Source: Hyphomicrobiales bacterium (GTDB lineage: Bacteria; Pseudomonadota; Alphaproteobacteria; Rhizobiales; Rhizobiaceae). From it: a stretch of 64,000 nt of DNA. The position numbers were made by a program, and so were the translations under genes. The stretch covers positions 68,124 to 132,123 of the forward strand of contig UCKS01000053.1 of assembly GCA_900473045.1 (NCBI GenBank), read 5' to 3'. The notes beneath the pieces are model-generated. The model did no database searches, had not been told where the DNA came from, and saw only the letters and a program-made list of their open reading frames with translations. Of the stretch, positions 1 through 64,000 are shown in pieces; the stretch's first letter is position 1; each line of letters opens with the position of its first letter.

Positions 1-101
1 CTGTCGGTGATGTAACAGCCCTCGTCGGCCAGATAGCCGGTGATCGCCGCGACGATGCCACGGGTGGATTTGCACGATACGGTCAGAACGTAGCTCTTCA
101 T
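1..101 (-). CDS. purU: Formyltetrahydrofolate deformylase PurU, N-terminal fragment (runs off the window)
   Basis: Only the first 33 codons are inside the window; the gene continues beyond base 1. The translation starts MKSYVLTVSCKSTRG and continues with GYLADEGC, which is the beginning of the ACT domain typical of PurU. The enzyme hydrolyses 10-formyl-THF to formate and THF, freeing folate for reuse. It lies 161 bases downstream of the glnT-like gene on the same strand and near a THF-dependent oxidase (soxBDAG), which delivers methylene-THF, so a role in emptying the one-carbon pool fits the context. The start is the ATG at 101. The identification rests on a short stretch but the sequence is characteristic. 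Confidence 0.8.
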   Translation of the reverse strand, partial: MKSYVLTVSCKSTRGIVAAITGYLADEGCYITD

Positions 102-262
102 CGGTTTCAGTCTTTCGCTTTGGGTCTTGGCTGGCCCTCCCGGCCCAGCATCGTGGAACGGAAGCTAGCGCGGCGCTGGCCTGCCCGTCCATCCGTTTCG
201 CGACATCGGATAGCAGGAACAGGCCATGCCGTCTCTTCTGATCTTGGAACGTGGCTTGACGC

Positions 263-1570
263 TCAGATATCGAGCGTCGTCTGCCGTTCCCAGTCGGTGA
301 AATGCGATGCGTAGGCATTCCACTCCTGATGCTTGAGCTTCAGGTAGGCGCTGGAGAAACTCTTGCCGAGCGTCGCCTTCAGCTCCTCGTCCTTGTCGTA
401 CTCCCTCAGCGCATCGAGCAGGTTCAAGGGCAGCAACGGTGCACCGGTAACGGTGTGGCCTTCCTTGTACATGTCGATGTCCCAGTGGCGGCCCGGATCG
501 GCGTTGTTGCGGATGCCATTCAAGCCTGCAGCGATGATGATCGCCTGCAGCAGATACGGATTGACCGCACCATCCGGCAGACGCAACTCAAACCGGCCAG
601 GGCCTGGAACGCGGACCATGTGCGTGCGGTTGTTGCCCGTCCACGTCACCGTGTTTGGCGCCCAGGTGGCACCGGAAATGGTGCGCGGCGCGTTGATGCG
701 CTTGTAGGAATTGACCGTCGGGTTGGTCACCGCAGCAAGTGCCGACGCGTGCTTCATGATGCCGCCGAGAAAGGTCCTGCCCTGCGCTGAAAGACCGAAC
801 GGCATTTCCTTGTCGGCAAAGGCATTGGTCTTGCCGTCCAGATCCCACACCGAGATATGCGCGTGGCAGCCGTTGCCGGTCAGCCCCTTGAAGGGCTTTG
901 GCATGAAGGTGGCGCGAAGGCCGTGCTTTTCGGCGACGGTCTTCACCATGAACTTGAAGAACGAGTGCTTGTCGGCGGTCTGCAGCGCGTCGTCATATTC
1001 CCAGTTCATCTCGAACTGGCCGTTCGCATCCTCATGGTCGTTCTGGTAGGGCTTCCAGCCCAGTTCGAGCATGTAGTCGCAGATTTCGGCGATCACGTCA
1101 TAGCGGCGCATGACGGCCTGCTGATCGTAGCAGGGCTTTTCGGCGGTATCGAACTCGTCGGAAATCTTGCCGCCATCCGGCGAAATCAGGAAGAATTCCG
1201 GCTCGACGCCGGTCTTGACGCGCAGGCCCTCCTTGGCAGCTTCAGCGATCAGCCGCTTCAGCATGACGCGCGGCGCCTGGTCCACCGGCTGATCTTCCAT
1301 GACGCAATCGGCAGCGACCCAGGCAACGTCCTTTTTCCAGGGCAGCTGGATCACGGAGGAGGCATCCGGAAGCGCAAACAGGTCCGGATGGGCGGGCGTA
1401 AGGTCGAGCCAGGTGGCAAAACCGGCGAAACCCGCACCGTTCTTCTGCATGTCGGCAATGGCTTCAGTCGGAACGAGCTTCGCTCGCTGGCCACCGAACA
1501 GGTCGGTATAGCTGATCATGAAATATTTGATGCCACGGTCCTTGGCAAAGCTAGCAAGATCGAGTGTCAC
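263..1570 (-). CDS. glnT: Type III glutamine synthetase-like ligase GlnT; candidate gamma-glutamylmethylamide synthetase (GmaS)
   Basis: The protein has 435 residues, the usual size of rhizobial GlnT, and belongs to the glutamine synthetase superfamily (ATP-dependent ligation of an amine to the gamma-carboxyl of glutamate). Visible signatures are VEPEFF (residues ~122-127), the ENDHEDANGQFE-type metal and ATP region (~176-187), the GNGCHAHIS motif around 230 and the late RFELRLPDGA stretch. The start is GTG at 1570 with GGGGAA upstream. It follows glxD by 91 bases on the same strand and precedes purU. GlnT and GmaS are close relatives; the adjacent MgsABC-like and MgdABCD-like genes make methylamine a plausible amine substrate. 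Sequence alone does not decide between ammonia and methylamine. Confidence 0.85.
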   Translation of the reverse strand: MTLDLASFAKDRGIKYFMISYTDLFGGQRAKLVPTEAIADMQKNGAGFAGFATWLDLTPAHPDLFALPDASSVIQLPWKKDVAWVAADCVMEDQPVDQAPRVMLKRLIAEAAKEGLRVKTGVEPEFFLISPDGGKISDEFDTAEKPCYDQQAVMRRYDVIAEICDYMLELGWKPYQNDHEDANGQFEMNWEYDDALQTADKHSFFKFMVKTVAEKHGLRATFMPKPFKGLTGNGCHAHISVWDLDGKTNAFADKEMPFGLSAQGRTFLGGIMKHASALAAVTNPTVNSYKRINAPRTISGATWAPNTVTWTGNNRTHMVRVPGPGRFELRLPDGAVNPYLLQAIIIAAGLNGIRNNADPGRHWDIDMYKEGHTVTGAPLLPLNLLDALREYDKDEELKATLGKSFSSAYLKLKHQEWNAYASHFTDWERQTTLDI

Positions 1571-1661
1571 TGTGTTCCCCTTTGGATTATTCAGACACTT
1601 TTTCGTAAAAAGGCCGCTGCCTCTCTTTTAAGATCGTGCAACGGCCTAAGGTATATTCGGG

Positions 1662-2990
1662 TCAGAAGCCTCCCTTGCCTGGGATCCAGCTGGTACCGGC
1701 GAGCGGCACCTGCGCCATGGCGGAAGCCTCAAGTGTCAGTGCGACGAGGTCTTCCGGCTCCAGATTGTGCAGATGGTTCTTGCCGCAGGCCCTGGCGATC
1801 GTTTGGGCTTCCAGCGTCATCACCTTGAGGTAGTTGGCAAGACGGCGCCCGGCAGCGACGGGATCGAGGCGCTTGGAAAGCTCCGGGTCCTGCGTGGTGA
1901 TGCCGGCCGGATCCTTGCCTTCATGCCAGTCGTCATAGGCTCCGGCCGTTGTTCCGAGCTTCTGGTATTCCTCTTCCCAGTGCGGATCGTTATCGCCGAT
2001 GGCAACCAGCGCGGCCGTACCGATGGCAACCGCATCGGCACCGAGCGCCAGGGCCTTGGCCACATCGGCGCCGGAGCGGATGCCACCGGAGATGATCAGC
2101 TGAACCTTGCGGTGCATGCCGAGATCCTGCAGCGCCTGAACGGCGGGGCGGATACAGGCGAGCGTCGGCATGCCGACATTCTCGATGAAGACGTCCTGCG
2201 TTGCTGCCGTGCCACCCTGCATGCCGTCAAGCACGACCACGTCGGCACCGGCCTTCACGGCAAGGGCCGTATCGTAATAGGGCCTCGCGCCGCCAACCTT
2301 CACATAGATCGGCTTTTCCCAATCGGTGATTTCGCGCAGTTCCATGATCTTGATTTCCAGATCGTCCGGGCCGGTCCAGTCGGGATGACGGCAGGCCGAG
2401 CGCTGGTCGATGCCCTTGGGCAGGTTGCGCATATTGGCGACGCGATCGGAAATCTTCTGGCCGAGCAGCATACCGCCGCCGCCGGGCTTGGCCCCCTGGC
2501 CGACGACGATCTCGATCGCATCGGCGCGGCGCAGGTCCTTCGGGTTCATGCCATAGCGCGACGGCAGATACTGGTAGACCAGCGTCTGGCTGTGGCCGCG
2601 CTCCTCGTCCGTCATGCCGCCGTCACCGGTGGTCGTCGATGTCCCGGCGATCGTCGCACCGCGCCCGAGCGCTTCCTTGGCGTTGCCCGAGAGCGCACCG
2701 AAGCTCATACCGGCAATGGTGATCGGGGTCTTCAGCACGATCGGCTTCTTGGCGTGGCGGGCGCCGAGCACGACGGAGGTGTCGCATTTCTCGCGGTAGC
2801 CTTCCAGCGGATAACGCGAGATCGAGGCACCGAGAAACAACAGGTCGTCGAAATGTGGAACCTTGCGCTTGGTGCCGGCACCGCGAATATCGTAGATGCC
2901 GGTTGCCGCCGCGCGGCGGATTTCCGCGAGCGTATAATCGTCGAAGGTCGCTGATTTGCGTGGCGGGGTATAGGGGTTGTGATAGCTCAT
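1662..2990 (-). CDS. glxD: FMN-binding glutamate synthase-like subunit GlxD (MgsC-like)
   Basis: A 442-residue protein equivalent to the central FMN/catalytic domain of glutamate synthase, here as a free subunit. It has the TIM-barrel signatures ITIAGMSFGALSGNAKEAL (~92-110), a glycine-rich GQGAKPGGGGMLLG stretch, KVGGARPYYD, VVLDGMQGGTAAT and SGGIRSGADVAKALALGADAV that form the FMN and 2-oxoglutarate sites. In the GlxBCD/MgsABC family the three subunits together transfer a nitrogen group onto 2-oxoglutarate; in the methylamine route the product is N-methylglutamate. It starts at the ATG at 2990, 15 bases after glxC, and belongs to the leftward glxBCD-glnT-purU operon. Confidence 0.85.
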   Translation of the reverse strand: MSYHNPYTPPRKSATFDDYTLAEIRRAAATGIYDIRGAGTKRKVPHFDDLLFLGASISRYPLEGYREKCDTSVVLGARHAKKPIVLKTPITIAGMSFGALSGNAKEALGRGATIAGTSTTTGDGGMTDEERGHSQTLVYQYLPSRYGMNPKDLRRADAIEIVVGQGAKPGGGGMLLGQKISDRVANMRNLPKGIDQRSACRHPDWTGPDDLEIKIMELREITDWEKPIYVKVGGARPYYDTALAVKAGADVVVLDGMQGGTAATQDVFIENVGMPTLACIRPAVQALQDLGMHRKVQLIISGGIRSGADVAKALALGADAVAIGTAALVAIGDNDPHWEEEYQKLGTTAGAYDDWHEGKDPAGITTQDPELSKRLDPVAAGRRLANYLKVMTLEAQTIARACGKNHLHNLEPEDLVALTLEASAMAQVPLAGTSWIPGKGGF

Positions 2991-3005
2991 GGACTGTTCC
3001 CTGCC

Positions 3006-3728
3006 TTAGTACGCATCAGCGTTATCGATGTTGAAATTGTAGAGTGTGCGGGCCGAGCCGTAGCGCTTGAATTCTTCCGGAGAGACACCCGTGATGCCTG
3101 CTTTTTCCAGAAGCTCGGCAAGCAGCTTCAGATGCTTTGGTTTCATTTCCTTCTGGATGCAGTCGGCGCCGAGACTTTTCACCTCGCCGCGCACGAACAG
3201 CTTGGCCTCATAGAGCGAATCGCCCAGCGCATCGCCGGCATTGCCGAGCACCACCAGATGACCCGACTGGCCCATGAAGGCCGACATATGGCCGATATTG
3301 CCCTGGACGACGATATCGATGCCCTTCATCGAGATCCCGCAACGCGAGGCAGCATTGCCCTTGATGACCAGCAGGCCACCGCGTCCCGTAGCACCTGCAT
3401 ACTGGCTGGCATCGCCTTCGATGACAACCGTGCCCGACATCATGTTTTCCGCAACACCCGGACCTGCCGAACCATGAACGGTGACGGCGCCGCCATCGTT
3501 CATCCCGGCGCAGTAATAGCCGACGCTGCCACGTACTTCGACGGTGACCGGCTGATCGATACCAACAGCGACCGCATGGCTGCCGCGTGGATTGACGACC
3601 TCGAAATTGGTGTCATTGGCGCCGGGGGCAATGGTGTGAAGCGCGCTATTCAGTTCGCGCAGCGGCGTGGTGGCAAGATCGAATACGCGCATCGCTTCCA
3701 GACTTTCTCGTTTGACGCTGACATCCAC
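3006..3728 (-). CDS. glxC: GXGXG-domain glutamate synthase-like subunit GlxC (MgsB-like)
   Basis: The 240-residue protein corresponds to the C-terminal GXGXG beta-helix domain of glutamate synthase. The repeated short beta turns are visible from about residue 60 to 190, for example VEVRGSVGYYCAGMNDGG, VTVHGSAGPGV, VVIEGDASQYAG, LLVIKGNAAS, DIVVQGNIGHMSAFMGQSG and LVVLGNAGD. The domain is structural and helps shape the ammonia or amine tunnel in the family. The GTG start at 3728 lies two bases after the glxB stop codon with AAGGCGG inside the end of glxB, which indicates translational coupling. It sits between glxB and glxD in one operon. Confidence 0.85.
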   Translation of the reverse strand: MDVSVKRESLEAMRVFDLATTPLRELNSALHTIAPGANDTNFEVVNPRGSHAVAVGIDQPVTVEVRGSVGYYCAGMNDGGAVTVHGSAGPGVAENMMSGTVVIEGDASQYAGATGRGGLLVIKGNAASRCGISMKGIDIVVQGNIGHMSAFMGQSGHLVVLGNAGDALGDSLYEAKLFVRGEVKSLGADCIQKEMKPKHLKLLAELLEKAGITGVSPEEFKRYGSARTLYNFNIDNADAY

Positions 3729-3730
3729 GG

Positions 3731-4636
3731 TTAGGCCGCCTTCTCATGATCCCAGAAATAGACTGTGGCAGGCTCCGGCTCCCAGACGCGGGCATTCTCG
3801 ATGCCCGGCAGGTTGACGAGGGCCCGGTATTCGGAGCCGAAGGCGATATACTGATCGGTTTCGGCCATCACGGCCGGCTTGCAGGCGATCGGATCACGCA
3901 CCACGCCGAAGCCGGACTTGGTGCCGACGACGAAGGTGAAGAAGCCGTCGAGGTCGTCGAGCGCGCTGGTCAGCGCCTGGCCGAGATCCTTGCCCTTGGC
4001 CATTTCGGCCGTGAGGTACGCGGCTGCGACTTCCGAGTCGTTCTGCGTCTCGAAGGTCATGCCTTCGCGCACCAGCTCGCGGCGCAGGTTGTTGTGGTTG
4101 GAGAGCGAACCATTGTGCACCAGGCACTGGTCGGCTCCGGTCGAAAACGGATGGGCGCCGAGCGTGGTGACGGCCGATTCCGTCGCCATGCGGGTATGGC
4201 CAATGCCGTGCGTTCCGCCCATCGCGCGAATGCCGAAACGGGAGACCACATCCTTCGGCAGACCGACTTCCTTGTAGATCTCGACGCTGTCGCCCGATCC
4301 CATGACCCGGATCCCGGCCCGCTCCTGAGCGAGCAGATCGCGCACCACAGAGGCCTTGTCAGCACTTGTTTCGATAACTGCATGCGTGCTTTTCAGCTCG
4401 ACGGAAACGCTTGAATCGACAGGCTTCAACAGCGCGTCAAGCCCGGCGAAATCCTGCTTGGGGTCAGCCGATTGGACGGTGATTTTCGCGCGACCCTCAG
4501 AGGGCGCGCCGTAGATGGCGATACCTGCGCTATCAGGCCCGCGGTCTGTCATGATGACCAGCATATCGGACAGCATGGCACCCAATTGCGGTTCCAGGCT
4601 CTTGTCCTTCAAAAACAATCCGACAATTCCGCACAT
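3731..4636 (-). CDS. glxB: Class II glutamine amidotransferase subunit GlxB (MgsA-like)
   Basis: A 301-residue protein starting MCGIVGLF, so Cys2 is the N-terminal nucleophile of a class II (Ntn) glutaminase once Met1 is removed. Other supporting motifs are TDRGPDSAG (~30-38), GIGHTRMATES (~144-154), LVHNGSLSNHNNLR (~172-185) and DSEVAAAYL (~202-210). It is the glutaminase-like piece of the split glutamate synthase GlxBCD; in MgsA the same domain is thought to release methylamine from gamma-glutamylmethylamide. It is the first gene of the leftward operon, with 113 bases separating it from the regulator gene upstream, where an AGAAA/TTTCT inverted repeat is visible. Confidence 0.85.
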   Translation of the reverse strand: MCGIVGLFLKDKSLEPQLGAMLSDMLVIMTDRGPDSAGIAIYGAPSEGRAKITVQSADPKQDFAGLDALLKPVDSSVSVELKSTHAVIETSADKASVVRDLLAQERAGIRVMGSGDSVEIYKEVGLPKDVVSRFGIRAMGGTHGIGHTRMATESAVTTLGAHPFSTGADQCLVHNGSLSNHNNLRRELVREGMTFETQNDSEVAAAYLTAEMAKGKDLGQALTSALDDLDGFFTFVVGTKSGFGVVRDPIACKPAVMAETDQYIAFGSEYRALVNLPGIENARVWEPEPATVYFWDHEKAA

Positions 4637-4703
4637 GGGGACGATCCTTCGTTTCGTTGATGAAAAGATGGATATCAGTTGCCGTTTTGGATTTCAACTG
4701 TGA

Positions 4704-4718
4704 AGAAAGTTATTTTCT
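4704..4718. promoter_or_regulatory. Short inverted repeat upstream of glxB, possible regulator site
   Basis: The sequence AGAAA-N5-TTTCT lies in the 113-base gap between glxB and the XRE-cupin regulator gene, inside an AT-rich stretch. A related arrangement (TGAGA-N9-TCTCA around GAAATTTTC) occurs at 5484-5502 upstream of the regulator itself. Shared elements at both promoters would be expected for an autoregulated local regulator. The repeats are short, so this is a weak call. Confidence 0.25.
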
Positions 4719-4749
4719 TTTAAGGCAATATTTTGAGCTACCAAGGCTG

Positions 4750-5445
4750 TCAGATATTGCTCCGCGTCTGCGGATACGAGATAATCGACAGGTAGCGGAT
4801 GGGCAGCTTGACCAGTTCCTCCGGGCCGTGGCGCGCATCGGCATCGAAGAACAGGCTGTCGCCCGGCTGCATGGTGAACAATCGGTCGCCGTGGCGGTAG
4901 ACCACCTCGCCCTCCAGCATGTAGAGAAACTCCATGCCCTCGTGCTGGAACGCCGGAAAAGTGTCGGAATCCGCGGTCAGCGTGATCAGGTAGGGTTCGA
5001 CGACCACGCCGGCCGTGTTGTTGTCGATATGGCCGAGCAGATTGTACTGGTGGCCCGCGCGGGTGCCGCGCCGTTCCAGTTCGACGCCTTCGCCCGCCTT
5101 GACGAACACGGCGTTGCGCGGCTCCTCATAACGGCGGAAGAAGGCCGTGACCGGTACGCCCAGCGCCCGCGACAGGGACTGCAGCGTCGTCAGCGACGGC
5201 GAAATATTGCCGTTCTCGATCTTCGACAGCATGCCAAGTGAAATGCCGGTGGCGGTGGCAAGGTCGGTGACGGTGATGCCGAGCTTCTTGCGAAAGGCGC
5301 GGACCTCATGACCAATGGCAATTTCGAGATTGTTTTCCTTCGGTTCGCGCAGCGCATGCGGATCCTGCAGGAAGGCAGCCTTTAGCGCCGGCTTCTCGTC
5401 ATCCGTCACGCGGCCGATATCAATGACTGGCTGCTTCTTCGCCAT
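4750..5445 (-). CDS. XRE-family transcriptional regulator with C-terminal cupin domain
   Basis: The 231-residue protein has a helix-turn-helix at about residues 46-100 (VRAFRKKLGITVTDLA, then GISLGMLSKIENGNISPSL) and a cupin sensor domain at about 140-225 (FPAFQHEGMEFLYMLEGE, then LFTMQPGDSLFFDADARHG). Proteins of this architecture commonly control catabolism of amino acids and polyamines, with the cupin binding the effector. It is in the same direction as glxBCD, 113 bases upstream, and is probably a local regulator of the methylated-amine block. The start is the ATG at 5445. The effector cannot be told from sequence. Confidence 0.85.
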   Translation of the reverse strand: MAKKQPVIDIGRVTDDEKPALKAAFLQDPHALREPKENNLEIAIGHEVRAFRKKLGITVTDLATATGISLGMLSKIENGNISPSLTTLQSLSRALGVPVTAFFRRYEEPRNAVFVKAGEGVELERRGTRAGHQYNLLGHIDNNTAGVVVEPYLITLTADSDTFPAFQHEGMEFLYMLEGEVVYRHGDRLFTMQPGDSLFFDADARHGPEELVKLPIRYLSIISYPQTRSNI

Positions 5446-5483
5446 ATGGCGCTACCCCCGATTGCAAGGCGATCAATCTATCC

Positions 5484-5502
5484 TGAGAGTGAAATTTTCT
5501 CA
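5484..5502. promoter_or_regulatory. Imperfect inverted repeat upstream of the XRE-cupin gene
   Basis: TGAGA and TCTCA are separated by nine bases centred on GAAATTT, 39 bases upstream of the start of the XRE-cupin regulator. It resembles the AGAAA/TTTCT repeat at 4704-4718 before glxB in having a GAAA half followed by a TTTTCT half. It could be an autoregulatory operator. Support is limited to the symmetry and position. Confidence 0.25.
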
Positions 5503-5519
5503 ACCGGGAAGAATATCGC

Positions 5520-6497
5520 TCAGCGCAATCCCGCACTGCCATTTTGTCGCTGGGAGCGCGGTGGCTCTCCGAATGCGGCACGATAGCTGCGCGAAAAATG
5601 GCCGGCGCTGGAAAAGCCTGTGGCGAAGGCGATTTCCGAGATCGACAGCGGGCTTTGTTGCAATAACCGCCGGGCATGATCCAGCCGCAGCTTGCGGTAT
5701 TCGAGAAGGAAGGACGACCCCATCTGGCTGGAAAACAGCCGGTCGAGATGACGCGGCGACAGACCCGCCAATGCCGCCATGGTCTGGCGATCGAGCGGCG
5801 CTTCGATCGTCGCCTCCATTTTCTCCAGCACGGTGAGAAGGCCCGGATGGTTGACGCCGTAGCGTTCCGCCAGCGACCCCCTTTGCGGTGCGCCGGAGCT
5901 TTCCACATGGGTATGCAGGTACCAGTCGCTGACCCGGCGGGCGAAATCCGATCCCATGCGCTCCGAGATCAGCGCGTGCATCATGTCGAGCGGTGCCACG
6001 CCACCGCCACAGGTGATGCGGTTGCCGTCGAGGACATAGCGCGCTTGGCGTGGAAGAAGACCCGGAAACGCCTCCATCAGTGCAGGGGCGTGTTCCCAGT
6101 GAATGGTGAAGTCGCGATCCTCAAGCAGTCCCGCTGCGGCCATCAGATAAGGGCCACCGGAAATGCCGCCGATGCGCACGCCGTCGCGGGCAAGCTGACG
6201 CAGGCAGGCAAGCACCGCCGGAACATTCCAGTCGACCGGTGTGCCGCCGGCACAAACGAAAACCGTATGGAAACCGGAGCCGCGGCCCGGCAGCGGCGTT
6301 GCGGGCACGGGAATGCCCGAAGAGGTCATCCCGGCAGCCCCGTCGACAACATGCGCCGTCAAGGCATAAATATCCCGGCCCGCGAGAAGATTGGCGGCGC
6401 GCAACGGTTCTGCCGCGGAGGCATAGGACATCAGCGCAAATCCGGGGATAAGGATAAAGCCGATCTTCTGCACGTTTTTCAGGTCATCTGCCACCAT
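5520..6497 (-). CDS. GlxA-family transcriptional regulator (DJ-1/PfpI-like domain plus AraC HTH)
   Basis: A 325-residue protein with an N-terminal class I glutamine amidotransferase/DJ-1-like fold (KIGFILIPGFALMSYASA at ~10-27, GGISGGPYLMAAAG at ~128-141) and a C-terminal AraC helix-turn-helix pair (MAALAGLSPRHLDRLFSSQMG, then ISEIAFATGFSSAGHFSRSY). Relatives such as GbdR, SouR and CdhR control glycine betaine, sarcosine and carnitine breakdown, which suits the divergent soxBDAG operon. The ATG at 6497 is chosen because the conserved domain starts a few residues later; the open frame extends further upstream only as antisense to soxB. The 90-base gap to soxB holds the shared control region. 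Confidence 0.85.
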   Translation of the reverse strand: MVADDLKNVQKIGFILIPGFALMSYASAAEPLRAANLLAGRDIYALTAHVVDGAAGMTSSGIPVPATPLPGRGSGFHTVFVCAGGTPVDWNVPAVLACLRQLARDGVRIGGISGGPYLMAAAGLLEDRDFTIHWEHAPALMEAFPGLLPRQARYVLDGNRITCGGGVAPLDMMHALISERMGSDFARRVSDWYLHTHVESSGAPQRGSLAERYGVNHPGLLTVLEKMEATIEAPLDRQTMAALAGLSPRHLDRLFSSQMGSSFLLEYRKLRLDHARRLLQQSPLSISEIAFATGFSSAGHFSRSYRAAFGEPPRSQRQNGSAGLR

Positions 6498-6587
6498 GTC
6501 CCAATCATGACTTAAAACGTCTCTTTCCTGCAAGTACCCAAATGCAATCCTGTCATGATCACAGCGGTTCACCGGGATCCCATTGCC

Positions 6588-7838
6588 ATGCGCTACTCCG
6601 CCTTTTCCGTTTTTCTGAATGCCCTGCGTGGCAACACGGGCTGGAAGCCTGCATGGCGCAGTCCGCTTCCGAAAAACCATTATGACGTCATCATCATCGG
6701 CGGCGGCGGGCATGGTCTGGCCACGGCCTATTACCTTGCCAAGGAATTCGGCGTCACCAATGTGGCGGTGCTGGAAAAAAGCTATATCGGCTCCGGCAAT
6801 GTCGGGCGCAACACGACAATCATTCGCTCCAACTACCTGCTGCAGGGCAACAACCCGTTCTACGAACTGTCGATGAAGCTCTGGGAGGGGCTGGAGCAGG
6901 ATTTCAACTTCAACGCCATGGTTTCCCAACGCGGAGTACTGAACCTCTACCATTCCGATGCCCAGCGCGACGCCTATACGCGGCGCGGCAATGCCATGCG
7001 GCTGCACGGCGTCGATGCCGATCTGCTCGACCGCAACGCCGTGCGCCAGATACTGCCCTTCCTTGATTTCGACAATGCCCGCTTCCCGATCCAGGGCGCG
7101 CTGATGCAGAAGCGCGGCGGCACGGTACGCCATGACGCCGTGGCCTGGGGTTATGCAAGAGGCGCAGATTCGCGCGGCGTCGATATCATCCAGAATTGTG
7201 AAGTCACCGGCATTCGCCGCGAAAACGGCCGCGTCACCGGCGTCGAAACCAGCCAGGGCTTTATAGGTTGCGGCAAGCTGGCGCTGGCGGCGGCCGGCAA
7301 TTCCACCACCGTTGCCGACATGGTCGATATGAAACTGCCGATCGAGAGCCACGTGCTGCAGGCCTTCGTCTCCGAGGGACTGAAACCGTTCATCGACAAT
7401 GTCGTCACCTTCGGCGCCGGGCACTTCTACGTTTCGCAGTCCGATAAGGGCGGCCTCGTCTTCGGCGGTGATATCGACGGCTACAATTCCTATGCCCAGC
7501 GCGGCAATCTGGCGACCGTCGAGCATGTCGCCGAGGCCGGCGTCGCGATGATCCCGGCCCTCTCACGTGTCCGGGTTCTGCGGTCCTGGGGCGGGGTGAT
7601 GGACATGAGCATGGACGGCTCGCCGATCATCGATCGCACCCATATCGACAATCTCTACCTGAACGCCGGCTGGTGTTACGGCGGCTTCAAGGCAACGCCG
7701 GCATCCGGCTTCTGCTACGCCCATCTGATTGCCAAGAACGAACCCCATGAGACCGGCCGCGCCTTTAGGCTCGACCGATTCGCGCGCGGCCGGATGATCG
7801 ATGAAAAGGGCGTCGGCTCGCAACCCAATCTGCATTGA
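6588..7838 (+). CDS. soxB: Sarcosine oxidase beta subunit SoxB; possibly N-methylglutamate dehydrogenase subunit MgdA
   Basis: The 416-residue protein is a D-amino acid oxidase-fold flavoprotein. The dinucleotide site is DVIIIGGGGHGLATAYYLA (residues ~33-51), followed by GSGNVGRNTTIIRSNY. The family binds FAD plus a covalent FMN on a histidine; His182 in RHDAVAW is the likely site. Heterotetrameric sarcosine oxidase and N-methylglutamate dehydrogenase share this subunit; both demethylate an N-methyl amino acid and pass the methyl group to THF. The ATG at 6588 opening MRYSAFSVFLNAL matches the family N-terminus; an ATG 33 bases upstream is less likely. It is first in the soxBDAG operon. Confidence 0.9.
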   Translation: MRYSAFSVFLNALRGNTGWKPAWRSPLPKNHYDVIIIGGGGHGLATAYYLAKEFGVTNVAVLEKSYIGSGNVGRNTTIIRSNYLLQGNNPFYELSMKLWEGLEQDFNFNAMVSQRGVLNLYHSDAQRDAYTRRGNAMRLHGVDADLLDRNAVRQILPFLDFDNARFPIQGALMQKRGGTVRHDAVAWGYARGADSRGVDIIQNCEVTGIRRENGRVTGVETSQGFIGCGKLALAAAGNSTTVADMVDMKLPIESHVLQAFVSEGLKPFIDNVVTFGAGHFYVSQSDKGGLVFGGDIDGYNSYAQRGNLATVEHVAEAGVAMIPALSRVRVLRSWGGVMDMSMDGSPIIDRTHIDNLYLNAGWCYGGFKATPASGFCYAHLIAKNEPHETGRAFRLDRFARGRMIDEKGVGSQPNLH

Positions 7839-7847
7839 GGACTTCAT

Positions 7848-8120
7848 ATGGCCAGCCTGATCGCCTGCCCCCATTGCGGGCCGCGTCCCAAGGAAGAATT
7901 CACCGTTCGCGGCGATGCCGGCATCACCCGCCCGGCACCGGATGCCGGTGAGGACGCCTGGTACGCTTATGTTTACCTGCGCGACAATCCGCGCGGACGT
8001 CACAAGGAACATTGGCACCATACATCCGGTTGCCGCCGCTGGCTGGTGGTCGAGCGCGATACGATGACCCACGCAATTTACACCGTCACGGATGCCAGCG
8101 CTGAGGGAGAGACCGCATGA
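7848..8120 (+). CDS. soxD: Sarcosine oxidase delta subunit SoxD (MgdB-like)
   Basis: A 90-residue protein of the expected size for the delta subunit. It carries a zinc site made of Cys7-x2-Cys10 near the N-terminus and a His/Cys group in HWHHTSGCRRW around residues 53-63. The subunit is structural and clasps the alpha subunit. It starts 9 bases after soxB and overlaps soxA by the ATGA tetranucleotide, so all three are translated from one message. Confidence 0.9.
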   Translation: MASLIACPHCGPRPKEEFTVRGDAGITRPAPDAGEDAWYAYVYLRDNPRGRHKEHWHHTSGCRRWLVVERDTMTHAIYTVTDASAEGETA

Positions 8121-11074
8121 GTTCCTACCGTCTTTCCAAGGGCGGGCGCATCGACCGCGCCAAGCCGCTCGATTTCACCTTCGACGGCAAGCCGATGCAA
8201 GGCTTTGCCGGCGATACGCTGGCCTCCGCCCTTCTCGCCAACGGCCGCCAGCTGGTCGGTCGCAGCTTCAAGTACCATCGCCCGCGCGGCATCCTGACGG
8301 CGGGTGCCGCCGAACCGAATGCACTGGTGACGATCGGTGAAGGCGGACGCACCGAGGCCAATACCCGCGCCACGCTGGTCGAGCTCTACAGCGGCCTGAC
8401 GGCAAAAAGCCAAAACCGCTGGCCCTCGGTCGATTTCGACCTCGGCGCCGTCAACAGCCTGCTCTCACCCTTCCTGAGCGCCGGGTTCTACTACAAGACC
8501 TTCATGTGGCCGGCAGCCTTCTGGGAAAAGGTCTACGAGCCGATCGTCCGCAAGGCAGCAGGCCTTGGCCGTGCCACCTATCAGCCCGATCCGGATTCCT
8601 ACGAAAAATGCTGGGCGCATTGCGACCTGCTGGTGATCGGCGCCGGTCCCTCGGGTCTCGCCGCCGCTCTGACCGCAGGCCGTGCCGGTGCGCGCGTCAT
8701 TCTTGCCGATGAAGGTTTTGAAGCCGGTGGTTCATTGCTGTCCGAGACGACACCCATCGGCGGCAAATCCGCGAGCGATCTGCTGGCCCAGACGCTAGCC
8801 GAGCTGGCGGATATGCCGAACGTCCGCATTTTCTCCCGCACGACCGTCTTTGGCTGGTACGACGGCAACGTCTTCGGTGCTGTCGAAAGCGTGCAAAAGA
8901 ACACGACTACGGTGAACCCGAACCGGCCGGTCGAGCGCATCTGGCGTATCGCCGCCAAACAGGCAATCCTTGCTTCCGGCGCTGAAGAACGGCCACTGGT
9001 GTTCGGCGGCAACGACATTCCCGGAGTGATGATGGCGAGCGCCATGCGCTCCTATCTCAACCGGCAGGCTATCGCGCCCGGAAAAAGCACGGTCATCTTC
9101 ACCAACGACGCCTCCGGCTACGCGACCGCAGCCGATCTGGAAGCGGCCGGTCTTGAGATCACGGCCATTGTCGACAGCCGCCCGGATGCGGCCCGCACAT
9201 GGACGGGCAAGGCCCGCATCCTGCCCGGCGCGGTGATTGTCGATGCCAACGGCGGCAAGAGCCTCAAGGGTGTGACCGTCCTCAGCAACGGCCGCCCCGA
9301 AACCATTTCGGCAGACGCGCTCGGCATGTCCGGCGGCTGGAGCCCGATCATTCATCTCGCCTGCCATCGGGGCGCAAAACCGCTCTGGTCCGATGCCAAG
9401 GCTGCGTTTCTTGCGCCGGAAACCCAGGAAGGCTTGACCGTCGGGGGCGCTGCCGCAGGCATTGGCAGCATAGACGCCTGCCTTGCAGACGGAGCTGGAA
9501 AAGCCGCTTCGGCCTTGCACGTACTTGGCTTCTCGAATGCCGCTGCGGCTTTCGCCGAAAAAGCCGACACGGCAACCGTCTCCAAGCCGCTCTGGCGCAT
9601 CCACGGATCGAAAGGCAAGGCCTTCGTCGACTATCAGAACGACGTGCACCTCAAGGATCTTGGCCTCGCCGTCAGCGAAGGTTACGGCCATGTCGAGCTT
9701 GCCAAGCGCTACACCACCAATGGCATGGCGACCGACCAGGGCAAGCTGTCGAACATCAACGCCATCGGCATTCTCGCCGAAGCGCGAAAGGTCTCACCGG
9801 CCGATGTCGGCACCACGACGTTCCGGCCGTTCTATACGCCGCTCTCCTTCGGCGCGCTGACCGGCGCTTCCAAGGGCAAGCATTTCCAGCCGGTACGCAA
9901 ATCGCCGCTGCACGACTGGGCCAAGAAGAACGGCGCAGTCTTCGTCGAAACCGGCCTTTGGTACCGCTCCTCCTGGTTTCCGAAGGCGGGTGAAACGACT
10001 TGGCGCGAAAGCGTCGACCGCGAAGTCCTGAATGTCCGCAAGAACGCCGGGATCTGCGACGTATCCACTCTCGGCAAGATCGAGATCTTCGGCAAGGACG
10101 CCGCCGAATTCCTCAACCGGATTTATTGCAACGCCTTCCTGAAGCTGCCGATCGGCAAGGCGCGATACGGCCTGATGCTGCGCGAAGACGGAATGATCTA
10201 TGACGACGGCACGACAAGCCGTCTTGGCGAAACCCATTTTTTCATGACGACGACCACGGCCTATGCGGCCGGTGTCATGAACCATCTGGAATTCTGCGCC
10301 CAGGCGCTGTGGCCCGATCTCGACGTGCAGTTCTCCTCCTCGACCGATCAATGGGCGCAGATTGCCGTTGCCGGCCCGAAATCGCGGATGATCCTACAGA
10401 CGCTGGTGGACGAGGACATGTCCGACGCGGCCTTCCCGTTCCTCGGCGCCAAGGAAGTCTCGCTCTGCGGCGGCACGCTGACGGGCCGGTTGTTCCGCAT
10501 CTCGTTTTCCGGCGAACTGGCCTACGAACTGGCGGTTCCTGCCGGCTACGGCGAAGCGATCGCCGATGCGATCATGGAGGCCGGCAAGCCGCATGGCATC
10601 TGCCCCTATGGTGTCGAGGCGCTCGGCGTCATGCGCATCGAGAAGGGCCATGTCACCCATTCCGAGATCAATGGCACCGTCATTCCGTCGGACCTCGGCT
10701 TTGCCAAGATGGTTTCCGCGGCCAAGCCGGATTTCATCGGCAAGGCGATGCTGTCGCGGGAAGGACTGATGACGGAAGACCGGTTGTCGCTGGTCGGCGT
10801 CAAGCCGCTTGACCCAGCAACCACCTTCAAGACAGGCTCGCATATCCTCTCGGACGGCGCTGTACCGTCGCTCGAAAACGACCAGGGCTATGTCTCCTCC
10901 AGTTGCTACTCGCCGAACCTCGGCTCGACCATCGGCCTGGCTTTGGTCAAGCATGGGCCGAAGCGCCACGGTGAACATGTCACCGTCTGGAATGATTTGA
11001 AAAACGAATATACCAAAGCCGTGCTGTGCAGCCCGGTCTTCTTCGATCCGGAAAACGGAAAGCTCCATGGCTGA
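8117..11074 (+). CDS. soxA: Sarcosine oxidase alpha subunit SoxA (MgdC-like)
   Basis: At 985 residues this is the full-length alpha subunit. An N-terminal ferredoxin-like segment (GKPMQGFAGDTLASALLANG, ~22-41) is followed by an NAD/FAD-type dinucleotide site (LLVIGAGPSGLAAALTAGRAG, GAGPSG at 175-180), and the C-terminal 380 residues form a glycine-cleavage T-protein-like domain (ICDVSTLGKIEIFGKDAAEFL at about 640-660), which captures the methylene group on THF. The electron path in this family runs from FAD via FMN to oxygen or another acceptor. The gene overlaps soxD by 4 bases and soxG by 8 bases. Confidence 0.9.
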   Translation: MSSYRLSKGGRIDRAKPLDFTFDGKPMQGFAGDTLASALLANGRQLVGRSFKYHRPRGILTAGAAEPNALVTIGEGGRTEANTRATLVELYSGLTAKSQNRWPSVDFDLGAVNSLLSPFLSAGFYYKTFMWPAAFWEKVYEPIVRKAAGLGRATYQPDPDSYEKCWAHCDLLVIGAGPSGLAAALTAGRAGARVILADEGFEAGGSLLSETTPIGGKSASDLLAQTLAELADMPNVRIFSRTTVFGWYDGNVFGAVESVQKNTTTVNPNRPVERIWRIAAKQAILASGAEERPLVFGGNDIPGVMMASAMRSYLNRQAIAPGKSTVIFTNDASGYATAADLEAAGLEITAIVDSRPDAARTWTGKARILPGAVIVDANGGKSLKGVTVLSNGRPETISADALGMSGGWSPIIHLACHRGAKPLWSDAKAAFLAPETQEGLTVGGAAAGIGSIDACLADGAGKAASALHVLGFSNAAAAFAEKADTATVSKPLWRIHGSKGKAFVDYQNDVHLKDLGLAVSEGYGHVELAKRYTTNGMATDQGKLSNINAIGILAEARKVSPADVGTTTFRPFYTPLSFGALTGASKGKHFQPVRKSPLHDWAKKNGAVFVETGLWYRSSWFPKAGETTWRESVDREVLNVRKNAGICDVSTLGKIEIFGKDAAEFLNRIYCNAFLKLPIGKARYGLMLREDGMIYDDGTTSRLGETHFFMTTTTAYAAGVMNHLEFCAQALWPDLDVQFSSSTDQWAQIAVAGPKSRMILQTLVDEDMSDAAFPFLGAKEVSLCGGTLTGRLFRISFSGELAYELAVPAGYGEAIADAIMEAGKPHGICPYGVEALGVMRIEKGHVTHSEINGTVIPSDLGFAKMVSAAKPDFIGKAMLSREGLMTEDRLSLVGVKPLDPATTFKTGSHILSDGAVPSLENDQGYVSSSCYSPNLGSTIGLALVKHGPKRHGEHVTVWNDLKNEYTKAVLCSPVFFDPENGKLHG

Positions 11075-11639
11075 TTTTGCGCTCCTCCACCGCCCTGCCC
11101 TTGCCGATGCCAAGTCCGGTTCGTTCGGCGCCCCGTCAACCGGCGCGCGGATCACGCTGACGGCCCTGCCCGAGGGACATGTGATGCACGTTCTTGCTTC
11201 ACGCGGCAGCGGTGACCTGACAGCTCTAATCCCGCGGATTGGCGATGGCGCTTCGCATGCCGTTCGGCCCTATGGCCCCGGACAATGGTTTGTCATCGGC
11301 GACGCACCGCTTGCCGCAGCGGAGATTTTCGCCAAGACACCGCTCCTGGAGGGTAAGGCATCGATTTCCGATCAAGGCCATGGCCGTGTCCGGATCGGCA
11401 TCAGCGGTGCATCCGTCGAAGCGGTTCTCGCCAAGGGCACGGCGGTCGATCTCGCTCTTTCGAATTTCCCGGTTGGCCATTCGGCGATGACCTTGATCGG
11501 CCATATCTCGGCGCTGATTTCCCGGACGGGACCCGAGAGTTTCGAGCTTCTGGTTCTGCGCGGCTTTGCCGAAAGCCTCTGGGATGAACTCATCCAGATG
11601 AGCCTCGAATTCGGCGTTGATGCCCGCACCGGGAAATGA
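11067..11639 (+). CDS. soxG: Sarcosine oxidase gamma subunit SoxG (MgdD-like)
   Basis: A 190-residue protein of the gamma-subunit family, weakly related to the T-protein fold. The ATG at 11067 lies inside the end of soxA (8-base overlap), which is the usual coupling in soxBDAG operons. It completes the heterotetramer. Typical segments are GPGQWFVIGD (~71-80) and the late RTGPESFELLVLRGFAESLW (~151-170). The operon ends here; a terminator-like hairpin follows about 260 bases downstream. Confidence 0.85.
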   Translation: MADFALLHRPALADAKSGSFGAPSTGARITLTALPEGHVMHVLASRGSGDLTALIPRIGDGASHAVRPYGPGQWFVIGDAPLAAAEIFAKTPLLEGKASISDQGHGRVRIGISGASVEAVLAKGTAVDLALSNFPVGHSAMTLIGHISALISRTGPESFELLVLRGFAESLWDELIQMSLEFGVDARTGK

Positions 11640-11971
11640 ACCATATAAGGGTAGCGCCGAGTCTCAATTGACGCTAACCTCGTCCATAATCGTTCTTTGG
11701 CCAAAGCTTGGCTACTCGCGGTGCTGGATTGTCCCGGCCCGCCAATCTCAATCCAAATTTTCGATTGTCTCGCCCCTGGTATCGCCACGGGGATCAGGGA
11801 CGTCTATTATACGCGATATGAACGTTTCCGGCCGGCACTCGGCAGGAATTGACTACGGATGGACTGGCAGCTCCCGACCCGGCAGACGCTCCTTGAAAAA
11901 AGCGGATATGACCAAAACGGGGCCAGGCTCCGCTTTTTTCATTTCCATTTTTGACGTCAAGGAGAACGGCC
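11640..11971 (+). other. 332-base stretch without a convincing gene; possible small RNA or leader
   Basis: No conserved protein is visible in any frame here. An open frame crosses the stretch on the plus strand but shows no recognisable product. The right end holds a terminator-like hairpin with a T tract (11896-11939) only 32 bases before the next small gene. That position suits either the end of the soxBDAG message or a short transcript or leader ending there. Confidence 0.4.
11896..11939 (+). terminator. Rho-independent terminator-like hairpin
   Basis: AAAAAAGCGGA pairs perfectly with TCCGCTTTTTT across a 22-base loop, and the right arm ends in six T residues. It stands downstream of soxG and directly upstream of a small protein gene, so it may end the sox message, end a small RNA, or act as an attenuator. 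Confidence 0.55.
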
Positions 11972-12211
11972 ATGCCTACCAACTCCGCCCCGCCCAGAGG
12001 ACAGCCCAAGTCCCGGCTCCACCGCTTTTCCATCGGACAAAAGGTCCGGATGAAAAGTACCGTCGGTTTGTCATTGCGCGACGAAACGATTTTTCGCATT
12101 CTCGCAACATTGCCCATCCGGGATGGTTCGCCGCAATATCGGATTCGCACCGAAGGCGAGACCTACGAACGGGTAACGACGGAAGACAATCTGGAAGACG
12201 CCAAAGGGTAG
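11972..12211 (+). CDS. Small basic hypothetical protein
   Basis: The 79-residue product starts MPTNSAPPRGQPKSRLHRF, is rich in Arg and Lys in its first half and acidic at its end (TTEDNLEDAKG). An AAGGAG ribosome binding site lies 9 bases before the ATG at 11972, which is why this start is preferred over the ATG 21 bases upstream. The segment GQKVRMKSTVGLSLRDETIF followed by YRIRTEGETYERVTTEDNL looks like a compact beta domain. I recall similar short hypothetical proteins in rhizobia but know no function. Confidence 0.6.
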   Translation: MPTNSAPPRGQPKSRLHRFSIGQKVRMKSTVGLSLRDETIFRILATLPIRDGSPQYRIRTEGETYERVTTEDNLEDAKG

Positions 12212-12257
12212 AGCTCCCGTGCTCACCCTCCATAGATCGAACGAGGAAGGACAGCAC

Positions 12258-12398
12258 ATGGCCAAGGGACAGGCAAAGAGCAACAAGGAAGTCAGGAAGC
12301 CGAAGAAGGACAAGGAAGCTGTCAAGACAGCGACCCCTTTCGCCGCGACGACCCAGAAGGAAGTTCCAAAACTCTCCGGCGCAAAGCCGAAGAAGTAA
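12258..12398 (+). CDS. 46-residue lysine-rich small protein
   Basis: The ATG at 12258 follows AGGAAGGA by seven bases. The product MAKGQAKSNKEVRKPKKDK continues to KLSGAKPKK and is about one quarter lysine, with no hydrophobic core. Very short proteins starting MAKGQ and containing KKPKKDK are common in Rhizobiales genomes and are probably nucleic-acid associated or disordered. It lies 46 bases after the preceding small gene in the same direction and is followed immediately by a strong bidirectional hairpin. Confidence 0.65.
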   Translation: MAKGQAKSNKEVRKPKKDKEAVKTATPFAATTQKEVPKLSGAKPKK

Positions 12399-12405
12399 GA
12401 TACCA

Positions 12406-12447
12406 ATGGAAGGGGCGGCGGCGGATAACCTGCGCCGCCCCTTCCAT
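12406..12447. terminator. Bidirectional terminator hairpin between the small genes and hutC
   Basis: ATGGAAGGGGCGGCG and its exact reverse complement flank a 12-base loop, giving a 15 bp perfect GC-rich stem. It lies 8 bases after the stop of the lysine-rich protein and 6 bases after the end of hutC read on the other strand, as expected for a terminator serving both convergent transcripts. The T content after the stem is modest. Confidence 0.7.
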
Positions 12448-12452
12448 TTCAT

Positions 12453-13223
12453 CTATTTCGGCTGCGACGGCGTGAAGTTGGCGATCAAAGCATGCCGTTC
12501 GCCCGGATAGATCAGGCGGACATGGGTCACATAGGAACCGTTGCTCCATGTCCGCCGCTCGACCGTCAGGCACGGCGTTCCGCTCGGAATTGTCAGAGCC
12601 GCCGCAATCGTCTCATCGGCAGCGATGGCCCGGATCGTGTGTTCGGCAGCACTCCAAGGCACGCGGTTCAGAAGCCACGGACCCGGCGCTTCGAGATCAA
12701 AGCTCTCCGCTGCCGCATCCGGCACGGCTGCCAGATTGATCAGGCGCTGCTCGAAACAAAATGGCCTCACTCCCCCGAAATGCGTGCAGTTCACCTCCAG
12801 AATGGAAGCGGCAGCGCTGAGACCGAGCCGGTGTTTGTCATCGGTGGTGCTGCGGCGGCGGGTCTTGCTCAGCAGACGGTAGTCATAGGTAAGACCCAGC
12901 GACTGGACTTCCAGCTTGATGTCGCGAATTTCCAGCACGGCCGATTGAGCCCGCGGCTGCGTGACATAGCTGCCCGACTTTCGCCGCCGTTCGATCAGCC
13001 CGGTCTTCGCCAGCTGCGTCAGCGCCTTGTTCACGGTCATCCGCGAACATTTATATTGCTCTGCCAGATCGACTTCGAACGGAATGCGGAAACCGGGCTG
13101 CCATTCGCCAGACAGAATGCGGTCCTCGATATCGCCGAGGATACGCTGATGCAGCGATAGGTCGCCCGTGCTTTCGGCCAGCGGCGCATCAACGGCCTGT
13201 TCGATATCCTGCGATTTCACCAC
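12453..13223 (-). CDS. hutC: Histidine utilization repressor HutC (GntR family)
   Basis: A 256-residue GntR regulator with a winged helix at about residues 25-90 (HQRILGDIEDRILSGEWQPG, then SRMTVNKALTQLAKTGLIERRRKSGSYV) and a C-terminal UTRA effector domain (~110-250) that binds urocanate in characterised HutC proteins. The start is GTG at 13223. It is transcribed leftward behind hutF, 89 bases away, and should repress both hut transcripts through the GTCTATAC-type site at 14710-14723. Position next to hutF and the family N-terminus support hutC over other GntR members. Confidence 0.9.
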   Translation of the reverse strand: MVKSQDIEQAVDAPLAESTGDLSLHQRILGDIEDRILSGEWQPGFRIPFEVDLAEQYKCSRMTVNKALTQLAKTGLIERRRKSGSYVTQPRAQSAVLEIRDIKLEVQSLGLTYDYRLLSKTRRRSTTDDKHRLGLSAAASILEVNCTHFGGVRPFCFEQRLINLAAVPDAAAESFDLEAPGPWLLNRVPWSAAEHTIRAIAADETIAAALTIPSGTPCLTVERRTWSNGSYVTHVRLIYPGERHALIANFTPSQPK

Positions 13224-13312
13224 GGTCTCACCTTCAACACATCTCGTTCGGTCCTAGCAGAAACTGCCGGGCGCCGCTTGTCTGGAAAAGACGTCGTCGC
13301 GAACCGGAACCT

Positions 13313-14653
13313 TTAGGCCAACAACTCCCGCATGACCCTGCGGAATTTGGCCGATATCTCGTCCCGCTTGTGATGACGGCCGACGTCGACCTGCTTACGG
13401 CCCGCCACCCAGACACTGTCGGGCTTCGTGCCGTTGGCAAACAGCCAGGAATCGAGAACCGCATCGTCCGTGAGATCACCATCAGGCGCCCGCAGGCTGA
13501 CGAAATCGGCCGGATTGCCGGGGGCAATCCCGGTCTTTATACCCATCGCGATACCGCCGCCATCAACAGCACCGTCAAACAAAGCGCGGCCGGTCGATTG
13601 TCCCGGGGCAGCCAGAACATTGCGGGAGCGATGCGCCAGGCGCTGCGAATATTCAAGCTGGCGCAACTCGTCCGGCAGGCCGATCAGCACGTTAGAATCA
13701 GAGCCGATCCCGAATTTCCCACCCGCTTCGCCGAAAACCACCGCGTTGAACGTGCCGTCGCCGAGATTGGCTTCCGTGATCGGGCAAAGGCCTGCAATTG
13801 CCTTGCTCCGAGCCATGCGCCTGGTTTCATCGTCGGTCATATGGGTTGCATGGATGAGGCACCAGCGGCCATCGAGCCCAGCATTGTCGAGCAGCCATTC
13901 GACCGGCCGTGCGCCGGACCAGGCGATGCAATCCTCAACTTCCTTGACCTGCTCCGCCACATGAATATGGACCGGCCCGTCCTTTGCCATGGCAACGACA
14001 GCGGCTAACTCGTCCGGCGTGACCGCCCGCAGGCTGTGCGGCGCAACGCCAACGCGGCCATCCGGCAAATCCTTGACTGCAGAACGGCAACCATCAAGCA
14101 ACCGCTCGAAGCTCTCGACCGTATTGATGAACCGGCGCTGCCCCTCGTTTGGAGCAGCCCCACCAAAGGTCGAATGCGCGTAAAAGACCGGAAGCAGCGT
14201 CAGGCCGATCCCCGTCTGGGAAGCCGCTGAGGCGATCCGCTGCGCCATTTCGGAGATATCGGCATAGGCGCGGCCATCGATATCATGGTGCAGGTAATGG
14301 AACTCGCCAACGCGCGAAAATCCGGCTTCCAGCATTTCCATATAGAGCTGGCTCGCGACGGCTTCGGCCTGGTCCGGCGTCATCGTCAGGGCAAAGCGGT
14401 ACATCACGTTGCGCCAGCTCCAGAAGCTGTCGGCGCCGGGGCCACGGGTTTCGGCAAGGCCCGCCATACCGCGCTGGAATGCATGGCTGTGCAGGTTCGG
14501 CATGCCCGGCACCAGGATATCATGGCGCTCGTCGCCCGCCTGCGCCTCAGCACCCGCCTCGACGGCAGCGATCCGGCCGCCCTCGACCGTCAGCCGCACA
14601 TCCTTCTGCCATCCCGCCGGCGTCAGAGCCGATTTTACATGAATGCTGGTCAA
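13313..14653 (-). CDS. hutF: Formimidoylglutamate deiminase HutF
   Basis: A 446-residue amidohydrolase of the subtype that deiminates N-formimidoyl-L-glutamate to N-formyl-L-glutamate and ammonia. The metal motif is PNLHSHAFQRGMAG (HxH at about residues 55-57), followed by the later HSLRAV, HIHVAEQ and LIHATHMT histidine segments. Its presence marks the five-step hut route, which releases formate rather than formamide and needs HutG downstream. The start is TTG at 14653, preceded by AGGAAGG. It is divergent from hutI and shares a 99-base control region with it. Confidence 0.92.
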   Translation of the reverse strand: MTSIHVKSALTPAGWQKDVRLTVEGGRIAAVEAGAEAQAGDERHDILVPGMPNLHSHAFQRGMAGLAETRGPGADSFWSWRNVMYRFALTMTPDQAEAVASQLYMEMLEAGFSRVGEFHYLHHDIDGRAYADISEMAQRIASAASQTGIGLTLLPVFYAHSTFGGAAPNEGQRRFINTVESFERLLDGCRSAVKDLPDGRVGVAPHSLRAVTPDELAAVVAMAKDGPVHIHVAEQVKEVEDCIAWSGARPVEWLLDNAGLDGRWCLIHATHMTDDETRRMARSKAIAGLCPITEANLGDGTFNAVVFGEAGGKFGIGSDSNVLIGLPDELRQLEYSQRLAHRSRNVLAAPGQSTGRALFDGAVDGGGIAMGIKTGIAPGNPADFVSLRAPDGDLTDDAVLDSWLFANGTKPDSVWVAGRKQVDVGRHHKRDEISAKFRRVMRELLA

Positions 14654-14709
14654 GGCCTCATCCCTTCCTGACTGCTCCGCTCAAAAAAACCACTTGCGCT
14701 CATTTTCTT

Positions 14710-14723
14710 TATGTCTATACATA
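14710..14723. promoter_or_regulatory. Candidate HutC operator between hutF and hutI
   Basis: TATGTCTATACATA contains an inverted repeat TATGT/ACATA and the core GTCTATAC, which fits the GT-N-TA-N-AC pattern known for operators of HutC-subfamily GntR regulators. It sits in the divergent 99-base hutF-hutI gap, 30 bases before the hutI start, so one bound repressor could shut both promoters. Confidence 0.7.
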
Positions 14724-14752
14724 ATGGCACGAAAAGGAAAGGCTAGAAAATC

Positions 14753-16003
14753 ATGTCTTCCATAAAATCGGCACCAGACAGCACCCGGCCCGCCGCTTGC
14801 GACCGCCTCTGGCGAAACGCCCAGCTGGCAACCCTGAACCCCGCATTGCCGGGTCTCGGCCTCATCGAAAACGGCGTCATTGCCGTTCAGGACGGACGCA
14901 TCCTCTACGCCGGCGATGAAGCCAACCTGCCCTTCCCGATCGAAAATGCTGCCGAGATCATCGATTGCGAGGGCCGCTGGATCACCCCCGGTCTGATCGA
15001 TTGCCACACCCATCTGGTCCATGCCGGTGATCGCGCCAACGAATTCGAGATGCGGCTTGCGGGATCTACCTATGAAGAGGTTGCGCGCGCCGGTGGCGGT
15101 ATCGTTTCCTCCGTCCGCTCGCTGCGGGAAGCCAGCGAAGACGAGCTTGTTGAGCAGACACTTCCCCGTCTGGACGCCCTGATGGCCGAGGGTGTCACCA
15201 CCATCGAGGTCAAATCCGGCTATGGCCTCGACCTCGAAAATGAAGCCAAGGCGCTGCGCGCCGCCCGCCGTCTGGGCGACGAACGCGACGTCACTGTGCG
15301 CACCACATTCCTCGGCGCCCATGCACTGCCACCGGAATTCAAGGGCGACAAGGCCGGCTATATCGCCAAGGTGGTGGGCGAGATGCTGCCCGCGATTGCG
15401 GCTGAAGGTCTGGCGGATGCGGTCGACGGTTTCTGCGAAGGCATCGCCTTTTCGACCGACGAAATGCGGCTGGTGTTCGACGCGGCGAAAGCCCATGGCC
15501 TGCCGGTCAAGCTGCATGCCGACCAGCTGTCCAACCTGCACGGCGCAGCGCTCGCCGCAGAATATGGCGCGCTGTCCGCCGATCATCTCGAATATACCGA
15601 TGAAGCCGGCGCGGCGGCGATGGCCAACAGCGGCACCGTCGCCGTCATACTGCCGGGTGCCTTCTACTTCATCCGCGAAACCAAGAAGCCGCCAATTGAC
15701 CTGTTCCGCAAGGCAGGCGTCGCCATGGCGATCGCCACGGACAACAATCCGGGCACCTCGCCCCTGACCTCGCTGCTCCTGACCATGAACATGGCAGCAA
15801 CGCTGTTCGGCATGACGGTGACCGAGTGCATTGCCGGCGTGACGCGAGAGGCAGCACGCGCGTTGGGTCTGGTCGATGAAGTGGGGACGCTCGAACCCGG
15901 AAAATGGGCCGATTTTGCCATCTGGAATATCGAGCGGCCTGCCGAACTTGTTTACCGCATGGGTTTCAACCCGCTCTATGCGCGCGTCCGCAACGGACAT
16001 TGA
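14753..16003 (+). CDS. hutI: Imidazolonepropionase HutI
   Basis: The 416-residue amidohydrolase hydrolyses 4-imidazolone-5-propanoate to N-formimidoyl-L-glutamate, step three of histidine degradation. The metal motif [15 protein letters not shown] is at about residues 81-95 and further ligands lie in [11 protein letters not shown] and [10 protein letters not shown]; the segment [10 protein letters not shown] near residue 325 carries the final Asp. It starts at ATG 14753 directly after the putative operator and precedes hutH by 47 bases in the same operon. Confidence 0.95.
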
Positions 16004-16050
16004 TTTGAAGCACGCGGTTGGGAGACCCCGTGCATTGGTGAGGACTTCAC

Positions 16051-17583
16051 ATGACTCTGATACTTCAGCCGGGCTCTGTCCCGCTTTCGACCCTCGAAAC
16101 CATCTACTGGACCGGCGAACCCGCCCGGCTTGATTCGTCGTTCGACACCGGCATCGAGAAAGCCGCGGCCCGCATCGCCGAGATCGCCGCCGGCAATGCG
16201 CCGGTCTACGGCATCAATACCGGCTTCGGTAAGCTGGCGAGCATCAAGATCGATGCCGCCGATGTCGCTACCCTGCAGCGCAACCTGATCCTGTCGCATT
16301 GCTGCGGCGTCGGCCAGCCGTTGGCTGAAAACATCGTCCGCCTGATCATGGCGCTGAAGCTGGTTTCTCTCGGCCGCGGCGCCTCCGGCACGCGGCTCGA
16401 ACTCGTCCGCCTGATCGAGGGCATGCTCGACAAGGGCGTCATCCCAGTGATCCCGGAAAAAGGCTCCGTCGGCGCTTCCGGCGATCTGGCCCCGCTTGCC
16501 CATATGGCAGCCGTGATGATGGGCGAAGGCCAAGCGTTCTTCAACGGCGAACAGCTGGGCCGTACCGCACTTGAGCGCGCTGGCTTGACCCCGGTTGTTC
16601 TTGCCGCCAAGGAAGGCCTGGCGCTAATCAACGGCACGCAGGTCTCGACGGCCCTTGCGCTGGCCGGTCTCTTCCGCGCCCACCGCGCAGCCCAATCCGC
16701 CCTGATCACCGGTGCACTTTCGACCGATGCAGCCATGGGTTCCTCGGCACCGTTCCATCCGGATATCCACACCCTGCGTGGCCACAAGGGCCAGATCGAC
16801 GCAGCGGCAGCCCTTCGCGGCCTGCTCAAGGGCTCGGTGATCCGCGAAAGCCATATCGAAGGCGACGAGCGCGTTCAGGATCCCTACTGCATTCGCTGCC
16901 AGCCGCAGGTCGATGGCGCCTGCCTCGACCTCCTGCGCTCGGTTGCCCGCACGCTGGAAATCGAAGCCAACGCAGTGACCGACAATCCGCTGGTTCTCTC
17001 CGACAATTCCGTCGTCTCCGGCGGCAATTTCCACGCTGAGCCGGTCGCTTTCGCCGCTGACCAGATCGCACTGGCCGTCTGTGAAATCGGCGCCATCTCG
17101 CAGCGCCGCATCGCGCTGCTGGTCGATCCGGCCCTCTCCTATGGCCTGCCGGCATTCCTCGCCAAGAAACCGGGCCTCAACTCCGGCCTGATGATAGCCG
17201 AGGTCACCTCGGCCGCGCTGATGTCCGAAAACAAGCAGATGTCGCACCCGGCCTCGGTCGATTCGACGCCGACCTCGGCCAATCAGGAAGACCATGTCTC
17301 GATGGCCTGCCACGGCGCCCGCCGCCTGCTGCAAATGACCGACAACCTCTTTTCCATCATCGGTATCGAAGCGCTGACGGCAGCCCAGGGCATCGACTTC
17401 CGTGCCCCGCTCGTCACCAGCCCGGAATTGACCAACGCCATCGGCGCCATCCGCAAGGTCGTGCCGACGCTGGAAATCGACCGTTACATGGCAACCGACC
17501 TCAAGGCGGCAACCGACCTCGTTGCCACCGGCGCGCTGAACGCCGCGGTGTCTACCGGTATTCTCCCGGTTCTGGAGGCCTGA
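16051..17583 (+). CDS. hutH: Histidine ammonia-lyase HutH
   Basis: A 510-residue lyase that converts histidine to urocanate plus ammonia. The Ala142-Ser143-Gly144 triad in [14 protein letters not shown] forms the MIO electrophile. Other conserved segments are [11 protein letters not shown] (~51-61), [11 protein letters not shown], the [12 protein letters not shown] stretch and QEDHVSMA, all in canonical form. It serves as a useful reference for the aberrant paralogue at 23147-24640. It follows hutI by 47 bases; a palindromic repeat separates it from hutG. Confidence 0.95.
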
Positions 17584-17633
17584 TATGAACGCCCCGCAAC
17601 TCTCTTCATTTTCCCAGGGGAGCCCAAGCAGTG

Positions 17634-17772
17634 CCGTCATTCCTGTGCTTGTCACAGGAATCCAGCCACGGCGCGTCGGCGCCGTGAATGAACTGGTTTC
17701 GCCGGTAAAAGAGTCTTCCGCGCCCAAGGACTTGGGCGCGCTGGATTCCTGTGACAAGCACAGGAATGACGG
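17634..17772. repeat. Rhizobial intergenic palindromic mosaic element (RIME-like) inside the hut operon
   Basis: The 33-base outer arms at 17634-17666 and 17740-17772 are perfect inverted copies (CCGTCATTCCTGTGCTTGTC and onward). Inside are two smaller hairpins: CACGGCGC paired with GCGCCGTG, and CGCGCCCAAG paired with CTTGGGCGCG over a two-base loop. This nested palindromic layout is that of the short non-coding mosaic repeats scattered between genes in Rhizobium, Sinorhizobium and Agrobacterium. It fills most of the hutH-hutG gap and would fold in the operon message. Confidence 0.75.
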
Positions 17773-17814
17773 AGAAGTTGAATACCCCACAAGAAAATCG
17801 GGAAGGAAATTTCA

Positions 17815-18654
17815 ATGACCAAACCCGTCTTCGAAGTCAAACAGGGCACATCGCCGATCATTCTCGGTTTCCCGCACACCGGCACCGATGTTCCTCCCGC
17901 CATCTGGGAGCGCCTCAACGACACCGGCCGGTTGCTGACCGATACCGACTGGCACATCCATCACCTCTACGATGGCCTGCTGCCGGAGGTAACGACCGTC
18001 CGCGCCACCTTCCATCGCTATGTACTCGATGCCAATCGCGATCCGGAAGGCGTCAGCCTCTATCCCGGCCAGAACACCACCGGGCTCATTCCGGAAACGG
18101 ATTTCGATGGCGTGCCGATCTGGAAGGATGGCGAGGAGCCGACGGAAGCCGACATCGCCGCCCGTCTTGCCGATTTCCATGCGCCCTATCACGCGGCGCT
18201 TGCAGCCGAGATCGAGCGAGTGAAAGCCATCCATGGCATAGCAGTCCTCTACGATTGCCATTCGATCCGCTCGGATATCCCGTTCCTGTTCGAAGGCACG
18301 TTGCCCGATTTCAACATCGGCACCGACATGGGCAAGACCTGCGATCCGGCCATCCAGGACGCAACCGTCGATGTCGTTTTGAATGCCGAGGGCTACACCA
18401 GCATCCTCAACGGCCGCTTCAAGGGCGGATGGACGACGCGCCATTACAGCGATCAGGAAAACGGCGTCCAGACGATCCAGATGGAACTGGCGCAGGCCAC
18501 GCATCTGAGCACGGAAGCGCCGCCCTTCGCCTATGACCAGGCCAAGGCCGACAAGCTTCGCATTCATCTGAAAGACATTCTGACGCGCATCGAAACGATT
18601 GCGCTGACACTGGAAAAGCAAACCCAGGCACCACACACAAGGGGAACCAAATGA
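17815..18654 (+). CDS. hutG: N-formylglutamate amidohydrolase HutG
   Basis: The 279-residue enzyme hydrolyses N-formyl-L-glutamate to glutamate and formate, the last step of the HutF branch. It shows the family stretches [13 protein letters not shown] (~16-28), [15 protein letters not shown] (~42-56), DANRDPEG (~70-77) and [16 protein letters not shown] (~143-158), with His and Asp residues for the metal. It belongs to the N-formylglutamate amidohydrolase family rather than the arginase-like HutG family. It overlaps hutU by four bases. Confidence 0.92.
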
Positions 18655-20324
18655 CCAATCCTCGTCACAATATCCGCGACGTTCGCGCCGCCCGTGGCAC
18701 CGAGCTGACGGCAAAGTCATGGATGACCGAGGCGCCGCTGCGCATGCTGATGAACAATCTCGATCCGGAAGTGGCCGAGAACCCGCATGAACTGGTGGTT
18801 TATGGCGGCATCGGCCGCGCCGCCCGCACCTGGGCGGATTTCGACAAGATCGTCGAAACGCTGCGCGACCTCAACGAAGACGAGACGCTGATGGTGCAAT
18901 CGGGCAAGCCGGTCGGCGTGTTCCGCACCCACAAGGATGCGCCGCGTGTTCTGATCGCCAACTCCAACCTCGTGCCGCATTGGGCCACCTGGGATCATTT
19001 TAACGAGTTGGATAAGAAGGGCCTTGCCATGTACGGCCAGATGACGGCCGGTTCATGGATCTACATCGGCACGCAGGGCATCGTCCAGGGCACCTACGAA
19101 ACCTTCGTCGAGGCCGGCCGCCAGCATTATGATGACAACCTCAAGGGAAAATGGGTGCTGACCGGCGGTCTCGGCGGCATGGGCGGCGCACAGCCGCTGG
19201 CCGCCGTCATGGCTGGCGCCTGCTGCCTCGCCATCGAATGCAATCCCGACTCGATCGATTTCCGCTTGCGCACCCGCTATGTCGACGAAAGTGCCGAAAC
19301 GCTGGATGAAGCGATGGACATGATCAACCGCTGGACGAAGAACGGCGAAGCTAAATCCGTCGGCCTGCTCGGCAACTGCGCTGAAATCCTGCCGGAAATG
19401 GTCCGCCGCGGCATTCGCCCGGACATGGTCACCGACCAGACCTCCGCCCATGACCCGATCAACGGTTACCTGCCGAAGGGCTGGACGATGGGAGAGTGGA
19501 AGGAAAAGCGCGAGAGCGATCCGAAGGCCGTCGAAAAGGCCGCCCGCGCCTCGATGCGCGAACATGTCGAAGCGATGATCGCTTTCCAGGACATGGGGGT
19601 CCCGACCTTCGACTATGGCAACAACATCCGCCAGGTCGCCAAGGATGAGGGCCTCGAAAACGCCTTCGCCTTCCCGGGCTTCGTGCCGGCCTATATCCGC
19701 CCGCTGTTCTGCCGCGGCATCGGCCCGTTCCGTTGGGCCGCCCTGTCCGGCGATCCGGAAGATATCCGCAAGACCGACGCCAAGGTGAAGGAACTGACAC
19801 CCGGCAACAAGCACCTGCACAACTGGCTCGACATGGCTGCCGAGCGCATCGCGTTCCAGGGTCTACCAGCACGCATTTGCTGGGTCGGTCTCGGCGATCG
19901 CCACCGCCTCGGCCTCGCCTTCAACGAAATGGTCAGGACCGGCGAGCTGTCGGCCCCGGTCGTCATTGGCCGCGACCATCTGGACAGTGGCTCCGTCGCC
20001 TCGCCGAACCGCGAGACCGAAGCGATGAAGGACGGCTCGGACGCCGTCTCCGACTGGCCGCTGCTGAACGCCTTGCTCAACACCGCATCCGGCGCCACCT
20101 GGGTGTCGCTGCATCATGGCGGCGGCGTTGGCATGGGCTTCTCGCAGCACTCCGGCGTCGTCATCTGCGCCGATGGCACCGACGATGCAGCCCGCCGCCT
20201 CGAGCGCGTGCTGTGGAATGACCCGGCAACCGGCGTCATGCGCCATGCCGACGCGGGCTACGACATTGCCATCGATTGCGCCAAGGAAAAGGGCCTGCGC
20301 CTGCCGGGCATTCTCGGGAACTAA
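18651..20324 (+). CDS. hutU: Urocanate hydratase HutU
   Basis: A 557-residue protein, the standard length, converting urocanate to imidazolonepropionate with a tightly bound NAD as electrophile. The NAD site shows as [13 protein letters not shown] (~172-184), and the catalytic cysteine lies in [13 protein letters not shown]. The C-terminal part contains [21 protein letters not shown]. Its ATG overlaps the hutG stop (ATGA). It is the second pathway step although it is placed near the end of the operon. Confidence 0.95.
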
Positions 20325-20332
20325 AAAACAAT

Positions 20333-20362
20333 CCCGGGCCTCTGCGTTTTACGAGGTCCGGG
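20333..20362 (+). terminator. Hairpin after hutU
   Basis: CCCGGGCCTC pairs with GAGGTCCGGG (one G-T pair) over a 10-base loop, 8 bases after the hutU stop. No T run follows, so it may be a weak terminator or a message-stabilising hairpin before hutD. Confidence 0.35.
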
Positions 20363-20469
20363 AAGCCCTGTAGAATGATAGCGCTTCCTCTGCTGTCTTT
20401 GCCGATGGAAGACGCCGGATTTGGCTGAGCACGCCAGACAACGGGAACAGAGCTTCAAGGATTACGGCC

Positions 20470-21036
20470 ATGCACGTTCTTCGCTCGAAAAACCATCGCC
20501 GCATGCCTTGGAAAAACGGGGGCGGCGAGACTGTGGAGATTGCAGTGTTTCCTCCGGAGGCCGATCTCTCAGCGTTCGGCTGGCGCGTCAGCATGGCAAC
20601 AGTGGCAACGGACGGACCGTTTTCGGTGTTCGCTGGCATCGACCGGACCTTATCGATCCTTGAAGGCCAAGGCATGCAACTGGATATCGCCGGACTGGAG
20701 CCCGTCGTGTTGACCCGGGCGTCGGAACCACTCGCGTTTCCGGCCGATGCAGCAACCTCGGCAAGGCTGGTATCGGGCACTATCGTCGATCTCAACATCA
20801 TGACCCGGCGGGGGCAGTGGGCGCACCGGATCGAACGGCGCGTGTTCGAAGGCGATCATCCTCTCGATGCCGAAGGCGGCGTGACGATGCTTCTGTCGCT
20901 TGGCAATCTACGGATCGATAGCGGTGAGGACGCCGAAGAATTGGCCCGGCTGGACTGTGCCATCATCGAAGGACCTTGCCGCATCAGTTCCGACATGCCC
21001 ACGGAGGCATACCTGATCCGGATAACCCCGGCCTAA
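20470..21036 (+). CDS. hutD: HutD family protein
   Basis: A 188-residue cupin-like protein with the HutD opening RMPWKNGGGETVEIAVFP (~11-28) and a bicupin body. HutD is found in many hut operons; in Pseudomonas it has been proposed to buffer urocanate or formylglutamine levels and limit operon expression, with no catalytic role shown. It lies 145 bases after hutU. Its TAA overlaps the TAG of the convergent arginase-family gene, so the two operons end on each other's stop codons. Confidence 0.85.
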   Translation: MHVLRSKNHRRMPWKNGGGETVEIAVFPPEADLSAFGWRVSMATVATDGPFSVFAGIDRTLSILEGQGMQLDIAGLEPVVLTRASEPLAFPADAATSARLVSGTIVDLNIMTRRGQWAHRIERRVFEGDHPLDAEGGVTMLLSLGNLRIDSGEDAEELARLDCAIIEGPCRISSDMPTEAYLIRITPA

Positions 21037-21971
21037 CGGCCATTCCTGCGGGCCAGATTGCCCAGCACGTGGCAAACGAGCCGGCCAACGACCGTCGCCG
21101 TCATGGAATTGACGTCGTTTTTCGGCTGAAACTCGACGATCGAGAAGCCGGCGAGTGTGCGGCCAGTCATTGCCGAGGCGATGAGATCGGTGACTTCCTC
21201 AAGCCATAGACCTCCGGGTGACATCGCATTGATGCCGGGGCAGATCGACGGATCGAGCGCATCGACATCGATATGGATCAGCAGTGCACCATCACCCGGA
21301 ATCGCATCAGCAATCTCCGCAACACCGTTTGCCCGCACCTGGCGCACCGTCACCAGCCGCGAACCCCATGCTTTTGCCGCCTCGACCTCTTCACGGCGCG
21401 CACTGCCGACGGCGCGAATACCGACCTGGGTCATGGAGCGCACAAACGGTAGTTCGGAGGCCCGCCGCATCGTGCTGGAATAGCCAAGCGTCTCGTCGCC
21501 GATCCGGTCGCGCCAGTCGATATGGGCGTCGATCTGCAGGATGTGCAGGGCATCGACATCGGCAAGACCACGCATGAAGGGAATGGCGGCGGAATCATCG
21601 CCACCGATCAGGATCGGAATAGCACCTGCCGCACGGATATCCCGTGTTGCCGCTTCGATCGCCGCGCGATTACCGGCATTATCATTGTGGCGCGTAACGA
21701 CATCGCCGAGATCGACCACTTCGAGAGCGCCGTCGTTCAACAAAGGTCCATCGAAATCGAAATCCCAATGATCGGCATGCACGGACGCTTCGGTGATCGC
21801 CCGGCGGACCGCATCCGGCGCTGATATACCGGACATATCGAAAATACTGCCCGGATAGGCCGTTCCATGCACAGCACCGAAAATCGCAACCGATCCCGCG
21901 CGGGCTTCGCTCGCGGCTGGCAGGTTAAAGAAGGTTTCTGACGCAGGCTGGAGCGTATACGTCATGCTCAT
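21033..21971 (-). CDS. Ureohydrolase (arginase/agmatinase family) with a GGDDS metal motif
   Basis: The 312-residue protein has the three manganese motifs of the ureohydrolase family: IGGDDSAAIP (GGDD at 123-126), QIDAHIDWRD and IHIDVDALDPS. The first is normally GGDHS; here the metal-binding His is Asp126, which occurs in some agmatinase-like subgroups and may change metal use or substrate. The enzymes cleave guanidino or amidino compounds to urea or amide plus an amine. It is the last gene of the leftward transporter operon and overlaps the oxidase gene by four bases. The exact substrate is unknown. Confidence 0.8.
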   Translation of the reverse strand: MSMTYTLQPASETFFNLPAASEARAGSVAIFGAVHGTAYPGSIFDMSGISAPDAVRRAITEASVHADHWDFDFDGPLLNDGALEVVDLGDVVTRHNDNAGNRAAIEAATRDIRAAGAIPILIGGDDSAAIPFMRGLADVDALHILQIDAHIDWRDRIGDETLGYSSTMRRASELPFVRSMTQVGIRAVGSARREEVEAAKAWGSRLVTVRQVRANGVAEIADAIPGDGALLIHIDVDALDPSICPGINAMSPGGLWLEEVTDLIASAMTGRTLAGFSIVEFQPKNDVNSMTATVVGRLVCHVLGNLARRNGR

Positions 21972-23125
21972 GCCGCCCGCACCGCCAGAAACCGGTCCAT
22001 TGCGGCAAACGAGAAGGCGCCGATCGGCAGCTCCGTCCCGCCATCGAGTGCCAGATCGGCCAGGATTTCACCAACGACACTGGTAAACTTGAACCCATGG
22101 CCGGAGCAGGGCGACGCCACGACGATACGTTTGTCGCCGGGCAAAAGATCAAGCAGAAAATCCTCGCTCGGCAGCATCGTATAACGGCAGGTGGTGGAGC
22201 GCACCCGAAGCCCGGCAGCGGCCGGGAGACGGCGCCTGATGAAGCTGTCGAGCAGATCCGTATCCCGGCCGTTGACGGCCGGATTGGGTTGGTTCGGATC
22301 GATCGGCTCGCGGAAATGCGCATGACGGCCAATCTTGACGCCGTCGACGCCGATCGTCGGGAAGCCGAAGAACGAACCGTTTTCACCCTCGTCGCGAATG
22401 AACACCGGCATGCGTTGCGGCATGGTGACGAAACCATCCGTTGGCTGGTACCACGAGACGACCTGTTTGATCGGCACGGCGTGATTGCGCAAGTCAGGCA
22501 CCAGCTCGCCGATCCAGGAGCCCGTCGCGACGATGACCTTGCTGGCCGTATAGCGCCCGGTATCGGAAACGATCGCAACACCACGATCACCCGGCTCGAT
22601 CGCCGTCACCTTCTCGCCGAAATGCAGCACCGCGCCATCGGCGGCAGCGAGTTTCAGATGCCCCATGACGGCCGCTTCCGGGCGGAGGTAACCGCCCTGC
22701 GGATCAAGCAATGCGATCTCATCGCTATCCAGCGAAAACACCGGGAAGCGACGGCCCATCTCTTCGGGATCCAGGGTTTCCAGCGGCAGATTGTGCAAGG
22801 CGCAACTCTTCCTGGTACCGCTGACGATCTTGCTGTCGGGCTTGCCGATCTGCAACACGCCAGTGATCGTCAGAATATCCTCGCGCAGCCGCGCTTCCAG
22901 CGACCGCCAGTTGGCATAGGCGCGCTGCAGCAGCGGCACATAGGACGGGTCCTCGAAATAACCGAGCCGGATCAAACGGCTGTCGCCATGCGACGAACTC
23001 AGCGCATGCGCCGGATACCAGGCGTCTAAGCCGATCACTTTTGCGCCACGGGCGGCCAGATGCGCGATCGCAGCACTGCCCATAGCGCCAAGGCCGACAA
23101 TGGCAACGTCGAAATGGGCAGTCAT
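21968..23125 (-). CDS. FAD-dependent amine oxidase, SolA/monomeric sarcosine oxidase family
   Basis: A 385-residue D-amino acid oxidase-fold flavoprotein. The Rossmann motif DVAIVGLGAMGSAAIAHLA is at residues 6-24, and Cys313 in TTCRYTM aligns with the cysteine that carries covalent FAD in monomeric sarcosine oxidase and N-methyltryptophan oxidase. The C-terminal SPCSGHGFKF segment is the usual flavin-binding loop. Such enzymes oxidise N-methylated or cyclic secondary amino acids. It lies 21 bases after the ammonia-lyase paralogue and overlaps the ureohydrolase gene, so the three are likely consecutive steps on one substrate. Confidence 0.82.
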   Translation of the reverse strand: MTAHFDVAIVGLGAMGSAAIAHLAARGAKVIGLDAWYPAHALSSSHGDSRLIRLGYFEDPSYVPLLQRAYANWRSLEARLREDILTITGVLQIGKPDSKIVSGTRKSCALHNLPLETLDPEEMGRRFPVFSLDSDEIALLDPQGGYLRPEAAVMGHLKLAAADGAVLHFGEKVTAIEPGDRGVAIVSDTGRYTASKVIVATGSWIGELVPDLRNHAVPIKQVVSWYQPTDGFVTMPQRMPVFIRDEGENGSFFGFPTIGVDGVKIGRHAHFREPIDPNQPNPAVNGRDTDLLDSFIRRRLPAAAGLRVRSTTCRYTMLPSEDFLLDLLPGDKRIVVASPCSGHGFKFTSVVGEILADLALDGGTELPIGAFSFAAMDRFLAVRAA

Positions 23126-23146
23126 GGCACTATCCTTTCGGGAGTT

Positions 23147-24640
23147 TCAGATATGTGGGGGCGGCGATCTCAAGAGCAGGTCGCGGGCCTTTTCAAGATC
23201 CCAGCCGAGCGGCCGGTCATCGGCATAGGTTGGCATATCCGCGCGGATAAGGCGATAGAGCGCGTCGGTGCCGACAGCACGCTGTGCCACATCGGCCTTG
23301 AAATCCTGCGCCTGTGCGGCGGCGGCAAATTCGATGCCGAGGATCTGCTCGGCATTATCGATCACGGCAAGCAGCTTGTTGGCCGCAGCCGTCGGATGAC
23401 CGAGAAAATCCTCCTGCAGGGCAGACGTTATGCCGCCATCCAGGCTTGCCGGAGCGCCAAGGCGGCGGTTTTCCGCAGCGAGCGCCGCTGCCGTATATTG
23501 CGCGATCATGAACCCGGATCCGGCGCCCGGATCGGCGGCGAGAAAGGCCGGAAGACCGCTGACCAGCGGATTGACAAGGCGGTCGATGCGGCGCTCGCTC
23601 ATCATCGATATCTGGGCGATCGCGATGGCGAGGCTATCCAGTGCCTGTCCGAGAGCCGGCGCCACGGCATGGGCTTCGGACGAGACCACCGGTGCATCCG
23701 GCGTACCGGAGACTGCCGGATTATCTGTCACGGAAGCCAGCTCCTGATTGACGACCGTAATCACAAAATCGAACACATCCCATCCCGCGCCGTGGGTATG
23801 CGGAACCGAACGAAGGCTCAAGGCATCCTGCGTCCGCGCGCCCTTCGCTGCCTCGATCAATCCGCTGCCGGCGAGACGCTCGCGCAAAGTCGTGCCGACC
23901 TTCTCGATCCCCTTCGACTTGCGAAGGGCGAGCACATCAGCATTGAAGGCAGTCATCTGGCAGTCGAGCGCTTCTATCGTTAGCGACGCGATGGCATCAG
24001 CCCACTCCAGCAGCCGCTCCGCCCGTGCTAAGGCCACAGACCCGAGCCCTGTCGAGCAGGCGGTACCGTTGACAAGGCTCAGGCCTTCCTTTGCCCGCAG
24101 CACCAGCGGCGCGACGCCAAGCGACTTCAGCGCTTCGGCACCAGTCACAGGCTTGCCCTTCAGCCGTGCCTTGCCTTCGCCGATCAGCACCAGCGCGATA
24201 TGAGCATTGTGGCTGAGATACCCGGCTGATCCCTTGGACGGCACATCGGGAATGCAGTCTTCGTGCAGAAAGGTCTGCAGCAATTCCACGATTTCTGGGC
24301 ACACGCCGGAATGACCGTGGGAAAAATTGGCGATCTGCGCGGCGATGATGGCGCGGACCTCCCGCGCCTCCAGCAGCGGGCCAAGACCGCAGGCATGGCT
24401 CAGAATGATGTTGCGCGACAACCGGCTCTGCGACGGCCGATCGACCACCGTATCGGCAAGCGCGCCGACACCGGTGTTGACGCCATAGGCCCGCACGCCA
24501 CTTTCGACGATGGCCGAAACGATCCGGCTGGCTGTTTCGACGCGCTGTTTGGCAGCGTCGGAGAGCGAAAGCGTTGCCCCATCGGCAACCGCTGCCACGG
24601 CGCGCCACTCGAGCGCCGTCCCAAGCATGATATCCTGCAC
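23147..24640 (-). CDS. Histidine ammonia-lyase family paralogue lacking the MIO Ala-Ser-Gly triad
   Basis: The 497-residue protein has the whole aromatic amino acid lyase fold: YGVNTGVGALADT (~53-65), SRNIILSHACGLG, AKEGLSLVNGT and TDNPAV are all recognisable. Where HutH of this window reads [14 protein letters not shown], this one reads GSAG-YLSHNAH (G137 to H146), three residues shorter exactly at the triad that cyclises to MIO. The active-site stretch QDPYCIR is QDALSLR and QEDHVSM is QEDFLGH. The start is GTG at 24640 (an ATG lies four codons later). It follows the ABC ATPase gene by two bases. Chemistry other than classical MIO elimination is likely. Confidence 0.85.
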   Translation of the reverse strand: MQDIMLGTALEWRAVAAVADGATLSLSDAAKQRVETASRIVSAIVESGVRAYGVNTGVGALADTVVDRPSQSRLSRNIILSHACGLGPLLEAREVRAIIAAQIANFSHGHSGVCPEIVELLQTFLHEDCIPDVPSKGSAGYLSHNAHIALVLIGEGKARLKGKPVTGAEALKSLGVAPLVLRAKEGLSLVNGTACSTGLGSVALARAERLLEWADAIASLTIEALDCQMTAFNADVLALRKSKGIEKVGTTLRERLAGSGLIEAAKGARTQDALSLRSVPHTHGAGWDVFDFVITVVNQELASVTDNPAVSGTPDAPVVSSEAHAVAPALGQALDSLAIAIAQISMMSERRIDRLVNPLVSGLPAFLAADPGAGSGFMIAQYTAAALAAENRRLGAPASLDGGITSALQEDFLGHPTAAANKLLAVIDNAEQILGIEFAAAAQAQDFKADVAQRAVGTDALYRLIRADMPTYADDRPLGWDLEKARDLLLRSPPPHI

Positions 24641-24642
24641 GC

Positions 24643-25449
24643 TCAGCCTCCGAAATTGCCGATGAACTGGCGGAAGCTGGGCGAACCGCCGGAGCCGAAT
24701 AGCTCTTCCGGCGCGCCGTCGCTGTCGATTTCGCCGGATTTCATGAAGATCACCCGGTTGGAGACGTTGCGGGCAAAGCTCATTTCATGGGTGACGACCA
24801 GCATGGTCATGCCCTCTTCAGCCAGCGAGCGCATGACGCGCAGCACTTCGCCGACCAGTTCCGGATCGAGCGCCGAGGTGGGCTCATCGAACAACATCAC
24901 CTTCGGCTTCATCGCCAGCGAGCGGGCAATCGCCGCGCGCTGCTGCTGGCCGCCGGAGAGATGCGCCGGGTAGGCGTGGCGCTTTTCGGCAATACCGACT
25001 TTTTCGAGCAACGCTTCGGCTTCGGCGATGCATTCGGCGCGCGGGCGCTTGAGCACATGCACCGGCCCCTCGATGACGTTTTCGAGGATCGTCATATGAG
25101 ACCAGAGATTGAAGGACTGGAACACCATGCCAAGTTCTGAGCGGATCCGGTCCACCTGACGGCGGTTGGCCGGGACGTTCTTGCCGCCGCGCTGCTGCAT
25201 CTGGATCAGCTCGCCATCGACGGAAATCTCGCCGTGATCGGCAATTTCCAGAAGATTGATACAGCGCAGGAAGGTCGACTTGCCGGAGCCGCTGGCGCCG
25301 AGCAGCGAGATGACATCGCCGTCGCGAGCCTCAAGCGAGATGCCGCGCAGCACTTCATGCGTGCCGAAACTCTTGCGGATGTTGCGGACGGAAAGCCGGG
25401 TCGTGCCTGCCATGGTCGTTCCAGTCTGGTTGAGGGTCGCGGCGTTCAT
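24643..25449 (-). CDS. Polar amino acid ABC transporter ATP-binding protein
   Basis: The 268-residue ATPase has Walker [10 protein letters not shown] (~52-60), the signature [15 protein letters not shown] (~164-178) and Walker [15 protein letters not shown] (~184-197), the pattern of HisP/GlnQ-type amino acid transporters. It starts at ATG 25449, overlapping the permease stop by four bases; an internal ATG 36 bases later would remove the non-conserved first 12 residues. It powers uptake together with the two permeases and the periplasmic protein of the same operon. Confidence 0.9.
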
Positions 25450-26156
25450 CGTTGCGGCACCGGGAAAAGGGGAGCAGCGCGGCGATGCGGGGTCAGCTTA
25501 TATTCAAGCAGCGCCATGGCCTGCAGGATGATGAAATTGAGAATGAGATAGATCGCGGCGGCACAGAGGAAGACTTCCATCGTGCGGTAGGTCTGCGAGA
25601 TCAGCCGCTGGGCGACGCCGGTCACTTCCCAGACGGTCACGAGGCTGGCGAGCGCGGTGGATTTCACCATCATCACCACTTCGGTCGAATAGGCCGGAAG
25701 CGCGTGGCGAAAAGCGATCGGTGCCAGAATGCGGCGTGTCAGAAGAAAGCCGGACATGCCGATGGAGCGTGCCGCCTCGATTTCCTTGGACGGAATGGCC
25801 CGAAGGCCGAAGCGGAAGATTTCCGCCGAATAACCGGCGGTGCAGAGTGCCAGCGACAGCACGGCGCAGACGAAGGGCTCGCGCAGCGCAGGCCACAGGA
25901 AGCTGTAGCGGATAAACCCGAACTGACCGAGGCCGTAGAAGATCAGGAACATCTGGATCAAAAGCGGCGAGCCGCGAAAGATGAAGATGTAGCCCTTGGC
26001 AAAGTTCCGGGCGGCGGGGTTGCCGCTGACGCGCATCCAGACGATCAGAAGCGCCAGCATGCCGCCGAAGAAGACGGAAAGGGAAAACAGCGCCAGCGTC
26101 ATCGGCAGAGCGGCCAGCAGCGTTTTCATGGTCTCGAACATGAAGGCGATGTCCAT
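25446..26156 (-). CDS. Amino acid ABC transporter permease (HisM type)
   Basis: A 236-residue membrane protein with about five hydrophobic helices and the polar amino acid permease loop [33 protein letters not shown] (around residues 100-140), which contains the coupling EAA-type sequence that contacts the ATPase. It begins 15 bases after the partner permease and overlaps the ATPase gene by four bases. Confidence 0.88.
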
Positions 26157-26171
26157 CGCGCGTCTCCTTGA

Positions 26172-26894
26172 TCAGGCCTGGCCGAGACTGGTCGGCATGC
26201 TGCGATTGGCGCGCTTTTCAGCACTGTTGAAAATCCGGTCGGAGAAGCTGGTCATGATCAGATAGAGGCAGCCGCCAACAATGAAGAACAGGAAATGCTG
26301 ACGCGTCGATCCGGCAGCGACCTGGCTGGTGCGCATCAGATCGGCAAGCCCGGTCACCGAAACAAGTGCGGAGTCCTTGAGGCTGAGCTGCCAGACATTG
26401 CCGATCCCCGGAATGGCGAACCGGAATACCTGTGGCCCGATGATGCGGCGGAAACGCAAGCCGCGGTTCATGCCGATCGCCTGCGCCGCCTCCAGTTCCC
26501 CCTTGGGAATGGCGAGATAGGCGCCGCGAAATACCTCGGCCTGATAGGCGCCGGAGATGATGCCGACGGCAAGCGCACCGGCTGCAAAGGACGGGAGGCC
26601 AAGAAAACCCTCATAGCCCATCGCCGTGCCGATGGCGGTTACGGCGCTCGATCCACCGAAATAGACGAGATAGATGATCAACAGCTCGGGAACGCCGCGG
26701 AAGACCGTGGTGTAGATACCGCCGATCGTTCTCATGATCCGGCTGCCCGAGAGCTTCGCCCAGGCGACGAGCGTACCCAGGATAGCCCCAATCAACAGCG
26801 CCACGGCGGTAACGCAAAGCGTCATCAGCGCTGCCACAAGCAGCAGCCCGCCCCAGCCGGTGGGGCCAAATCCGATCATTTGAAGTAAAGCCAT
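26172..26894 (-). CDS. Amino acid ABC transporter permease (HisQ type)
   Basis: A 240-residue inner-membrane permease paralogous to the following gene. Hydrophobic helices are at ~15-45, 60-80 and 95-120, and the coupling loop reads GAYQAEVFRGAYLAIPKGELEAAQAIGMNRG. It pairs with the HisM-type permease to form the transport channel. A 143-base gap with a hairpin separates it from the binding protein gene, a common arrangement that keeps binding protein levels higher than permease levels. Confidence 0.88.
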   Translation of the reverse strand: MALLQMIGFGPTGWGGLLLVAALMTLCVTAVALLIGAILGTLVAWAKLSGSRIMRTIGGIYTTVFRGVPELLIIYLVYFGGSSAVTAIGTAMGYEGFLGLPSFAAGALAVGIISGAYQAEVFRGAYLAIPKGELEAAQAIGMNRGLRFRRIIGPQVFRFAIPGIGNVWQLSLKDSALVSVTGLADLMRTSQVAAGSTRQHFLFFIVGGCLYLIMTSFSDRIFNSAEKRANRSMPTSLGQA

Positions 26895-26994
26895 GCCGCA
26901 GGCGTCCCGTCGTTCCCGGCAAAGCCGGATTCCCGATCTTCAAGTGGATATGGAAGGCCGCATCTCTTCAGGGAGCAACCTGCCGCAGCAAGTG

Positions 26995-27028
26995 TGCCCG
27001 CCGCCCGCAAAATAGCAAGCGGCGGGCA
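26995..27028. other. Stable hairpin between binding protein and permease genes
   Basis: TGCCCGCCGC pairs perfectly with GCGGCGGGCA around a 14-base AT-rich loop, starting 9 bases after the stop of the binding protein gene on the minus strand. No T run follows. Its likely effect is partial termination or protection of the upstream message, which would lift binding protein expression over that of the permeases. Confidence 0.5.
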
Positions 27029-27037
27029 AACTTGGGA

Positions 27038-27877
27038 TCAGGGGGTAACGTCGGTCTTGAACCACTTCATCGACAGAGTCTTGATCGTACCGTCGGCAAG
27101 TGCGGATTCGATCGCCTTGTTGAACATGTCGCGCAAGTCGGTGTCAGCCTGACGGATGCCGAGGCCTTCGCCGCTGCCGAAGATCGTGCCGCCGATTTCC
27201 GGCCCCGTGAAACCAAGCGTTCCATTGGACTTTTCAAAGGCGGAGATCAGGTAGACGGCATCGTCGAAAACGAGGTCGATACGGCCGCTCTCGAGATCGA
27301 GATCGCGCTCGGCGCCGGTCTTGTACTCGCGAACGGTGGCGACATCGCCGAAATTGTCATAGATGAACTTGGAATAGACGGTGGCTGCCTGGATGCCGAT
27401 GGTCTTGCCGGCAAAGGCCGCCTTCATCGCTTCGACTTCCTTGACGCCCGTCGCACCCGGATCGAGCTTGACGACCGTGCCGGTGCCGGCAGCGTTGGCC
27501 AGAGGGCTATCCTTCAGCGTCGCAAACGCGGCGTGCGTATGGGCATAAGGGATTGTGAAGTCGATGATCTTCTTACGCTCTTCGGTGATCGACAGCGCAT
27601 CCATGATGACATCGAATTTGCCGGCGTTAAGTGCCGGGATCATGCCGTCCCAGTCGGAAGCGACCAGCGTGCACTCGACCTTCATGTGGTCGCAGAGATA
27701 CTTGGCCAGCTCCGGCTCAAAACCACCGAGCGTACCGTCCGGATTGGTGAGATTCCACGGCGCGTAAGCGCCTTCAAGCGTAATGGTAACGGTCTTCCAA
27801 TCCTTGGCCTGAGCCATCGGAGCGGCAAGCGTGGCGAATGCGACGGCGCCAGCCATCAGAAATTTTGACAGGTTCAT
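27038..27877 (-). CDS. Periplasmic amino acid-binding protein of the ABC transporter
   Basis: A type II periplasmic binding protein of 279 residues with a signal peptide ending at AQA (about residue 24) and the family start VTITLEGAYAPWNLTNPDGTLGGFEPEL. The FDVIMDALSITEERKKIIDFTIPY segment is typical of Lys/Arg/Orn- and His-binding proteins. The ATG at 27877 is preferred since AGGA lies eight bases upstream; a GTG two codons earlier (27883) is possible. It is the first gene of the leftward operon and faces the GntR regulator across a 196-base gap holding a palindromic site. Confidence 0.9.
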   Translation of the reverse strand: MNLSKFLMAGAVAFATLAAPMAQAKDWKTVTITLEGAYAPWNLTNPDGTLGGFEPELAKYLCDHMKVECTLVASDWDGMIPALNAGKFDVIMDALSITEERKKIIDFTIPYAHTHAAFATLKDSPLANAAGTGTVVKLDPGATGVKEVEAMKAAFAGKTIGIQAATVYSKFIYDNFGDVATVREYKTGAERDLDLESGRIDLVFDDAVYLISAFEKSNGTLGFTGPEIGGTIFGSGEGLGIRQADTDLRDMFNKAIESALADGTIKTLSMKWFKTDVTP

Positions 27878-27978
27878 GTTCACGTTCCTCTGAGGTTTAT
27901 CTTCAACAACGTCCGCCGATCTACGCCGGCTTCACAAATAGCTTGATGAATAACGGGGTGAAAAAGGCCCCTGAACAT

Positions 27979-28003
27979 CCATGTTGTATATGGTACCATA
28001 TGC
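27979..28003. promoter_or_regulatory. Palindromic operator candidate between the binding protein gene and the GntR gene
   Basis: The 18-base sequence GTATATGGTACCATATGC at 27986-28003 is an inverted repeat with a single mismatch pair, and its core ATATGGTACCATAT is perfect. It overlaps CCATGTTGTATATGG (27979-27993), which recurs exactly at 28862-28876 after the regulator gene. A further half-site, ATGGTATGC, follows at 28012-28020. The position between divergent genes suits autoregulation and control of the transporter operon by the GntR protein. Confidence 0.6.
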
Positions 28004-28073
28004 TAATTTTTATGGTATGCAAGTAGGCGGCCGCATTTGAATGCAAAATTAATTCCGCCCAAGGAATGAGCAT

Positions 28074-28841
28074 ATGAAACGAAGCAACGACCAGAACGCT
28101 CCGTTAAAATGGGACACCAGCGATAGCGACGGGTCGCCGCTTTATGCAGGCGTCAAGCAGATGATCCTCGACCGCATCCAGAGCGGTGAATGGCCCCCCA
28201 AACATCGCGTCCCCTCAGAGAATGAACTGGTCGCGGAACTGGGCGTCAGCAAGATGACGGCGAACCGGGCACTCAGGGAGCTGGCAAGCGAAGGCGAACT
28301 GGTGCGCATCCAGGGCGTCGGCTCTTTCGTTGCCGAGCGCAAAGGTTATTCCGAGCTGTTCGAGGTGCGCAACATCGCCGATGAGATCGATGAGCGAGGC
28401 CATACGCATCAAGCATCTGTCGTGGTCCTGGCGCAGGAAACAGCGGCACCGGACGTTGCCGATGCGCTCGGATTATCGATCGGCGCACCGGTCTTTCATT
28501 CCCTGATCGTGCATAGTGAAAACGGCGTTCCCATCCAGATTGAAGACCGCTTCGTCAACCCGGAAGCCGCACCAGGCTACCTGGAACAGGATTTCACGGT
28601 GCAGACGCCGAATGCTTACTTGACAGCGGAAGCGCCTTTGAGCGGATCCGAGCATATCGTCGAAGCCGCCATGCCGCAGCCATGGGAATGTAAGCTGCTG
28701 GTGATCCTTCGTACCGAGCCATGTCTGCTCATTCGCCGCCGGACATGGTCATCGAAACGCGCCGTGTCTTTTGCCCGGCTAGTCTATCCCGGCAACCGGT
28801 ATCGGCTGGAATCACGCAGCGGGAAGATGACGGACGAGTGA
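28074..28841 (+). CDS. GntR-family regulator of the HutC subfamily
   Basis: The 255-residue protein has an N-terminal winged helix (residues ~22-88: YAGVKQMILDRIQSGEW, then SKMTANRALRELASEGELVRIQGVGSFV) and a UTRA domain (~105-250) ending VYPGNRYRLESRSG-like, as in HutC. It is clearly a paralogue of the HutC in this window. It is divergent from the seven-gene transporter/lyase operon and is the obvious local repressor, possibly sensing a urocanate-like or imidazole-type product. AAGGAATGAG precedes the ATG at 28074. Confidence 0.88.
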   Translation: MKRSNDQNAPLKWDTSDSDGSPLYAGVKQMILDRIQSGEWPPKHRVPSENELVAELGVSKMTANRALRELASEGELVRIQGVGSFVAERKGYSELFEVRNIADEIDERGHTHQASVVVLAQETAAPDVADALGLSIGAPVFHSLIVHSENGVPIQIEDRFVNPEAAPGYLEQDFTVQTPNAYLTAEAPLSGSEHIVEAAMPQPWECKLLVILRTEPCLLIRRRTWSSKRAVSFARLVYPGNRYRLESRSGKMTDE

Positions 28842-28861
28842 AGCGATCGCTAAAACACTCA

Positions 28862-28876
28862 CCATGTTGTATATGG
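28862..28876. promoter_or_regulatory. Second copy of the 15-base CCATGTTGTATATGG element
   Basis: This is an exact copy of the sequence at 27979-27993 and lies 21 bases after the stop codon of the GntR gene, before the convergent TetR gene. A downstream second operator could allow looping across the regulator gene, or could be a remnant of duplication, as the flanking bases are also similar. Confidence 0.45.
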
Positions 28877-28896
28877 AACTTCGGTAACTGCTTGAT

Positions 28897-29493
28897 TCAG
28901 TTCTGCTCGACGGTTTCGGGCCAGAATTGCAGCGCCATATCGATGACGCGGTAAAGCGCCGGACGGTCGGCACCGGACGCAGCCTGGATGGCCGTTCCCT
29001 GCGAAATCGTCATGATGTAGCGGGCAAGGTCGTAGGGCTCGTGCCCAGCGGGCAGGTCGCCCTCTTTTGCCGCACGCTCGAACCGTCTGCCCAGATCACG
29101 CTCGCCGCGTTGGCGGTTTTCAATCAGGCATTTCTGGATTTCGGCCGCCGCTTCGCTACACGCAAGTGCGCCGTTGATGCCCAGACAACCACTCGGGCCA
29201 GTTTCCGCGGTCTGTGAGTCGGCAAAGCCCCTCAAGATTCTCTCTGCGACGTCGCGCGCCTTCGGCTGCTTGAGCGCTTCATGGAAGAAATTCATCTTGG
29301 TGCGCTCGTAGCGCTCCAGTGCCTTGAGGAACAGGCCTTCCTTATTGCCAAAGACCCCGTAGAGGCTTGGCTTGGTGATGCCCATGCCCTCGGTCAGGTC
29401 TGTCAGAGACGTGCCCTCATAGCCCTTACGCCAGAACAGCTCCATCGCCGTTTCCAGGGCATCATCGACATCGAACTCTCTTGGCCGTCCCAT
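28897..29493 (-). CDS. TetR-family repressor of the RND efflux operon
   Basis: A 198-residue regulator with the TetR DNA-binding domain at residues ~6-52 (FDVDDALETAMELFWRKGYEGTSLTDLTEGMGITKPSLYGVFGNKEGLF) and a ligand-binding C-terminus with a cysteine pair (GCLGINGALAC). It is divergent from the MexEF/BepFG-type genes and two TACCGAWCGGTA palindromes lie between them, so it is the probable local repressor of the pump and of itself. The start is the ATG at 29493. Confidence 0.88.
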   Translation of the reverse strand: MGRPREFDVDDALETAMELFWRKGYEGTSLTDLTEGMGITKPSLYGVFGNKEGLFLKALERYERTKMNFFHEALKQPKARDVAERILRGFADSQTAETGPSGCLGINGALACSEAAAEIQKCLIENRQRGERDLGRRFERAAKEGDLPAGHEPYDLARYIMTISQGTAIQAASGADRPALYRVIDMALQFWPETVEQN

Positions 29494-29520
29494 GGGGTTG
29501 GGCCCTCCTGAATTTTTTTA

Positions 29521-29532
29521 TACCGATCGGTA
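29521..29532. promoter_or_regulatory. TetR-type operator 1 (TACCGATCGGTA)
   Basis: A perfect 12-base palindrome 28 bases upstream of the TetR gene start and 11 bases before a TTGACA element of the opposite promoter. A near-identical palindrome lies at 29575-29586. Such paired sites are typical of AcrR/BepR-like repressors. Confidence 0.7.
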
Positions 29533-29542
29533 CATAATTCGA

Positions 29543-29571
29543 TTGACAGCGATCGGTTTCAGAACTTATTT
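29543..29571 (+). promoter_or_regulatory. Putative sigma-70 promoter of the RND operon
   Basis: A perfect TTGACA at 29543-29548 is followed after 17 bases by TTATTT (29566-29571), a poor but possible -10 box. The element is flanked on both sides by TACCGAWCGGTA palindromes, so bound TetR repressor would block it. Confidence 0.45.
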
Positions 29572-29574
29572 CTA

Positions 29575-29586
29575 TACCGAACGGTA
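29575..29586. promoter_or_regulatory. TetR-type operator 2 (TACCGAACGGTA)
   Basis: A near-perfect 12-base palindrome that differs from operator 1 at one central base. It lies just downstream of the proposed -10 box and about 95 bases before the adaptor gene start, a position that would stop transcription initiation or elongation. A lone GATCGGT half-site lies between the two operators. Confidence 0.7.
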
Positions 29587-29680
29587 TTGAACGTCAATGC
29601 AACCCTCGCCCAAATCCTCCGCCTCCCACGAAGGACAACCGGCAGCCCTCCTCTCAGGGCAGAAATTCAGGACAACCGCC

Positions 29681-30901
29681 ATGTCATTCGGAACTTTCAA
29701 AACCAAACTCCTCACCACCGGCCTTGTGCTTGCCGTTGCGACCATTTCGCCGGCGATTTATTTCGACCTTCTGGGAAGCGCGGCTGGCAGCGGCAATGCT
29801 GCTGACGCATCGACCGCAGCACCTGTTGCGATCCCTGTCTCCGTTGCGGTCGTCGAAGCAAAGTCCGTAACCCAATGGAGCGAATTCTCGGGCCGCCTGG
29901 AGGCTGTCGATCATGTCGAGCTGCGCTCGCGCGTCCAGGGCGCCATACAGTCGGTGCATTTCCAGGAAGGTGCAATCGTTGAGAAGGGCGACCTGCTCGT
30001 CACCATCGATCCGGCGCCCTATCAGGCCGAGGTTGCCCGTGCACAAGCCAGCGTGACAGCCGCCGAAGCACGGGCTTCGCTGGCGCGCGTCGAGCTGAAG
30101 CGCGGCACGCAATTGCTGGCGTCCAATGCCGTGTCGCAAAGCGAAGTCGATCAGCGCAATAACGGTCTGGCCAGTGCGGAAGCGGACCTGGGCGCCGCCC
30201 GCGCCGTGCTGCAATCGGCAGCGCTCAATCTCGGCTACACCGAGATCCGCGCACCGATCACCGGCCGCGTTGGCAAGATCGAGATCACCGCCGGCAATCT
30301 GATCGCCGCCGGCCCCTCGTCACCGATCCTCACGCGCCTGGTATCCTTGAGCCCGATCTATGCCAGCTTCGAGGCCGATGAGCGAATCGTCTCCGGCATT
30401 CTCGCCGAACTGCCGGAGGGCGTGAATGCCCGCAACTTCATCGACCGTGTCCCGGTTCGCATGGATGTTGCCGGGTCGTCCGATGTGAGCGGCAAGCTTC
30501 AGCTGGTGGATAACAGCGTCGATCCCCAGAGCGGCACGATCCGTGTCCGCGCCGTGTTCGACAATGCCAATGGCGCCTTGATGCCAGGGCAGTTTGCCCG
30601 GTTGAGCCTGGGCCAGGCAAAGTCCGAGGACGCCGTGCTGGTGCACGAACGCGCCATCGGCACCGACCAGAACAAGAAATACGTCATGGTCGTCAAGCCG
30701 GACAACACCACCGAATACCGTGAGATCACCGTCGGCATGAAATCCGATGGCCTGCGGGTGGTGACAGCCGGATTGAAGGCTGAGGAACGTATTGTCGTCA
30801 ACGGCCTGCAACGCATCCGCCCCGGCGCGCTCGTGGCACCAGAAATGGTTTCCATGAAGCCGGCTGCCGATCCCCAGCAGCAAGCCTCGATAAGCAACTA
30901 A
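29681..30901 (+). CDS. RND efflux periplasmic adaptor (membrane fusion) protein, MexE/BepF type
   Basis: A 406-residue HlyD-family adaptor. It has an N-terminal membrane segment (~10-28), a barrel-sandwich/lipoyl part (FSGRLEAVDHVELRSRVQGA, ~68-87), a coiled-coil hairpin (~115-185) and the beta-barrel region with GQFARLSLG. It connects the inner-membrane pump to an outer-membrane channel. The ATG at 29681 is chosen because AGGACAA precedes it and the mature family begins here; the frame is open 28 codons further upstream. The pump gene follows after 39 bases. No outer-membrane channel gene is present nearby, so a shared TolC-like protein is presumably used. Confidence 0.88.
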   Translation: MSFGTFKTKLLTTGLVLAVATISPAIYFDLLGSAAGSGNAADASTAAPVAIPVSVAVVEAKSVTQWSEFSGRLEAVDHVELRSRVQGAIQSVHFQEGAIVEKGDLLVTIDPAPYQAEVARAQASVTAAEARASLARVELKRGTQLLASNAVSQSEVDQRNNGLASAEADLGAARAVLQSAALNLGYTEIRAPITGRVGKIEITAGNLIAAGPSSPILTRLVSLSPIYASFEADERIVSGILAELPEGVNARNFIDRVPVRMDVAGSSDVSGKLQLVDNSVDPQSGTIRVRAVFDNANGALMPGQFARLSLGQAKSEDAVLVHERAIGTDQNKKYVMVVKPDNTTEYREITVGMKSDGLRVVTAGLKAEERIVVNGLQRIRPGALVAPEMVSMKPAADPQQQASISN

Positions 30902-30940
30902 GCCTTTCTCCGGCATCTCAGCACAAGGGCGGATCACGCC

Positions 30941-33900
30941 ATGAATATCTCAAGATTCTTTATCGATCGCCCGGTTTTCGCGGGCGTTCTGTCCTTCATC
31001 ATCTTTCTGGGCGGCCTGATCGCCATGACGATCCTGCCGATCTCGGAATATCCCGATGTCGTGCCGCCACAGATCGTCGTTCGCGCCAACTATCCGGGCG
31101 CTAACCCGAAGGTCATTGCCGAAACCGTGGCAACGCCGTTGGAGGAATCGATCAACGGCGTCGAGGACATGCTCTATATGAGCAGCCAGGCGACCACCGA
31201 CGGCCTGATGACGCTGACGGTCACCTTCAAGCTCGGCACAGACCCCGATCAGGCGCAGCAACTTGTCCAGAACCGTGTCGGCCAAGCCGAGCCGCGGCTC
31301 CCGGAAGAAGTCCGCCGCCTCGGCATCACCACAATCAAAAGCTCCCCGGACCTGATGATGGTGGTGCACCTGACCTCGCCCGAAGGCCGCTACGACATGA
31401 CCTATCTGCGCAATTATGCGCTGATCAATGTCAAGGACAGGCTGGCCCGCATCGATGGCGTCGGCCAGGTCCAGCTGTTTGGCTCCGGCGACTATTCGAT
31501 GCGCATCTGGCTGGATCCGCAGAAGATGGCGCAGCTCGGCCTTTCCGCCTCCGATATCGTCAATGAAATCCGCGCCCAGAACGTCCAGGCTGCCGCTGGT
31601 GTCATCGGCTCATCGCCGAATGCGCAAGGGGTCGACCTGCAGCTTTCGGTGAATGCGCAAGGACGGCTGCAGAGCGAAGAAGAGTTCGGCGAAATCATCA
31701 TCAAGACAAGCCCAACTGGCGCCATCACCCGCCTGCGCGACGTCTCCCGCATCGAACTCGGTTCAGCCGAATACTCGCTGCGCTCGCTGCTCAACAACAA
31801 GCAGGCTGTCGCCATCCCGGTTTTCCAGGCTCCCGGCTCGAACGCCATCGAGATCGCCGACCAGGTTCGCGCCACCATGGAAGAGATCAAGGCATCGATG
31901 CCGCAGGATGTCGATTACGAGATCGTCTATGACACGACGCAGTTCGTCCGCGCCTCGATCGAGGCCGTCATCCACACGCTGCTCGAAGCCATCGCGCTCG
32001 TCGTCATCGTCGTCATCATCTTCCTGCAGACATGGCGCGCCTCGATCATTCCGCTGATTGCCGTTCCCGTCTCCATCATCGGCACCTTCGCCGTCATGCA
32101 GATGCTGGGCTTCTCGATCAACGCGCTCAGCCTGTTCGGCCTTGTGCTAGCGATCGGTATCGTCGTTGACGACGCGATCGTCGTCGTCGAAAACGTCGAA
32201 CGCAACATCGAGGACGGCCTTTCACCACGCGAGGCGACCTACAAGGCAATGACGGAGGTCTCCGGCCCGATCATCGCGATCGCGCTGGTTCTGGTCGCCG
32301 TCTTCGTACCGCTCGCCTTCATCTCGGGGCTCACCGGCCAGTTCTACAAGCAGTTCGCGCTGACGATCGCCATCTCGACCGTCATCTCCGCCTTCAACTC
32401 GCTCACCCTGTCCCCAGCGCTCGCCGCCCTGCTGCTGCGCGGCCATGATGCGCCGAAGGACCGTCTGACCCGGGTGATGGACTTCCTGTTCGGCTGGTTC
32501 TTCCGTGGCTTCAACGCTGTTTTCTCGCGCGGCTCGCGGGCCTATAGCTCCGGCGTCAAGGGCGTGATTTCGCGCAAGACCCTGATGATGGGCGTCTATC
32601 TGCTGCTCGTCGGCGCCACCGTATTCTTCTTCAAAGCGGTGCCCCCCGGTTTCGTACCGCCGCAGGACAAGCAATATCTGGTCGGCTTTACCCAGTTGCC
32701 GGACGGTGCCTCGCTTGACCGCACGGAAGAAGTCATCCGCCGCATCAGCGACATTTCCCTGAAGGTTCCCGGCGTCGAAAGCGCCATCGCCTTCCCGGGC
32801 CTGTCGATCAACGGCTTTACCAACTCCTCCAATGCCGGCATCGTCTTCCTGTCGCTGAAGCCTTTCGAAGAACGCACCACGCCGGACCTTTCGGCCGGTG
32901 CGATCGCCGGACGGTTGAACCAGGAACTCAGTGTCATCAAGGAATCCTTCAGCGCCATCTTCCCGCCACCGCCTGTCCAGGGTCTTGGCGCCATCGGCGG
33001 CTTCAAGCTGCAGCTGGAGGACAAGGCCGGACTTGGCTACGAAGCACTCGACGCAGCCGTGAAGGGTTTCATGGCCAAAGCCTATACGACGCCTGAACTG
33101 GTCGGCATGTTCTCCAGCTACCAGGTCAACGTTCCGCAACTCTATGCCGACGTCGACCGGGCGAAGGCCCGCCAGCTGAACGTTCCGCTGACGGAAATCT
33201 TCAACACGCTGCAGATCTATCTGGGCTCGGTCTATGTTAACGACTTCAACAAGTTCGGACGAACCTATTCCGTACGCGTACAGGCCGATGCCAACTACCG
33301 CGCCCAGGCAGAGGACATCGGCAAGCTCGAAGTCCGCTCCAGCTCCGGCGAAATGATCCCGCTGTCGGCGGTACTCAACGTCACCTCGAGTGCCGGTCCG
33401 GAACGCGCCATGCGCTACAACGGCTTCCTTTCGGCCGATATCAACGGCAATACGGCACCCGGTTTTTCATCCGGCCAGGCCCGCGCCGCCGTCGAGCGGA
33501 TTGCGGCGGAAACACTGCCAGCTGGCGTCACCTTCGAATGGACGGAACTGACCTATCAAGAGATCATCGCGGGCAATACAGGCCTGCTGATCTTTCCGCT
33601 GTCGATCCTGCTGGTCTTCCTGGTGCTGGCGGCACAATACGAAAGCCTAACACTGCCGCTGTCGATCATCATGATCATCCCGATGGCACTCCTGGCAGCG
33701 CTCGGCGGGGTCTGGCTGACCGGAGGCGACAACAACGTCTTCACGCAGATCGGTCTGATCGTGCTTGTCGGGCTGTCAGCCAAGAACGCCATCCTGATCG
33801 TCGAGTTTGCCCGTGAACTCGAATTCGAGGGGGCGACGCCGTTCGAAGCCGTCATCAAGGCCAGCCGCCTGCGCCTGCGCCCGATCCTGATGACCTCGAT

Positions 33901-34171
33901 GGCGTTCATCATGGGTGTCGTGCCACTCGTAATCTCGACCGGTGCCGGCGCTGAAATGCGCCATGCGATGGGTGTCGCGGTGTTCTCCGGCATGATCGGC
34001 GTGACGCTGTTCGGCCTGTTCCTGACGCCGGTCTTCTATACGCTCGTGCGTGCGATGACCGGAAACAGGCCACTGAAGAAAAGCGGGCATCATGCTGCCC
34101 CGCACGAGACAGCGAATGTCACGCAGTTGCACACGCAGCCGCTGCTGCCGGGCCTCGAAGCCGCCGAATAG
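30941..34171 (+). CDS. RND multidrug efflux transporter, HAE1 family (MexF/BepG-like)
   Basis: The 1076-residue protein has the HAE1 architecture: TM1 at ~10-30, a large periplasmic domain, TM2-6 with the proton-relay segment GIVVDDAIVVVENVERN (~405-421, two adjacent Asp), a second periplasmic domain and TM7-12 ending VALGVPLVIST-like and FYTLVRAM. LPISEYPDVVPPQIVVRANYPGA near residue 33 and the inserted phrase EDMLYMSSQATTDG match MexF and Brucella BepG more closely than AcrB. Expected substrates are drugs, plant phenolics or solvents. It ends 17 bases before a strong bidirectional terminator. Confidence 0.92.
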   Translation: MNISRFFIDRPVFAGVLSFIIFLGGLIAMTILPISEYPDVVPPQIVVRANYPGANPKVIAETVATPLEESINGVEDMLYMSSQATTDGLMTLTVTFKLGTDPDQAQQLVQNRVGQAEPRLPEEVRRLGITTIKSSPDLMMVVHLTSPEGRYDMTYLRNYALINVKDRLARIDGVGQVQLFGSGDYSMRIWLDPQKMAQLGLSASDIVNEIRAQNVQAAAGVIGSSPNAQGVDLQLSVNAQGRLQSEEEFGEIIIKTSPTGAITRLRDVSRIELGSAEYSLRSLLNNKQAVAIPVFQAPGSNAIEIADQVRATMEEIKASMPQDVDYEIVYDTTQFVRASIEAVIHTLLEAIALVVIVVIIFLQTWRASIIPLIAVPVSIIGTFAVMQMLGFSINALSLFGLVLAIGIVVDDAIVVVENVERNIEDGLSPREATYKAMTEVSGPIIAIALVLVAVFVPLAFISGLTGQFYKQFALTIAISTVISAFNSLTLSPALAALLLRGHDAPKDRLTRVMDFLFGWFFRGFNAVFSRGSRAYSSGVKGVISRKTLMMGVYLLLVGATVFFFKAVPPGFVPPQDKQYLVGFTQLPDGASLDRTEEVIRRISDISLKVPGVESAIAFPGLSINGFTNSSNAGIVFLSLKPFEERTTPDLSAGAIAGRLNQELSVIKESFSAIFPPPPVQGLGAIGGFKLQLEDKAGLGYEALDAAVKGFMAKAYTTPELVGMFSSYQVNVPQLYADVDRAKARQLNVPLTEIFNTLQIYLGSVYVNDFNKFGRTYSVRVQADANYRAQAEDIGKLEVRSSSGEMIPLSAVLNVTSSAGPERAMRYNGFLSADINGNTAPGFSSGQARAAVERIAAETLPAGVTFEWTELTYQEIIAGNTGLLIFPLSILLVFLVLAAQYESLTLPLSIIMIIPMALLAALGGVWLTGGDNNVFTQIGLIVLVGLSAKNAILIVEFARELEFEGATPFEAVIKASRLRLRPILMTSMAFIMGVVPLVISTGAGAEMRHAMGVAVFSGMIGVTLFGLFLTPVFYTLVRAMTGNRPLKKSGHHAAPHETANVTQLHTQPLLPGLEAAE

Positions 34172-34188
34172 GCACTACCGAGCAATAC

Positions 34189-34230
34189 AAATGAAAACGG
34201 CGCCGCAAACCAGCGGCGCCGTTTTCATTT
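34189..34230. terminator. Bidirectional rho-independent terminator
   Basis: AAATGAAAACGGCGCCG pairs perfectly with CGGCGCCGTTTTCATTT over an 8-base loop, with a GC core and T-rich (or A-rich) outer ends on both strands. It lies between the convergent RND pump gene and chemoreceptor gene and should end both transcripts. Confidence 0.9.
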
Positions 34231-34247
34231 AAACCGAGATCACTGGC

Positions 34248-36035
34248 TTAAAACTCTTCCCAGTTCTCCTGCGCCGGAGCTGCATTGCCGGAAAAGGCGC
34301 GGATCACCTGCCCGGCCATCTTGCGTGCCGGTGATGCGACCGGCCGGGAATGATGCCCTGCATCCACAGCGCGGGGTGCGCTCGCCTGTTGCCCGACCCG
34401 GAATTGACCGAGCAGCGAGAACAGGGCTTCCGCCTCGCGTGCCAGTCCATGGCTGGCGGCAGTCGATTGCTCCACCATGGCTGCGTTCTGCTGCGTGCCC
34501 TGATCCATGGCATTGACCGCATGGTTGATCTCTTTCAGACCGGTCGCCTGCTCTCTGGCGCCTTCGACGATGGCGATGACATTGCTGTTGATCTCCTGGA
34601 CCTGCTTGACGATCTCTTCCAGAGCCTTGCCGGTTTCGCCGACCAGCGAGACGCCGCTTTTGACCTGCTCGCCGGACGTGTTGATCAGTGCCTTGATTTC
34701 CTTGGCGGCCTTGGCCGAGCGCTGCGCCAGTTCACGCACTTCCTGGGCTACGACGGCAAACCCCTTGCCGGCATCACCCGCGCGCGCCGCCTCCACACCG
34801 GCGTTCAGCGCCAAGAGGTTGGTCTGGAAGGCGATGTCGTCGATCACGCCGATAATGTTGGAGATTTCGCGGGAGGAGTTTTCGATCTGTCCCATGGCTG
34901 TGATGGCATTGCGCACCACGGCTCCGGACCGCTCGGCATTTGCACGCGTTGCGGCGACCAGATGGCCGGCTTCCTCCGCCCTGCGGCTGGAGTCGGCAAC
35001 GGTCGTGGTGATCTGCTCGAGCGCTGCCGCCGTTTCCTCAACGGAAGCTGCCTGCTGTTCCGTCCGCTTCGATAGATCGTCGGCAGCGGACCGGATTTCC
35101 GTCGAGCCGGCCGCAATCGCCTGCGCGTTGGTGCCGACGGAGTGCATCGCCAACCGGAGCTTTTCCACCGCATCATTGAAATCGTGACGGACTTTTTCCA
35201 TCGTCGGCACAAACGGCCGATCGAGATTCTGGGTCAGGTCGCCGTCAGCCAGTCCCTTCAAGGCCTTCGCAAGCGTACCAACCGCGCCCATGCGCTCTGT
35301 CACATCCGTCGCAAACTTCACAACCTTGTAGACCTTCCCCTTGTCATCGACGATCGGGTTGTAGGCAGCCTGAATCCAGATCTCCTTGCCGCCCTTGCCA
35401 AAACGAAGGAATTCGTTGGCGGTGAATTCGCCGCGTCCAAGCCGTTCCCAGAACTGGCGGTACTCCTCAGTCTGGACATAGGCGGGATCGCAGAACATCC
35501 GGTGATGCCTGCCCTGGATTTCCTGCAGCTGGTAACCCAGCGCGCCACAGAAATTCTCGTTGGCGGTGAGGATTTCGCCCGTCGGGGTGAATTCGATCAC
35601 CGCTTGCGAACGCGAGACGGCGTTCAACTTGCCGGCATCCTCCACCGCCCTCTGCCGGACGGCCGTGATGTCGGTTGCGAACTTCACCACCTTGTAAGGC
35701 TTACCACCGCGGGACACCGGATTGTAGGAGGCCTCGATCCAGATCTCGCGGCCGCTCTTGGTGATGCGCTTGTATTGCTGCCGGTCGAATTCGCCACGGC
35801 CAAGCCTTCCCCAGAATTCGCGATATTCCACACTGTTTGCTTCGACTGGATCAACGAAAATCCGATGATGCTTGCCCTTGATCTCCGCAAGCTCGTAGCC
35901 CAATGCCGCGCAGAAATTTGGGTTGGCGTTGAGGATGTTACCGCTGAGATCGAATTCGATAATCGCCTGTGACTTGTGCATCGCAGCCAGAACAGCTGCG
36001 GTATCGCCACCAAAACGTGGGAAAAGCCTGCTCAT
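34248..36035 (-). CDS. Soluble methyl-accepting chemotaxis protein with two PAS domains
   Basis: A 595-residue chemoreceptor without membrane helices. Two tandem PAS/PAC repeats occupy about residues 15-125 and 135-250; each contains [12 protein letters not shown] or [12 protein letters not shown], a GRHHRMF-type phrase and [10 protein letters not shown] short HAMP-like linker (~255-300) leads to the methyl-accepting signalling domain, with the hairpin tip [17 protein letters not shown]. The C-terminus is NWEEF, close to the NWETF tether that binds CheR/CheB. The ATG at 36035 has AGGAGG six bases upstream. PAS-type soluble receptors usually sense redox or oxygen; the ligand here is unknown. 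Confidence 0.9.
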
Positions 36036-36631
36036 ACAACGCCTCCTTCGGCATCCGCTCAATTTTCATGCGCCAATTTGGGCGCAACAATGGGCACGCG
36101 CACCGGCCGGTCAGAGCCGCGAATGTCCGTTTACGTCAATATCTCTTGTGGCCGTGGATCCTGGCTGTGGCGAGCGCCGTAAAGGTCGTCAGCGAGCCGG
36201 TCAGGTTTCTTTGGGAAAAGTCATGCCGATCTTGCCGGCTTGTGCATGAGCGTCATGCTCGAACATTCTAATATTCGAATGCACAATGCAACTATTGGTA
36301 TAATTACTAAAATAAGAATTAATAATTCGAGCAATTTTTAAGCATGAGGAACCCTTGCCGTCATCCCAGATGGAATATCCCCGTATATTTCATCCCCTAA
36401 TTATGATATTGTTTCGATTGATTTTTTTAAAGAAAGAGAAGAAGATGCCCCGCGTTCAAGATAGCTCTCGGCGTCGGCTCGTGGCGATTTAATTGCGCGC
36501 GAAAACGCCCCTCAAAAACACAATCTTTAATTGATTTCGCAACTCGTCATATTTGACCACACGCCACGACGCCGAGTTTGCAATCGCCGCTAAAGGAGTG
36601 CGTGCAGGGCCTGCCCGCACTCCTGTCCAGG
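36036..36631. other. 596-base intergenic region, partly AT-rich, no gene seen
   Basis: No credible protein is visible on either strand. Positions 36240-36560 are much richer in A and T than the neighbourhood and contain short inverted repeats: TCGAA-N10-TTCGA at 36259-36278 and GAATTA-A-TAATTC at 36316-36328. The left part must hold the promoter of the chemoreceptor gene. The rest may contain unrecognised regulatory RNA or be a remnant of lost sequence. Confidence 0.4.
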
Positions 36632-38656
36632 TCAGCGTTCCGCGTAAATCCCGTAGAGAATGGGCATCAGTCCGACCAGCGCCTCAAAGCGGGCGAAGGA
36701 CTTTCGCTCCGGCAACGTCCAGCCGGTTTCGGCAAGCGCCGATAGACGCGGGAAGACAAGCCGGTCGAAGACACCGCGATCCGTCATGGGTTCCGACCAG
36801 ATGCAGCATTGTACGCCGGACAAGCGCTTCTTTTGTTCTTCACTCCAGCCTTCGATGGGATCGAATGTGTAGAGTTTTTCCGGATCGGACCAGCCGGCCC
36901 AGCTGGCGCCAGGCTCCGACCACGCCTGACTGTTGGCCATGTCGAGATAATAGACCTGGCCGGGGCAAACAACCATGTCGTAGCCCTCGCCTGCCAAGGC
37001 CGCAGATGCTTCGACCGTCCGCCAGCCGAACAGCAGCGACTTGCTCTTGTCGATGACGTTGCCATGGGCCGCTTCCTGCCAGCCGCCGGTGATGCAGCCG
37101 CGCGAGGCGAGAAAAGCCTGGATACGGGCCAGAAATTCCGCCTGCAACACCGCAGCACCCGATCCATCGATCTCGTCGGCACCATGCTTGTTGGTGACGA
37201 CGTTCAGCCGCGCAGCATGCGCAGTTGCCATCGCTTCCCCCCCGACATCGCGCAACCGCGCCAAAGCCTCCGGTGAGCCCGACCATGCCCCGATCGGCAC
37301 TTCGTCGGCGCCGATATGGATAATCTTGGATGGAAACAGCTCGATCAGCTCGTCGAAGACCGTTTCCAGAACCCGGTAAGTCTCTTCCCTAACCGGATTG
37401 ATGCAATTGTCCGGAAAACCCTGGACGGAGAAATAACTGCCCTTTTCCTGCGGATCGCGCAGCTCGGGGATCGCCTCCAGCATGGCATAGCAATGGCCGG
37501 GCACATCGATTTCCGGCACCACCTCGATGCCAATTTCCCCGGCAAGCGCCACGATCTGGCGAATGGCGGCCTTGGTATAATAACCGCCGGTGACCTGCGG
37601 CCCGGAGCCCAGAAGCGGTGGGATTTTCAGACCGTGACCACGCCAGGCGCCAATCTCCGTCAAAGCCGGATAGGCATCGATCTCGACGCGCCAGGCCTCA
37701 TCATCGGACAGGTGCCAATGGAAGCGGTTCAGCTTGTTCCAGGCCATGATGCGCAGGAACTGCTCGATCTCCGCTGTGCCGTAAAACTGCCGGGCTACAT
37801 CGAGATGTACACCACGCCAACCCAGCGCTGGCCCGTCGGTGATCTCGCCGGATGCCGGAAACAGGAAGGTCTCGGGATGAAGCCGGGCACCGCGCATGAT
37901 CTGCCCAAGCGTGATCAGCCCGTAGAGGAAGCCACCGCGCGCACTGGCCGACACCGTCACCCCGAATGTGGAAAACTTGATGCCATACGCCTCCGGCGCA
38001 CACCCAGCGACTAAGGCAAATGAGACAGGAAATCCGCCTTCGGCTGCAGGACGGACAAGGCCTTCGACAGGAAACAGGCTACCTGCCAGCGCCTTGAATG
38101 CCTGAGCAGCAGCTTCGGCCTCGCTTCCTTTTGCGTCAAGCGCAAGCCCGGCGGGAGGCGCCAGTTGGCCGGAAACCGAGACGGCGCTTGGCCACGGCAC
38201 AACGCAAACCGTCACCGGAGCGACCTTTGGAACCGGATAGACCACGGCGCCGCGCGTCAGGGCCGCATTGTCGCCTTTCGCCCGGGTCGGAGCGACGCTG
38301 ACCGGCACCGTATTGTTATCGGCGAGCACGACATAACCGGCATTGGCACCATCGGTCCAATGCTTGGGATGATAGCTCATGCCATGCGCCTTGATCGTCC
38401 AGGTCTCGCCGGGCTTCAGCACAAAGCCGTCCAAAGGCGCGAATTCCGAGTGGTTCGACAGCCGCTTCAACAGCCTGCCACCCTCGACCGTGGCCTCCGG
38501 GTCGATGCGGGCCGGACCGGACACGCAGAGTTTGAAATTGGCGAGTGGCTGATCGGTGTTGTTGGTCAGGGTCAGCGTATAAACGGGATTTTCGTCCTGC
38601 CCCGCAGGCACCCAGAATGTTTCCAGGTGATATTTGGTCTTGGTCGCGATCGTCAT
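36632..38656 (-). CDS. Beta-N-acetylhexosaminidase, glycoside hydrolase family 20
   Basis: The 674-residue enzyme removes terminal GlcNAc or GalNAc from chitooligosaccharides or glycoconjugates. The catalytic pair Asp451-Glu452 lies in IHIGADEVPIG; other family stretches are GWRGVHLDVARQFYG (~310), LNRFHWHLSDDEAWRVEI (~335) and VVPEIDVPGHCYAML (~395). No signal peptide is seen at the chosen start, so it may act in the cytoplasm. The ATG at 38656 has GGAGG five bases upstream; the open frame reaches further back but overlaps the acetyltransferase gene. It follows that gene by 19 bases. Confidence 0.9.
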   Translation of the reverse strand: MTIATKTKYHLETFWVPAGQDENPVYTLTLTNNTDQPLANFKLCVSGPARIDPEATVEGGRLLKRLSNHSEFAPLDGFVLKPGETWTIKAHGMSYHPKHWTDGANAGYVVLADNNTVPVSVAPTRAKGDNAALTRGAVVYPVPKVAPVTVCVVPWPSAVSVSGQLAPPAGLALDAKGSEAEAAAQAFKALAGSLFPVEGLVRPAAEGGFPVSFALVAGCAPEAYGIKFSTFGVTVSASARGGFLYGLITLGQIMRGARLHPETFLFPASGEITDGPALGWRGVHLDVARQFYGTAEIEQFLRIMAWNKLNRFHWHLSDDEAWRVEIDAYPALTEIGAWRGHGLKIPPLLGSGPQVTGGYYTKAAIRQIVALAGEIGIEVVPEIDVPGHCYAMLEAIPELRDPQEKGSYFSVQGFPDNCINPVREETYRVLETVFDELIELFPSKIIHIGADEVPIGAWSGSPEALARLRDVGGEAMATAHAARLNVVTNKHGADEIDGSGAAVLQAEFLARIQAFLASRGCITGGWQEAAHGNVIDKSKSLLFGWRTVEASAALAGEGYDMVVCPGQVYYLDMANSQAWSEPGASWAGWSDPEKLYTFDPIEGWSEEQKKRLSGVQCCIWSEPMTDRGVFDRLVFPRLSALAETGWTLPERKSFARFEALVGLMPILYGIYAER

Positions 38657-38675
38657 CTTGTCCTCCACAAAACTG

Positions 38676-39152
38676 TTATTGGGCGCTGCTGAGCAATCCG
38701 GCATAGACGCCGGGCGCTGAATTCGGGATCGGCGTTGCCCCCACCGTCCGCTCGTAAAAGCCCGATGGCCCGACATCACCGATGATGGCGTAGCCGTAAC
38801 CCATCACTTTCAGATCCAGCAGGCTGGCGAGAAGCAGGGCATGGCCGATGCCTTCGCCGCGTGCCGCCTCGTCCACCCCGGTCGGCCCGAAGAAGCCGCG
38901 GGCGATCGATTCGTGACAGGCAAAGCCGATCAGCTTTTGCGCCCGCGTCGCAAGAAAGCAGGTCGGCGGCTGGCGGGCGAAGGCCACCGCCGTCTCGCTC
39001 GCCCAGCCGGATCCGAACTTCTCCCGCACCCAACCGGTGACAAGCTCAAATTCCGGCGCAAGCGCACGCCTGATGGTGACGCCGGCGTTTTCCATGCGCG
39101 CGTCCAGTTCAAGAACGGGCTTAACCAGGGAAAGATTGACCAGATAATCCAT
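38676..39152 (-). CDS. GNAT-family N-acetyltransferase
   Basis: A 158-residue protein with the acetyl-CoA binding motif of GNAT enzymes: FGPTGVDEAARGEGIGHALLLASL at about residues 87-110 (RGEGIG being the pyrophosphate loop) and a preceding beta strand LIGFACHES. The C-terminal GYAIIGDVGPSGFYERTVGA matches GNAT proteins often found beside sugar catabolic genes. It is first in a two-gene leftward operon with the GH20 hexosaminidase, so amino sugars are a plausible substrate class. Confidence 0.82.
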   Translation of the reverse strand: MDYLVNLSLVKPVLELDARMENAGVTIRRALAPEFELVTGWVREKFGSGWASETAVAFARQPPTCFLATRAQKLIGFACHESIARGFFGPTGVDEAARGEGIGHALLLASLLDLKVMGYGYAIIGDVGPSGFYERTVGATPIPNSAPGVYAGLLSSAQ

Positions 39153-39623
39153 GTGATGAACCCTGTGTGAGAACGTTTGCTATGGCCGGGATGGAGACCT
39201 GCCGCGCAGGCTCGGGAAAACGGACATCTCAATATCCTGCGTGATTTAGAACAAGACAAGATTGCGCGCCCGTTTGATTTTGGAGCCGCGAGAACAGCCA
39301 CGCTTCGGCAGGTAGCTCCCTCAATGCAATCACCACGAACTCTCCCGATTTCGCCCACCAACCATTAAGTCAAGATTTTTGACTTAACCTAGGGGGAGAG
39401 TTCGAGATGTGTCAACGGGCAGGTTCTAGGGGGTTCAAACAGGCAAGTCCGAGGATGGGCAGTGCTTGCCGCGTCAATTTTTAAAACACGGCAAGGGATC
39501 GAAATTTACCTTAAAGTTAAGAAAATGTTAATTTCTCCTATTACGACAGTGACTTATCTTCGACTTTCGCGCAGATTGCAGAGCAGAGCACTAAGCACTT
39601 GAATCGAAGGGGAGCGTGCCATC
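39153..39623. other. 471-base intergenic region with a 23-base operator-like palindrome
   Basis: No protein-coding gene is seen. It contains the perfect TTAAGTCAA-N5-TTGACTTAA palindrome at 39365-39387. The right part (39480-39580) is AT-rich and should include the promoter for the small membrane protein that follows. The left part carries the promoter for the GNAT/GH20 pair. Confidence 0.5.
39365..39387. promoter_or_regulatory. Perfect 23-base palindrome, operator candidate for the GNAT/GH20 operon
   Basis: TTAAGTCAA and TTGACTTAA are exact reverse complements separated by GATTT. The site lies about 210 bases upstream of the leftward GNAT gene and about 240 bases upstream of the rightward small protein gene. 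Dyads of this kind are typical of LacI, ROK or GntR operators at sugar genes. No regulator gene is adjacent. Confidence 0.55.
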
Positions 39624-39884
39624 ATGTCGAACCTGCAGATCGCGGCGCTGGCCTATGGCGCGACCACTCTGATTTATCTCGCGCCAACCTATATCGAAGG
39701 CGAGAGAGTTGGCGGCCAATGGTCGGCCCATCGCATAGCGGGTCTGGTTTTATGCCTCTTCTGGCCGGTGCTGACAGTTATTGTCATCTATAAAGTCGCG
39801 GTAGCCACTTCCAAGCCAAAACTCGTCTTTATCGATCACGCGGCTATCCCGCGACACAACGCCCCAAACCGGCATAGCGATTAA
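39624..39884 (+). CDS. Small inner-membrane hypothetical protein
   Basis: The 86-residue product has two hydrophobic stretches, residues ~5-20 (IAALAYGATTLIYLAP) and ~39-60 (AGLVLCLFWPVLTVIVIYKVAV), followed by a polar tail. A GGGGAG ribosome binding site lies nine bases upstream of the ATG at 39624. I do not recognise a family. The gene stands alone between the GH20 operon and the amidotransferase quartet. Confidence 0.6.
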   Translation: MSNLQIAALAYGATTLIYLAPTYIEGERVGGQWSAHRIAGLVLCLFWPVLTVIVIYKVAVATSKPKLVFIDHAAIPRHNAPNRHSD

Positions 39885-40259
39885 TCGGCGCACACCAACT
39901 GCCATCGGTTCAGATATGATTAACCATGACTGGGCACAGAGGCGGCAGGCAAGGCCCATTCCAAGACTCTTTCAAATCCACCCAAGATTGCATGGACTTA
40001 GAGATAATGGCATCGAGTTCGCCGCAGGCACCGCCCGGAAGCGGCCAGGCAGAGCGGAAGAAAATGCATTCCATGAGGGAACAGGCTTCGTTCTTGTGTT
40101 ACTTTCCGCTTTAATAAAAAGTCGAAATTATTCTTAAACCAATTTTTACCGTGAGACCAAATACCGGAATTCGCTTCTGAATTCTGGTCCAGATTAACAC
40201 ATCACGGACGCTTTTCAGGCAATATGCGGCTTCCAAGGGCAAGTCGGGGATTTTGCTGC
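39885..40259. other. 375-base intergenic region upstream of the asnB quartet
   Basis: I see no gene here. Short open frames cross it but have no credible start signal or conserved product. The last 130 bases, AT-rich around 40105-40200, should contain the promoter of the asnB-acp-ligase-nadE operon. A GGGGA sequence eight to twelve bases before 40260 serves as its ribosome binding site. Confidence 0.4.
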
Positions 40260-42206
40260 ATGTGTGGATTTGGCGGGTACTTCGGGGATGGCGTCGCGCG
40301 CCATGATGCGCGGCCGCTGCTGCAGCGCATGGTTGCCGCGATCGCACACCGGGGACCGGATGAACAGGGCATCTTTACCGCTCCCGCCGTCGGGCTCGGC
40401 CATGCACGCCTGTCGATCGTCGGTTTGGGCGATGGCCAGCAGCCGATGACGCATTCCAGCGGCGATTTCACCATCGTCTTCAACGGCGAAATTTTCAACT
40501 ATATCGAACTGCGCGAGACGCTGAAGGCGCAGGGCCATGTGTTTCGCACCGGCAGCGACACCGAGGTCATCCTGCACCTTTACGAGCGCATGGGACCAGA
40601 TTGCGTATCCTTGCTCAATGGCGATTTTGCCTTTGCGATCTGGGACGCATCCAGGCAACGCATGGTCATTGCCCGCGACCGTATGGGTGTTCGCCCGCTC
40701 TTTTACACGACAGTCGGAAGAACCCTCTATTTTGCCTCGGAAGTAAAGGCCCTGCTGCAGGTGCCGGGCGTCCGGGCGGAGATGGACCCGTTGGCCCTGG
40801 ATCAGATCTTCACGCTCTGGGCGCCGATTGCACCGCGCACCGCCTTTCGCGACATATTCGAACTTGAGCCAGCTCATCTGCTGATCGCCGAGAAGAATAC
40901 CGTCTCGATCAAGCCTTACTGGCAGCTGCAATATCCCGACATGAGCGAGCCTGCCGCCTATACCGACGAACACGCCGCCGCAGAGGAATTGCGCGCCCTG
41001 CTCACCGATGCGACGCGCATCCGCATGCGGGCCGATGTTCCGGTCGGCTCCTACCTATCCGGCGGCCTCGATTCCTCGATCGTTTCGGCGTTGGCGGCTC
41101 CCATGGCAGCCGGTGGCCTCTCGACCTTTTCCGTCACCTTTGGCAGTGCCGAACATGATGAAAGTGCTTTCCAGCAACAAATGGCCACCGCGCTCGGCAC
41201 GCATCATCACGCGGTTGCCTGCGGTGAAGGCGATATCGCCAGCGCATTTCCCGATGTGATCCGCTTCACCGAGCGCCCGATCCTGCGCACGGCCCCGGCG
41301 CCGCTTTACCAGCTGTCCGGCCTTGTTCGCCAAAAGGGCCTGAAGGTGGTTCTGACCGGCGAAGGTGCCGACGAGGTGTTTGCCGGCTACGATATCTTCA
41401 AGGAGGCCCGCGTTCGCCGTTTCTGCGCCCGCCAGCCCGGTTCACGGATCAGGCCGCATCTGTTTCGCAAGCTTTACGCGTACCTCCCGGGCCTGAAGCA
41501 GCAATCCGCCGAATATCTCGCCGCTTTCTTCGGTGCGGGTGATGACAGCATCGATGACCCGCTTTTTTCGCACCGGCCGCGCCTGCGTGGAACAGCTGCT
41601 GCCAAGCTGTTTTTCTCCGGCGACCTGCGCCAGACGCTCGCAGGCTACGATGCCACTGCAGAAATGCTATCGCTTCTGCCGCAGGACTTCAGCCGCTGGC
41701 ATCCGCTGCATCAGGCGCAATATCTTGAAAGCCGCTTCCTCCTGCCGGGCTACATCCTGTCGAGCCAGGGCGACCGCATGGCCATGGCGCACGGCATCGA
41801 AGGCCGTTTCCCGTTCCTCGACCATCGCCTCGTCGAATTCGCGACACGCCTGCCGCCCGGAATGAAGCTCAAGGGGCTTGTCGAAAAGCACATCCTGCGG
41901 GAAGCCACGAAAGACCTGCTTCCGGACACCATCGGGCGCCGGACCAAGCAGCCTTACCGGGCGCCGGATAGCCAATCCTTCGTCGGCAACAACGAACGGG
42001 ATTACGTCCGCGACGCGTTCAGCGAACGCAGCATCGCCGAAACCGGCCTTTTCAATCCGAAAGCCGTCTCAAAACTTTATGAGAAATGCAGCGAGAAGCC
42101 GGCGTCCGGCTATCGCGACAATGTGGCCTTCGTCGGCATCCTATCAACCCAACTCTGGCAAAAGACATTTTCAGCCACCAAGGCGCTGAGCACCAAGGCG
42201 GCTTGA
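40260..42206 (+). CDS. asnB: Asparagine synthase-like glutamine-dependent amidotransferase
   Basis: A 648-residue class II amidotransferase. It opens MCGFGGYF, with Cys2 as glutaminase nucleophile, and has HRGPDEQG and FNGEIFNYIELRETL in the Ntn domain. The synthetase domain carries the ATP-pyrophosphatase loop SGGLDSS at residues 267-273 and GEGADEVFAGYD. The family amidates an adenylated carboxylate, using ammonia from glutamine. Members next to ACP and acyl ligase genes in polysaccharide or exosortase loci usually modify something other than aspartate. First gene of a four-gene operon; the next gene follows after 21 bases. Confidence 0.88.
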   Translation: MCGFGGYFGDGVARHDARPLLQRMVAAIAHRGPDEQGIFTAPAVGLGHARLSIVGLGDGQQPMTHSSGDFTIVFNGEIFNYIELRETLKAQGHVFRTGSDTEVILHLYERMGPDCVSLLNGDFAFAIWDASRQRMVIARDRMGVRPLFYTTVGRTLYFASEVKALLQVPGVRAEMDPLALDQIFTLWAPIAPRTAFRDIFELEPAHLLIAEKNTVSIKPYWQLQYPDMSEPAAYTDEHAAAEELRALLTDATRIRMRADVPVGSYLSGGLDSSIVSALAAPMAAGGLSTFSVTFGSAEHDESAFQQQMATALGTHHHAVACGEGDIASAFPDVIRFTERPILRTAPAPLYQLSGLVRQKGLKVVLTGEGADEVFAGYDIFKEARVRRFCARQPGSRIRPHLFRKLYAYLPGLKQQSAEYLAAFFGAGDDSIDDPLFSHRPRLRGTAAAKLFFSGDLRQTLAGYDATAEMLSLLPQDFSRWHPLHQAQYLESRFLLPGYILSSQGDRMAMAHGIEGRFPFLDHRLVEFATRLPPGMKLKGLVEKHILREATKDLLPDTIGRRTKQPYRAPDSQSFVGNNERDYVRDAFSERSIAETGLFNPKAVSKLYEKCSEKPASGYRDNVAFVGILSTQLWQKTFSATKALSTKAA

Positions 42207-42227
42207 GCTTTATCTGAGGAAAAACAT

Positions 42228-42506
42228 ATGACCCAACCCATCAAAGACAGCATCAAGGCTTTCATCATCGAGAACTTTCTGTTCGGCGACACGTCCTACG
42301 ATCTTCAGGACGAGGCATCGCTGATCGAAAACGAAGTCATCGATTCCACCGGTGTTCTTGAGCTGGTTGCCTTCATCGAGGACCAGTTCGGTTTCGTCAT
42401 GGCCGACGCGGACATCGTGCCTGCCAATCTCGATTCCGTGTCCCGCATCACGGCCTTCGTTGCAAAGCACGCCGAAGCCCCCGCACTCAACAAGATGTCG
42501 GCCTGA
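42228..42506 (+). CDS. Acyl carrier protein
   Basis: A 92-residue acidic protein with an ACP/PCP fold. The phosphopantetheine attachment serine is Ser40 in the motif DSTG, followed by LELVAFIEDQFGF, as in stand-alone carrier proteins of secondary pathways (housekeeping AcpP has DSLD). It probably carries an acyl or aminoacyl group activated by the downstream AMP-forming ligase. It lies 21 bases after the amidotransferase and 25 bases before the ligase. Confidence 0.88.
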   Translation: MTQPIKDSIKAFIIENFLFGDTSYDLQDEASLIENEVIDSTGVLELVAFIEDQFGFVMADADIVPANLDSVSRITAFVAKHAEAPALNKMSA

Positions 42507-42531
42507 CAGGATCGGCGACGGGAGACAGACG

Positions 42532-44076
42532 ATGCGCGTCGAAGAGTTTCTGCAGAACAGCGCCCGTACAAACGGTGCAAAGACCGCCCTGGTGGCTGGT
42601 GACAAGCGCTTTACCTATGCGGAATTCGACGCGGTAGCCGGACGGCTGGCCTCGTCGCTTGCCGCAGGCGGTATCGTGCGCGGCGACCGCGTCCTCGTCT
42701 TCATGAACAATTGCTGGGAAGCAGCGGTTTCGCTGTTTGCCATCCTGAAGGCCGGCGCCACCGCCGTGCCGGTCAATCCGTCGACCAAGGCCGACAAGCT
42801 CGCCTATATGATTGGTAATTGCGAGGCAGCCGGCATCCTCACACGGGGCAAACTGCTGCCCGTCGTGTCGGAGGCGCGAACAATCGAGCCACGGCCATTG
42901 TTCGTCGCATCGACAAAGTTCAGAGGCGCCAGCCCCGGTAACGGTATCGCCGATTTCGAGTCCTGCCTTGTGGCCACCGAAACCGGTGTCAACCACCACG
43001 GCATCGACATCGATCTGGCGCTCTTGATTTATACGTCGGGCTCGACCGGTCGCCCGAAGGGCGTGATGATGACGCACCGCAATGTCGAAGCCGCCGCCAC
43101 ATCGATCACCACCTATCTGGAAAACACGGCCGACGACATCATCCTGAATGTCCTGCCGCTGGCCTTCGACTATGGCCTTTATCAGTTGCTGATGGCGGTC
43201 AAGCTCGGCGCGACCATCGTTCTGGAAGCCTCGTTCGCCTTCCCACAGGCAATCTTCGACCGTATCCGCGAAGAAAACGTCACCGGCTTCCCGCTGGTGC
43301 CGACCATGGCGGCGATGATCCTGCAGATGCGTGACCTCGAGCCGGACTTTCTGCCGAGCCTGCGCTACATCACCAATACCGCAGCCGCCCTGCCACCCGC
43401 CCATATCGCCCGCCTGCGCGAACTGTTTCCACGCGCGACGATCTATTCGATGTACGGGCTGACCGAATGCAAGCGCTGTACCTACCTGCCGCCCGCCGAA
43501 CTCGATCGCCGCCCCGGCTCCGTGGGCATCGCCATTCCCAATACCGAAGCCTTTGTTGTCGATGACGACGGCCAGCGCGTGGCGCCCGGCGTCCCTGGCG
43601 AACTGGTGATCCGTGGCCCGCATGTGATGCAGGGTTACTGGCGCAACGTCGAGGCGACCAGCAAGATGCTGCGCCCCGGACCCAACCCTTGGGAAAGGGT
43701 ACTCTACACCGGTGACCTCTTCCGCACGGACGAGGAAGGGTTCCTCTACTTCGTCGGCCGCAAGGACGACATCATCAAGACCCGTGGCGAGAAAGTCGCG
43801 CCGAAGGAGGTCGAGACGGTGCTGCATGCCCATCCCGGCATTGCCGAGGCCGTCGTCATCGGCCTGCCCGATCCTATCCTTGGCCAGGCAATCGCCGCCC
43901 TTGTCGTTCTCTCCGATCCGGCTCTGACGGAGCGCGAGATCATCAAACATTGCGCCGCCCATCTGGAAGACTTCATGGTTCCGCGTCTCATCGAGTTTCG
44001 CGCTGAGCTGCCGAAGACGGATACCGGCAAGGTCAGCCGCAGGCTCGCCGCAGAAACACTGGAGGCTGCCGAATGA
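42532..44076 (+). CDS. AMP-forming acyl-CoA/acyl-ACP ligase
   Basis: The 514-residue adenylating enzyme has the core motif YTSGSTGRPKG (167-177), YGLTECKRC (~305), the TGDLFRTDEEGFLYFVGRKDD stretch (~400-420) and the catalytic lysine region PKTDTGKVSRR near the C-terminus. It activates a carboxylic acid to an adenylate and transfers it to a thiol; the adjacent ACP is the obvious acceptor. The ATG at 42532 follows GGGAGACAGAC; its stop overlaps the start of the next gene (ATGA). The acid substrate cannot be inferred. Confidence 0.88.
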   Translation: MRVEEFLQNSARTNGAKTALVAGDKRFTYAEFDAVAGRLASSLAAGGIVRGDRVLVFMNNCWEAAVSLFAILKAGATAVPVNPSTKADKLAYMIGNCEAAGILTRGKLLPVVSEARTIEPRPLFVASTKFRGASPGNGIADFESCLVATETGVNHHGIDIDLALLIYTSGSTGRPKGVMMTHRNVEAAATSITTYLENTADDIILNVLPLAFDYGLYQLLMAVKLGATIVLEASFAFPQAIFDRIREENVTGFPLVPTMAAMILQMRDLEPDFLPSLRYITNTAAALPPAHIARLRELFPRATIYSMYGLTECKRCTYLPPAELDRRPGSVGIAIPNTEAFVVDDDGQRVAPGVPGELVIRGPHVMQGYWRNVEATSKMLRPGPNPWERVLYTGDLFRTDEEGFLYFVGRKDDIIKTRGEKVAPKEVETVLHAHPGIAEAVVIGLPDPILGQAIAALVVLSDPALTEREIIKHCAAHLEDFMVPRLIEFRAELPKTDTGKVSRRLAAETLEAAE

Positions 44077-45086
44077 ATATGCACAAAGCCGAAACCACCG
44101 CCGCATTCTCGGCAGCAACGCTGGCAATCGACCCGGCCAAGGAAACCGACAAGATCGTCGCGGCGCTGCGCGAGCAACTGCGCGGTCCCTTGCGCAAGCG
44201 CGGTCTCGTTCTTGGTCTTTCCGGTGGCATCGACAGCAGTGTCTGTGCAGCTCTTGCCGCCCGTGCGGCCGGTGCAAAGAACGTCTACGCTCTGTTCATG
44301 CCGGAAAACGATTCCGACCCGGAAAGCCTGCGTCTTGGCCACACCATCGCCGAAACCTTCGGCATCGATAGTGTCGTCGAGGACATCGGCCCGTCGCTGC
44401 AGGCCATGGGCTGCTACGATCGCCGCGACGCCTTCATCCGCGAACTGGTTCCGGACTATACCAGCGCCTGGGCCTCGAAGATCGTCATCTCCAGTGCACT
44501 GGAAGGCGATGGCTACAACATTTCCTACCTCGTCGTGCAGGACCCCGACGGCAAGCAGACAAAGCTGCGCATGACGCCATCGGTTTATCTCGGCATCGTC
44601 GCCGCAACCAACATGAAGCAGCGCACGCGCAAGCAGCTCGAATATTTCCATGCCGACCGCCTGAACTTTGCCGTTATCGGCACGCCGAACCGGCTGGAAT
44701 ACGATCAGGGCTTCTTCGTCAAGAACGGCGATGGCGCAGCCGACGTCAAGCCGATCGCACATCTCTACAAGACCCAGGTCTATCAACTGGCCGCCTATCT
44801 TGGCGTGCCTGAAGAGATCTGCAAGCGCCCGCCGACGACCGATACCTATTCGCTACAGCAGACGCAGGAAGAGTTCTACTTCTCCTTGCCCTACGACCGG
44901 ATGGATCTCTGCCTCTACGGCCTCAACAACAACCTGCCCGCAGAAACCGTTGCTGCTGCCGCCGGGTTGACCGCAGATCAGATGTCCCGCGTCTGGGCCG
45001 ATATCGCTGCCAAGCGCAAGGCGACACGTTATCTGCACCTTGCGCCGCAACTGGTCGAACCAGTCAGCGAAATCGCACCGAAGTAA
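44073..45086 (+). CDS. nadE: NAD synthetase-family protein (ammonia-dependent type)
   Basis: A 337-residue ATP-pyrophosphatase with SGGIDSS at residues 50-56 and the NAD synthetase stretches NFAVIGTPNRLEYDQGFFVKNGDGAADVKPIAHLYKTQVY and KRPPTTD-type ends. It lacks the N-terminal nitrilase-like glutaminase domain of the long NadE that rhizobia normally use. NAD synthetase amidates the adenylated carboxylate of nicotinic acid adenine dinucleotide. Translational coupling to the ligase suggests this copy may amidate a pathway-specific carboxylate, but a second NAD synthetase is also possible. Confidence 0.8.
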   Translation: MNMHKAETTAAFSAATLAIDPAKETDKIVAALREQLRGPLRKRGLVLGLSGGIDSSVCAALAARAAGAKNVYALFMPENDSDPESLRLGHTIAETFGIDSVVEDIGPSLQAMGCYDRRDAFIRELVPDYTSAWASKIVISSALEGDGYNISYLVVQDPDGKQTKLRMTPSVYLGIVAATNMKQRTRKQLEYFHADRLNFAVIGTPNRLEYDQGFFVKNGDGAADVKPIAHLYKTQVYQLAAYLGVPEEICKRPPTTDTYSLQQTQEEFYFSLPYDRMDLCLYGLNNNLPAETVAAAAGLTADQMSRVWADIAAKRKATRYLHLAPQLVEPVSEIAPK

Positions 45087-45118
45087 GACATCGGGGTTTA
45101 GAAGGCGTCGGAGGGCGG

Positions 45119-46234
45119 TCAGTCGATATCATCCGCCGCAAGCCGGCTCCAGTGTTCACCGGCCAGCCCGTTGAAAAATCCTTCGCCATTCTGAAAAGCC
45201 TGCAGGATCTCCGGATCTTTGCTGTGAATGACGCTTGAGGCGATGTGGGTGAAGGAAATGCGCCGGCCGAGCATGGCTTCGAGCAGTGCCGGCTGTGTGC
45301 GGCCGCGCAACGCAACGAGACCCCGCGCTGCGGCATGCGCAATCAGGCAATCGATAACCTGGCGTTCCTGGCCGGGGATAGACAGGATCTGCAGGACCCG
45401 GCCGATGCGGCCCGCATTTCCATGATAGACGAAGGCACCGACGACGGCACCAGTCCGCGCCTCGACCTTGCAGAACACGGCTTCGCCTTCCGACCTCGCA
45501 AACTTTGCATCCCGCAGGATATAGGTCAGCTGAGCACCTGGAAAATCAGGCCGGAGCCGGTATCGCGCCGTCAGCCGGCTAAAAAGTGCGGCAAATTCTT
45601 CGACAGACACGTCGCTCGTCTTGAAGCTCCCCTGCCCATTCCATGCCGCCGGAATGCCGGACCAGCGCAACTCGTCAGCGCGCATGCGCCGGAGCAGGAT
45701 ATCATCGGTCTTGCGCGCCACTGGCCGCAAAAAACGGGCCGCACCGATGCGGCTCATGCCAAGTTCGGTAAAAAAGCCGGCCGGCCGGATGATGCGAAGC
45801 CAGTCGAGACTGTATTGCGGCAAGGCCAGCCCGCGCAGCTTCATCCACATCGAGGCGGACACCTCACTCGCCGTCTCGCTGAACGACAGGTCCTGGGGGC
45901 CGGCGAGAAATGCCTTGAGCAACCGCGCGCCGGCCAGCGGATCGGCGTCCCGGCCCTCGACCATCAACGAACCGCAAATCGCTGCCCGCAGTTGACGGCC
46001 TTCGAATGTCATCGGTAGTCCAGTGGCACCGACAAAACCGGTCATCTCGCCGCCGTCGTTCACATGAACAAGCGACGTGATTCCAATGTCCTGACCGGGC
46101 GCATCAAGATAGAATGACTGGAGATAGTCCGCCAAGCCCTTGCTTGCCGGAGCCTTCGGGTCGCGGAAGACGCGTTGAAACATCCCCGCCAGGGCCGGGA
46201 TATCGGAGCTTTGCAACGCGCGGATTTCACTCAT
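45119..46234 (-). CDS. GNAT-like acyltransferase family protein, paralogue of 48665-49837
   Basis: The 371-residue protein begins IRALQSSDIPALAGMFQRVF, the start of a GNAT fold, and continues with a second GNAT-like half. Its C-terminus GEGFFNGLAGEHWSRLAADD resembles GDGFYAGGLASESWSRLLHD of the protein at 48665-49837, and both share LVHVND/LVHLNE and the GFVGATGLPM/ILAMPVEF region, so they are paralogues. It follows the PrmC-like methyltransferase by 53 bases on the minus strand and is convergent with nadE. A role in acyl transfer onto a polysaccharide or lipid intermediate fits the neighbourhood; substrate unknown. Confidence 0.7.
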   Translation of the reverse strand: MSEIRALQSSDIPALAGMFQRVFRDPKAPASKGLADYLQSFYLDAPGQDIGITSLVHVNDGGEMTGFVGATGLPMTFEGRQLRAAICGSLMVEGRDADPLAGARLLKAFLAGPQDLSFSETASEVSASMWMKLRGLALPQYSLDWLRIIRPAGFFTELGMSRIGAARFLRPVARKTDDILLRRMRADELRWSGIPAAWNGQGSFKTSDVSVEEFAALFSRLTARYRLRPDFPGAQLTYILRDAKFARSEGEAVFCKVEARTGAVVGAFVYHGNAGRIGRVLQILSIPGQERQVIDCLIAHAAARGLVALRGRTQPALLEAMLGRRISFTHIASSVIHSKDPEILQAFQNGEGFFNGLAGEHWSRLAADDID

Positions 46235-46287
46235 CGGCTTTTCGGGTTCCGGCAGAAGGTTTTGCGGGCGGGCTCAGCAATGACGTG

Positions 46288-47001
46288 TCACGCATCGGAC
46301 CATTTCTTCTGGACGAATGCGACACGGGGAAGACCGGCCGCATCTTCGGCAAAGGTTGCAGGCTCATAGCCGCGCGCCCGCGCAAGCAGTGCGGCGGCCT
46401 GCCGGTGCTGCCCTTCACCGAATTCGAAAGCCAACCAGCCACCGGGCTTCAGAAACGCAAGGGCATCGCGGACCAGACGCTGATGGATTGAAATCCCATA
46501 GGGGCCACCATCGAAGGCCTCGCGCGGCTCGTTGTCGAGCAAATGGGCGCTGTCGCCCTCCAGACGTTGCGTGGAGATATAGGGAGGATTGCAAACGATC
46601 AGATCAATCTGGCCCTCGAGACCCTTGTCCGAAAGCCCAGCGAACAGGTCGCCCTGGATCACGCGCAGGCGATCTGAAAATCCGCAACGCTCAGTATTTC
46701 GCGTCGCAAGGCTCACAGTCTCGTCTGTCAGATCGCATGCCCAGAGCTTGGCTGTAGGGATGTGCGTGGCGATGGCCAGCGCCAGATTGCCGGAGCCGCA
46801 GCACATGTCGATGACCAATGGATTTTCGATCCGTCCTTCGATCAACCCCAGCGACGTGCGGCCCAGAAGCTCGGTTTCTTCTCTTGGGACGAGTACGCCG
46901 GGAGCCAGTTCGAGATCGACCCCCATGAAACGATGCAGCGGCATTCCGATCCGGTCCTCAACACGTGCCTTATCCATCGCCAGCGCAACTCCAACATGCA
47001 A
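46288..47001 (-). CDS. PrmC/HemK-like SAM-dependent methyltransferase, short form
   Basis: A class I methyltransferase of up to 237 residues. The SAM motif VIDMCCGSGNLALAIA is at about 63-78 and the catalytic NPPYIS at about 138-143, the signature of amide-nitrogen methyltransferases (PrmC, PrmB). It keeps the LVPREETELL segment before the SAM domain but lacks the helical N-terminal domain by which PrmC grips release factors, so the target is probably different. The first possible start is TTG at 47001; an ATG at 46977 may be the true one. It is divergent from the flippase gene and leads a two-gene operon with the GNAT-like gene. Confidence 0.78.
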   Translation of the reverse strand: MHVGVALAMDKARVEDRIGMPLHRFMGVDLELAPGVLVPREETELLGRTSLGLIEGRIENPLVIDMCCGSGNLALAIATHIPTAKLWACDLTDETVSLATRNTERCGFSDRLRVIQGDLFAGLSDKGLEGQIDLIVCNPPYISTQRLEGDSAHLLDNEPREAFDGGPYGISIHQRLVRDALAFLKPGGWLAFEFGEGQHRQAAALLARARGYEPATFAEDAAGLPRVAFVQKKWSDA

Positions 47002-47279
47002 TCGCCAAAACCTACTGCAATCAATAGCGTAGCGAAGTAAACATAAACTGAAATCAATTCAGCAATGGCAAGCGTTAACCTCAATATGAATTCTCTGATG
47101 CCGCAAAGACCGAATCGCGGTGAAATTAACGACCTTTGCAGCGATTGAACATATTGTCGGACAACCAGAATTAAATGAAACAGACACAACTGCAACTTTG
47201 AGAGTTCCGCCAGTTTGCGGTGGTTGTTACCACCACACTCAACCGGAACCACATTGCCTGCAAGAGGAGAAAACCAAGG

Positions 47280-48581
47280 GTGACAGCGGACGCTTTTCAT
47301 GCGCCCAAGCAGCGAACGCTGATGTCGATGGTCATGTCGTACATGGCCTCCGGCGGCAGCCTCATCTTGAGTTCCGCTGCTCAACTGCTCACCTTCGCTA
47401 TTCTGGCCCGATCGCTCGGCGTCAACGAGTTCAGCGTCTTCGTCGCCGTGACCGCAGTTTGCAACATTGCCGTCCATCTCTGCGGACTTGGCGGCATGGA
47501 GTGCCTGGTGCGGCGTGTCGCACGCGATCCCGCGATGTATCCGGTCATGCTCGGTCACAACATCATCCTGACGGCCATCAGCGGCGTGGCGCTGGTATTG
47601 CTCGGCGTGGCTATATTGCCGTTTTTCTTCGCGCTCTCTCCCGATCCATCGCTCAATCTCCTCGATATGACGCTGATGCTGATCACCAACATCATTTTCG
47701 TGCGCATTATCGTCCTGACCGAACAGATTTTCATCGGTCACTCCAATTTCGTCTCGGCCAACATGACCGTGGTCGGGTTCGCGATTGCACGCACCTTAGC
47801 CGCAGCCCTTGCCTGCCTTGCATTTGGTGTCTCGACTGTTGCCGAATGGGCGGTCTGGCAGTTTGCCTGCCACGTCCTGGTCGCGGCCTTTTGCATCCGG
47901 GCATTGGCAAAGCTAGGCCGGCCCAAGTACGAGATCGTCAGCGAAGAACTGCCGCTCGGCATGTATTTCAGCATACCCTTCATTCTGCGCGCCATCCGCC
48001 AGAACGCCGACCTGCTAACGCTCAGCCTCGTCACCACAGCCGAAATCGTCGCAAGCTATAGTGTCGCGCGCCGGATTCTCGAAAGCAGCTACCTTTCCGT
48101 CGAGGCCTTGAACCGGCTGATGTATCCGGGCTCAGCGCGCGCGGCGGCCAACGGGCTGCACAAGGCGATGGACCGCATCCGCAAGGTGCTCCTTGCCGCT
48201 ACCGGCATCAGCCTGGCAGCAGCCACAACCGTATTTCTCCTGGCACCGCTGCTGCCCTACCTGTTCGGCCACGAATATTTGACGCTCGTATCCTTCGTGC
48301 GCAGCCTCTGCTGGGTCGTGGTACCGCTCGGCATGTGGTCGATTGCCGTCGAAGCGCTGGGGGCCGCCGGATATCATGCGGCGCGTGCCAGCGTCATGGG
48401 CCTCGGCAGCATTCTGGGCGCAGGCCTTGCAGCCTGGGCAACTTGGTACGCCCCGCCGATGGGAACAGTCGTTTCCTTCTACGTCATCGAGATTGCAATG
48501 GTGGCCGTCGCCTGGGCGGTCTTCTTCCGGTACGCGAAGAAGGATGAAGTAAAAGATGCTGCCGGAGCGGCATTTTCATAA
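47280..48581 (+). CDS. Polysaccharide flippase, Wzx/MATE-like
   Basis: A membrane protein of 433 residues with about 12 predicted hydrophobic helices, starting MASGGSLILSSAAQLLTFAILARSLGVNEFSVFVAV, the usual opening of the PST family. It should move lipid-linked repeat units to the periplasmic face of the inner membrane. The GTG at 47280 with GAGGAG upstream is a likely start; an ATG at 47322 is an alternative. It opens the rightward polysaccharide operon, 278 bases from the divergent methyltransferase gene. Confidence 0.83.
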   Translation: MTADAFHAPKQRTLMSMVMSYMASGGSLILSSAAQLLTFAILARSLGVNEFSVFVAVTAVCNIAVHLCGLGGMECLVRRVARDPAMYPVMLGHNIILTAISGVALVLLGVAILPFFFALSPDPSLNLLDMTLMLITNIIFVRIIVLTEQIFIGHSNFVSANMTVVGFAIARTLAAALACLAFGVSTVAEWAVWQFACHVLVAAFCIRALAKLGRPKYEIVSEELPLGMYFSIPFILRAIRQNADLLTLSLVTTAEIVASYSVARRILESSYLSVEALNRLMYPGSARAAANGLHKAMDRIRKVLLAATGISLAAATTVFLLAPLLPYLFGHEYLTLVSFVRSLCWVVVPLGMWSIAVEALGAAGYHAARASVMGLGSILGAGLAAWATWYAPPMGTVVSFYVIEIAMVAVAWAVFFRYAKKDEVKDAAGAAFS

Positions 48582-48664
48582 AGACACTTTGGGTTGCTTA
48601 GAAAATATTGACCGATATCCCGTAAATAAACTGGCAAGACAGAGCCGGATATGAAGAGTGTGAT

Positions 48665-49837
48665 ATGACACCCGCTGCGGAAAACGCTTTGAGACAACCC
48701 ATGGAATCCTCCGCCCCCTCTGCCGAAGAGGGACGGCCGAGGCCGCATACGGGCGTGGTTCGTGCCATGGAGCGGTCCGACCTGCCGGCCGTCGCGGACC
48801 TGTTCACCCGAACATTCCGCAAGAACAATCAGAAGACCGACGGCCAACTGGCCGGCTATCTCGAAACGGTTTTCTTCAGCAGCCCGCTCTACACGCCGGA
48901 TGTCGGCAGCCTCGTTCATCTCAACGAGACATCGACGATCGATAGCGCAATTCTGGCAATGCCGGTGGAATTCATCGTTCATGGCCGGCCGGTCACCGCC
49001 AGAATACTGTGCGCCTTCATGGCCGAAGGAAAGTCCGGCGCGGCCGGGGCGGCCCGTCTTGCCCGCATGCTGCGCGCGGCACGCCAGGATTTCTGCTTTA
49101 CCGACAACGCATCACCGGTCAGCGCCGACCACTGGGTTGCCGGCGGCGGACTGGTCTTGCCGGTTCAAAGCCTTGAATGGCATCGCACGTTCCGCCCGGC
49201 CGCAACCGCGCTCGACATCGCCCGCCGCAAGGTGAAGCTGCTGGCCAGGCTGCCGCTGCAGGGCCTTGCCCGAACCGCTGACCGTTTCGTGCGCCGCTCA
49301 CGGACTTCGTTTGCTGCCAATCCGCAGGACGGCATCGCGAGCGCGCCGATTTCACTGCCGCAATTCATGGAGCAGGCGCAGCTGATGATGCAGCGTTTCT
49401 CCGTCCATCCGGTCTTTTCCCAGGCGGAATTCGACTGGCTGATCGCTGCTGCAAAGCTGAACACCTCGCTTGGCGAGCTTCAATGCCGCAGCATCATGGA
49501 TGCACATGGCAAGGTGATCGGCTGTTATCTGTATTTTGGTGCGGACGGCCGCAATGCCGTGGTCATGAACGTCTTCTGCTACGAGCGCCAAGAGGCTCTC
49601 GTCGTCGCCCAGCTTTTTGCCGATCTCGACAACCTTGGATATGCAAGCGCCCAAGGAATGGCGCAGCCCTTTCTGACACAGGCGGTGCTGCGTCAACGCC
49701 ATCTGGTGCACAAGCATACCGGTTACTTCTGCCTGGTCACACGCCATGCCGACCTCAAGGAAGCGGCCATCGGCGATGGGTTCTATGCCGGCGGCCTTGC
49801 CTCGGAAAGCTGGAGCCGATTGCTTCACGATTTCTAG
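48665..49837 (+). CDS. GNAT-like acyltransferase family protein, paralogue of 45119-46234
   Basis: A 390-residue protein. After a polar N-terminal tail of about 25 residues comes VVRAMERSDLPAVADLFTRTFRKN, a GNAT start, and later NAVVMNVFCYERQEALVVAQLFADLDNLGYASAQG, a second acyltransferase-like region. The end GDGFYAGGLASESWSRLLHDF is shared with the protein at 45119-46234. It lies between the flippase and Wzz genes on the same strand, which ties the family to polysaccharide assembly. It may add an acyl or aminoacyl group to a sugar. Confidence 0.7.
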   Translation: MTPAAENALRQPMESSAPSAEEGRPRPHTGVVRAMERSDLPAVADLFTRTFRKNNQKTDGQLAGYLETVFFSSPLYTPDVGSLVHLNETSTIDSAILAMPVEFIVHGRPVTARILCAFMAEGKSGAAGAARLARMLRAARQDFCFTDNASPVSADHWVAGGGLVLPVQSLEWHRTFRPAATALDIARRKVKLLARLPLQGLARTADRFVRRSRTSFAANPQDGIASAPISLPQFMEQAQLMMQRFSVHPVFSQAEFDWLIAAAKLNTSLGELQCRSIMDAHGKVIGCYLYFGADGRNAVVMNVFCYERQEALVVAQLFADLDNLGYASAQGMAQPFLTQAVLRQRHLVHKHTGYFCLVTRHADLKEAAIGDGFYAGGLASESWSRLLHDF

Positions 49838-49973
49838 TCTCGAATACCCTGTATGCGAGTGCTGACACCCGGCATTTTAACGTCCGGTTTACCATAAGCG
49901 GCTATTCATGATGTTCACCTAGAGCACGGCTATAGGCTGTATGGGCTTGAAGCACGCTGCGGAGACAGAACGG

Positions 49974-51602
49974 ATGTACACGCCGAAGGAGCCGGATCTG
50001 CGGCAAGCGATAAAGCGCCCGGAAACGGTTGCACGCTCGCGCCCACGTCCCGGCTCCCTGCTCGATCTGGTTTCCGACGACGACGAGGATTTCCGCCCCG
50101 CTCATCAGGCCTCCACGGCCAATGAGGCGGCACGCCCGACGTTTACGCCAAACCGGCAACAGGCGGCCATCGCCGAACAGATCAACGCCCCTTCAACGCC
50201 CGTCAAAGGGCAGATCATGGGATATGTCGCTGCCCTTCGCGCGATCGGACCCGATGATGTGTTCCAGTGGCTGAAGGATGGCCTGCTCTGGATTATCGGG
50301 GCAACAGTGCTGTGTGTGGCCGCCGCCTTGATCTATGCGATGGTCGCTCAGCCGCGCTACACAGTCTATACCGACCTCGTCATCGATCCCGCCAATCTTC
50401 AGGTGGTCAGCGACGACGTGTTCGGCAACAGCCCGTTGCGCGATTCTCAACTGCTCGAAGTCGAAAGCAAGCTGCGGGTCCTCACGTCACGCAATGTCCT
50501 GACCCGCGTTATCGACAGCATGAACCTGACGCAGGACGAGGAATTCGTGAAGCCGGGCCTGCTTGATGGCCTCAAGCAGCTCTTTTCGAGCGCCACCAAG
50601 GACGAGACCCAGCAGGCCAAGATGCTGAGCGCGATCCGCGCACTGGCCGAGCGCGTCGAAGCACGGCGCGAAGAGCGCTCATTCGTCGTTTCTCTCGGCG
50701 TCTATACCGATAGCCCGGAGAAGTCGGTGGCACTGTCCGGCGCCATCGTCGATGCCTTCGAAAAAGAAATCTTCGAATCCGCCGCCCAAAGTGCCGGCAG
50801 GGTTGCAACGACGCTCAACGATCGCCTGGAAGAGCTTCGGCGCAACGTCACAAACGCTGAGGCAAAGGTGGAAGAATTCAAGCGCCAGAAGGGGCTGCAA
50901 TCCTCCAATGGCGAACTGGTCAGCACACGCCTCGTTGCCGAGCTGAACACGCAGGTCCTGACGGCACAACAGCGCTATATCGAGTTGGAAACGCGATACA
51001 AGCAGATGCAGCAGGCAATCTCGACCGGCCAGACCGGCACCGCATCGGTTTTCGTTTCCCCAACGATGACGGCGCTGCGGCAGGATTACGATCAGGCCTT
51101 GCTACAGCTCAATTCCCTGAAACTGACCTACGGCGCTCGGCACCCGCGAATCACAGCTGCGAATTCCGACCTGTCGACCCTGAAGGCATCGATCAACAAT
51201 GAAGCAAGGCGGATCGCCGATGCGGCGTTGGGAGACATGAACCAGGCCAAGTCGGCGCTCGCCGCCCTTCAGGGCAAGGCGAATGAACAGCAGACAACCG
51301 TCTACATGGACAACGATTCGCAGGTCGAGCTGCGGGATCTCGAGCGCGACGCGCGCGCCAAGGCAGCCCTTTACGAAACGCATCTGACCCGCTCCCAGCA
51401 GATTACCGAACAGCAGCAGATCAACACTTCCAATATCCGCGTGATCTCGCGCGCGATGCCGCCGCAATCGCGCAGCTGGCCGCCGCGAACTCTGATCCTG
51501 CTTGCCCTCGGCGCCTTTGCTGGTATCGCGATCGGCATCGGGCTTGCCCTGTCGTTCGGCATTCTTCGTGCTTTGCGCCAACACCAGCCGCGCACGGGCT
51601 GA
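49974..51602 (+). CDS. Polysaccharide chain-length protein, Wzz/GumC-like, without kinase domain
   Basis: A polysaccharide co-polymerase of 542 residues. A polar cytoplasmic N-terminal tail of about 95 residues precedes TM1 (~105-128, LLWIIGATVLCVAAALIYAMV), then the Wzz domain, long coiled coils (~280-310 and 405-455) and TM2 (~510-535, LILLALGAFAGIAIGIGLALSFGI). No Walker motifs or tyrosine-kinase domain follow, so the BY-kinase partner is absent or elsewhere. The ATG at 49974 has GGAG nine bases upstream; an ATG at 49941 gives 11 more residues. Confidence 0.85.
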   Translation: MYTPKEPDLRQAIKRPETVARSRPRPGSLLDLVSDDDEDFRPAHQASTANEAARPTFTPNRQQAAIAEQINAPSTPVKGQIMGYVAALRAIGPDDVFQWLKDGLLWIIGATVLCVAAALIYAMVAQPRYTVYTDLVIDPANLQVVSDDVFGNSPLRDSQLLEVESKLRVLTSRNVLTRVIDSMNLTQDEEFVKPGLLDGLKQLFSSATKDETQQAKMLSAIRALAERVEARREERSFVVSLGVYTDSPEKSVALSGAIVDAFEKEIFESAAQSAGRVATTLNDRLEELRRNVTNAEAKVEEFKRQKGLQSSNGELVSTRLVAELNTQVLTAQQRYIELETRYKQMQQAISTGQTGTASVFVSPTMTALRQDYDQALLQLNSLKLTYGARHPRITAANSDLSTLKASINNEARRIADAALGDMNQAKSALAALQGKANEQQTTVYMDNDSQVELRDLERDARAKAALYETHLTRSQQITEQQQINTSNIRVISRAMPPQSRSWPPRTLILLALGAFAGIAIGIGLALSFGILRALRQHQPRTG

Positions 51603-51603
51603 C

Positions 51604-52944
51604 ATGAACACCGCGTCGCCGGACAATCATGCGCTGCCGGATGCGGCCGGGATCGGCGGCATCGGCGCCGGGCCAGTCCTGTTCATGGCGATCTTCCTGT
51701 TCTTCTGGATTTCGCTGACACCATTCGTCGATCTGACCGGCGAAGGCATTCTCGACCCGTCAGCAGGCAATTCGAACCGCCTGAACCAGATCGTCTCGCT
51801 CAGCCTGTTTGCGTGCACGCTTTGCTACGGCCTGCTCCATCCCTTGCGGGCGACAATCCTCCAGCCCCGCGCGCTCCTATTGCCGATGTTCGGCTGGTTC
51901 CTGTTCGTCTCGCTGATTTCCAACCACCCGATGCTCGGCATCAAGGCGGTGATCCTGACCGTCATGGCGACCATCAATGCCAGCATCTACCTGCTGATGC
52001 CGTCGTCGGAGAAGCAATTCGCCAAGATGCTGGCGATCGGCACGCTGATCACGCTGGCAACCGCCTATTACGGTGTCGTCTTCAAACCGGAAGTGTCGAT
52101 CCATCAGCTGTCTGAACTGCGTGAACCGATGAATGCCGGCATGTGGCGTGGTCATTTCCCGCATAAGAACAGTGCCGCCGCCGCTATGGTGATCGCCGCC
52201 TTCTTCGGCCTTTTCGTGATGAATGCCTGGTCGCGGCTGGCCGGCATCGCCATCGTCGTTCTGTCGGTCGTCTTCCTCGTCCACACCGGCGGAAAAACCT
52301 CAAGCGCCATGCTGCCCGGCATCCTGATCCTTGCCTTTGTGTTTGAGCGGCTGCGGTTTCTGCGTATTCCCATCGCCGTTGGCGGCGTCGCGCTGTTCAA
52401 TCTGTTTGCTGTCGGCTCTGCAGTCTTCCGGCCGCTCGGCGACTTCATCACGTCGCTCGGGATCGACGCGACGTTCACCAACAGAGCCGACATCTGGCGA
52501 TTTGCCTTCACAGCTCTGGCCGAAAATCCGGTCACCGGCTACGGCATCAAGGCATTTTGGCAGACGCAGGAACTGGTTTATAGCGGCGGTGCTGTCGAAA
52601 CGTGGGCGGTCGCTGCTGCCAACGGGCATAATTCCTACCTCGATATCGCACTGATGACCGGCATCCCCGGTCTCTTCATGACCTTGCTCTGGGTTCTCTT
52701 CCTGCCGTTGCGCGATATCTCACGCCTGCCTCCAGCCAACGAGCACTCGGATCTGACGCGGCTTTTCATCCGGGTCTGGCTCTATGTGATTTTCAATGCC
52801 GGCCTGGAAAGTCTGTTTTTCGAAGGCGGCAATCTGCTCTGGTTCACTTTCCTCTATTGCCTGTATGGCCTGCGGTTCCAGTCGTCGGCGACGCTGACCG
52901 GGAAACGCTTTGCTCCTGCAGAAAGGCCAGAGGCCCATGCCTGA
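51604..52944 (+). CDS. O-antigen ligase/polymerase family protein (Wzy/WaaL-like)
   Basis: The 446-residue membrane protein has about 11-12 hydrophobic helices and the long periplasmic loop typical of Wzy_C proteins, with RADIWRFAFTALAENPVTGYGIKAFW and NGHNSYLDIALMTGIPGLFMTLLW, in which the Arg and the HNSYL histidine are the usual functional residues. It should polymerise repeat units from the Wzx flippase. The ATG at 51604 is one base after the Wzz stop. Confidence 0.85.
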   Translation: MNTASPDNHALPDAAGIGGIGAGPVLFMAIFLFFWISLTPFVDLTGEGILDPSAGNSNRLNQIVSLSLFACTLCYGLLHPLRATILQPRALLLPMFGWFLFVSLISNHPMLGIKAVILTVMATINASIYLLMPSSEKQFAKMLAIGTLITLATAYYGVVFKPEVSIHQLSELREPMNAGMWRGHFPHKNSAAAAMVIAAFFGLFVMNAWSRLAGIAIVVLSVVFLVHTGGKTSSAMLPGILILAFVFERLRFLRIPIAVGGVALFNLFAVGSAVFRPLGDFITSLGIDATFTNRADIWRFAFTALAENPVTGYGIKAFWQTQELVYSGGAVETWAVAAANGHNSYLDIALMTGIPGLFMTLLWVLFLPLRDISRLPPANEHSDLTRLFIRVWLYVIFNAGLESLFFEGGNLLWFTFLYCLYGLRFQSSATLTGKRFAPAERPEAHA

Positions 52945-53713
52945 CATCGTCAACACGCTCATCAATATCGCCGACCGGTTGAACAACCGCATGATCTGGA
53001 AATTCGCCAGAACACGGCGGCCGATCCCGACAGAGCGTCCGATCATCTCCATCACGTTCGACGATGTGCCCGATACCGCCTTGACCAACGGCGCGGCCAT
53101 TCTGGAGAAGCATGGCGTGCGCGGAACATTCTATATCGCCGGCGGTCTGGAAGGGCGCGTTGAGCCGGATCGACGCCTGATTTCGGCCGACGGCTGTCGT
53201 GAGCTGTTTGCCCGAGGACACGAAATCGGCTGCCATACGTTTTCCCACCGCAAGGTCGGCACCCTCGGCAGCCGGACATTTGCCGATGATCTCGATCGCA
53301 ACGAAGCTTTTCTGACCGGTGCCGGGATTTCTCGCCGACCGACCAATTTCGCCTTCCCGTACAACGCCGCAACCCCACGGCTTCGGCACATTCTGAAACA
53401 ACGCTACACGACATGCCGGGCTGCGGGCGAAGCCATCAACCGGGGAACAGTCGACCCCTTCATGCTGAAAGCCGTCGAAATCCGCCAGCCGGAAGACCAC
53501 GCGTTGGGTCTGACAAGATGGATCGACGATGTCGCGGCCAATCCGGGCTGGCTGATCTTCTTCACCCACGATATCGCCGCCACCCCGACAGCCTATGGCT
53601 GCCGGCCGGAAACACTGGAGCGGCTGGTTTCGCACGCCCGCGAACGCCAATGCGATATTCTCCCCGTTTGCGAGGCGCTGGATCGCTTCGGCTGGAAAGA
53701 GGCCCACCCTTGA
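52937..53713 (+). CDS. Polysaccharide deacetylase (NodB homology domain)
   Basis: A 258-residue carbohydrate esterase 4-type protein. The motif SITFDDVPD has the catalytic and metal Asp, HTFSH is the HxxxH metal motif, and NFAFPYN is the third motif; a late TRWIDDVAANPGWLIFFTHDI stretch carries the last His. It removes N- or O-acetyl groups from a polysaccharide. There is no signal peptide, so it may act on cytoplasmic lipid-linked intermediates. The ATG at 52937 overlaps the end of the polymerase gene by 8 bases. Confidence 0.88.
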   Translation: MPDIVNTLINIADRLNNRMIWKFARTRRPIPTERPIISITFDDVPDTALTNGAAILEKHGVRGTFYIAGGLEGRVEPDRRLISADGCRELFARGHEIGCHTFSHRKVGTLGSRTFADDLDRNEAFLTGAGISRRPTNFAFPYNAATPRLRHILKQRYTTCRAAGEAINRGTVDPFMLKAVEIRQPEDHALGLTRWIDDVAANPGWLIFFTHDIAATPTAYGCRPETLERLVSHARERQCDILPVCEALDRFGWKEAHP

Positions 53714-54996
53714 CCATCGTTAGCCAGGCAAACGGCAAGCCGACATTGCTGAAAATCAACAACTACTTCTACCGCAGGGGCGGCGCTGAGGCTGTGTTTC
53801 TCGATCACATAGCCATGTTCGAACAGGCCGGCTGGGATGTCGTTCCCTTCGCCATGCAGCATGATTTGAACCCGCCCAGCCCATGGTCCGATTACTTCGT
53901 TTCGGAGATCGAATACGGCCATGAAACCGGCACGCTCAACAAGATCAAGCAGGTCGCGAAAATCATCTACTCCTTCGAGGCGCAGCGCAATATCAAGCGG
54001 CTGATCGAGCGGGTCAATCCAGCGATCGCCCACGCGCATAACGTCTACCATCACCTGTCGCCAGCGATCTTTTCGACGTTGAAATCGGCTGGCATTCCAA
54101 CCGTCATGACCGTTCACGACCTGAAGCTCGCCTGTCCCTCCTACAAGATGCTGCGGGATGCCAAGGTCTGCGAGGACTGCAAGGGGGGCCGCATCCACAA
54201 TGTCCTCGTACATCGCTGCATCAAGGGATCGACCGTGCTCAGCACCGTCGTTCTGGCCGAGACCGCGCTGCATCGCAGCCTTGGCCTGTATCGCAACAAT
54301 CTCGACCGCCTCGTCGTCCCCAGCCGGTTCTACATCGACAAGCTCGTGGAGTGGGGCTGGCCACGCGATAAGATGGTCTACATTCCGAATTTCGTCGATA
54401 TCGACGCCTTCGATACGGGTTGGACCGAGGGCGACTATTTCGCTTTTGCCGGCCGTCTCGCACCTGAAAAGGGGATCGACACCCTGATCCGCGCTGCCGC
54501 CCTGTCGAAGCAGAAGCTGGTGATTGCCGGAACCGGACCGGAGGAAGCCGCGCTGAAAGCGCTGGCGCAGACGCTAGAAGCAGATGTCGTGTTCGCCGGC
54601 TATCTATCCGGAACGGCACTGCATCGGCTGATCGGTGAAGCAAAAGCCCTCGTGCTGCCGTCCGAGTGGTACGAGAATGCGCCGATCAGCGTGCTCGAAG
54701 CCTATGCACTGGAAACGCCGGTCATTGGTGCCAACATTGGCGGCATTCCGGAGATGGTCCTCGACGGCGAAACCGGCTTGTTGGCCATGCCTGGGAATGT
54801 GGAGGATTTGGCAACCGCCCTGACCGCGATGGCTTCACGCAAGCCGCAAGAGCGGCGGGAAAAGGGCCGGAAGGCACGGCAATGGATCGCCGTCGAGTTC
54901 TCCTCGTCCGCTTATCTGCGTCGAACGACCGAACTCTATGCCAGCCTCGGCGCATCTTTGCCGATGGCCACACGCTCGATCGCGCACTCAAATTGA
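53710..54996 (+). CDS. Glycosyltransferase family 4/1 protein
   Basis: A 428-residue GT-B glycosyltransferase. The N-terminal domain begins LLKINNYFYRRGGAEAVFLDH, and the C-terminal nucleotide-sugar domain has FAGRLAPEKGIDTLIRAA (~250) and the E-x7-E motif in YENAPISVLEAYALETPVIG (~320-340). A cysteine cluster (LACPSYKMLRDAKVCEDCKGG, ~140-160) is seen in a subgroup of these enzymes. The start is TTG at 53710, overlapping the deacetylase stop as TTGA; the frame has no nearby ATG at the conserved start. Confidence 0.85.
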   Translation: MTIVSQANGKPTLLKINNYFYRRGGAEAVFLDHIAMFEQAGWDVVPFAMQHDLNPPSPWSDYFVSEIEYGHETGTLNKIKQVAKIIYSFEAQRNIKRLIERVNPAIAHAHNVYHHLSPAIFSTLKSAGIPTVMTVHDLKLACPSYKMLRDAKVCEDCKGGRIHNVLVHRCIKGSTVLSTVVLAETALHRSLGLYRNNLDRLVVPSRFYIDKLVEWGWPRDKMVYIPNFVDIDAFDTGWTEGDYFAFAGRLAPEKGIDTLIRAAALSKQKLVIAGTGPEEAALKALAQTLEADVVFAGYLSGTALHRLIGEAKALVLPSEWYENAPISVLEAYALETPVIGANIGGIPEMVLDGETGLLAMPGNVEDLATALTAMASRKPQERREKGRKARQWIAVEFSSSAYLRRTTELYASLGASLPMATRSIAHSN

Positions 54997-55117
54997 TACA
55001 CTTTCCGAAATCACAACTCATAATTTCATCCGGTCCGTACAATTTTAACGGTTATATTTCCCTCATTTCAGCCCTTCAAAGTTAAACCATATCCCAAGGA
55101 ACCAGGGATTTGGAACG

Positions 55118-56473
55118 ATGGGCCACGAGCCGCGTACTTTCAGAACGGCAGACTCTCAACCTGAACATACAGGTATCGACGGCAGCCTGCGCAATATCCG
55201 TGAAGGCCTGCGAAAAGCGTCTGAGAATGCACCTGCGGAAATACGGTCCATCGCAGTCGTCCCGCTTGCGGAGCGCGTAGCGATCGTGACTGCCCCTCCG
55301 TTGGGCGAAACGTCTCTTTTCCCATCCGCTGAAACACTCAAGAAACCCGCTGCTCGCCCCCGGGTGATGATGCTGGGTAGCCGGGGCATCCCCAGTGTCC
55401 AGGGCGGTGTCGAAAAGCATATCGAGATGATCGGCACCGAACTCGTCAAGATGGGCTGGGACGTCGACGTTATCGGCCGACGCCAATATCTGCCAAGCGC
55501 ATTGGAAACTGTCTGGAACGGTATTCGGGTCATTCCGCTCTGGGCGCCGAAGAGGATGGCCCTGGAGGCTATCGGGCATAGCATCGCCGGCGTCTTCTAT
55601 GCCGCGCGGCAACGGCCCGATGTTCTGCATATCCATGCTGTCGGCCCAGCCTTGGTCGCGCCGCTTGCCCGCCTCTTCGGGCTGAAGGTCATCATCACCC
55701 ATCATGGCTACGACTACGAGCGCCAGAAGTGGGGCCGGTTTGCCAAGCGCATGCTCAAGACGGGCGAGGCATTCGGGATGTACACTTCCAATGGTCGTAT
55801 CGCGATTTCGCAGGAAATCGTTCGCGCCATGCGGGAAACGTATGGCGTTGCCGTCGATTTCGTGCCGAACGGCGTATCGGTACACCCCAAGACCACCTCC
55901 ACTGAAACCCTCAAGAGTTTCGGACTGACCCCACGCCGATACATCGTCATGATGGCCCGCCTTGTTCCCGAAAAGCGCCAGCATGACCTGATCCTTGCTT
56001 TTGCCAAGGCAAACAGGCCGGAAAAACTGGTCATCGTCGGTGGTGCAGATCATGAAACCGAGTATTCGGCTTACGTGAAGGCGCTGGCAGCCGAAACGCC
56101 TTCGGTGGTCATGACGGGTTTCCAGACCGGTGGCGCACTTGCGGAACTGTACAGCAACGCTGCCCTGTTCGTGCTTCCGTCAAGCCATGAAGGCATGCCG
56201 ATCGCGCTTTTGGAAGCCCTCAGTTATGGCCTGCCTGTTCTTGCCAGCGATATCGTCGCCAATCGTGAACTCAAGCTCGCGCCCAACGATTACTTTCCCA
56301 TGGGCGATGTCAATGCGCTGGCTGCGGCTCTCGGGCGCAAACTGTCCAGCCCATTCGATGAGGACGGGACGGACCAGATGACGAGCCAGATCCAGACGGA
56401 CTACAGCTGGAAAAAGATCAGCGAGCGGACGGCGGAGGTGTATCGATCCGTCCTTGGCAGGCGGCCCCGCTGA
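55118..56473 (+). CDS. Glycosyltransferase family 4 protein with N-terminal extension
   Basis: The 451-residue protein has an unusual polar N-terminal region of about 78 residues before the GT-B fold, which starts PRVMMLGSRGIPSVQGGVEKHIEMI. Donor-site motifs are MARLVPEKRQHDLILAFAKA (~290) and SHEGMPIALLEALSYGLPVLASDI (~360-383). The G-G-V-E-K segment is typical of GT4 enzymes that add a first or early sugar in exopolysaccharide units. It begins 121 bases after the preceding gene, the largest gap in the cluster, so an internal promoter is possible. Confidence 0.85.
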   Translation: MGHEPRTFRTADSQPEHTGIDGSLRNIREGLRKASENAPAEIRSIAVVPLAERVAIVTAPPLGETSLFPSAETLKKPAARPRVMMLGSRGIPSVQGGVEKHIEMIGTELVKMGWDVDVIGRRQYLPSALETVWNGIRVIPLWAPKRMALEAIGHSIAGVFYAARQRPDVLHIHAVGPALVAPLARLFGLKVIITHHGYDYERQKWGRFAKRMLKTGEAFGMYTSNGRIAISQEIVRAMRETYGVAVDFVPNGVSVHPKTTSTETLKSFGLTPRRYIVMMARLVPEKRQHDLILAFAKANRPEKLVIVGGADHETEYSAYVKALAAETPSVVMTGFQTGGALAELYSNAALFVLPSSHEGMPIALLEALSYGLPVLASDIVANRELKLAPNDYFPMGDVNALAAALGRKLSSPFDEDGTDQMTSQIQTDYSWKKISERTAEVYRSVLGRRPR

Positions 56474-56524
56474 CGACAGCGATCCATCTCGGCATCAACC
56501 AAATTTCAAATCATCGGCAATATC

Positions 56525-57589
56525 ATGAGCGATGTCACAGTCCTGTCGATCAATGCGCCGGCGGTGCTTCATGCAAACGGAGATGTCATTTTGGGCGTAT
56601 CCATCATCATCAAAACCTTGAATGAAGAAAAGCGCATCGCCGCAACCATCGAAAGCGCGCTTGCAGCGCTGCCCCGAGGCATCGGAGAGGTGATCATCGC
56701 CGATAGCGGCTCCCGGGACCGCACCGTTGAGATCGCCTCCGGCTACCCGGTCACCGTCGTGCAGATCGCACCGCCGGCGCAGGCCAGCTGCGGGATAGGT
56801 CCGCAACTCGGCTTCCAATACTCCACCTTCGATCATGTCTGCCTGCTTGACGGAGACATGATCCTTGACCCGGAATTCCTGCACGAAGCGCTAAGCTTTC
56901 TTGCCGGCAATCCGGATGTCGCCGGCGTCACCGGCCATGTGGAGGAAATGCAGACAGCCAATCTCGAATATGCACGCCGGGTCCAGCGCAACGCACCGGA
57001 GAACCGTATCGGAGACATCGACCGGATGAATGGCGGCGGGCTCTACCGGCGCAGCGCCATCGAGAAGGCCGGTTACATATCCGACCGCAATCTGCATGGC
57101 TACGAGGAGTTCGATCTCGGCGTCCGGCTGCGCAGCCTGGGCTGGCGGCTGCATCGCCTCGACCGGCGCTTCGTCAGCCATTTCGGACATACGGCGAACT
57201 CGTACCGGCTGCTGATGCGGCGCTGGAACAGCAAGTATCTCTACGGTACCGGCGAATTGTTGCGCGCATCGGTCGGCAAGCCCTATTTTGGCCGGCTGAT
57301 CGCTGAATTGCCGGAGCTGAAACTGTGGGCAGCCGTCTATTGCTGGTGGGCTGCGTCGATCGTCATCCTGGTCACGGCCCCGGGTTTGCTTACAGGTCTG
57401 GCAATGGTGATTGCGCTGGCCGCCGCCATCGTCCTCCTGATCAGCATCAAGAAGGGCGGTTTTGCCATGGGCCTCTACACGGTCGTCGCCTGGTGCTTTC
57501 ACGCCGCCGCCGTGCCGGTCGGCTTTTTCCGCCGCCGCCTGCCGCCGCAGTCCTGGATCGAAAGCCGGACGATCGGAGCGGCCCAATGA
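56525..57589 (+). CDS. Glycosyltransferase family 2 protein with C-terminal membrane helices
   Basis: A 354-residue GT-A enzyme. The start of the fold is VSIIIKTLNEEKRIAATIESAL (~22-43), the donor region has IADSGSRDRTVEIA and the DGDMILDPEF stretch carries the DxD-like metal motif (~117-126). MNGGGLYRRSAIEKAG and a late ExFDLGVRLRSLGW region follow. Two or three hydrophobic helices near residues 270-330 anchor it to the membrane. Its stop overlaps the ATG of the exported glycosidase-like gene. Confidence 0.87.
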   Translation: MSDVTVLSINAPAVLHANGDVILGVSIIIKTLNEEKRIAATIESALAALPRGIGEVIIADSGSRDRTVEIASGYPVTVVQIAPPAQASCGIGPQLGFQYSTFDHVCLLDGDMILDPEFLHEALSFLAGNPDVAGVTGHVEEMQTANLEYARRVQRNAPENRIGDIDRMNGGGLYRRSAIEKAGYISDRNLHGYEEFDLGVRLRSLGWRLHRLDRRFVSHFGHTANSYRLLMRRWNSKYLYGTGELLRASVGKPYFGRLIAELPELKLWAAVYCWWAASIVILVTAPGLLTGLAMVIALAAAIVLLISIKKGGFAMGLYTVVAWCFHAAAVPVGFFRRRLPPQSWIESRTIGAAQ

Positions 57590-59748
57590 AGCATTGGCGC
57601 CGCTGGGCGCTCGCTGCCTTGCTGGCAGTTCCATCGCCGGTCTTCGCGTCCAACGAATGGCTGCCGGTGCGCGAAACCTCGATGGTCCTCGGCAACCAGA
57701 GCCCGCTCGACTTCTCTTCCATCCTGCCCAATCCCCCCATTGACGACGGCAGCCAGCTTCTGACCGGAAAACAGGGCAGTTTTGTCCGCGCCAGCGCGCC
57801 GGACAAACCCGTAAAGCTGCTCTGCGCATCGCTGGCCTGGAGCCCGGCATCCGGCGGTTTTCCCAACCATGCCGATGCCGATCTCTATGCGGCGCAATTG
57901 GCCAAACATGGCTACAACATCGCCCGGCTGCATTTTGTCGATGCCAGCCTGATGTTTGGCCGCAACCGTGATTTCGATTTCGATCCCGAAACTCTTGACC
58001 GCGTCCACTACCTACTGGCTGCGCTGAAGCGCAATGGCATCTACTGGATCATGGACGGCCTTTCCTCCTGGCGCGGCGCCTATGGCGGTTATGACGACCG
58101 CTGGGAGCCCTCAAGCGATCTCAAGCTTGCCCTTTATTTCGACGGCAAGGCCTTCGACCACTGGCTGGAATTCCAACGCCGCTTCCTGACAATGGTCAAT
58201 CCCTATACCGGCACCGCACCGATCACCGACAGCGCGCTGGCGCTGGTCATTCTCGTCAACGAGAACAATATCGAGTTCGATAGCATTGTGCGGGAGCGCG
58301 AGGGCAGACCCCATTACGATGACCGATTGAAACTCCCCTTCAATGCCTGGCTAAAACAGCGCTATCGCTCGACCGAAGCACTTTCGAAAGCATGGCCAGA
58401 CCTGAAATCAGACGAACGGCTGGAAGACGCATCGATCGAGTTGCCCAAATCCCGTTACGAGGATTCGCCCCGTCTCAAAGACCTGCAGGCTTTGTTCGTA
58501 TCCGTTGAAACCGGAACCACCGCCCGGATGACCGACGCGCTGCGCAGCCTTGGTTACAGAGGTGAGATCAGCAATTTCAACAACTGGCCAACACTCCAGA
58601 CGACACTGAGCCGCGAAGCTCTGGCCGTCATCACGATGAATACCTATCAGGACTGGGTTGGCAGCTATTCACCCGGCGCCACCATGACGCAGAAAAGCTC
58701 GATCGATGACGGCGCCGGCTACATGCGCCTGATCGCCGCCGCCCGCTGGCTCGGCAAGCCTTTCGTCGTCAGCGAATACGATCATCTCTTCTGGAACCGG
58801 TATCGCTACGAGGCCGGGCTGGCGATGCCGGCCTATGCGGCGCAGCAGGGCTGGGACGTACTCTGCCGCCACGCGCATGGCCCGATCGTCCTGAAATACG
58901 GTGAGCCCTACCCCCACAAGAAGGGGATGCTTCCTTATGCCATCGCACTCGACCCGGTGGCGCGGGCCGGCGAGACACTGGCAGCCCTGCTGTTCCGGCG
59001 CGGCGACGTATCAGCATCGAAACTGACCTTTCCATTCCTTGTGCGGGGTACGGATGATCTCACCGACGATATGCAGGCGCGGGAACCCGAACAGCTCACC
59101 GAGCTTGGCCTTGTCGGTGCTATCGGCATGACGAATGCGGCAGCGGGCAGCCTGAGCGTCGGCCAGCCGCGATCGTCCGTCGATCCCCAGGTCATCCTCG
59201 ATGCAGCCAAGGCTGCCGGACTTTTGACGAAGGGCAACCAGACCGACCTGAAGACCGGCCTTTATGAAAGCGATACCGGCGAACTGCTGCTCGACCGCTT
59301 GCGCGGCCAATTGCGGGTTTCCACGCCAAAGACCGAAGCGGTGGCTTTTTCGACGCTGCGGCAGCCCGTCAACCTGGGCAGCGTCCGCGTCGAGGCGTCG
59401 GACGGTAACGGGCTACTGGCTGTCTCCGTGCTCGACGATGCCGACAGCATTGCGCAAAGCCGCCGGCTTCTCGTCATCTACGCCACAGACGCCCACAATA
59501 CCGGCATGACGTTCAGCGATGACGAGGAAAAGGTGATCGCCGATTTCGGCCGCCTGCCGGTTTTGATCCGCAAGGGCTATGTCGACCTGTCGCTGACGCT
59601 TGCCAAGGGCGACTGGCGGTTGACGCCGGTCACCCTGAACGGCGTCGCCTCGACGGAAGCCGGCCAGGTGATATCCCCCACCGGCTTCCGGCTTTCCAAT
59701 GACGCAGCGTCAGGCCCGACGACGTTCTTTCTTCTCGAAAGAGACTGA
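57586..59748 (+). CDS. Exported glycoside hydrolase-like protein (clan GH-A type)
   Basis: The 720-residue protein has a signal peptide (RRWALAALLAVPSPVFA, cleavage after about residue 22). The TIM-barrel part includes HGYNIARLHFVDASLMFG (~105-122), the acid/base candidate Glu226 in VNENNIEF and the nucleophile candidate Glu397 in FVVSEYDHLFW, spaced as in GH5/GH42-like enzymes. A C-terminal beta domain follows from about 520. It probably trims or remodels the polysaccharide in the periplasm or outside. The ATG at 57586 overlaps the GT2 stop; the open frame upstream is a shadow. Confidence 0.8.
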   Translation: MKHWRRWALAALLAVPSPVFASNEWLPVRETSMVLGNQSPLDFSSILPNPPIDDGSQLLTGKQGSFVRASAPDKPVKLLCASLAWSPASGGFPNHADADLYAAQLAKHGYNIARLHFVDASLMFGRNRDFDFDPETLDRVHYLLAALKRNGIYWIMDGLSSWRGAYGGYDDRWEPSSDLKLALYFDGKAFDHWLEFQRRFLTMVNPYTGTAPITDSALALVILVNENNIEFDSIVREREGRPHYDDRLKLPFNAWLKQRYRSTEALSKAWPDLKSDERLEDASIELPKSRYEDSPRLKDLQALFVSVETGTTARMTDALRSLGYRGEISNFNNWPTLQTTLSREALAVITMNTYQDWVGSYSPGATMTQKSSIDDGAGYMRLIAAARWLGKPFVVSEYDHLFWNRYRYEAGLAMPAYAAQQGWDVLCRHAHGPIVLKYGEPYPHKKGMLPYAIALDPVARAGETLAALLFRRGDVSASKLTFPFLVRGTDDLTDDMQAREPEQLTELGLVGAIGMTNAAAGSLSVGQPRSSVDPQVILDAAKAAGLLTKGNQTDLKTGLYESDTGELLLDRLRGQLRVSTPKTEAVAFSTLRQPVNLGSVRVEASDGNGLLAVSVLDDADSIAQSRRLLVIYATDAHNTGMTFSDDEEKVIADFGRLPVLIRKGYVDLSLTLAKGDWRLTPVTLNGVASTEAGQVISPTGFRLSNDAASGPTTFFLLERD

Positions 59749-59760
59749 CGTGGAAGCCAA

Positions 59761-61383
59761 TCAGCTCCGCAGGCCCGGTGCCTCATGGCCGGTGCGCGCC
59801 ACATATTCCGTGTAGCCGCCGCCATATTCATGGATACCATCCGGGGTCAATTCCAGAACCCGGTTGGACAATGCGCCGAGGAAATGCCGGTCGTGGGAGA
59901 CGAACAGCATGGTGCCTTCGTATTCGGACAGCGCCTTGATGAGCATTTTCTTGGTGTCGAGGTCCAGATGGTTGGTCGGCTCGTCGAGCACCAGCAGGTT
60001 GGGCGGGTCGAACAGCATGATCGCCATGACCAGCCGCGCCTTCTCGCCCCCCGATAGTACGCGGCAGCGCTTTTCAACGTCGTCGCCGGAAAAGCCGAAA
60101 CAGCCGGCGAGCGCCCGGAGCGGACCTTGCCCGGCGCGCGGAAATTCGTGTTCCAGCGTTTCGAATACGGTGCGCTCGCCATCGAGCAGATCCATCGCGT
60201 GCTGGGCGAAGTACCCCATCTTGACGCTGGCGCCGAGCGCCACCGTTCCCTGGTCCGGATCCGTCGATCCCGTCACCAGCTTCAGAAGCGTGGATTTTCC
60301 CGCACCGTTGATGCCCATGATGCACCAGCGCTCCTTGCGGCGGACCATGAAGTCCAGCCCTTCGTAGATGCTGCGGCTGCCGTAGCTTTTATGAACATTC
60401 TTCAGGTTGATGACGTCTTCGCCCGAGCGCGGCGCCGGCAGGAATTCAAACGCAACGACCTGGCGGCGTTTCGGCGGCTCGACGCGCTCGATCTTGTCGA
60501 GCTTCTTCACCCGGCTCTGCACCTGGGCCGCATGTGAAGCACGCGCCTTGAAGCGCTCGATGAACTTGATTTCCTTGGCCAGCATCGCCTGCTGCCGCTC
60601 GAACTGGGCGAGCTGGTGCTTTTCGTTCAGAGCCCGCTGCTGTTCGTAAAATTCGTAGTCACCGGAATAGGTGGTCAAACCGCCGCCGTCGATCTCGATC
60701 AGCTTGGTGACGATGCGGTTCATGAACTCGCGGTCATGCGAGGTCATCAGAAGGGCGCCCTCGTAATTCTTGAGGAATTCCTCCAGCCAGATCAGACTTT
60801 CCAGATCCAGATGGTTGCTCGGTTCGTCAAGCAGCATGACGTCGGGGCGCATCAACAGAATGCGGGCAAGGGCCACGCGCATCTTCCAGCCACCCGACAG
60901 CTTGCCGACATCGCCGTCCATCATTTCCTGGGTGAAGCTCAAACCCGACAGCACTTCGCGAGCGCGGCCATCGAGCGCATAGCCGTCCAGCTCCTCGTAG
61001 CGTGCCTGTACCTCGCCGTAGCGTTCGATGATGGCATCCATCTCGTCCAGCCGGTCGGGATCGACCATGGCGGTTTCGAGTTCGCGCAATTCGGCGGCAA
61101 CGATGCTGACCGGACCGGCGCCGTCCATCACTTCCGCAACAGCGCTACGGCCCTCCATCTCGCCGACATCCTGGTTGAAATAGCCGATGGTGACGCCCTT
61201 CTCGACGGCCACCTGCCCCTCGTCGGGCTGCTCCTCACCGGTGATCATCCGGAAGACGGTAGTCTTGCCGGCGCCGTTTGGACCAACAAGGCCTATCTTC
61301 TCGCCCTTGTTGAGCGCGGCGGATGCCTCGATGAAGAGAATGCGATGGCTCAGCTGCTTGCTGATATTTTCGATACGGATCAT
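59761..61383 (-). CDS. ABC-F family ATPase (Uup/YbiT/YheS-like)
   Basis: A 540-residue soluble protein with two ABC domains and no membrane part. Domain 1 has Walker A GPNGAGKTT (~39-47) and LSGGWKMRVALARIL; domain 2 has GINGAGKST (~350) and LSGGEKARLVMAIML; both have a Walker B with DEPSNHLDLE or DEPTNHLDLD. A charged linker near residues 245-310 (HQLAQFERQQAMLAKEIKFIERF) is the P-site tRNA interaction motif of ABC-F proteins, which act on stalled or hibernating ribosomes. The ATG at 61383 is chosen over an upstream in-frame ATG by family alignment. Confidence 0.9.
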   Translation of the reverse strand: MIRIENISKQLSHRILFIEASAALNKGEKIGLVGPNGAGKTTVFRMITGEEQPDEGQVAVEKGVTIGYFNQDVGEMEGRSAVAEVMDGAGPVSIVAAELRELETAMVDPDRLDEMDAIIERYGEVQARYEELDGYALDGRAREVLSGLSFTQEMMDGDVGKLSGGWKMRVALARILLMRPDVMLLDEPSNHLDLESLIWLEEFLKNYEGALLMTSHDREFMNRIVTKLIEIDGGGLTTYSGDYEFYEQQRALNEKHQLAQFERQQAMLAKEIKFIERFKARASHAAQVQSRVKKLDKIERVEPPKRRQVVAFEFLPAPRSGEDVINLKNVHKSYGSRSIYEGLDFMVRRKERWCIMGINGAGKSTLLKLVTGSTDPDQGTVALGASVKMGYFAQHAMDLLDGERTVFETLEHEFPRAGQGPLRALAGCFGFSGDDVEKRCRVLSGGEKARLVMAIMLFDPPNLLVLDEPTNHLDLDTKKMLIKALSEYEGTMLFVSHDRHFLGALSNRVLELTPDGIHEYGGGYTEYVARTGHEAPGLRS

Positions 61384-61561
61384 GTGTGCGGCGCCCAAGA
61401 ATGTTGCGGCGCCCTTATGCCACGTGTTTTAGGGAATGTCGCAGGTTTTCGACAGGACCGGACACGGCTTTTTGGAAGATCTTTTTCTTGCAAATGCCTT
61501 CACGGCGCGGCGCGTGAAGGCTACAGAAGACCGCCCCGACGTCGATGGAATGGAGTGAGCC

Positions 61562-62794
61562 ATGACCGATACCGTTACCGACCGTTTCCTGCGCTACGTC
61601 GTGATCGACACCCAGTCGGACGCCAAATCGGCGACCCAGCCCTCCACCGAGAAGCAAAAGAACCTTGGCCGCCTGCTGGTCGAGGAACTGCTGGCGATCG
61701 GGATTTCCGACGCGCATCTCGACGAGCACGGCTATATCTACGCGACCATTCCGTCGAATGTCGACAAGCCGGTGCCGGTGATCTGCTTCTGCTCGCACAT
61801 GGACACGGCTCCCGATTTCACCGGCACCAACGTCAAGCCGCAGCTGATCCGCAACTATGCTGGCGGTGACATCCAGCTTTCCGGCGATCCGCAGCAGATC
61901 ATCCGTGTTGCCGACCATCCGGCCCTGCGCGACCAGATCGGCAACGACATCATCACCACCGACGGCACCACACTGCTCGGCGCCGATGACAAGGCCGGCC
62001 TCGCCGAGATCATGACGGCAGCGCAATTCCTGATCGACAATCCGGACATCAAGCACGGGACTATCAAGATCCTCTTCACGGTGGACGAGGAAATCGGCCG
62101 CGGCGTCGACAAGATCGATCTGACGAAACTGGGCGCCACGTTCGCCTATACGATGGACGGCGAAACCGCCGGGCATATCGAGGATGAGACATTCTCGGCC
62201 GATGGCGTCGAGATTACCATCCAGGGCGTTGCCATCCATCCGGGCTTTGCCAGGGGCAGGATGGAAAATGCCATCAAGATCGCCGGCGCGATCATCGACA
62301 GGCTGCCAAAACATGTGGCGCCCGAGACCACTGAAGGCAGGGATGGCTTCATTCATCCGACCGGCCTGACCGGCGCGATGGACAAGGCAACGATCAGCCT
62401 GATCGTCCGCGACTTCAACGACGAGGGGCTTGCCAGCAAGGAAGCGATGATCGAGGCGATCATCAAGGACGTCATGCCCGATTATCCGGGCTCCACCTAC
62501 ACGTTCGAGGTCAAGCAGCAGTATCGCAACATGAAGGCGATCCTCGATCGTCATCCCGAAATTGTCGATAACGCGGTGGAGGCGATCCGGCGGGCGGGCA
62601 TGGAGCCGGTGCGCGGCAGCATTCGCGGCGGCACCGATGGTTCGCGCCTGTCGTTCATGGGCCTGCCCTGCCCCAACATCTTCGCCGGCGGCCATGCGTT
62701 TCATTCACCACTCGAGTGGGTGAGCCCTCAGGACATGGAAAAGGCGGTCAAGACAATCGTCGAGCTGGCAAAGATCTGGGAAGAGCGTAGCTAA
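61562..62794 (+). CDS. pepT: Peptidase T (tripeptide aminopeptidase)
   Basis: A 410-residue M20B metallopeptidase that releases N-terminal residues from tripeptides in the cytoplasm. Zinc and catalytic motifs are present: CSHMDTAPDFTG (~79-90), LGADDKAG (~139-146), FTVDEEIGRGVDK (~173-185), TMDGETAGH and the late RGGTDGSRLSFMG plus GGHAFHSPLEWV. It is of standard length and stands alone, divergent from the ABC-F gene. Confidence 0.93.
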   Translation: MTDTVTDRFLRYVVIDTQSDAKSATQPSTEKQKNLGRLLVEELLAIGISDAHLDEHGYIYATIPSNVDKPVPVICFCSHMDTAPDFTGTNVKPQLIRNYAGGDIQLSGDPQQIIRVADHPALRDQIGNDIITTDGTTLLGADDKAGLAEIMTAAQFLIDNPDIKHGTIKILFTVDEEIGRGVDKIDLTKLGATFAYTMDGETAGHIEDETFSADGVEITIQGVAIHPGFARGRMENAIKIAGAIIDRLPKHVAPETTEGRDGFIHPTGLTGAMDKATISLIVRDFNDEGLASKEAMIEAIIKDVMPDYPGSTYTFEVKQQYRNMKAILDRHPEIVDNAVEAIRRAGMEPVRGSIRGGTDGSRLSFMGLPCPNIFAGGHAFHSPLEWVSPQDMEKAVKTIVELAKIWEERS

Positions 62795-62884
62795 TCTTGG
62801 GGCAGCTAACCTTGGAGGGGCACAATCAGCCCTTCCATCTGGCCACCGTTTTGATATGACCCGCCTCTTATCAAAGGAACGAAG

Positions 62885-63139
62885 ATGGCTGCGCGAGACC
62901 GTTATTCACGGAAATTGGAATGTTCCCACTGTGGCAATACAGGCTTTGCCGAGGTTTCGGAGGAAGATACGCCCAGCCGCAAGACGCGGGGATTTGAGAT
63001 CGACGCCCTGCCGAGCGGATTCGAAACCGAATTTGCCTCAAGCAATCCGCGCAAGCATGTGATCCGTTGCCGCTGCGGTCACAAGTTCAAATTCGAGCAG
63101 ACCACCGCTTACGCGCCGGGCGGAGAACCGAGGGCTTAA
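62885..63139 (+). CDS. Small zinc-ribbon-like hypothetical protein
   Basis: An 84-residue protein with Cys-x2-Cys at residues 13-16 (LECSHCGNTG) and Cys-x-Cys near residue 62 (RCRCGHKF), which could bind one zinc ion as a ribbon. The rest is polar. The ATG at 62885 has AAAGGAACG eight bases upstream. Function unknown; it is not obviously part of an operon. Confidence 0.65.
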   Translation: MAARDRYSRKLECSHCGNTGFAEVSEEDTPSRKTRGFEIDALPSGFETEFASSNPRKHVIRCRCGHKFKFEQTTAYAPGGEPRA

Positions 63140-63235
63140 GGCATCCGTCCAAGCCGCTGGAAACAACAGGCGGGGGGCCGGCCCTTCCATGCGAATGCAT
63201 TCGAAGGTATCGCCGGCGCCCCTGGATGAACGTTC

Positions 63236-63529
63236 TTACTTGTTGGCCATCAGCCACATCTTGCCGGCCAACGTGATCCCACGCGGATCCACAGTGACGT
63301 CATGGTCAAGATGGCTGCGTTCCAGAAAACCGAGCTCTTCGAGTTCGTTGAGCGTGGTCGTCGTCAGGAAGCGGATCTTCTGCGGACGCTCCTTGAAGCG
63401 GTCGGTCTTGGCATAGGTGACGGTCGCATTTTCGTGCGTCCATTTTTTCGCCGGCTGCGGGAAGAGGTTTCCTTCCTTGGCGAGTTTCAGTCCCCGGATC
63501 TGAACCGGCGTCAATTCAAGCGAAATCAT
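63236..63529 (-). CDS. Hypothetical 97-residue protein
   Basis: The product begins MISLELTPVQIRGLKLAKEGNLFPQPAKKW and ends with ITLAGKMWLMANK. A basic middle (AKTDRFKERPQKIRFLTTTTLNELEELGFLE) resembles a winged-helix-like fold in which a helix and hairpin follow, but no family is certain. AAGGACAG precedes the ATG at 63529. The frame stays open upstream without conserved features, so the shorter form is preferred. Confidence 0.6.
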   Translation of the reverse strand: MISLELTPVQIRGLKLAKEGNLFPQPAKKWTHENATVTYAKTDRFKERPQKIRFLTTTTLNELEELGFLERSHLDHDVTVDPRGITLAGKMWLMANK

Positions 63530-63804
63530 ATTCTGTCCTTGGTAGAAATGGTGAGAAAGGCATCGGCACGCAACCCGGATTGAATGGGAACGCCCGTTTG
63601 CGAATGTCGCCAATGCGAAATGAAAAGGGCCAAAATGGCCCGCATGCCCTTCCCTATCGGAAGTTTGCGGCATTTCCCAGACAAAACTGCAAAACTGTCA
63701 TTTGCGAAACGATTGGCACCATCAGGACGCTTCTGTTATCAGCGTCTGAACTTGTTTTCAGAAAGGTCATCCATGAACGCGACACTGTGTCGGGGAGCGG
63801 CAGT

Positions 63805-64000
63805 GTGACGGAGCGTGCAGACGCGGCCTTTTTGGCGTCGCATGGCTGGTCCGACTTTTTCGCCTCCCAGATCGAGCGGTCCGAAGCGCCCCTTCTTCCG
63901 ATGCGCATCGCCGAAGTTCACCGCGCCCGGCTTGGCGCGCTGTCTGCCGAAGGGCCGGTCAAGCTTGTTCTTGCCCATAAAACCAATACCGCCGATTTTG
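63805..64000 (+). CDS. rsgA: Ribosome small-subunit GTPase RsgA, N-terminal fragment (runs off the window)
   Basis: The first 65 codons are visible. The translation contains LASHGWSDFFASQIE, then PMRIAEVHRARLGALSAEG and KTNTADF, which is the OB-fold beginning of RsgA (YjeQ) in alphaproteobacteria; the GTPase domain lies outside. RsgA is a circularly permuted GTPase that checks late 30S maturation. The GTG at 63805 with GGGGAG seven bases upstream is preferred; a GTG at 63787 is also in frame. Confidence 0.7.
   Translation, partial: MTERADAAFLASHGWSDFFASQIERSEAPLLPMRIAEVHRARLGALSAEGPVKLVLAHKTNTADF

What the first reader, a model, noticed from the sequence alone, without database searches (positions are those of the whole stretch)
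40260..45086. Four-gene amidotransferase-ACP-acyl ligase-NadE-like operon beside a polysaccharide locus
An AsnB-like amidotransferase, a stand-alone carrier protein (DSTG serine), an AMP-forming ligase and a NadE-family enzyme lie in one operon with gaps of 21 and 25 bases and one ATGA overlap. Two of the four enzymes make amides from adenylated acids and the other two load an acyl group on a carrier. Similar amidotransferase/ligase/ACP groups are known in exosortase-type EPS loci, but no exosortase is here and the NadE-like fourth member is unusual: it lacks the glutaminase domain of normal rhizobial NadE. I infer a pathway for an amidated acyl or aminoacyl group, possibly a polysaccharide decoration or a small molecule.
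Basis: partly seen in the sequence, partly recalled or inferred. Interest (0 to 1): 0.75.

Follow-up and report, generated by a model that had tools for sequence, protein, structure and literature searches.

The report
Conserved carrier-protein cassette with NadE paralogue
Four genes that look like ordinary parts of nitrogen, fatty-acid and NAD metabolism travel together in about a hundred different bacterial genomes examined, probably to build a small amide-bearing group on a carrier protein and hand it to a surface sugar or other amine, and the NAD-synthetase-like member is an extra copy, not the cell's only one.

Summary
The operon is real: AsnB-type amidotransferase, ACP, AMP-forming ligase and NadE-like protein at 40260-45086, gaps 21 and 25 nt and an ATGA overlap. 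It is not a chance neighbourhood. In 199 family genomes the NadE-like gene and this ligase occur in the same 36. In 128 fetched loci, 121 hold all four, median span 4.8 kb, in at least four gene orders. The cassette is larger than reported: a tandem-GNAT acyltransferase (45119-46234 -) accompanies it in 34 of the 36 genomes. The two others carry a thioesterase behind NadE instead. A HemK/PrmC-like methyltransferase (46288-47001 -) goes with one ligase subtype. Best reading: the ligase loads an acid on ACP, AsnB and the NadE paralogue amidate it (or a partner acid), and GNAT transfers it to an amine, in several lineages on a polysaccharide. Substrates are not shown. Residues recalled to bind NaAD are mostly kept, so a NAD-like substrate is not excluded. 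New variant of a known kind.

The parts
40260..42206 (+). AsnB-type glutamine amidotransferase (Cys2 glutaminase half and PP-loop synthetase half both intact)
   Evidence: TIGR01536 514 bits over cut-off, TIGR03108 452 bits below cut-off; Cys2 in 117 of 122 and the G-E-G-x-D-E positions invariant in 122 loci; best PDB match 7ylz hydroxyamidotransferase
42228..42506 (+). stand-alone acyl/aminoacyl carrier protein, Ser40 in DSTG
   Evidence: weak ACP-family hits only, best NF052616 52.7 bits; DST in 127 of 127 loci with a match
42532..44076 (+). AMP-forming acyl/aminoacyl-ACP ligase (ANL superfamily, TIGR03098-like)
   Evidence: PF00501, TIGR03098 471 bits below cut-off; Lys500 127 of 127, Arg315 127 of 127, pocket position 213 D/G/T/N and rarer
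44073..45086 (+). NadE-like N-type ATP pyrophosphatase amide synthetase, 337 aa, NF002048 subfamily
   Evidence: NF002048 529 bits over cut-off; AF2 model pLDDT 86, low in 215-219, Foldseek top hits NAD synthetases; separate clade
45119..46234 (-). tandem-GNAT acyltransferase, probable off-loading enzyme of the cassette
   Evidence: AF2 model pLDDT 88, Foldseek: GNAT, N-myristoyltransferase; in 34 of the 36 module genomes and in no other of 199 at E<=1e-60
46288..47001 (-). HemK/PrmC-like N-methyltransferase with NPPY (start codon uncertain)
   Evidence: TIGR00536 140.8 bits over cut-off; in 44 of 128 loci; 13 of 199 genomes, all with the module
47220..48581 (+). Wzx-type flippase, first gene of the neighbouring polysaccharide cluster (candidate acceptor pathway; start uncertain)
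   Evidence: PF01943; its relative overlaps the relocated AsnB gene by ATGA in L224 and L225
48665..49837 (+). second, diverged tandem-GNAT paralogue inside the polysaccharide cluster
   Evidence: 29% identity to the first in A2; 32%
49941..51602 (+). Wzz/GNVR polysaccharide co-polymerase
   Evidence: PF02706 and PF13807
51502..52944 (+). Wzy/O-antigen-ligase-type polymerase (start uncertain)
   Evidence: PF04932
52910..53713 (+). polysaccharide deacetylase: could expose the amine that GNAT acylates
   Evidence: PF01522
53413..57589 (+). three glycosyltransferase genes (53413-54996, 55118-56473, 56525-57589; first start uncertain)
   Evidence: PF00534, PF13439, PF00535

Best explanation
The operon is the core of a conserved biosynthetic cassette that works like a miniature carrier-protein assembly line. 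(1) The ligase adenylates a carboxylic or amino acid and loads it on the ACP phosphopantetheine (inferred from families and intact catalytic residues). (2) AsnB uses glutamine-derived ammonia, and the NadE paralogue uses ATP and ammonia, to turn carboxylates of the carrier-bound group or of its partner molecule into amides (inferred). (3) In part of the lineages with the Asp213 ligase type a HemK/PrmC-like enzyme, of a family known for methylating the side-chain amide of glutamine, methylates the product (inferred). (4) The acyl group leaves the ACP through a tandem-GNAT acyltransferase onto an amine, or in other lineages through a thioesterase (the swap of genes is shown, the chemistry is inferred). 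In this genome and several others the likely acceptor is an amino sugar of the adjacent Wzx/Wzy polysaccharide, exposed by its deacetylase. The NadE paralogue is not the only NadE of the cell (shown as gene content, not as activity).
For: Same 36 of 199 genomes carry NadE-like and ligase (ligase counted at E<=1e-150). 121 of 128 loci, or 104 of 110 clusters at 97% NadE identity, hold all four. Gene order is reshuffled between lineages while the set stays together. Another NadE in 48 of 48 module genomes. Catalytic residues of all four are conserved. GNAT in 34 of 36 module genomes and no others at E<=1e-60. Thioesterase in 6 loci, cassette GNAT in 96, never both. PrmC-like methyltransferase only with Asp213 ligases (44 of 79 against 0 of 48 loci; 27 of 48 against 0 of 30 clusters) and, at E<=1e-40, only in module genomes (13 of 13). 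AsnB overlaps wzx of the polysaccharide cluster in G047 and G140. Azospirillum: sugar transferase, polymerase, glycosyltransferases, deacetylase, ACP, ligase, AsnB, NadE, GNAT on one strand.
Against: No substrate is known. The NadE-like protein keeps most residues that I recall as NaAD/ATP ligands in NH3-dependent NadE (R184, T204, E209, K217, D224, K233, T255, K314; the preceding His is lost), so it could still make NAD or NMN. Polysaccharide-type genes were found in only 43 of 128 loci (an undercount, because only the window's own families were probes), and six loci looked at show none nearby. 26 of 128 loci have neither that GNAT nor that thioesterase in the held DNA, including all nine of L089-L097. 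GNAT relatives at 25-30% identity also occur in six genomes without the cassette (40 of 199 at E<=1e-20). The Azospirillum GNAT is of another subfamily (12.8 bits to the profile). The order in which the enzymes act, and whether AsnB and NadE share a substrate, are unconstrained. GNAT, methyltransferase and ligase-type associations follow descent, so the counts overstate independence.
Confidence: 0.55

Rival explanations
1. Small-molecule cassette: the same enzymes build a free N-acyl amide or amide metabolite (signal, osmolyte or surfactant), released by GNAT onto an amino acid or by the thioesterase. Polysaccharide neighbours are incidental.
For: The cassette seems to stand among unrelated genes in six loci looked at; thioesterase off-loading in 6 loci would give a free acid product; N-acyl amino acid synthases using acyl-ACP are reported near PEP-CTERM/exosortase genes (PMC7293339, passages seen).
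Against: AsnB overlaps wzx in G047 and G140; Azospirillum and Shinella put the cassette in or beside EPS genes; a deacetylase gene precedes it in Azospirillum.
Confidence: 0.25
2. The NadE-like protein is a true NAD (or NMN) synthetase recruited to supply NAD(H) or a nicotinamide nucleotide to this pathway; only the other three enzymes make the acyl group.
For: Over the curated cut-offs of NF002048 and TIGR00552; the second Foldseek hit is titled NMN synthetase from Francisella; most recalled NaAD ligands kept; it is the most conserved member, median 72% against 59-66% for the other three, as expected for a fixed nucleotide substrate.
Against: Another NadE in 48 of 48 genomes; no oxidoreductase among the recurrent members seen; family-specific replacement of NadE loops ('QTQEEFYF', N218 for the aromatic seen in 2e18, 3fiu and 5wp0) and a longer middle part with beta strands.
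Confidence: 0.15
3. A variant of the XrtA/PEP-CTERM EPS cassette, with NadE in place of other members, doing the same EPS modification.
For: TIGR03108 is the second-best match of AsnB and TIGR03098 the best of the ligase; in L096 the cassette sits behind XrtA-type EPS genes, TIGR03006 over cut-off.
Against: Scores are far below the XrtA cut-offs (452 against 817; 471 against 592); exosortase in only 3 of 48 module genomes.
Confidence: 0.05

Closest known systems
XrtA/PEP-CTERM EPS cassette (TIGR03098 ligase, TIGR03108 amidotransferase, ACP)
   Same: Related ligase and amidotransferase families and a carrier protein; a link to EPS loci
   Different: Below the curated cut-offs, no exosortase match in 45 of 48 module genomes; NadE paralogue and GNAT or thioesterase instead of the PLP decarboxylase and hydrolases that I recall for the XrtA cassette
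NH3-dependent NAD synthetase NadE, and NMN synthetase of Francisella (3fiu)
   Same: Fold and PP-loop amide synthesis machinery; the Francisella enzyme is a precedent for a changed substrate (recalled, and entry title)
   Different: Separate clade, about 50 residues longer in the middle with beta strands, fixed partnership with ACP, ligase and AsnB, always beside another NadE (48 of 48)
HfsK of the Caulobacter holdfast (tandem GNAT; PMC5362036, passages seen)
   Same: Tandem GNAT acyltransferase linked to EPS genes; the authors suggest it might acylate amines exposed by the deacetylase HfsH; its catalytic role was left open
   Different: Here the GNAT co-occurs with an ACP/ligase/amide cassette that could supply the donor; sequence homology to HfsK itself was not tested
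DltA/DltC and NRPS loading modules (recalled)
   Same: An adenylating enzyme loads a stand-alone carrier; the ligase's best PDB matches are NRPS proteins
   Different: The Asp anchor of alpha-amino-acid domains is kept in only 79 of 127 loci; amide-forming partners
PrmC/HemK N5-glutamine methyltransferase
   Same: HemK family over cut-off, NPPY motif 44 of 44
   Different: Below the PrmC equivalog cut-off (172.7 against 199.1), match begins at profile position 54; at E<=1e-40 only in module genomes

Membership tests
NAD+ synthetase (NadE) | Family score over curated cut-off | tested here: met
   TIGR00552 150.5 (cut-off 63.65), NF002048 528.6 (cut-off 313)
NAD+ synthetase (NadE) | PP-loop SGGxDS | tested here: met
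   S50, G51, G52, D54, S55 invariant in 29 sequences
NAD+ synthetase (NadE) | NaAD-binding residues (positions recalled from annotation of E. coli NadE) | tested here: inconclusive
   R184, K217, D224, K314 invariant in 29; the residue before K314 is not His; aromatic after K217 replaced, mostly by N
NAD+ synthetase (NadE) | Makes NAD from NaAD | not testable with these tools
   No assay; another NadE present in 48 of 48 module genomes
XrtA/PEP-CTERM EPS cassette | Ligase and amidotransferase over TIGR03098/TIGR03108 cut-offs | tested here: not met
   471.2 against 592.35; 452.1 against 816.9
XrtA/PEP-CTERM EPS cassette | Exosortase in the genome | tested here: not met
   PF09721: none in the own genome, 3 of 48 module genomes
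Asparagine synthase B family | Family score, Cys2 glutaminase, synthetase PP-loop | tested here: met
   TIGR01536 514.4 (cut-off 267.1); Cys2 117 of 122, LSGGLDSS positions 117-120 of 122
Asparagine synthase B family | Amidates aspartate | not testable with these tools
   In the alignment the recalled aspartate-site stretch of E. coli AsnB (TTIRAS) is not matched
ACP plus ACP ligase | Phosphopantetheine serine; ligase catalytic lysine | tested here: met
   DST 127 of 127; K500 127 of 127
ACP plus ACP ligase | Ligase loads this ACP | not testable with these tools
   no assay
Tandem GNAT acyltransferase (HfsK-like) | Two GNAT domains | tested here: met
   AF2 model and near full-length Foldseek alignments to GNAT and N-myristoyltransferase structures; fold level only, no Pfam hit at 1e-3
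Tandem GNAT acyltransferase (HfsK-like) | c-di-GMP binding and polysaccharide acylation | not testable with these tools
   no assay
PrmC (release-factor methyltransferase) | Over PrmC equivalog cut-off | tested here: not met
   TIGR03534 172.7 against 199.1; HemK family TIGR00536 140.8 over 115.5

The most novel reading that the evidence does not exclude
A NAD synthetase paralogue has left NAD metabolism and become an amide synthetase of a carrier-protein pathway. In Asp213 lineages with the methyltransferase the pathway loads a dicarboxylic amino acid such as glutamate on ACP, amidates it, N-methylates the amide with a PrmC-like enzyme (N5-methylglutaminyl-ACP), and a tandem GNAT puts this group on an amino sugar of a holdfast-like polysaccharide. 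The acyl acid differs between ligase types while the NadE step stays fixed.
Probability: 0.2. Interest if true: 0.85.

Novelty: new variant of a known kind. Interest (0 to 1): 0.68.

Why it matters
If the reading is right, genes filed under NAD, asparagine and fatty-acid metabolism belong instead to one uncharacterised pathway, present in model symbionts such as Sinorhizobium meliloti 1021. The set, its two off-loading types and its methylating variant give concrete test objects, and it offers a possible acyl source for tandem-GNAT EPS-modifying enzymes such as HfsK, whose catalytic role was left open.

Tried and rejected
Rejected: chance clustering; NadE-like as the only NAD synthetase; membership of the XrtA cassette; a universal alpha-amino-acid ligase (Asp213 only 79 of 127); Arg315 as a module-specific carboxylate clamp (it also occurs in related ligases outside the module, L184-L194, not in L195-L197). 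Tried without yield: paper searches for the gene set or guessed locus tags showed no paper describing it; I judged by titles and starts of abstracts, and one search listed only 20 of 41 hits. The library holds open-licence PMC papers only. One search looked for HfsK and found the paper whose passages I read. The S. meliloti locus tags were guesses from memory; of the seven papers I looked into three, where SMb21506 stands only in reference lists. The pSymB record of strain 1021 carries no gene annotation here. Second ligase copies in G028 and G127 have no other cassette gene within the held 20 kb. The NadE tree has branches at the program's limit, so only the split module/other is used (21 of its 22 other rows are from frames of 550 residues or more, one from the 280-residue frame).

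Counts: the 128 loci (L036-L071 from 35 other family genomes, L086-L097, L098-L177) are not independent. Some are the same genome reached by two routes or near-identical species; 110 clusters remain at 97% NadE identity. The window's own locus is not among them. The 7 loci not counted as full are L067, L068, L173, L177 (no local AsnB; found elsewhere in the genomes of L067 and L068; not looked for in the other two), L151 (ligase reduced to a 27-residue remnant), L144 and L153 (cut by contig ends). The ligase whole-genome count uses E<=1e-150, read from the table, whose own cut was 1e-70 (44 of 199); that tool scored at most 7 candidates a genome there and 5-10 in the NadE scans. A first count of GNAT loci (98) included two loci that hold only the paralogue; one search separates them (96).
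Full report
What is there. Four genes on the + strand, 40260-45086: an AsnB-type amidotransferase, a 92-residue carrier protein, an AMP-forming ligase and a 337-residue NadE-like protein, with gaps of 21 and 25 bases and an ATGA overlap. Family scans support each name, except that the carrier is too diverged for a Pfam hit. The synthetase and glutaminase halves of AsnB, the carrier serine, the ligase lysine and the NadE PP-loop are conserved in the relatives.

Is the grouping more than chance? In 199 genomes of the same family (the own one included) the NadE-like gene occurs in 36 (E<=1e-30). The ligase at E<=1e-150 occurs in exactly these 36 and in no other of the 199 at that level. I fetched up to 20 kb around 36 loci of the family scan (35 other genomes, one with two copies) and around 12 of a phylum scan (15 of 398 genomes positive), and up to 19 kb around 80 loci of a named genome collection. 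Of these 128 loci 121 have all four genes, within a median of 4.8 kb; after clustering at 97% NadE identity, 104 of 110. The order changes between lineages: NadE-AsnB-ligase-ACP in L089-L093, AsnB-ligase-ACP-NadE in L094, ACP-ligase-AsnB-NadE in Azospirillum. The set holds while the order does not, the usual sign of a shared function. A class-wide sample had it in 3 of 385 genomes at E<=1e-60, one of them the window's own, so it is patchy. Four of the phylum-scan loci (L094-L097) come from another class of the phylum (kinship column).

Not the only NadE. The own genome has NadE in frames of 588 and 280 residues elsewhere. All 48 module genomes checked have at least one further NadE; I read this off the match table, for 42 from a near full-length match and for six (G014, G106, G117, G187, G360, G473) from a partial match in a frame of 695-826 residues. 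The module NadEs fall on one side of a fully supported branch (100/99) against 22 others. Their model (pLDDT 86, low at 215-219) matches NAD synthetases first and a Francisella enzyme titled NMN synthetase second. The middle part is about 50 residues longer than in 2e18 or 3fiu and holds three predicted beta strands. Residues that I recall as ATP and NaAD ligands are mostly kept; an aromatic residue after Lys217 and an acidic loop are replaced. This neither proves nor excludes a nicotinate nucleotide as substrate. The NadE-like protein is the most conserved of the set (median identity to the window 72%, against 66 ligase, 64 AsnB, 59 ACP, 46 GNAT).

More members than reported. (a) The gene at 45119-46234 (-) has no family hit at 1e-3, but its model (pLDDT 88) matches GNAT acyltransferases and N-myristoyltransferases over nearly its full length. 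At E<=1e-60 it is in 34 of the 36 module genomes and in none of the other 163; at the looser cut of 1e-20 six genomes without the cassette have relatives of 25-30% identity (40 of 199 in all). In 41 of 128 loci it stands directly before asnB on the same strand. (b) The two module genomes without it, G054 and G106, carry a thioesterase gene right behind nadE (PF00975 shown for L061 and for the relative in L160). Over the 128 loci the cassette GNAT is found in 96, the thioesterase in 6, both in 0, neither in 26 (the thioesterase loci L061, L064, L088, L160, L161, L167). Such a swap is what one expects if the group to be released hangs on the carrier as a thioester. (c) The gene at 46288-47001 (-) is a HemK/PrmC-like methyltransferase with NPPY. 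It occurs in 44 of 128 loci, all of them with the ligase type that has Asp at position 213 (44 of 79 against 0 of 48; by 90% clusters 27 of 48 against 0 of 30), and at E<=1e-40 in 13 of 199 family genomes, all with the module. The other 35 Asp213 loci show none in the held DNA. PrmC is known (recalled, and the family names) for methylating the side-chain amide of glutamine, a striking companion for two amide-forming enzymes.

Ligase types. At the position of the NRPS alpha-amine anchor (Asp) the module ligases have D in 79, G in 21, T in 15, N in 7 and others in 5 of 127 (the mapping to NRPS positions is my own). The loaded acid therefore probably differs between lineages. An Arg (315) is invariant in 127 of 127, but related ligases outside the module share it, so I do not use it as proof of a dicarboxylic substrate.

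Link to polysaccharide. In the window the cassette abuts a Wzx/Wzy cluster with a second GNAT and a deacetylase. In G047 and G140, where asnB is missing from the cassette, it is found at 71-72% identity on another contig, before wzx of the same polysaccharide cluster and overlapping it by ATGA. In Azospirillum thermophilum sugar transferase, polymerase, glycosyltransferases, deacetylase and the whole cassette with a GNAT of another subfamily lie on one strand. In Shinella zoogloeoides EPS transport and glycosyltransferase genes lie beside it. In L096 it follows XrtA-type EPS genes in a genome without a detected exosortase. Against this, in L108, L148, L149, L150, L162 and L175 I saw no polysaccharide gene nearby, judged from the starts of translated ORFs and not from family scans. 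With the window's own families as probes, 43 of 128 loci show at least one polysaccharide-type gene, 24 a deacetylase. So polysaccharide is a likely acceptor in several lineages, not a shown or universal one.

Mechanism. Loading by the ligase, amidation by AsnB and the NadE paralogue, optional N-methylation, and transfer by GNAT or release by thioesterase form a coherent assembly line. Shown here: gene content, co-occurrence, conserved catalytic residues, the off-loader swap and the association of the methyltransferase with one ligase type. Inferred: every chemical step. The HfsK study of the Caulobacter holdfast (PMC5362036, passages seen) describes a tandem GNAT that might acylate amines exposed by a deacetylase and leaves its catalytic role open. 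A cassette such as this one could supply an acyl donor.

Prior description. Nine full-text searches of open-licence PMC papers for the set or guessed tags showed no paper on it (listings and starts of abstracts seen, 20 of 41 hits listed). Subscription papers are not covered. In the annotated records read the four genes bear separate generic names.

Noticed in passing
L151 (Devosia crocina), about 8911-8998: The ligase gene is reduced to a 27-residue remnant between ACP and nadE; the other cassette genes are open.
   Followed up: partly
L063 and L071 (two contigs of genome G059): Two copies of the cassette in one genome; the NadE match in the second copy is partial (43%) with a stop inside.
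   Followed up: no
L184 and L185 (G028, G127): A second ligase at 57% identity without ACP, AsnB or NadE in the held 20 kb.
   Followed up: partly
L189, and L186-L194: Related ligases (36-42%) outside the module; in L189 the next gene looks, from its sequence start, like a PLP decarboxylase, near a glycosyltransferase hit: a possible sister cassette.
   Followed up: no
L149, L176, NZ_CP084753 (Roseateles sp. XES5 plasmid): Rhizobial-type cassettes in records labelled Bacillus subtilis, Armatimonadetes MAG and Roseateles: mislabelled or contaminated assemblies, or transfer.
   Followed up: no
window 57325-59748 +: An 807-residue frame at the end of the polysaccharide cluster without any Pfam hit; relatives occur near the cassette in L043, L044, L133, L136, L157 and others.
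   Followed up: no
window 48665-49837 +: A second tandem GNAT inside the polysaccharide cluster, 29-32% identical to the cassette GNAT.
   Followed up: partly
L219 (Sinorhizobium meliloti pSymB): The cassette lies near minCDE; the GNAT, methyltransferase and wzx genes are about 10 kb away, near an annotated EAL-domain gene.
   Followed up: partly
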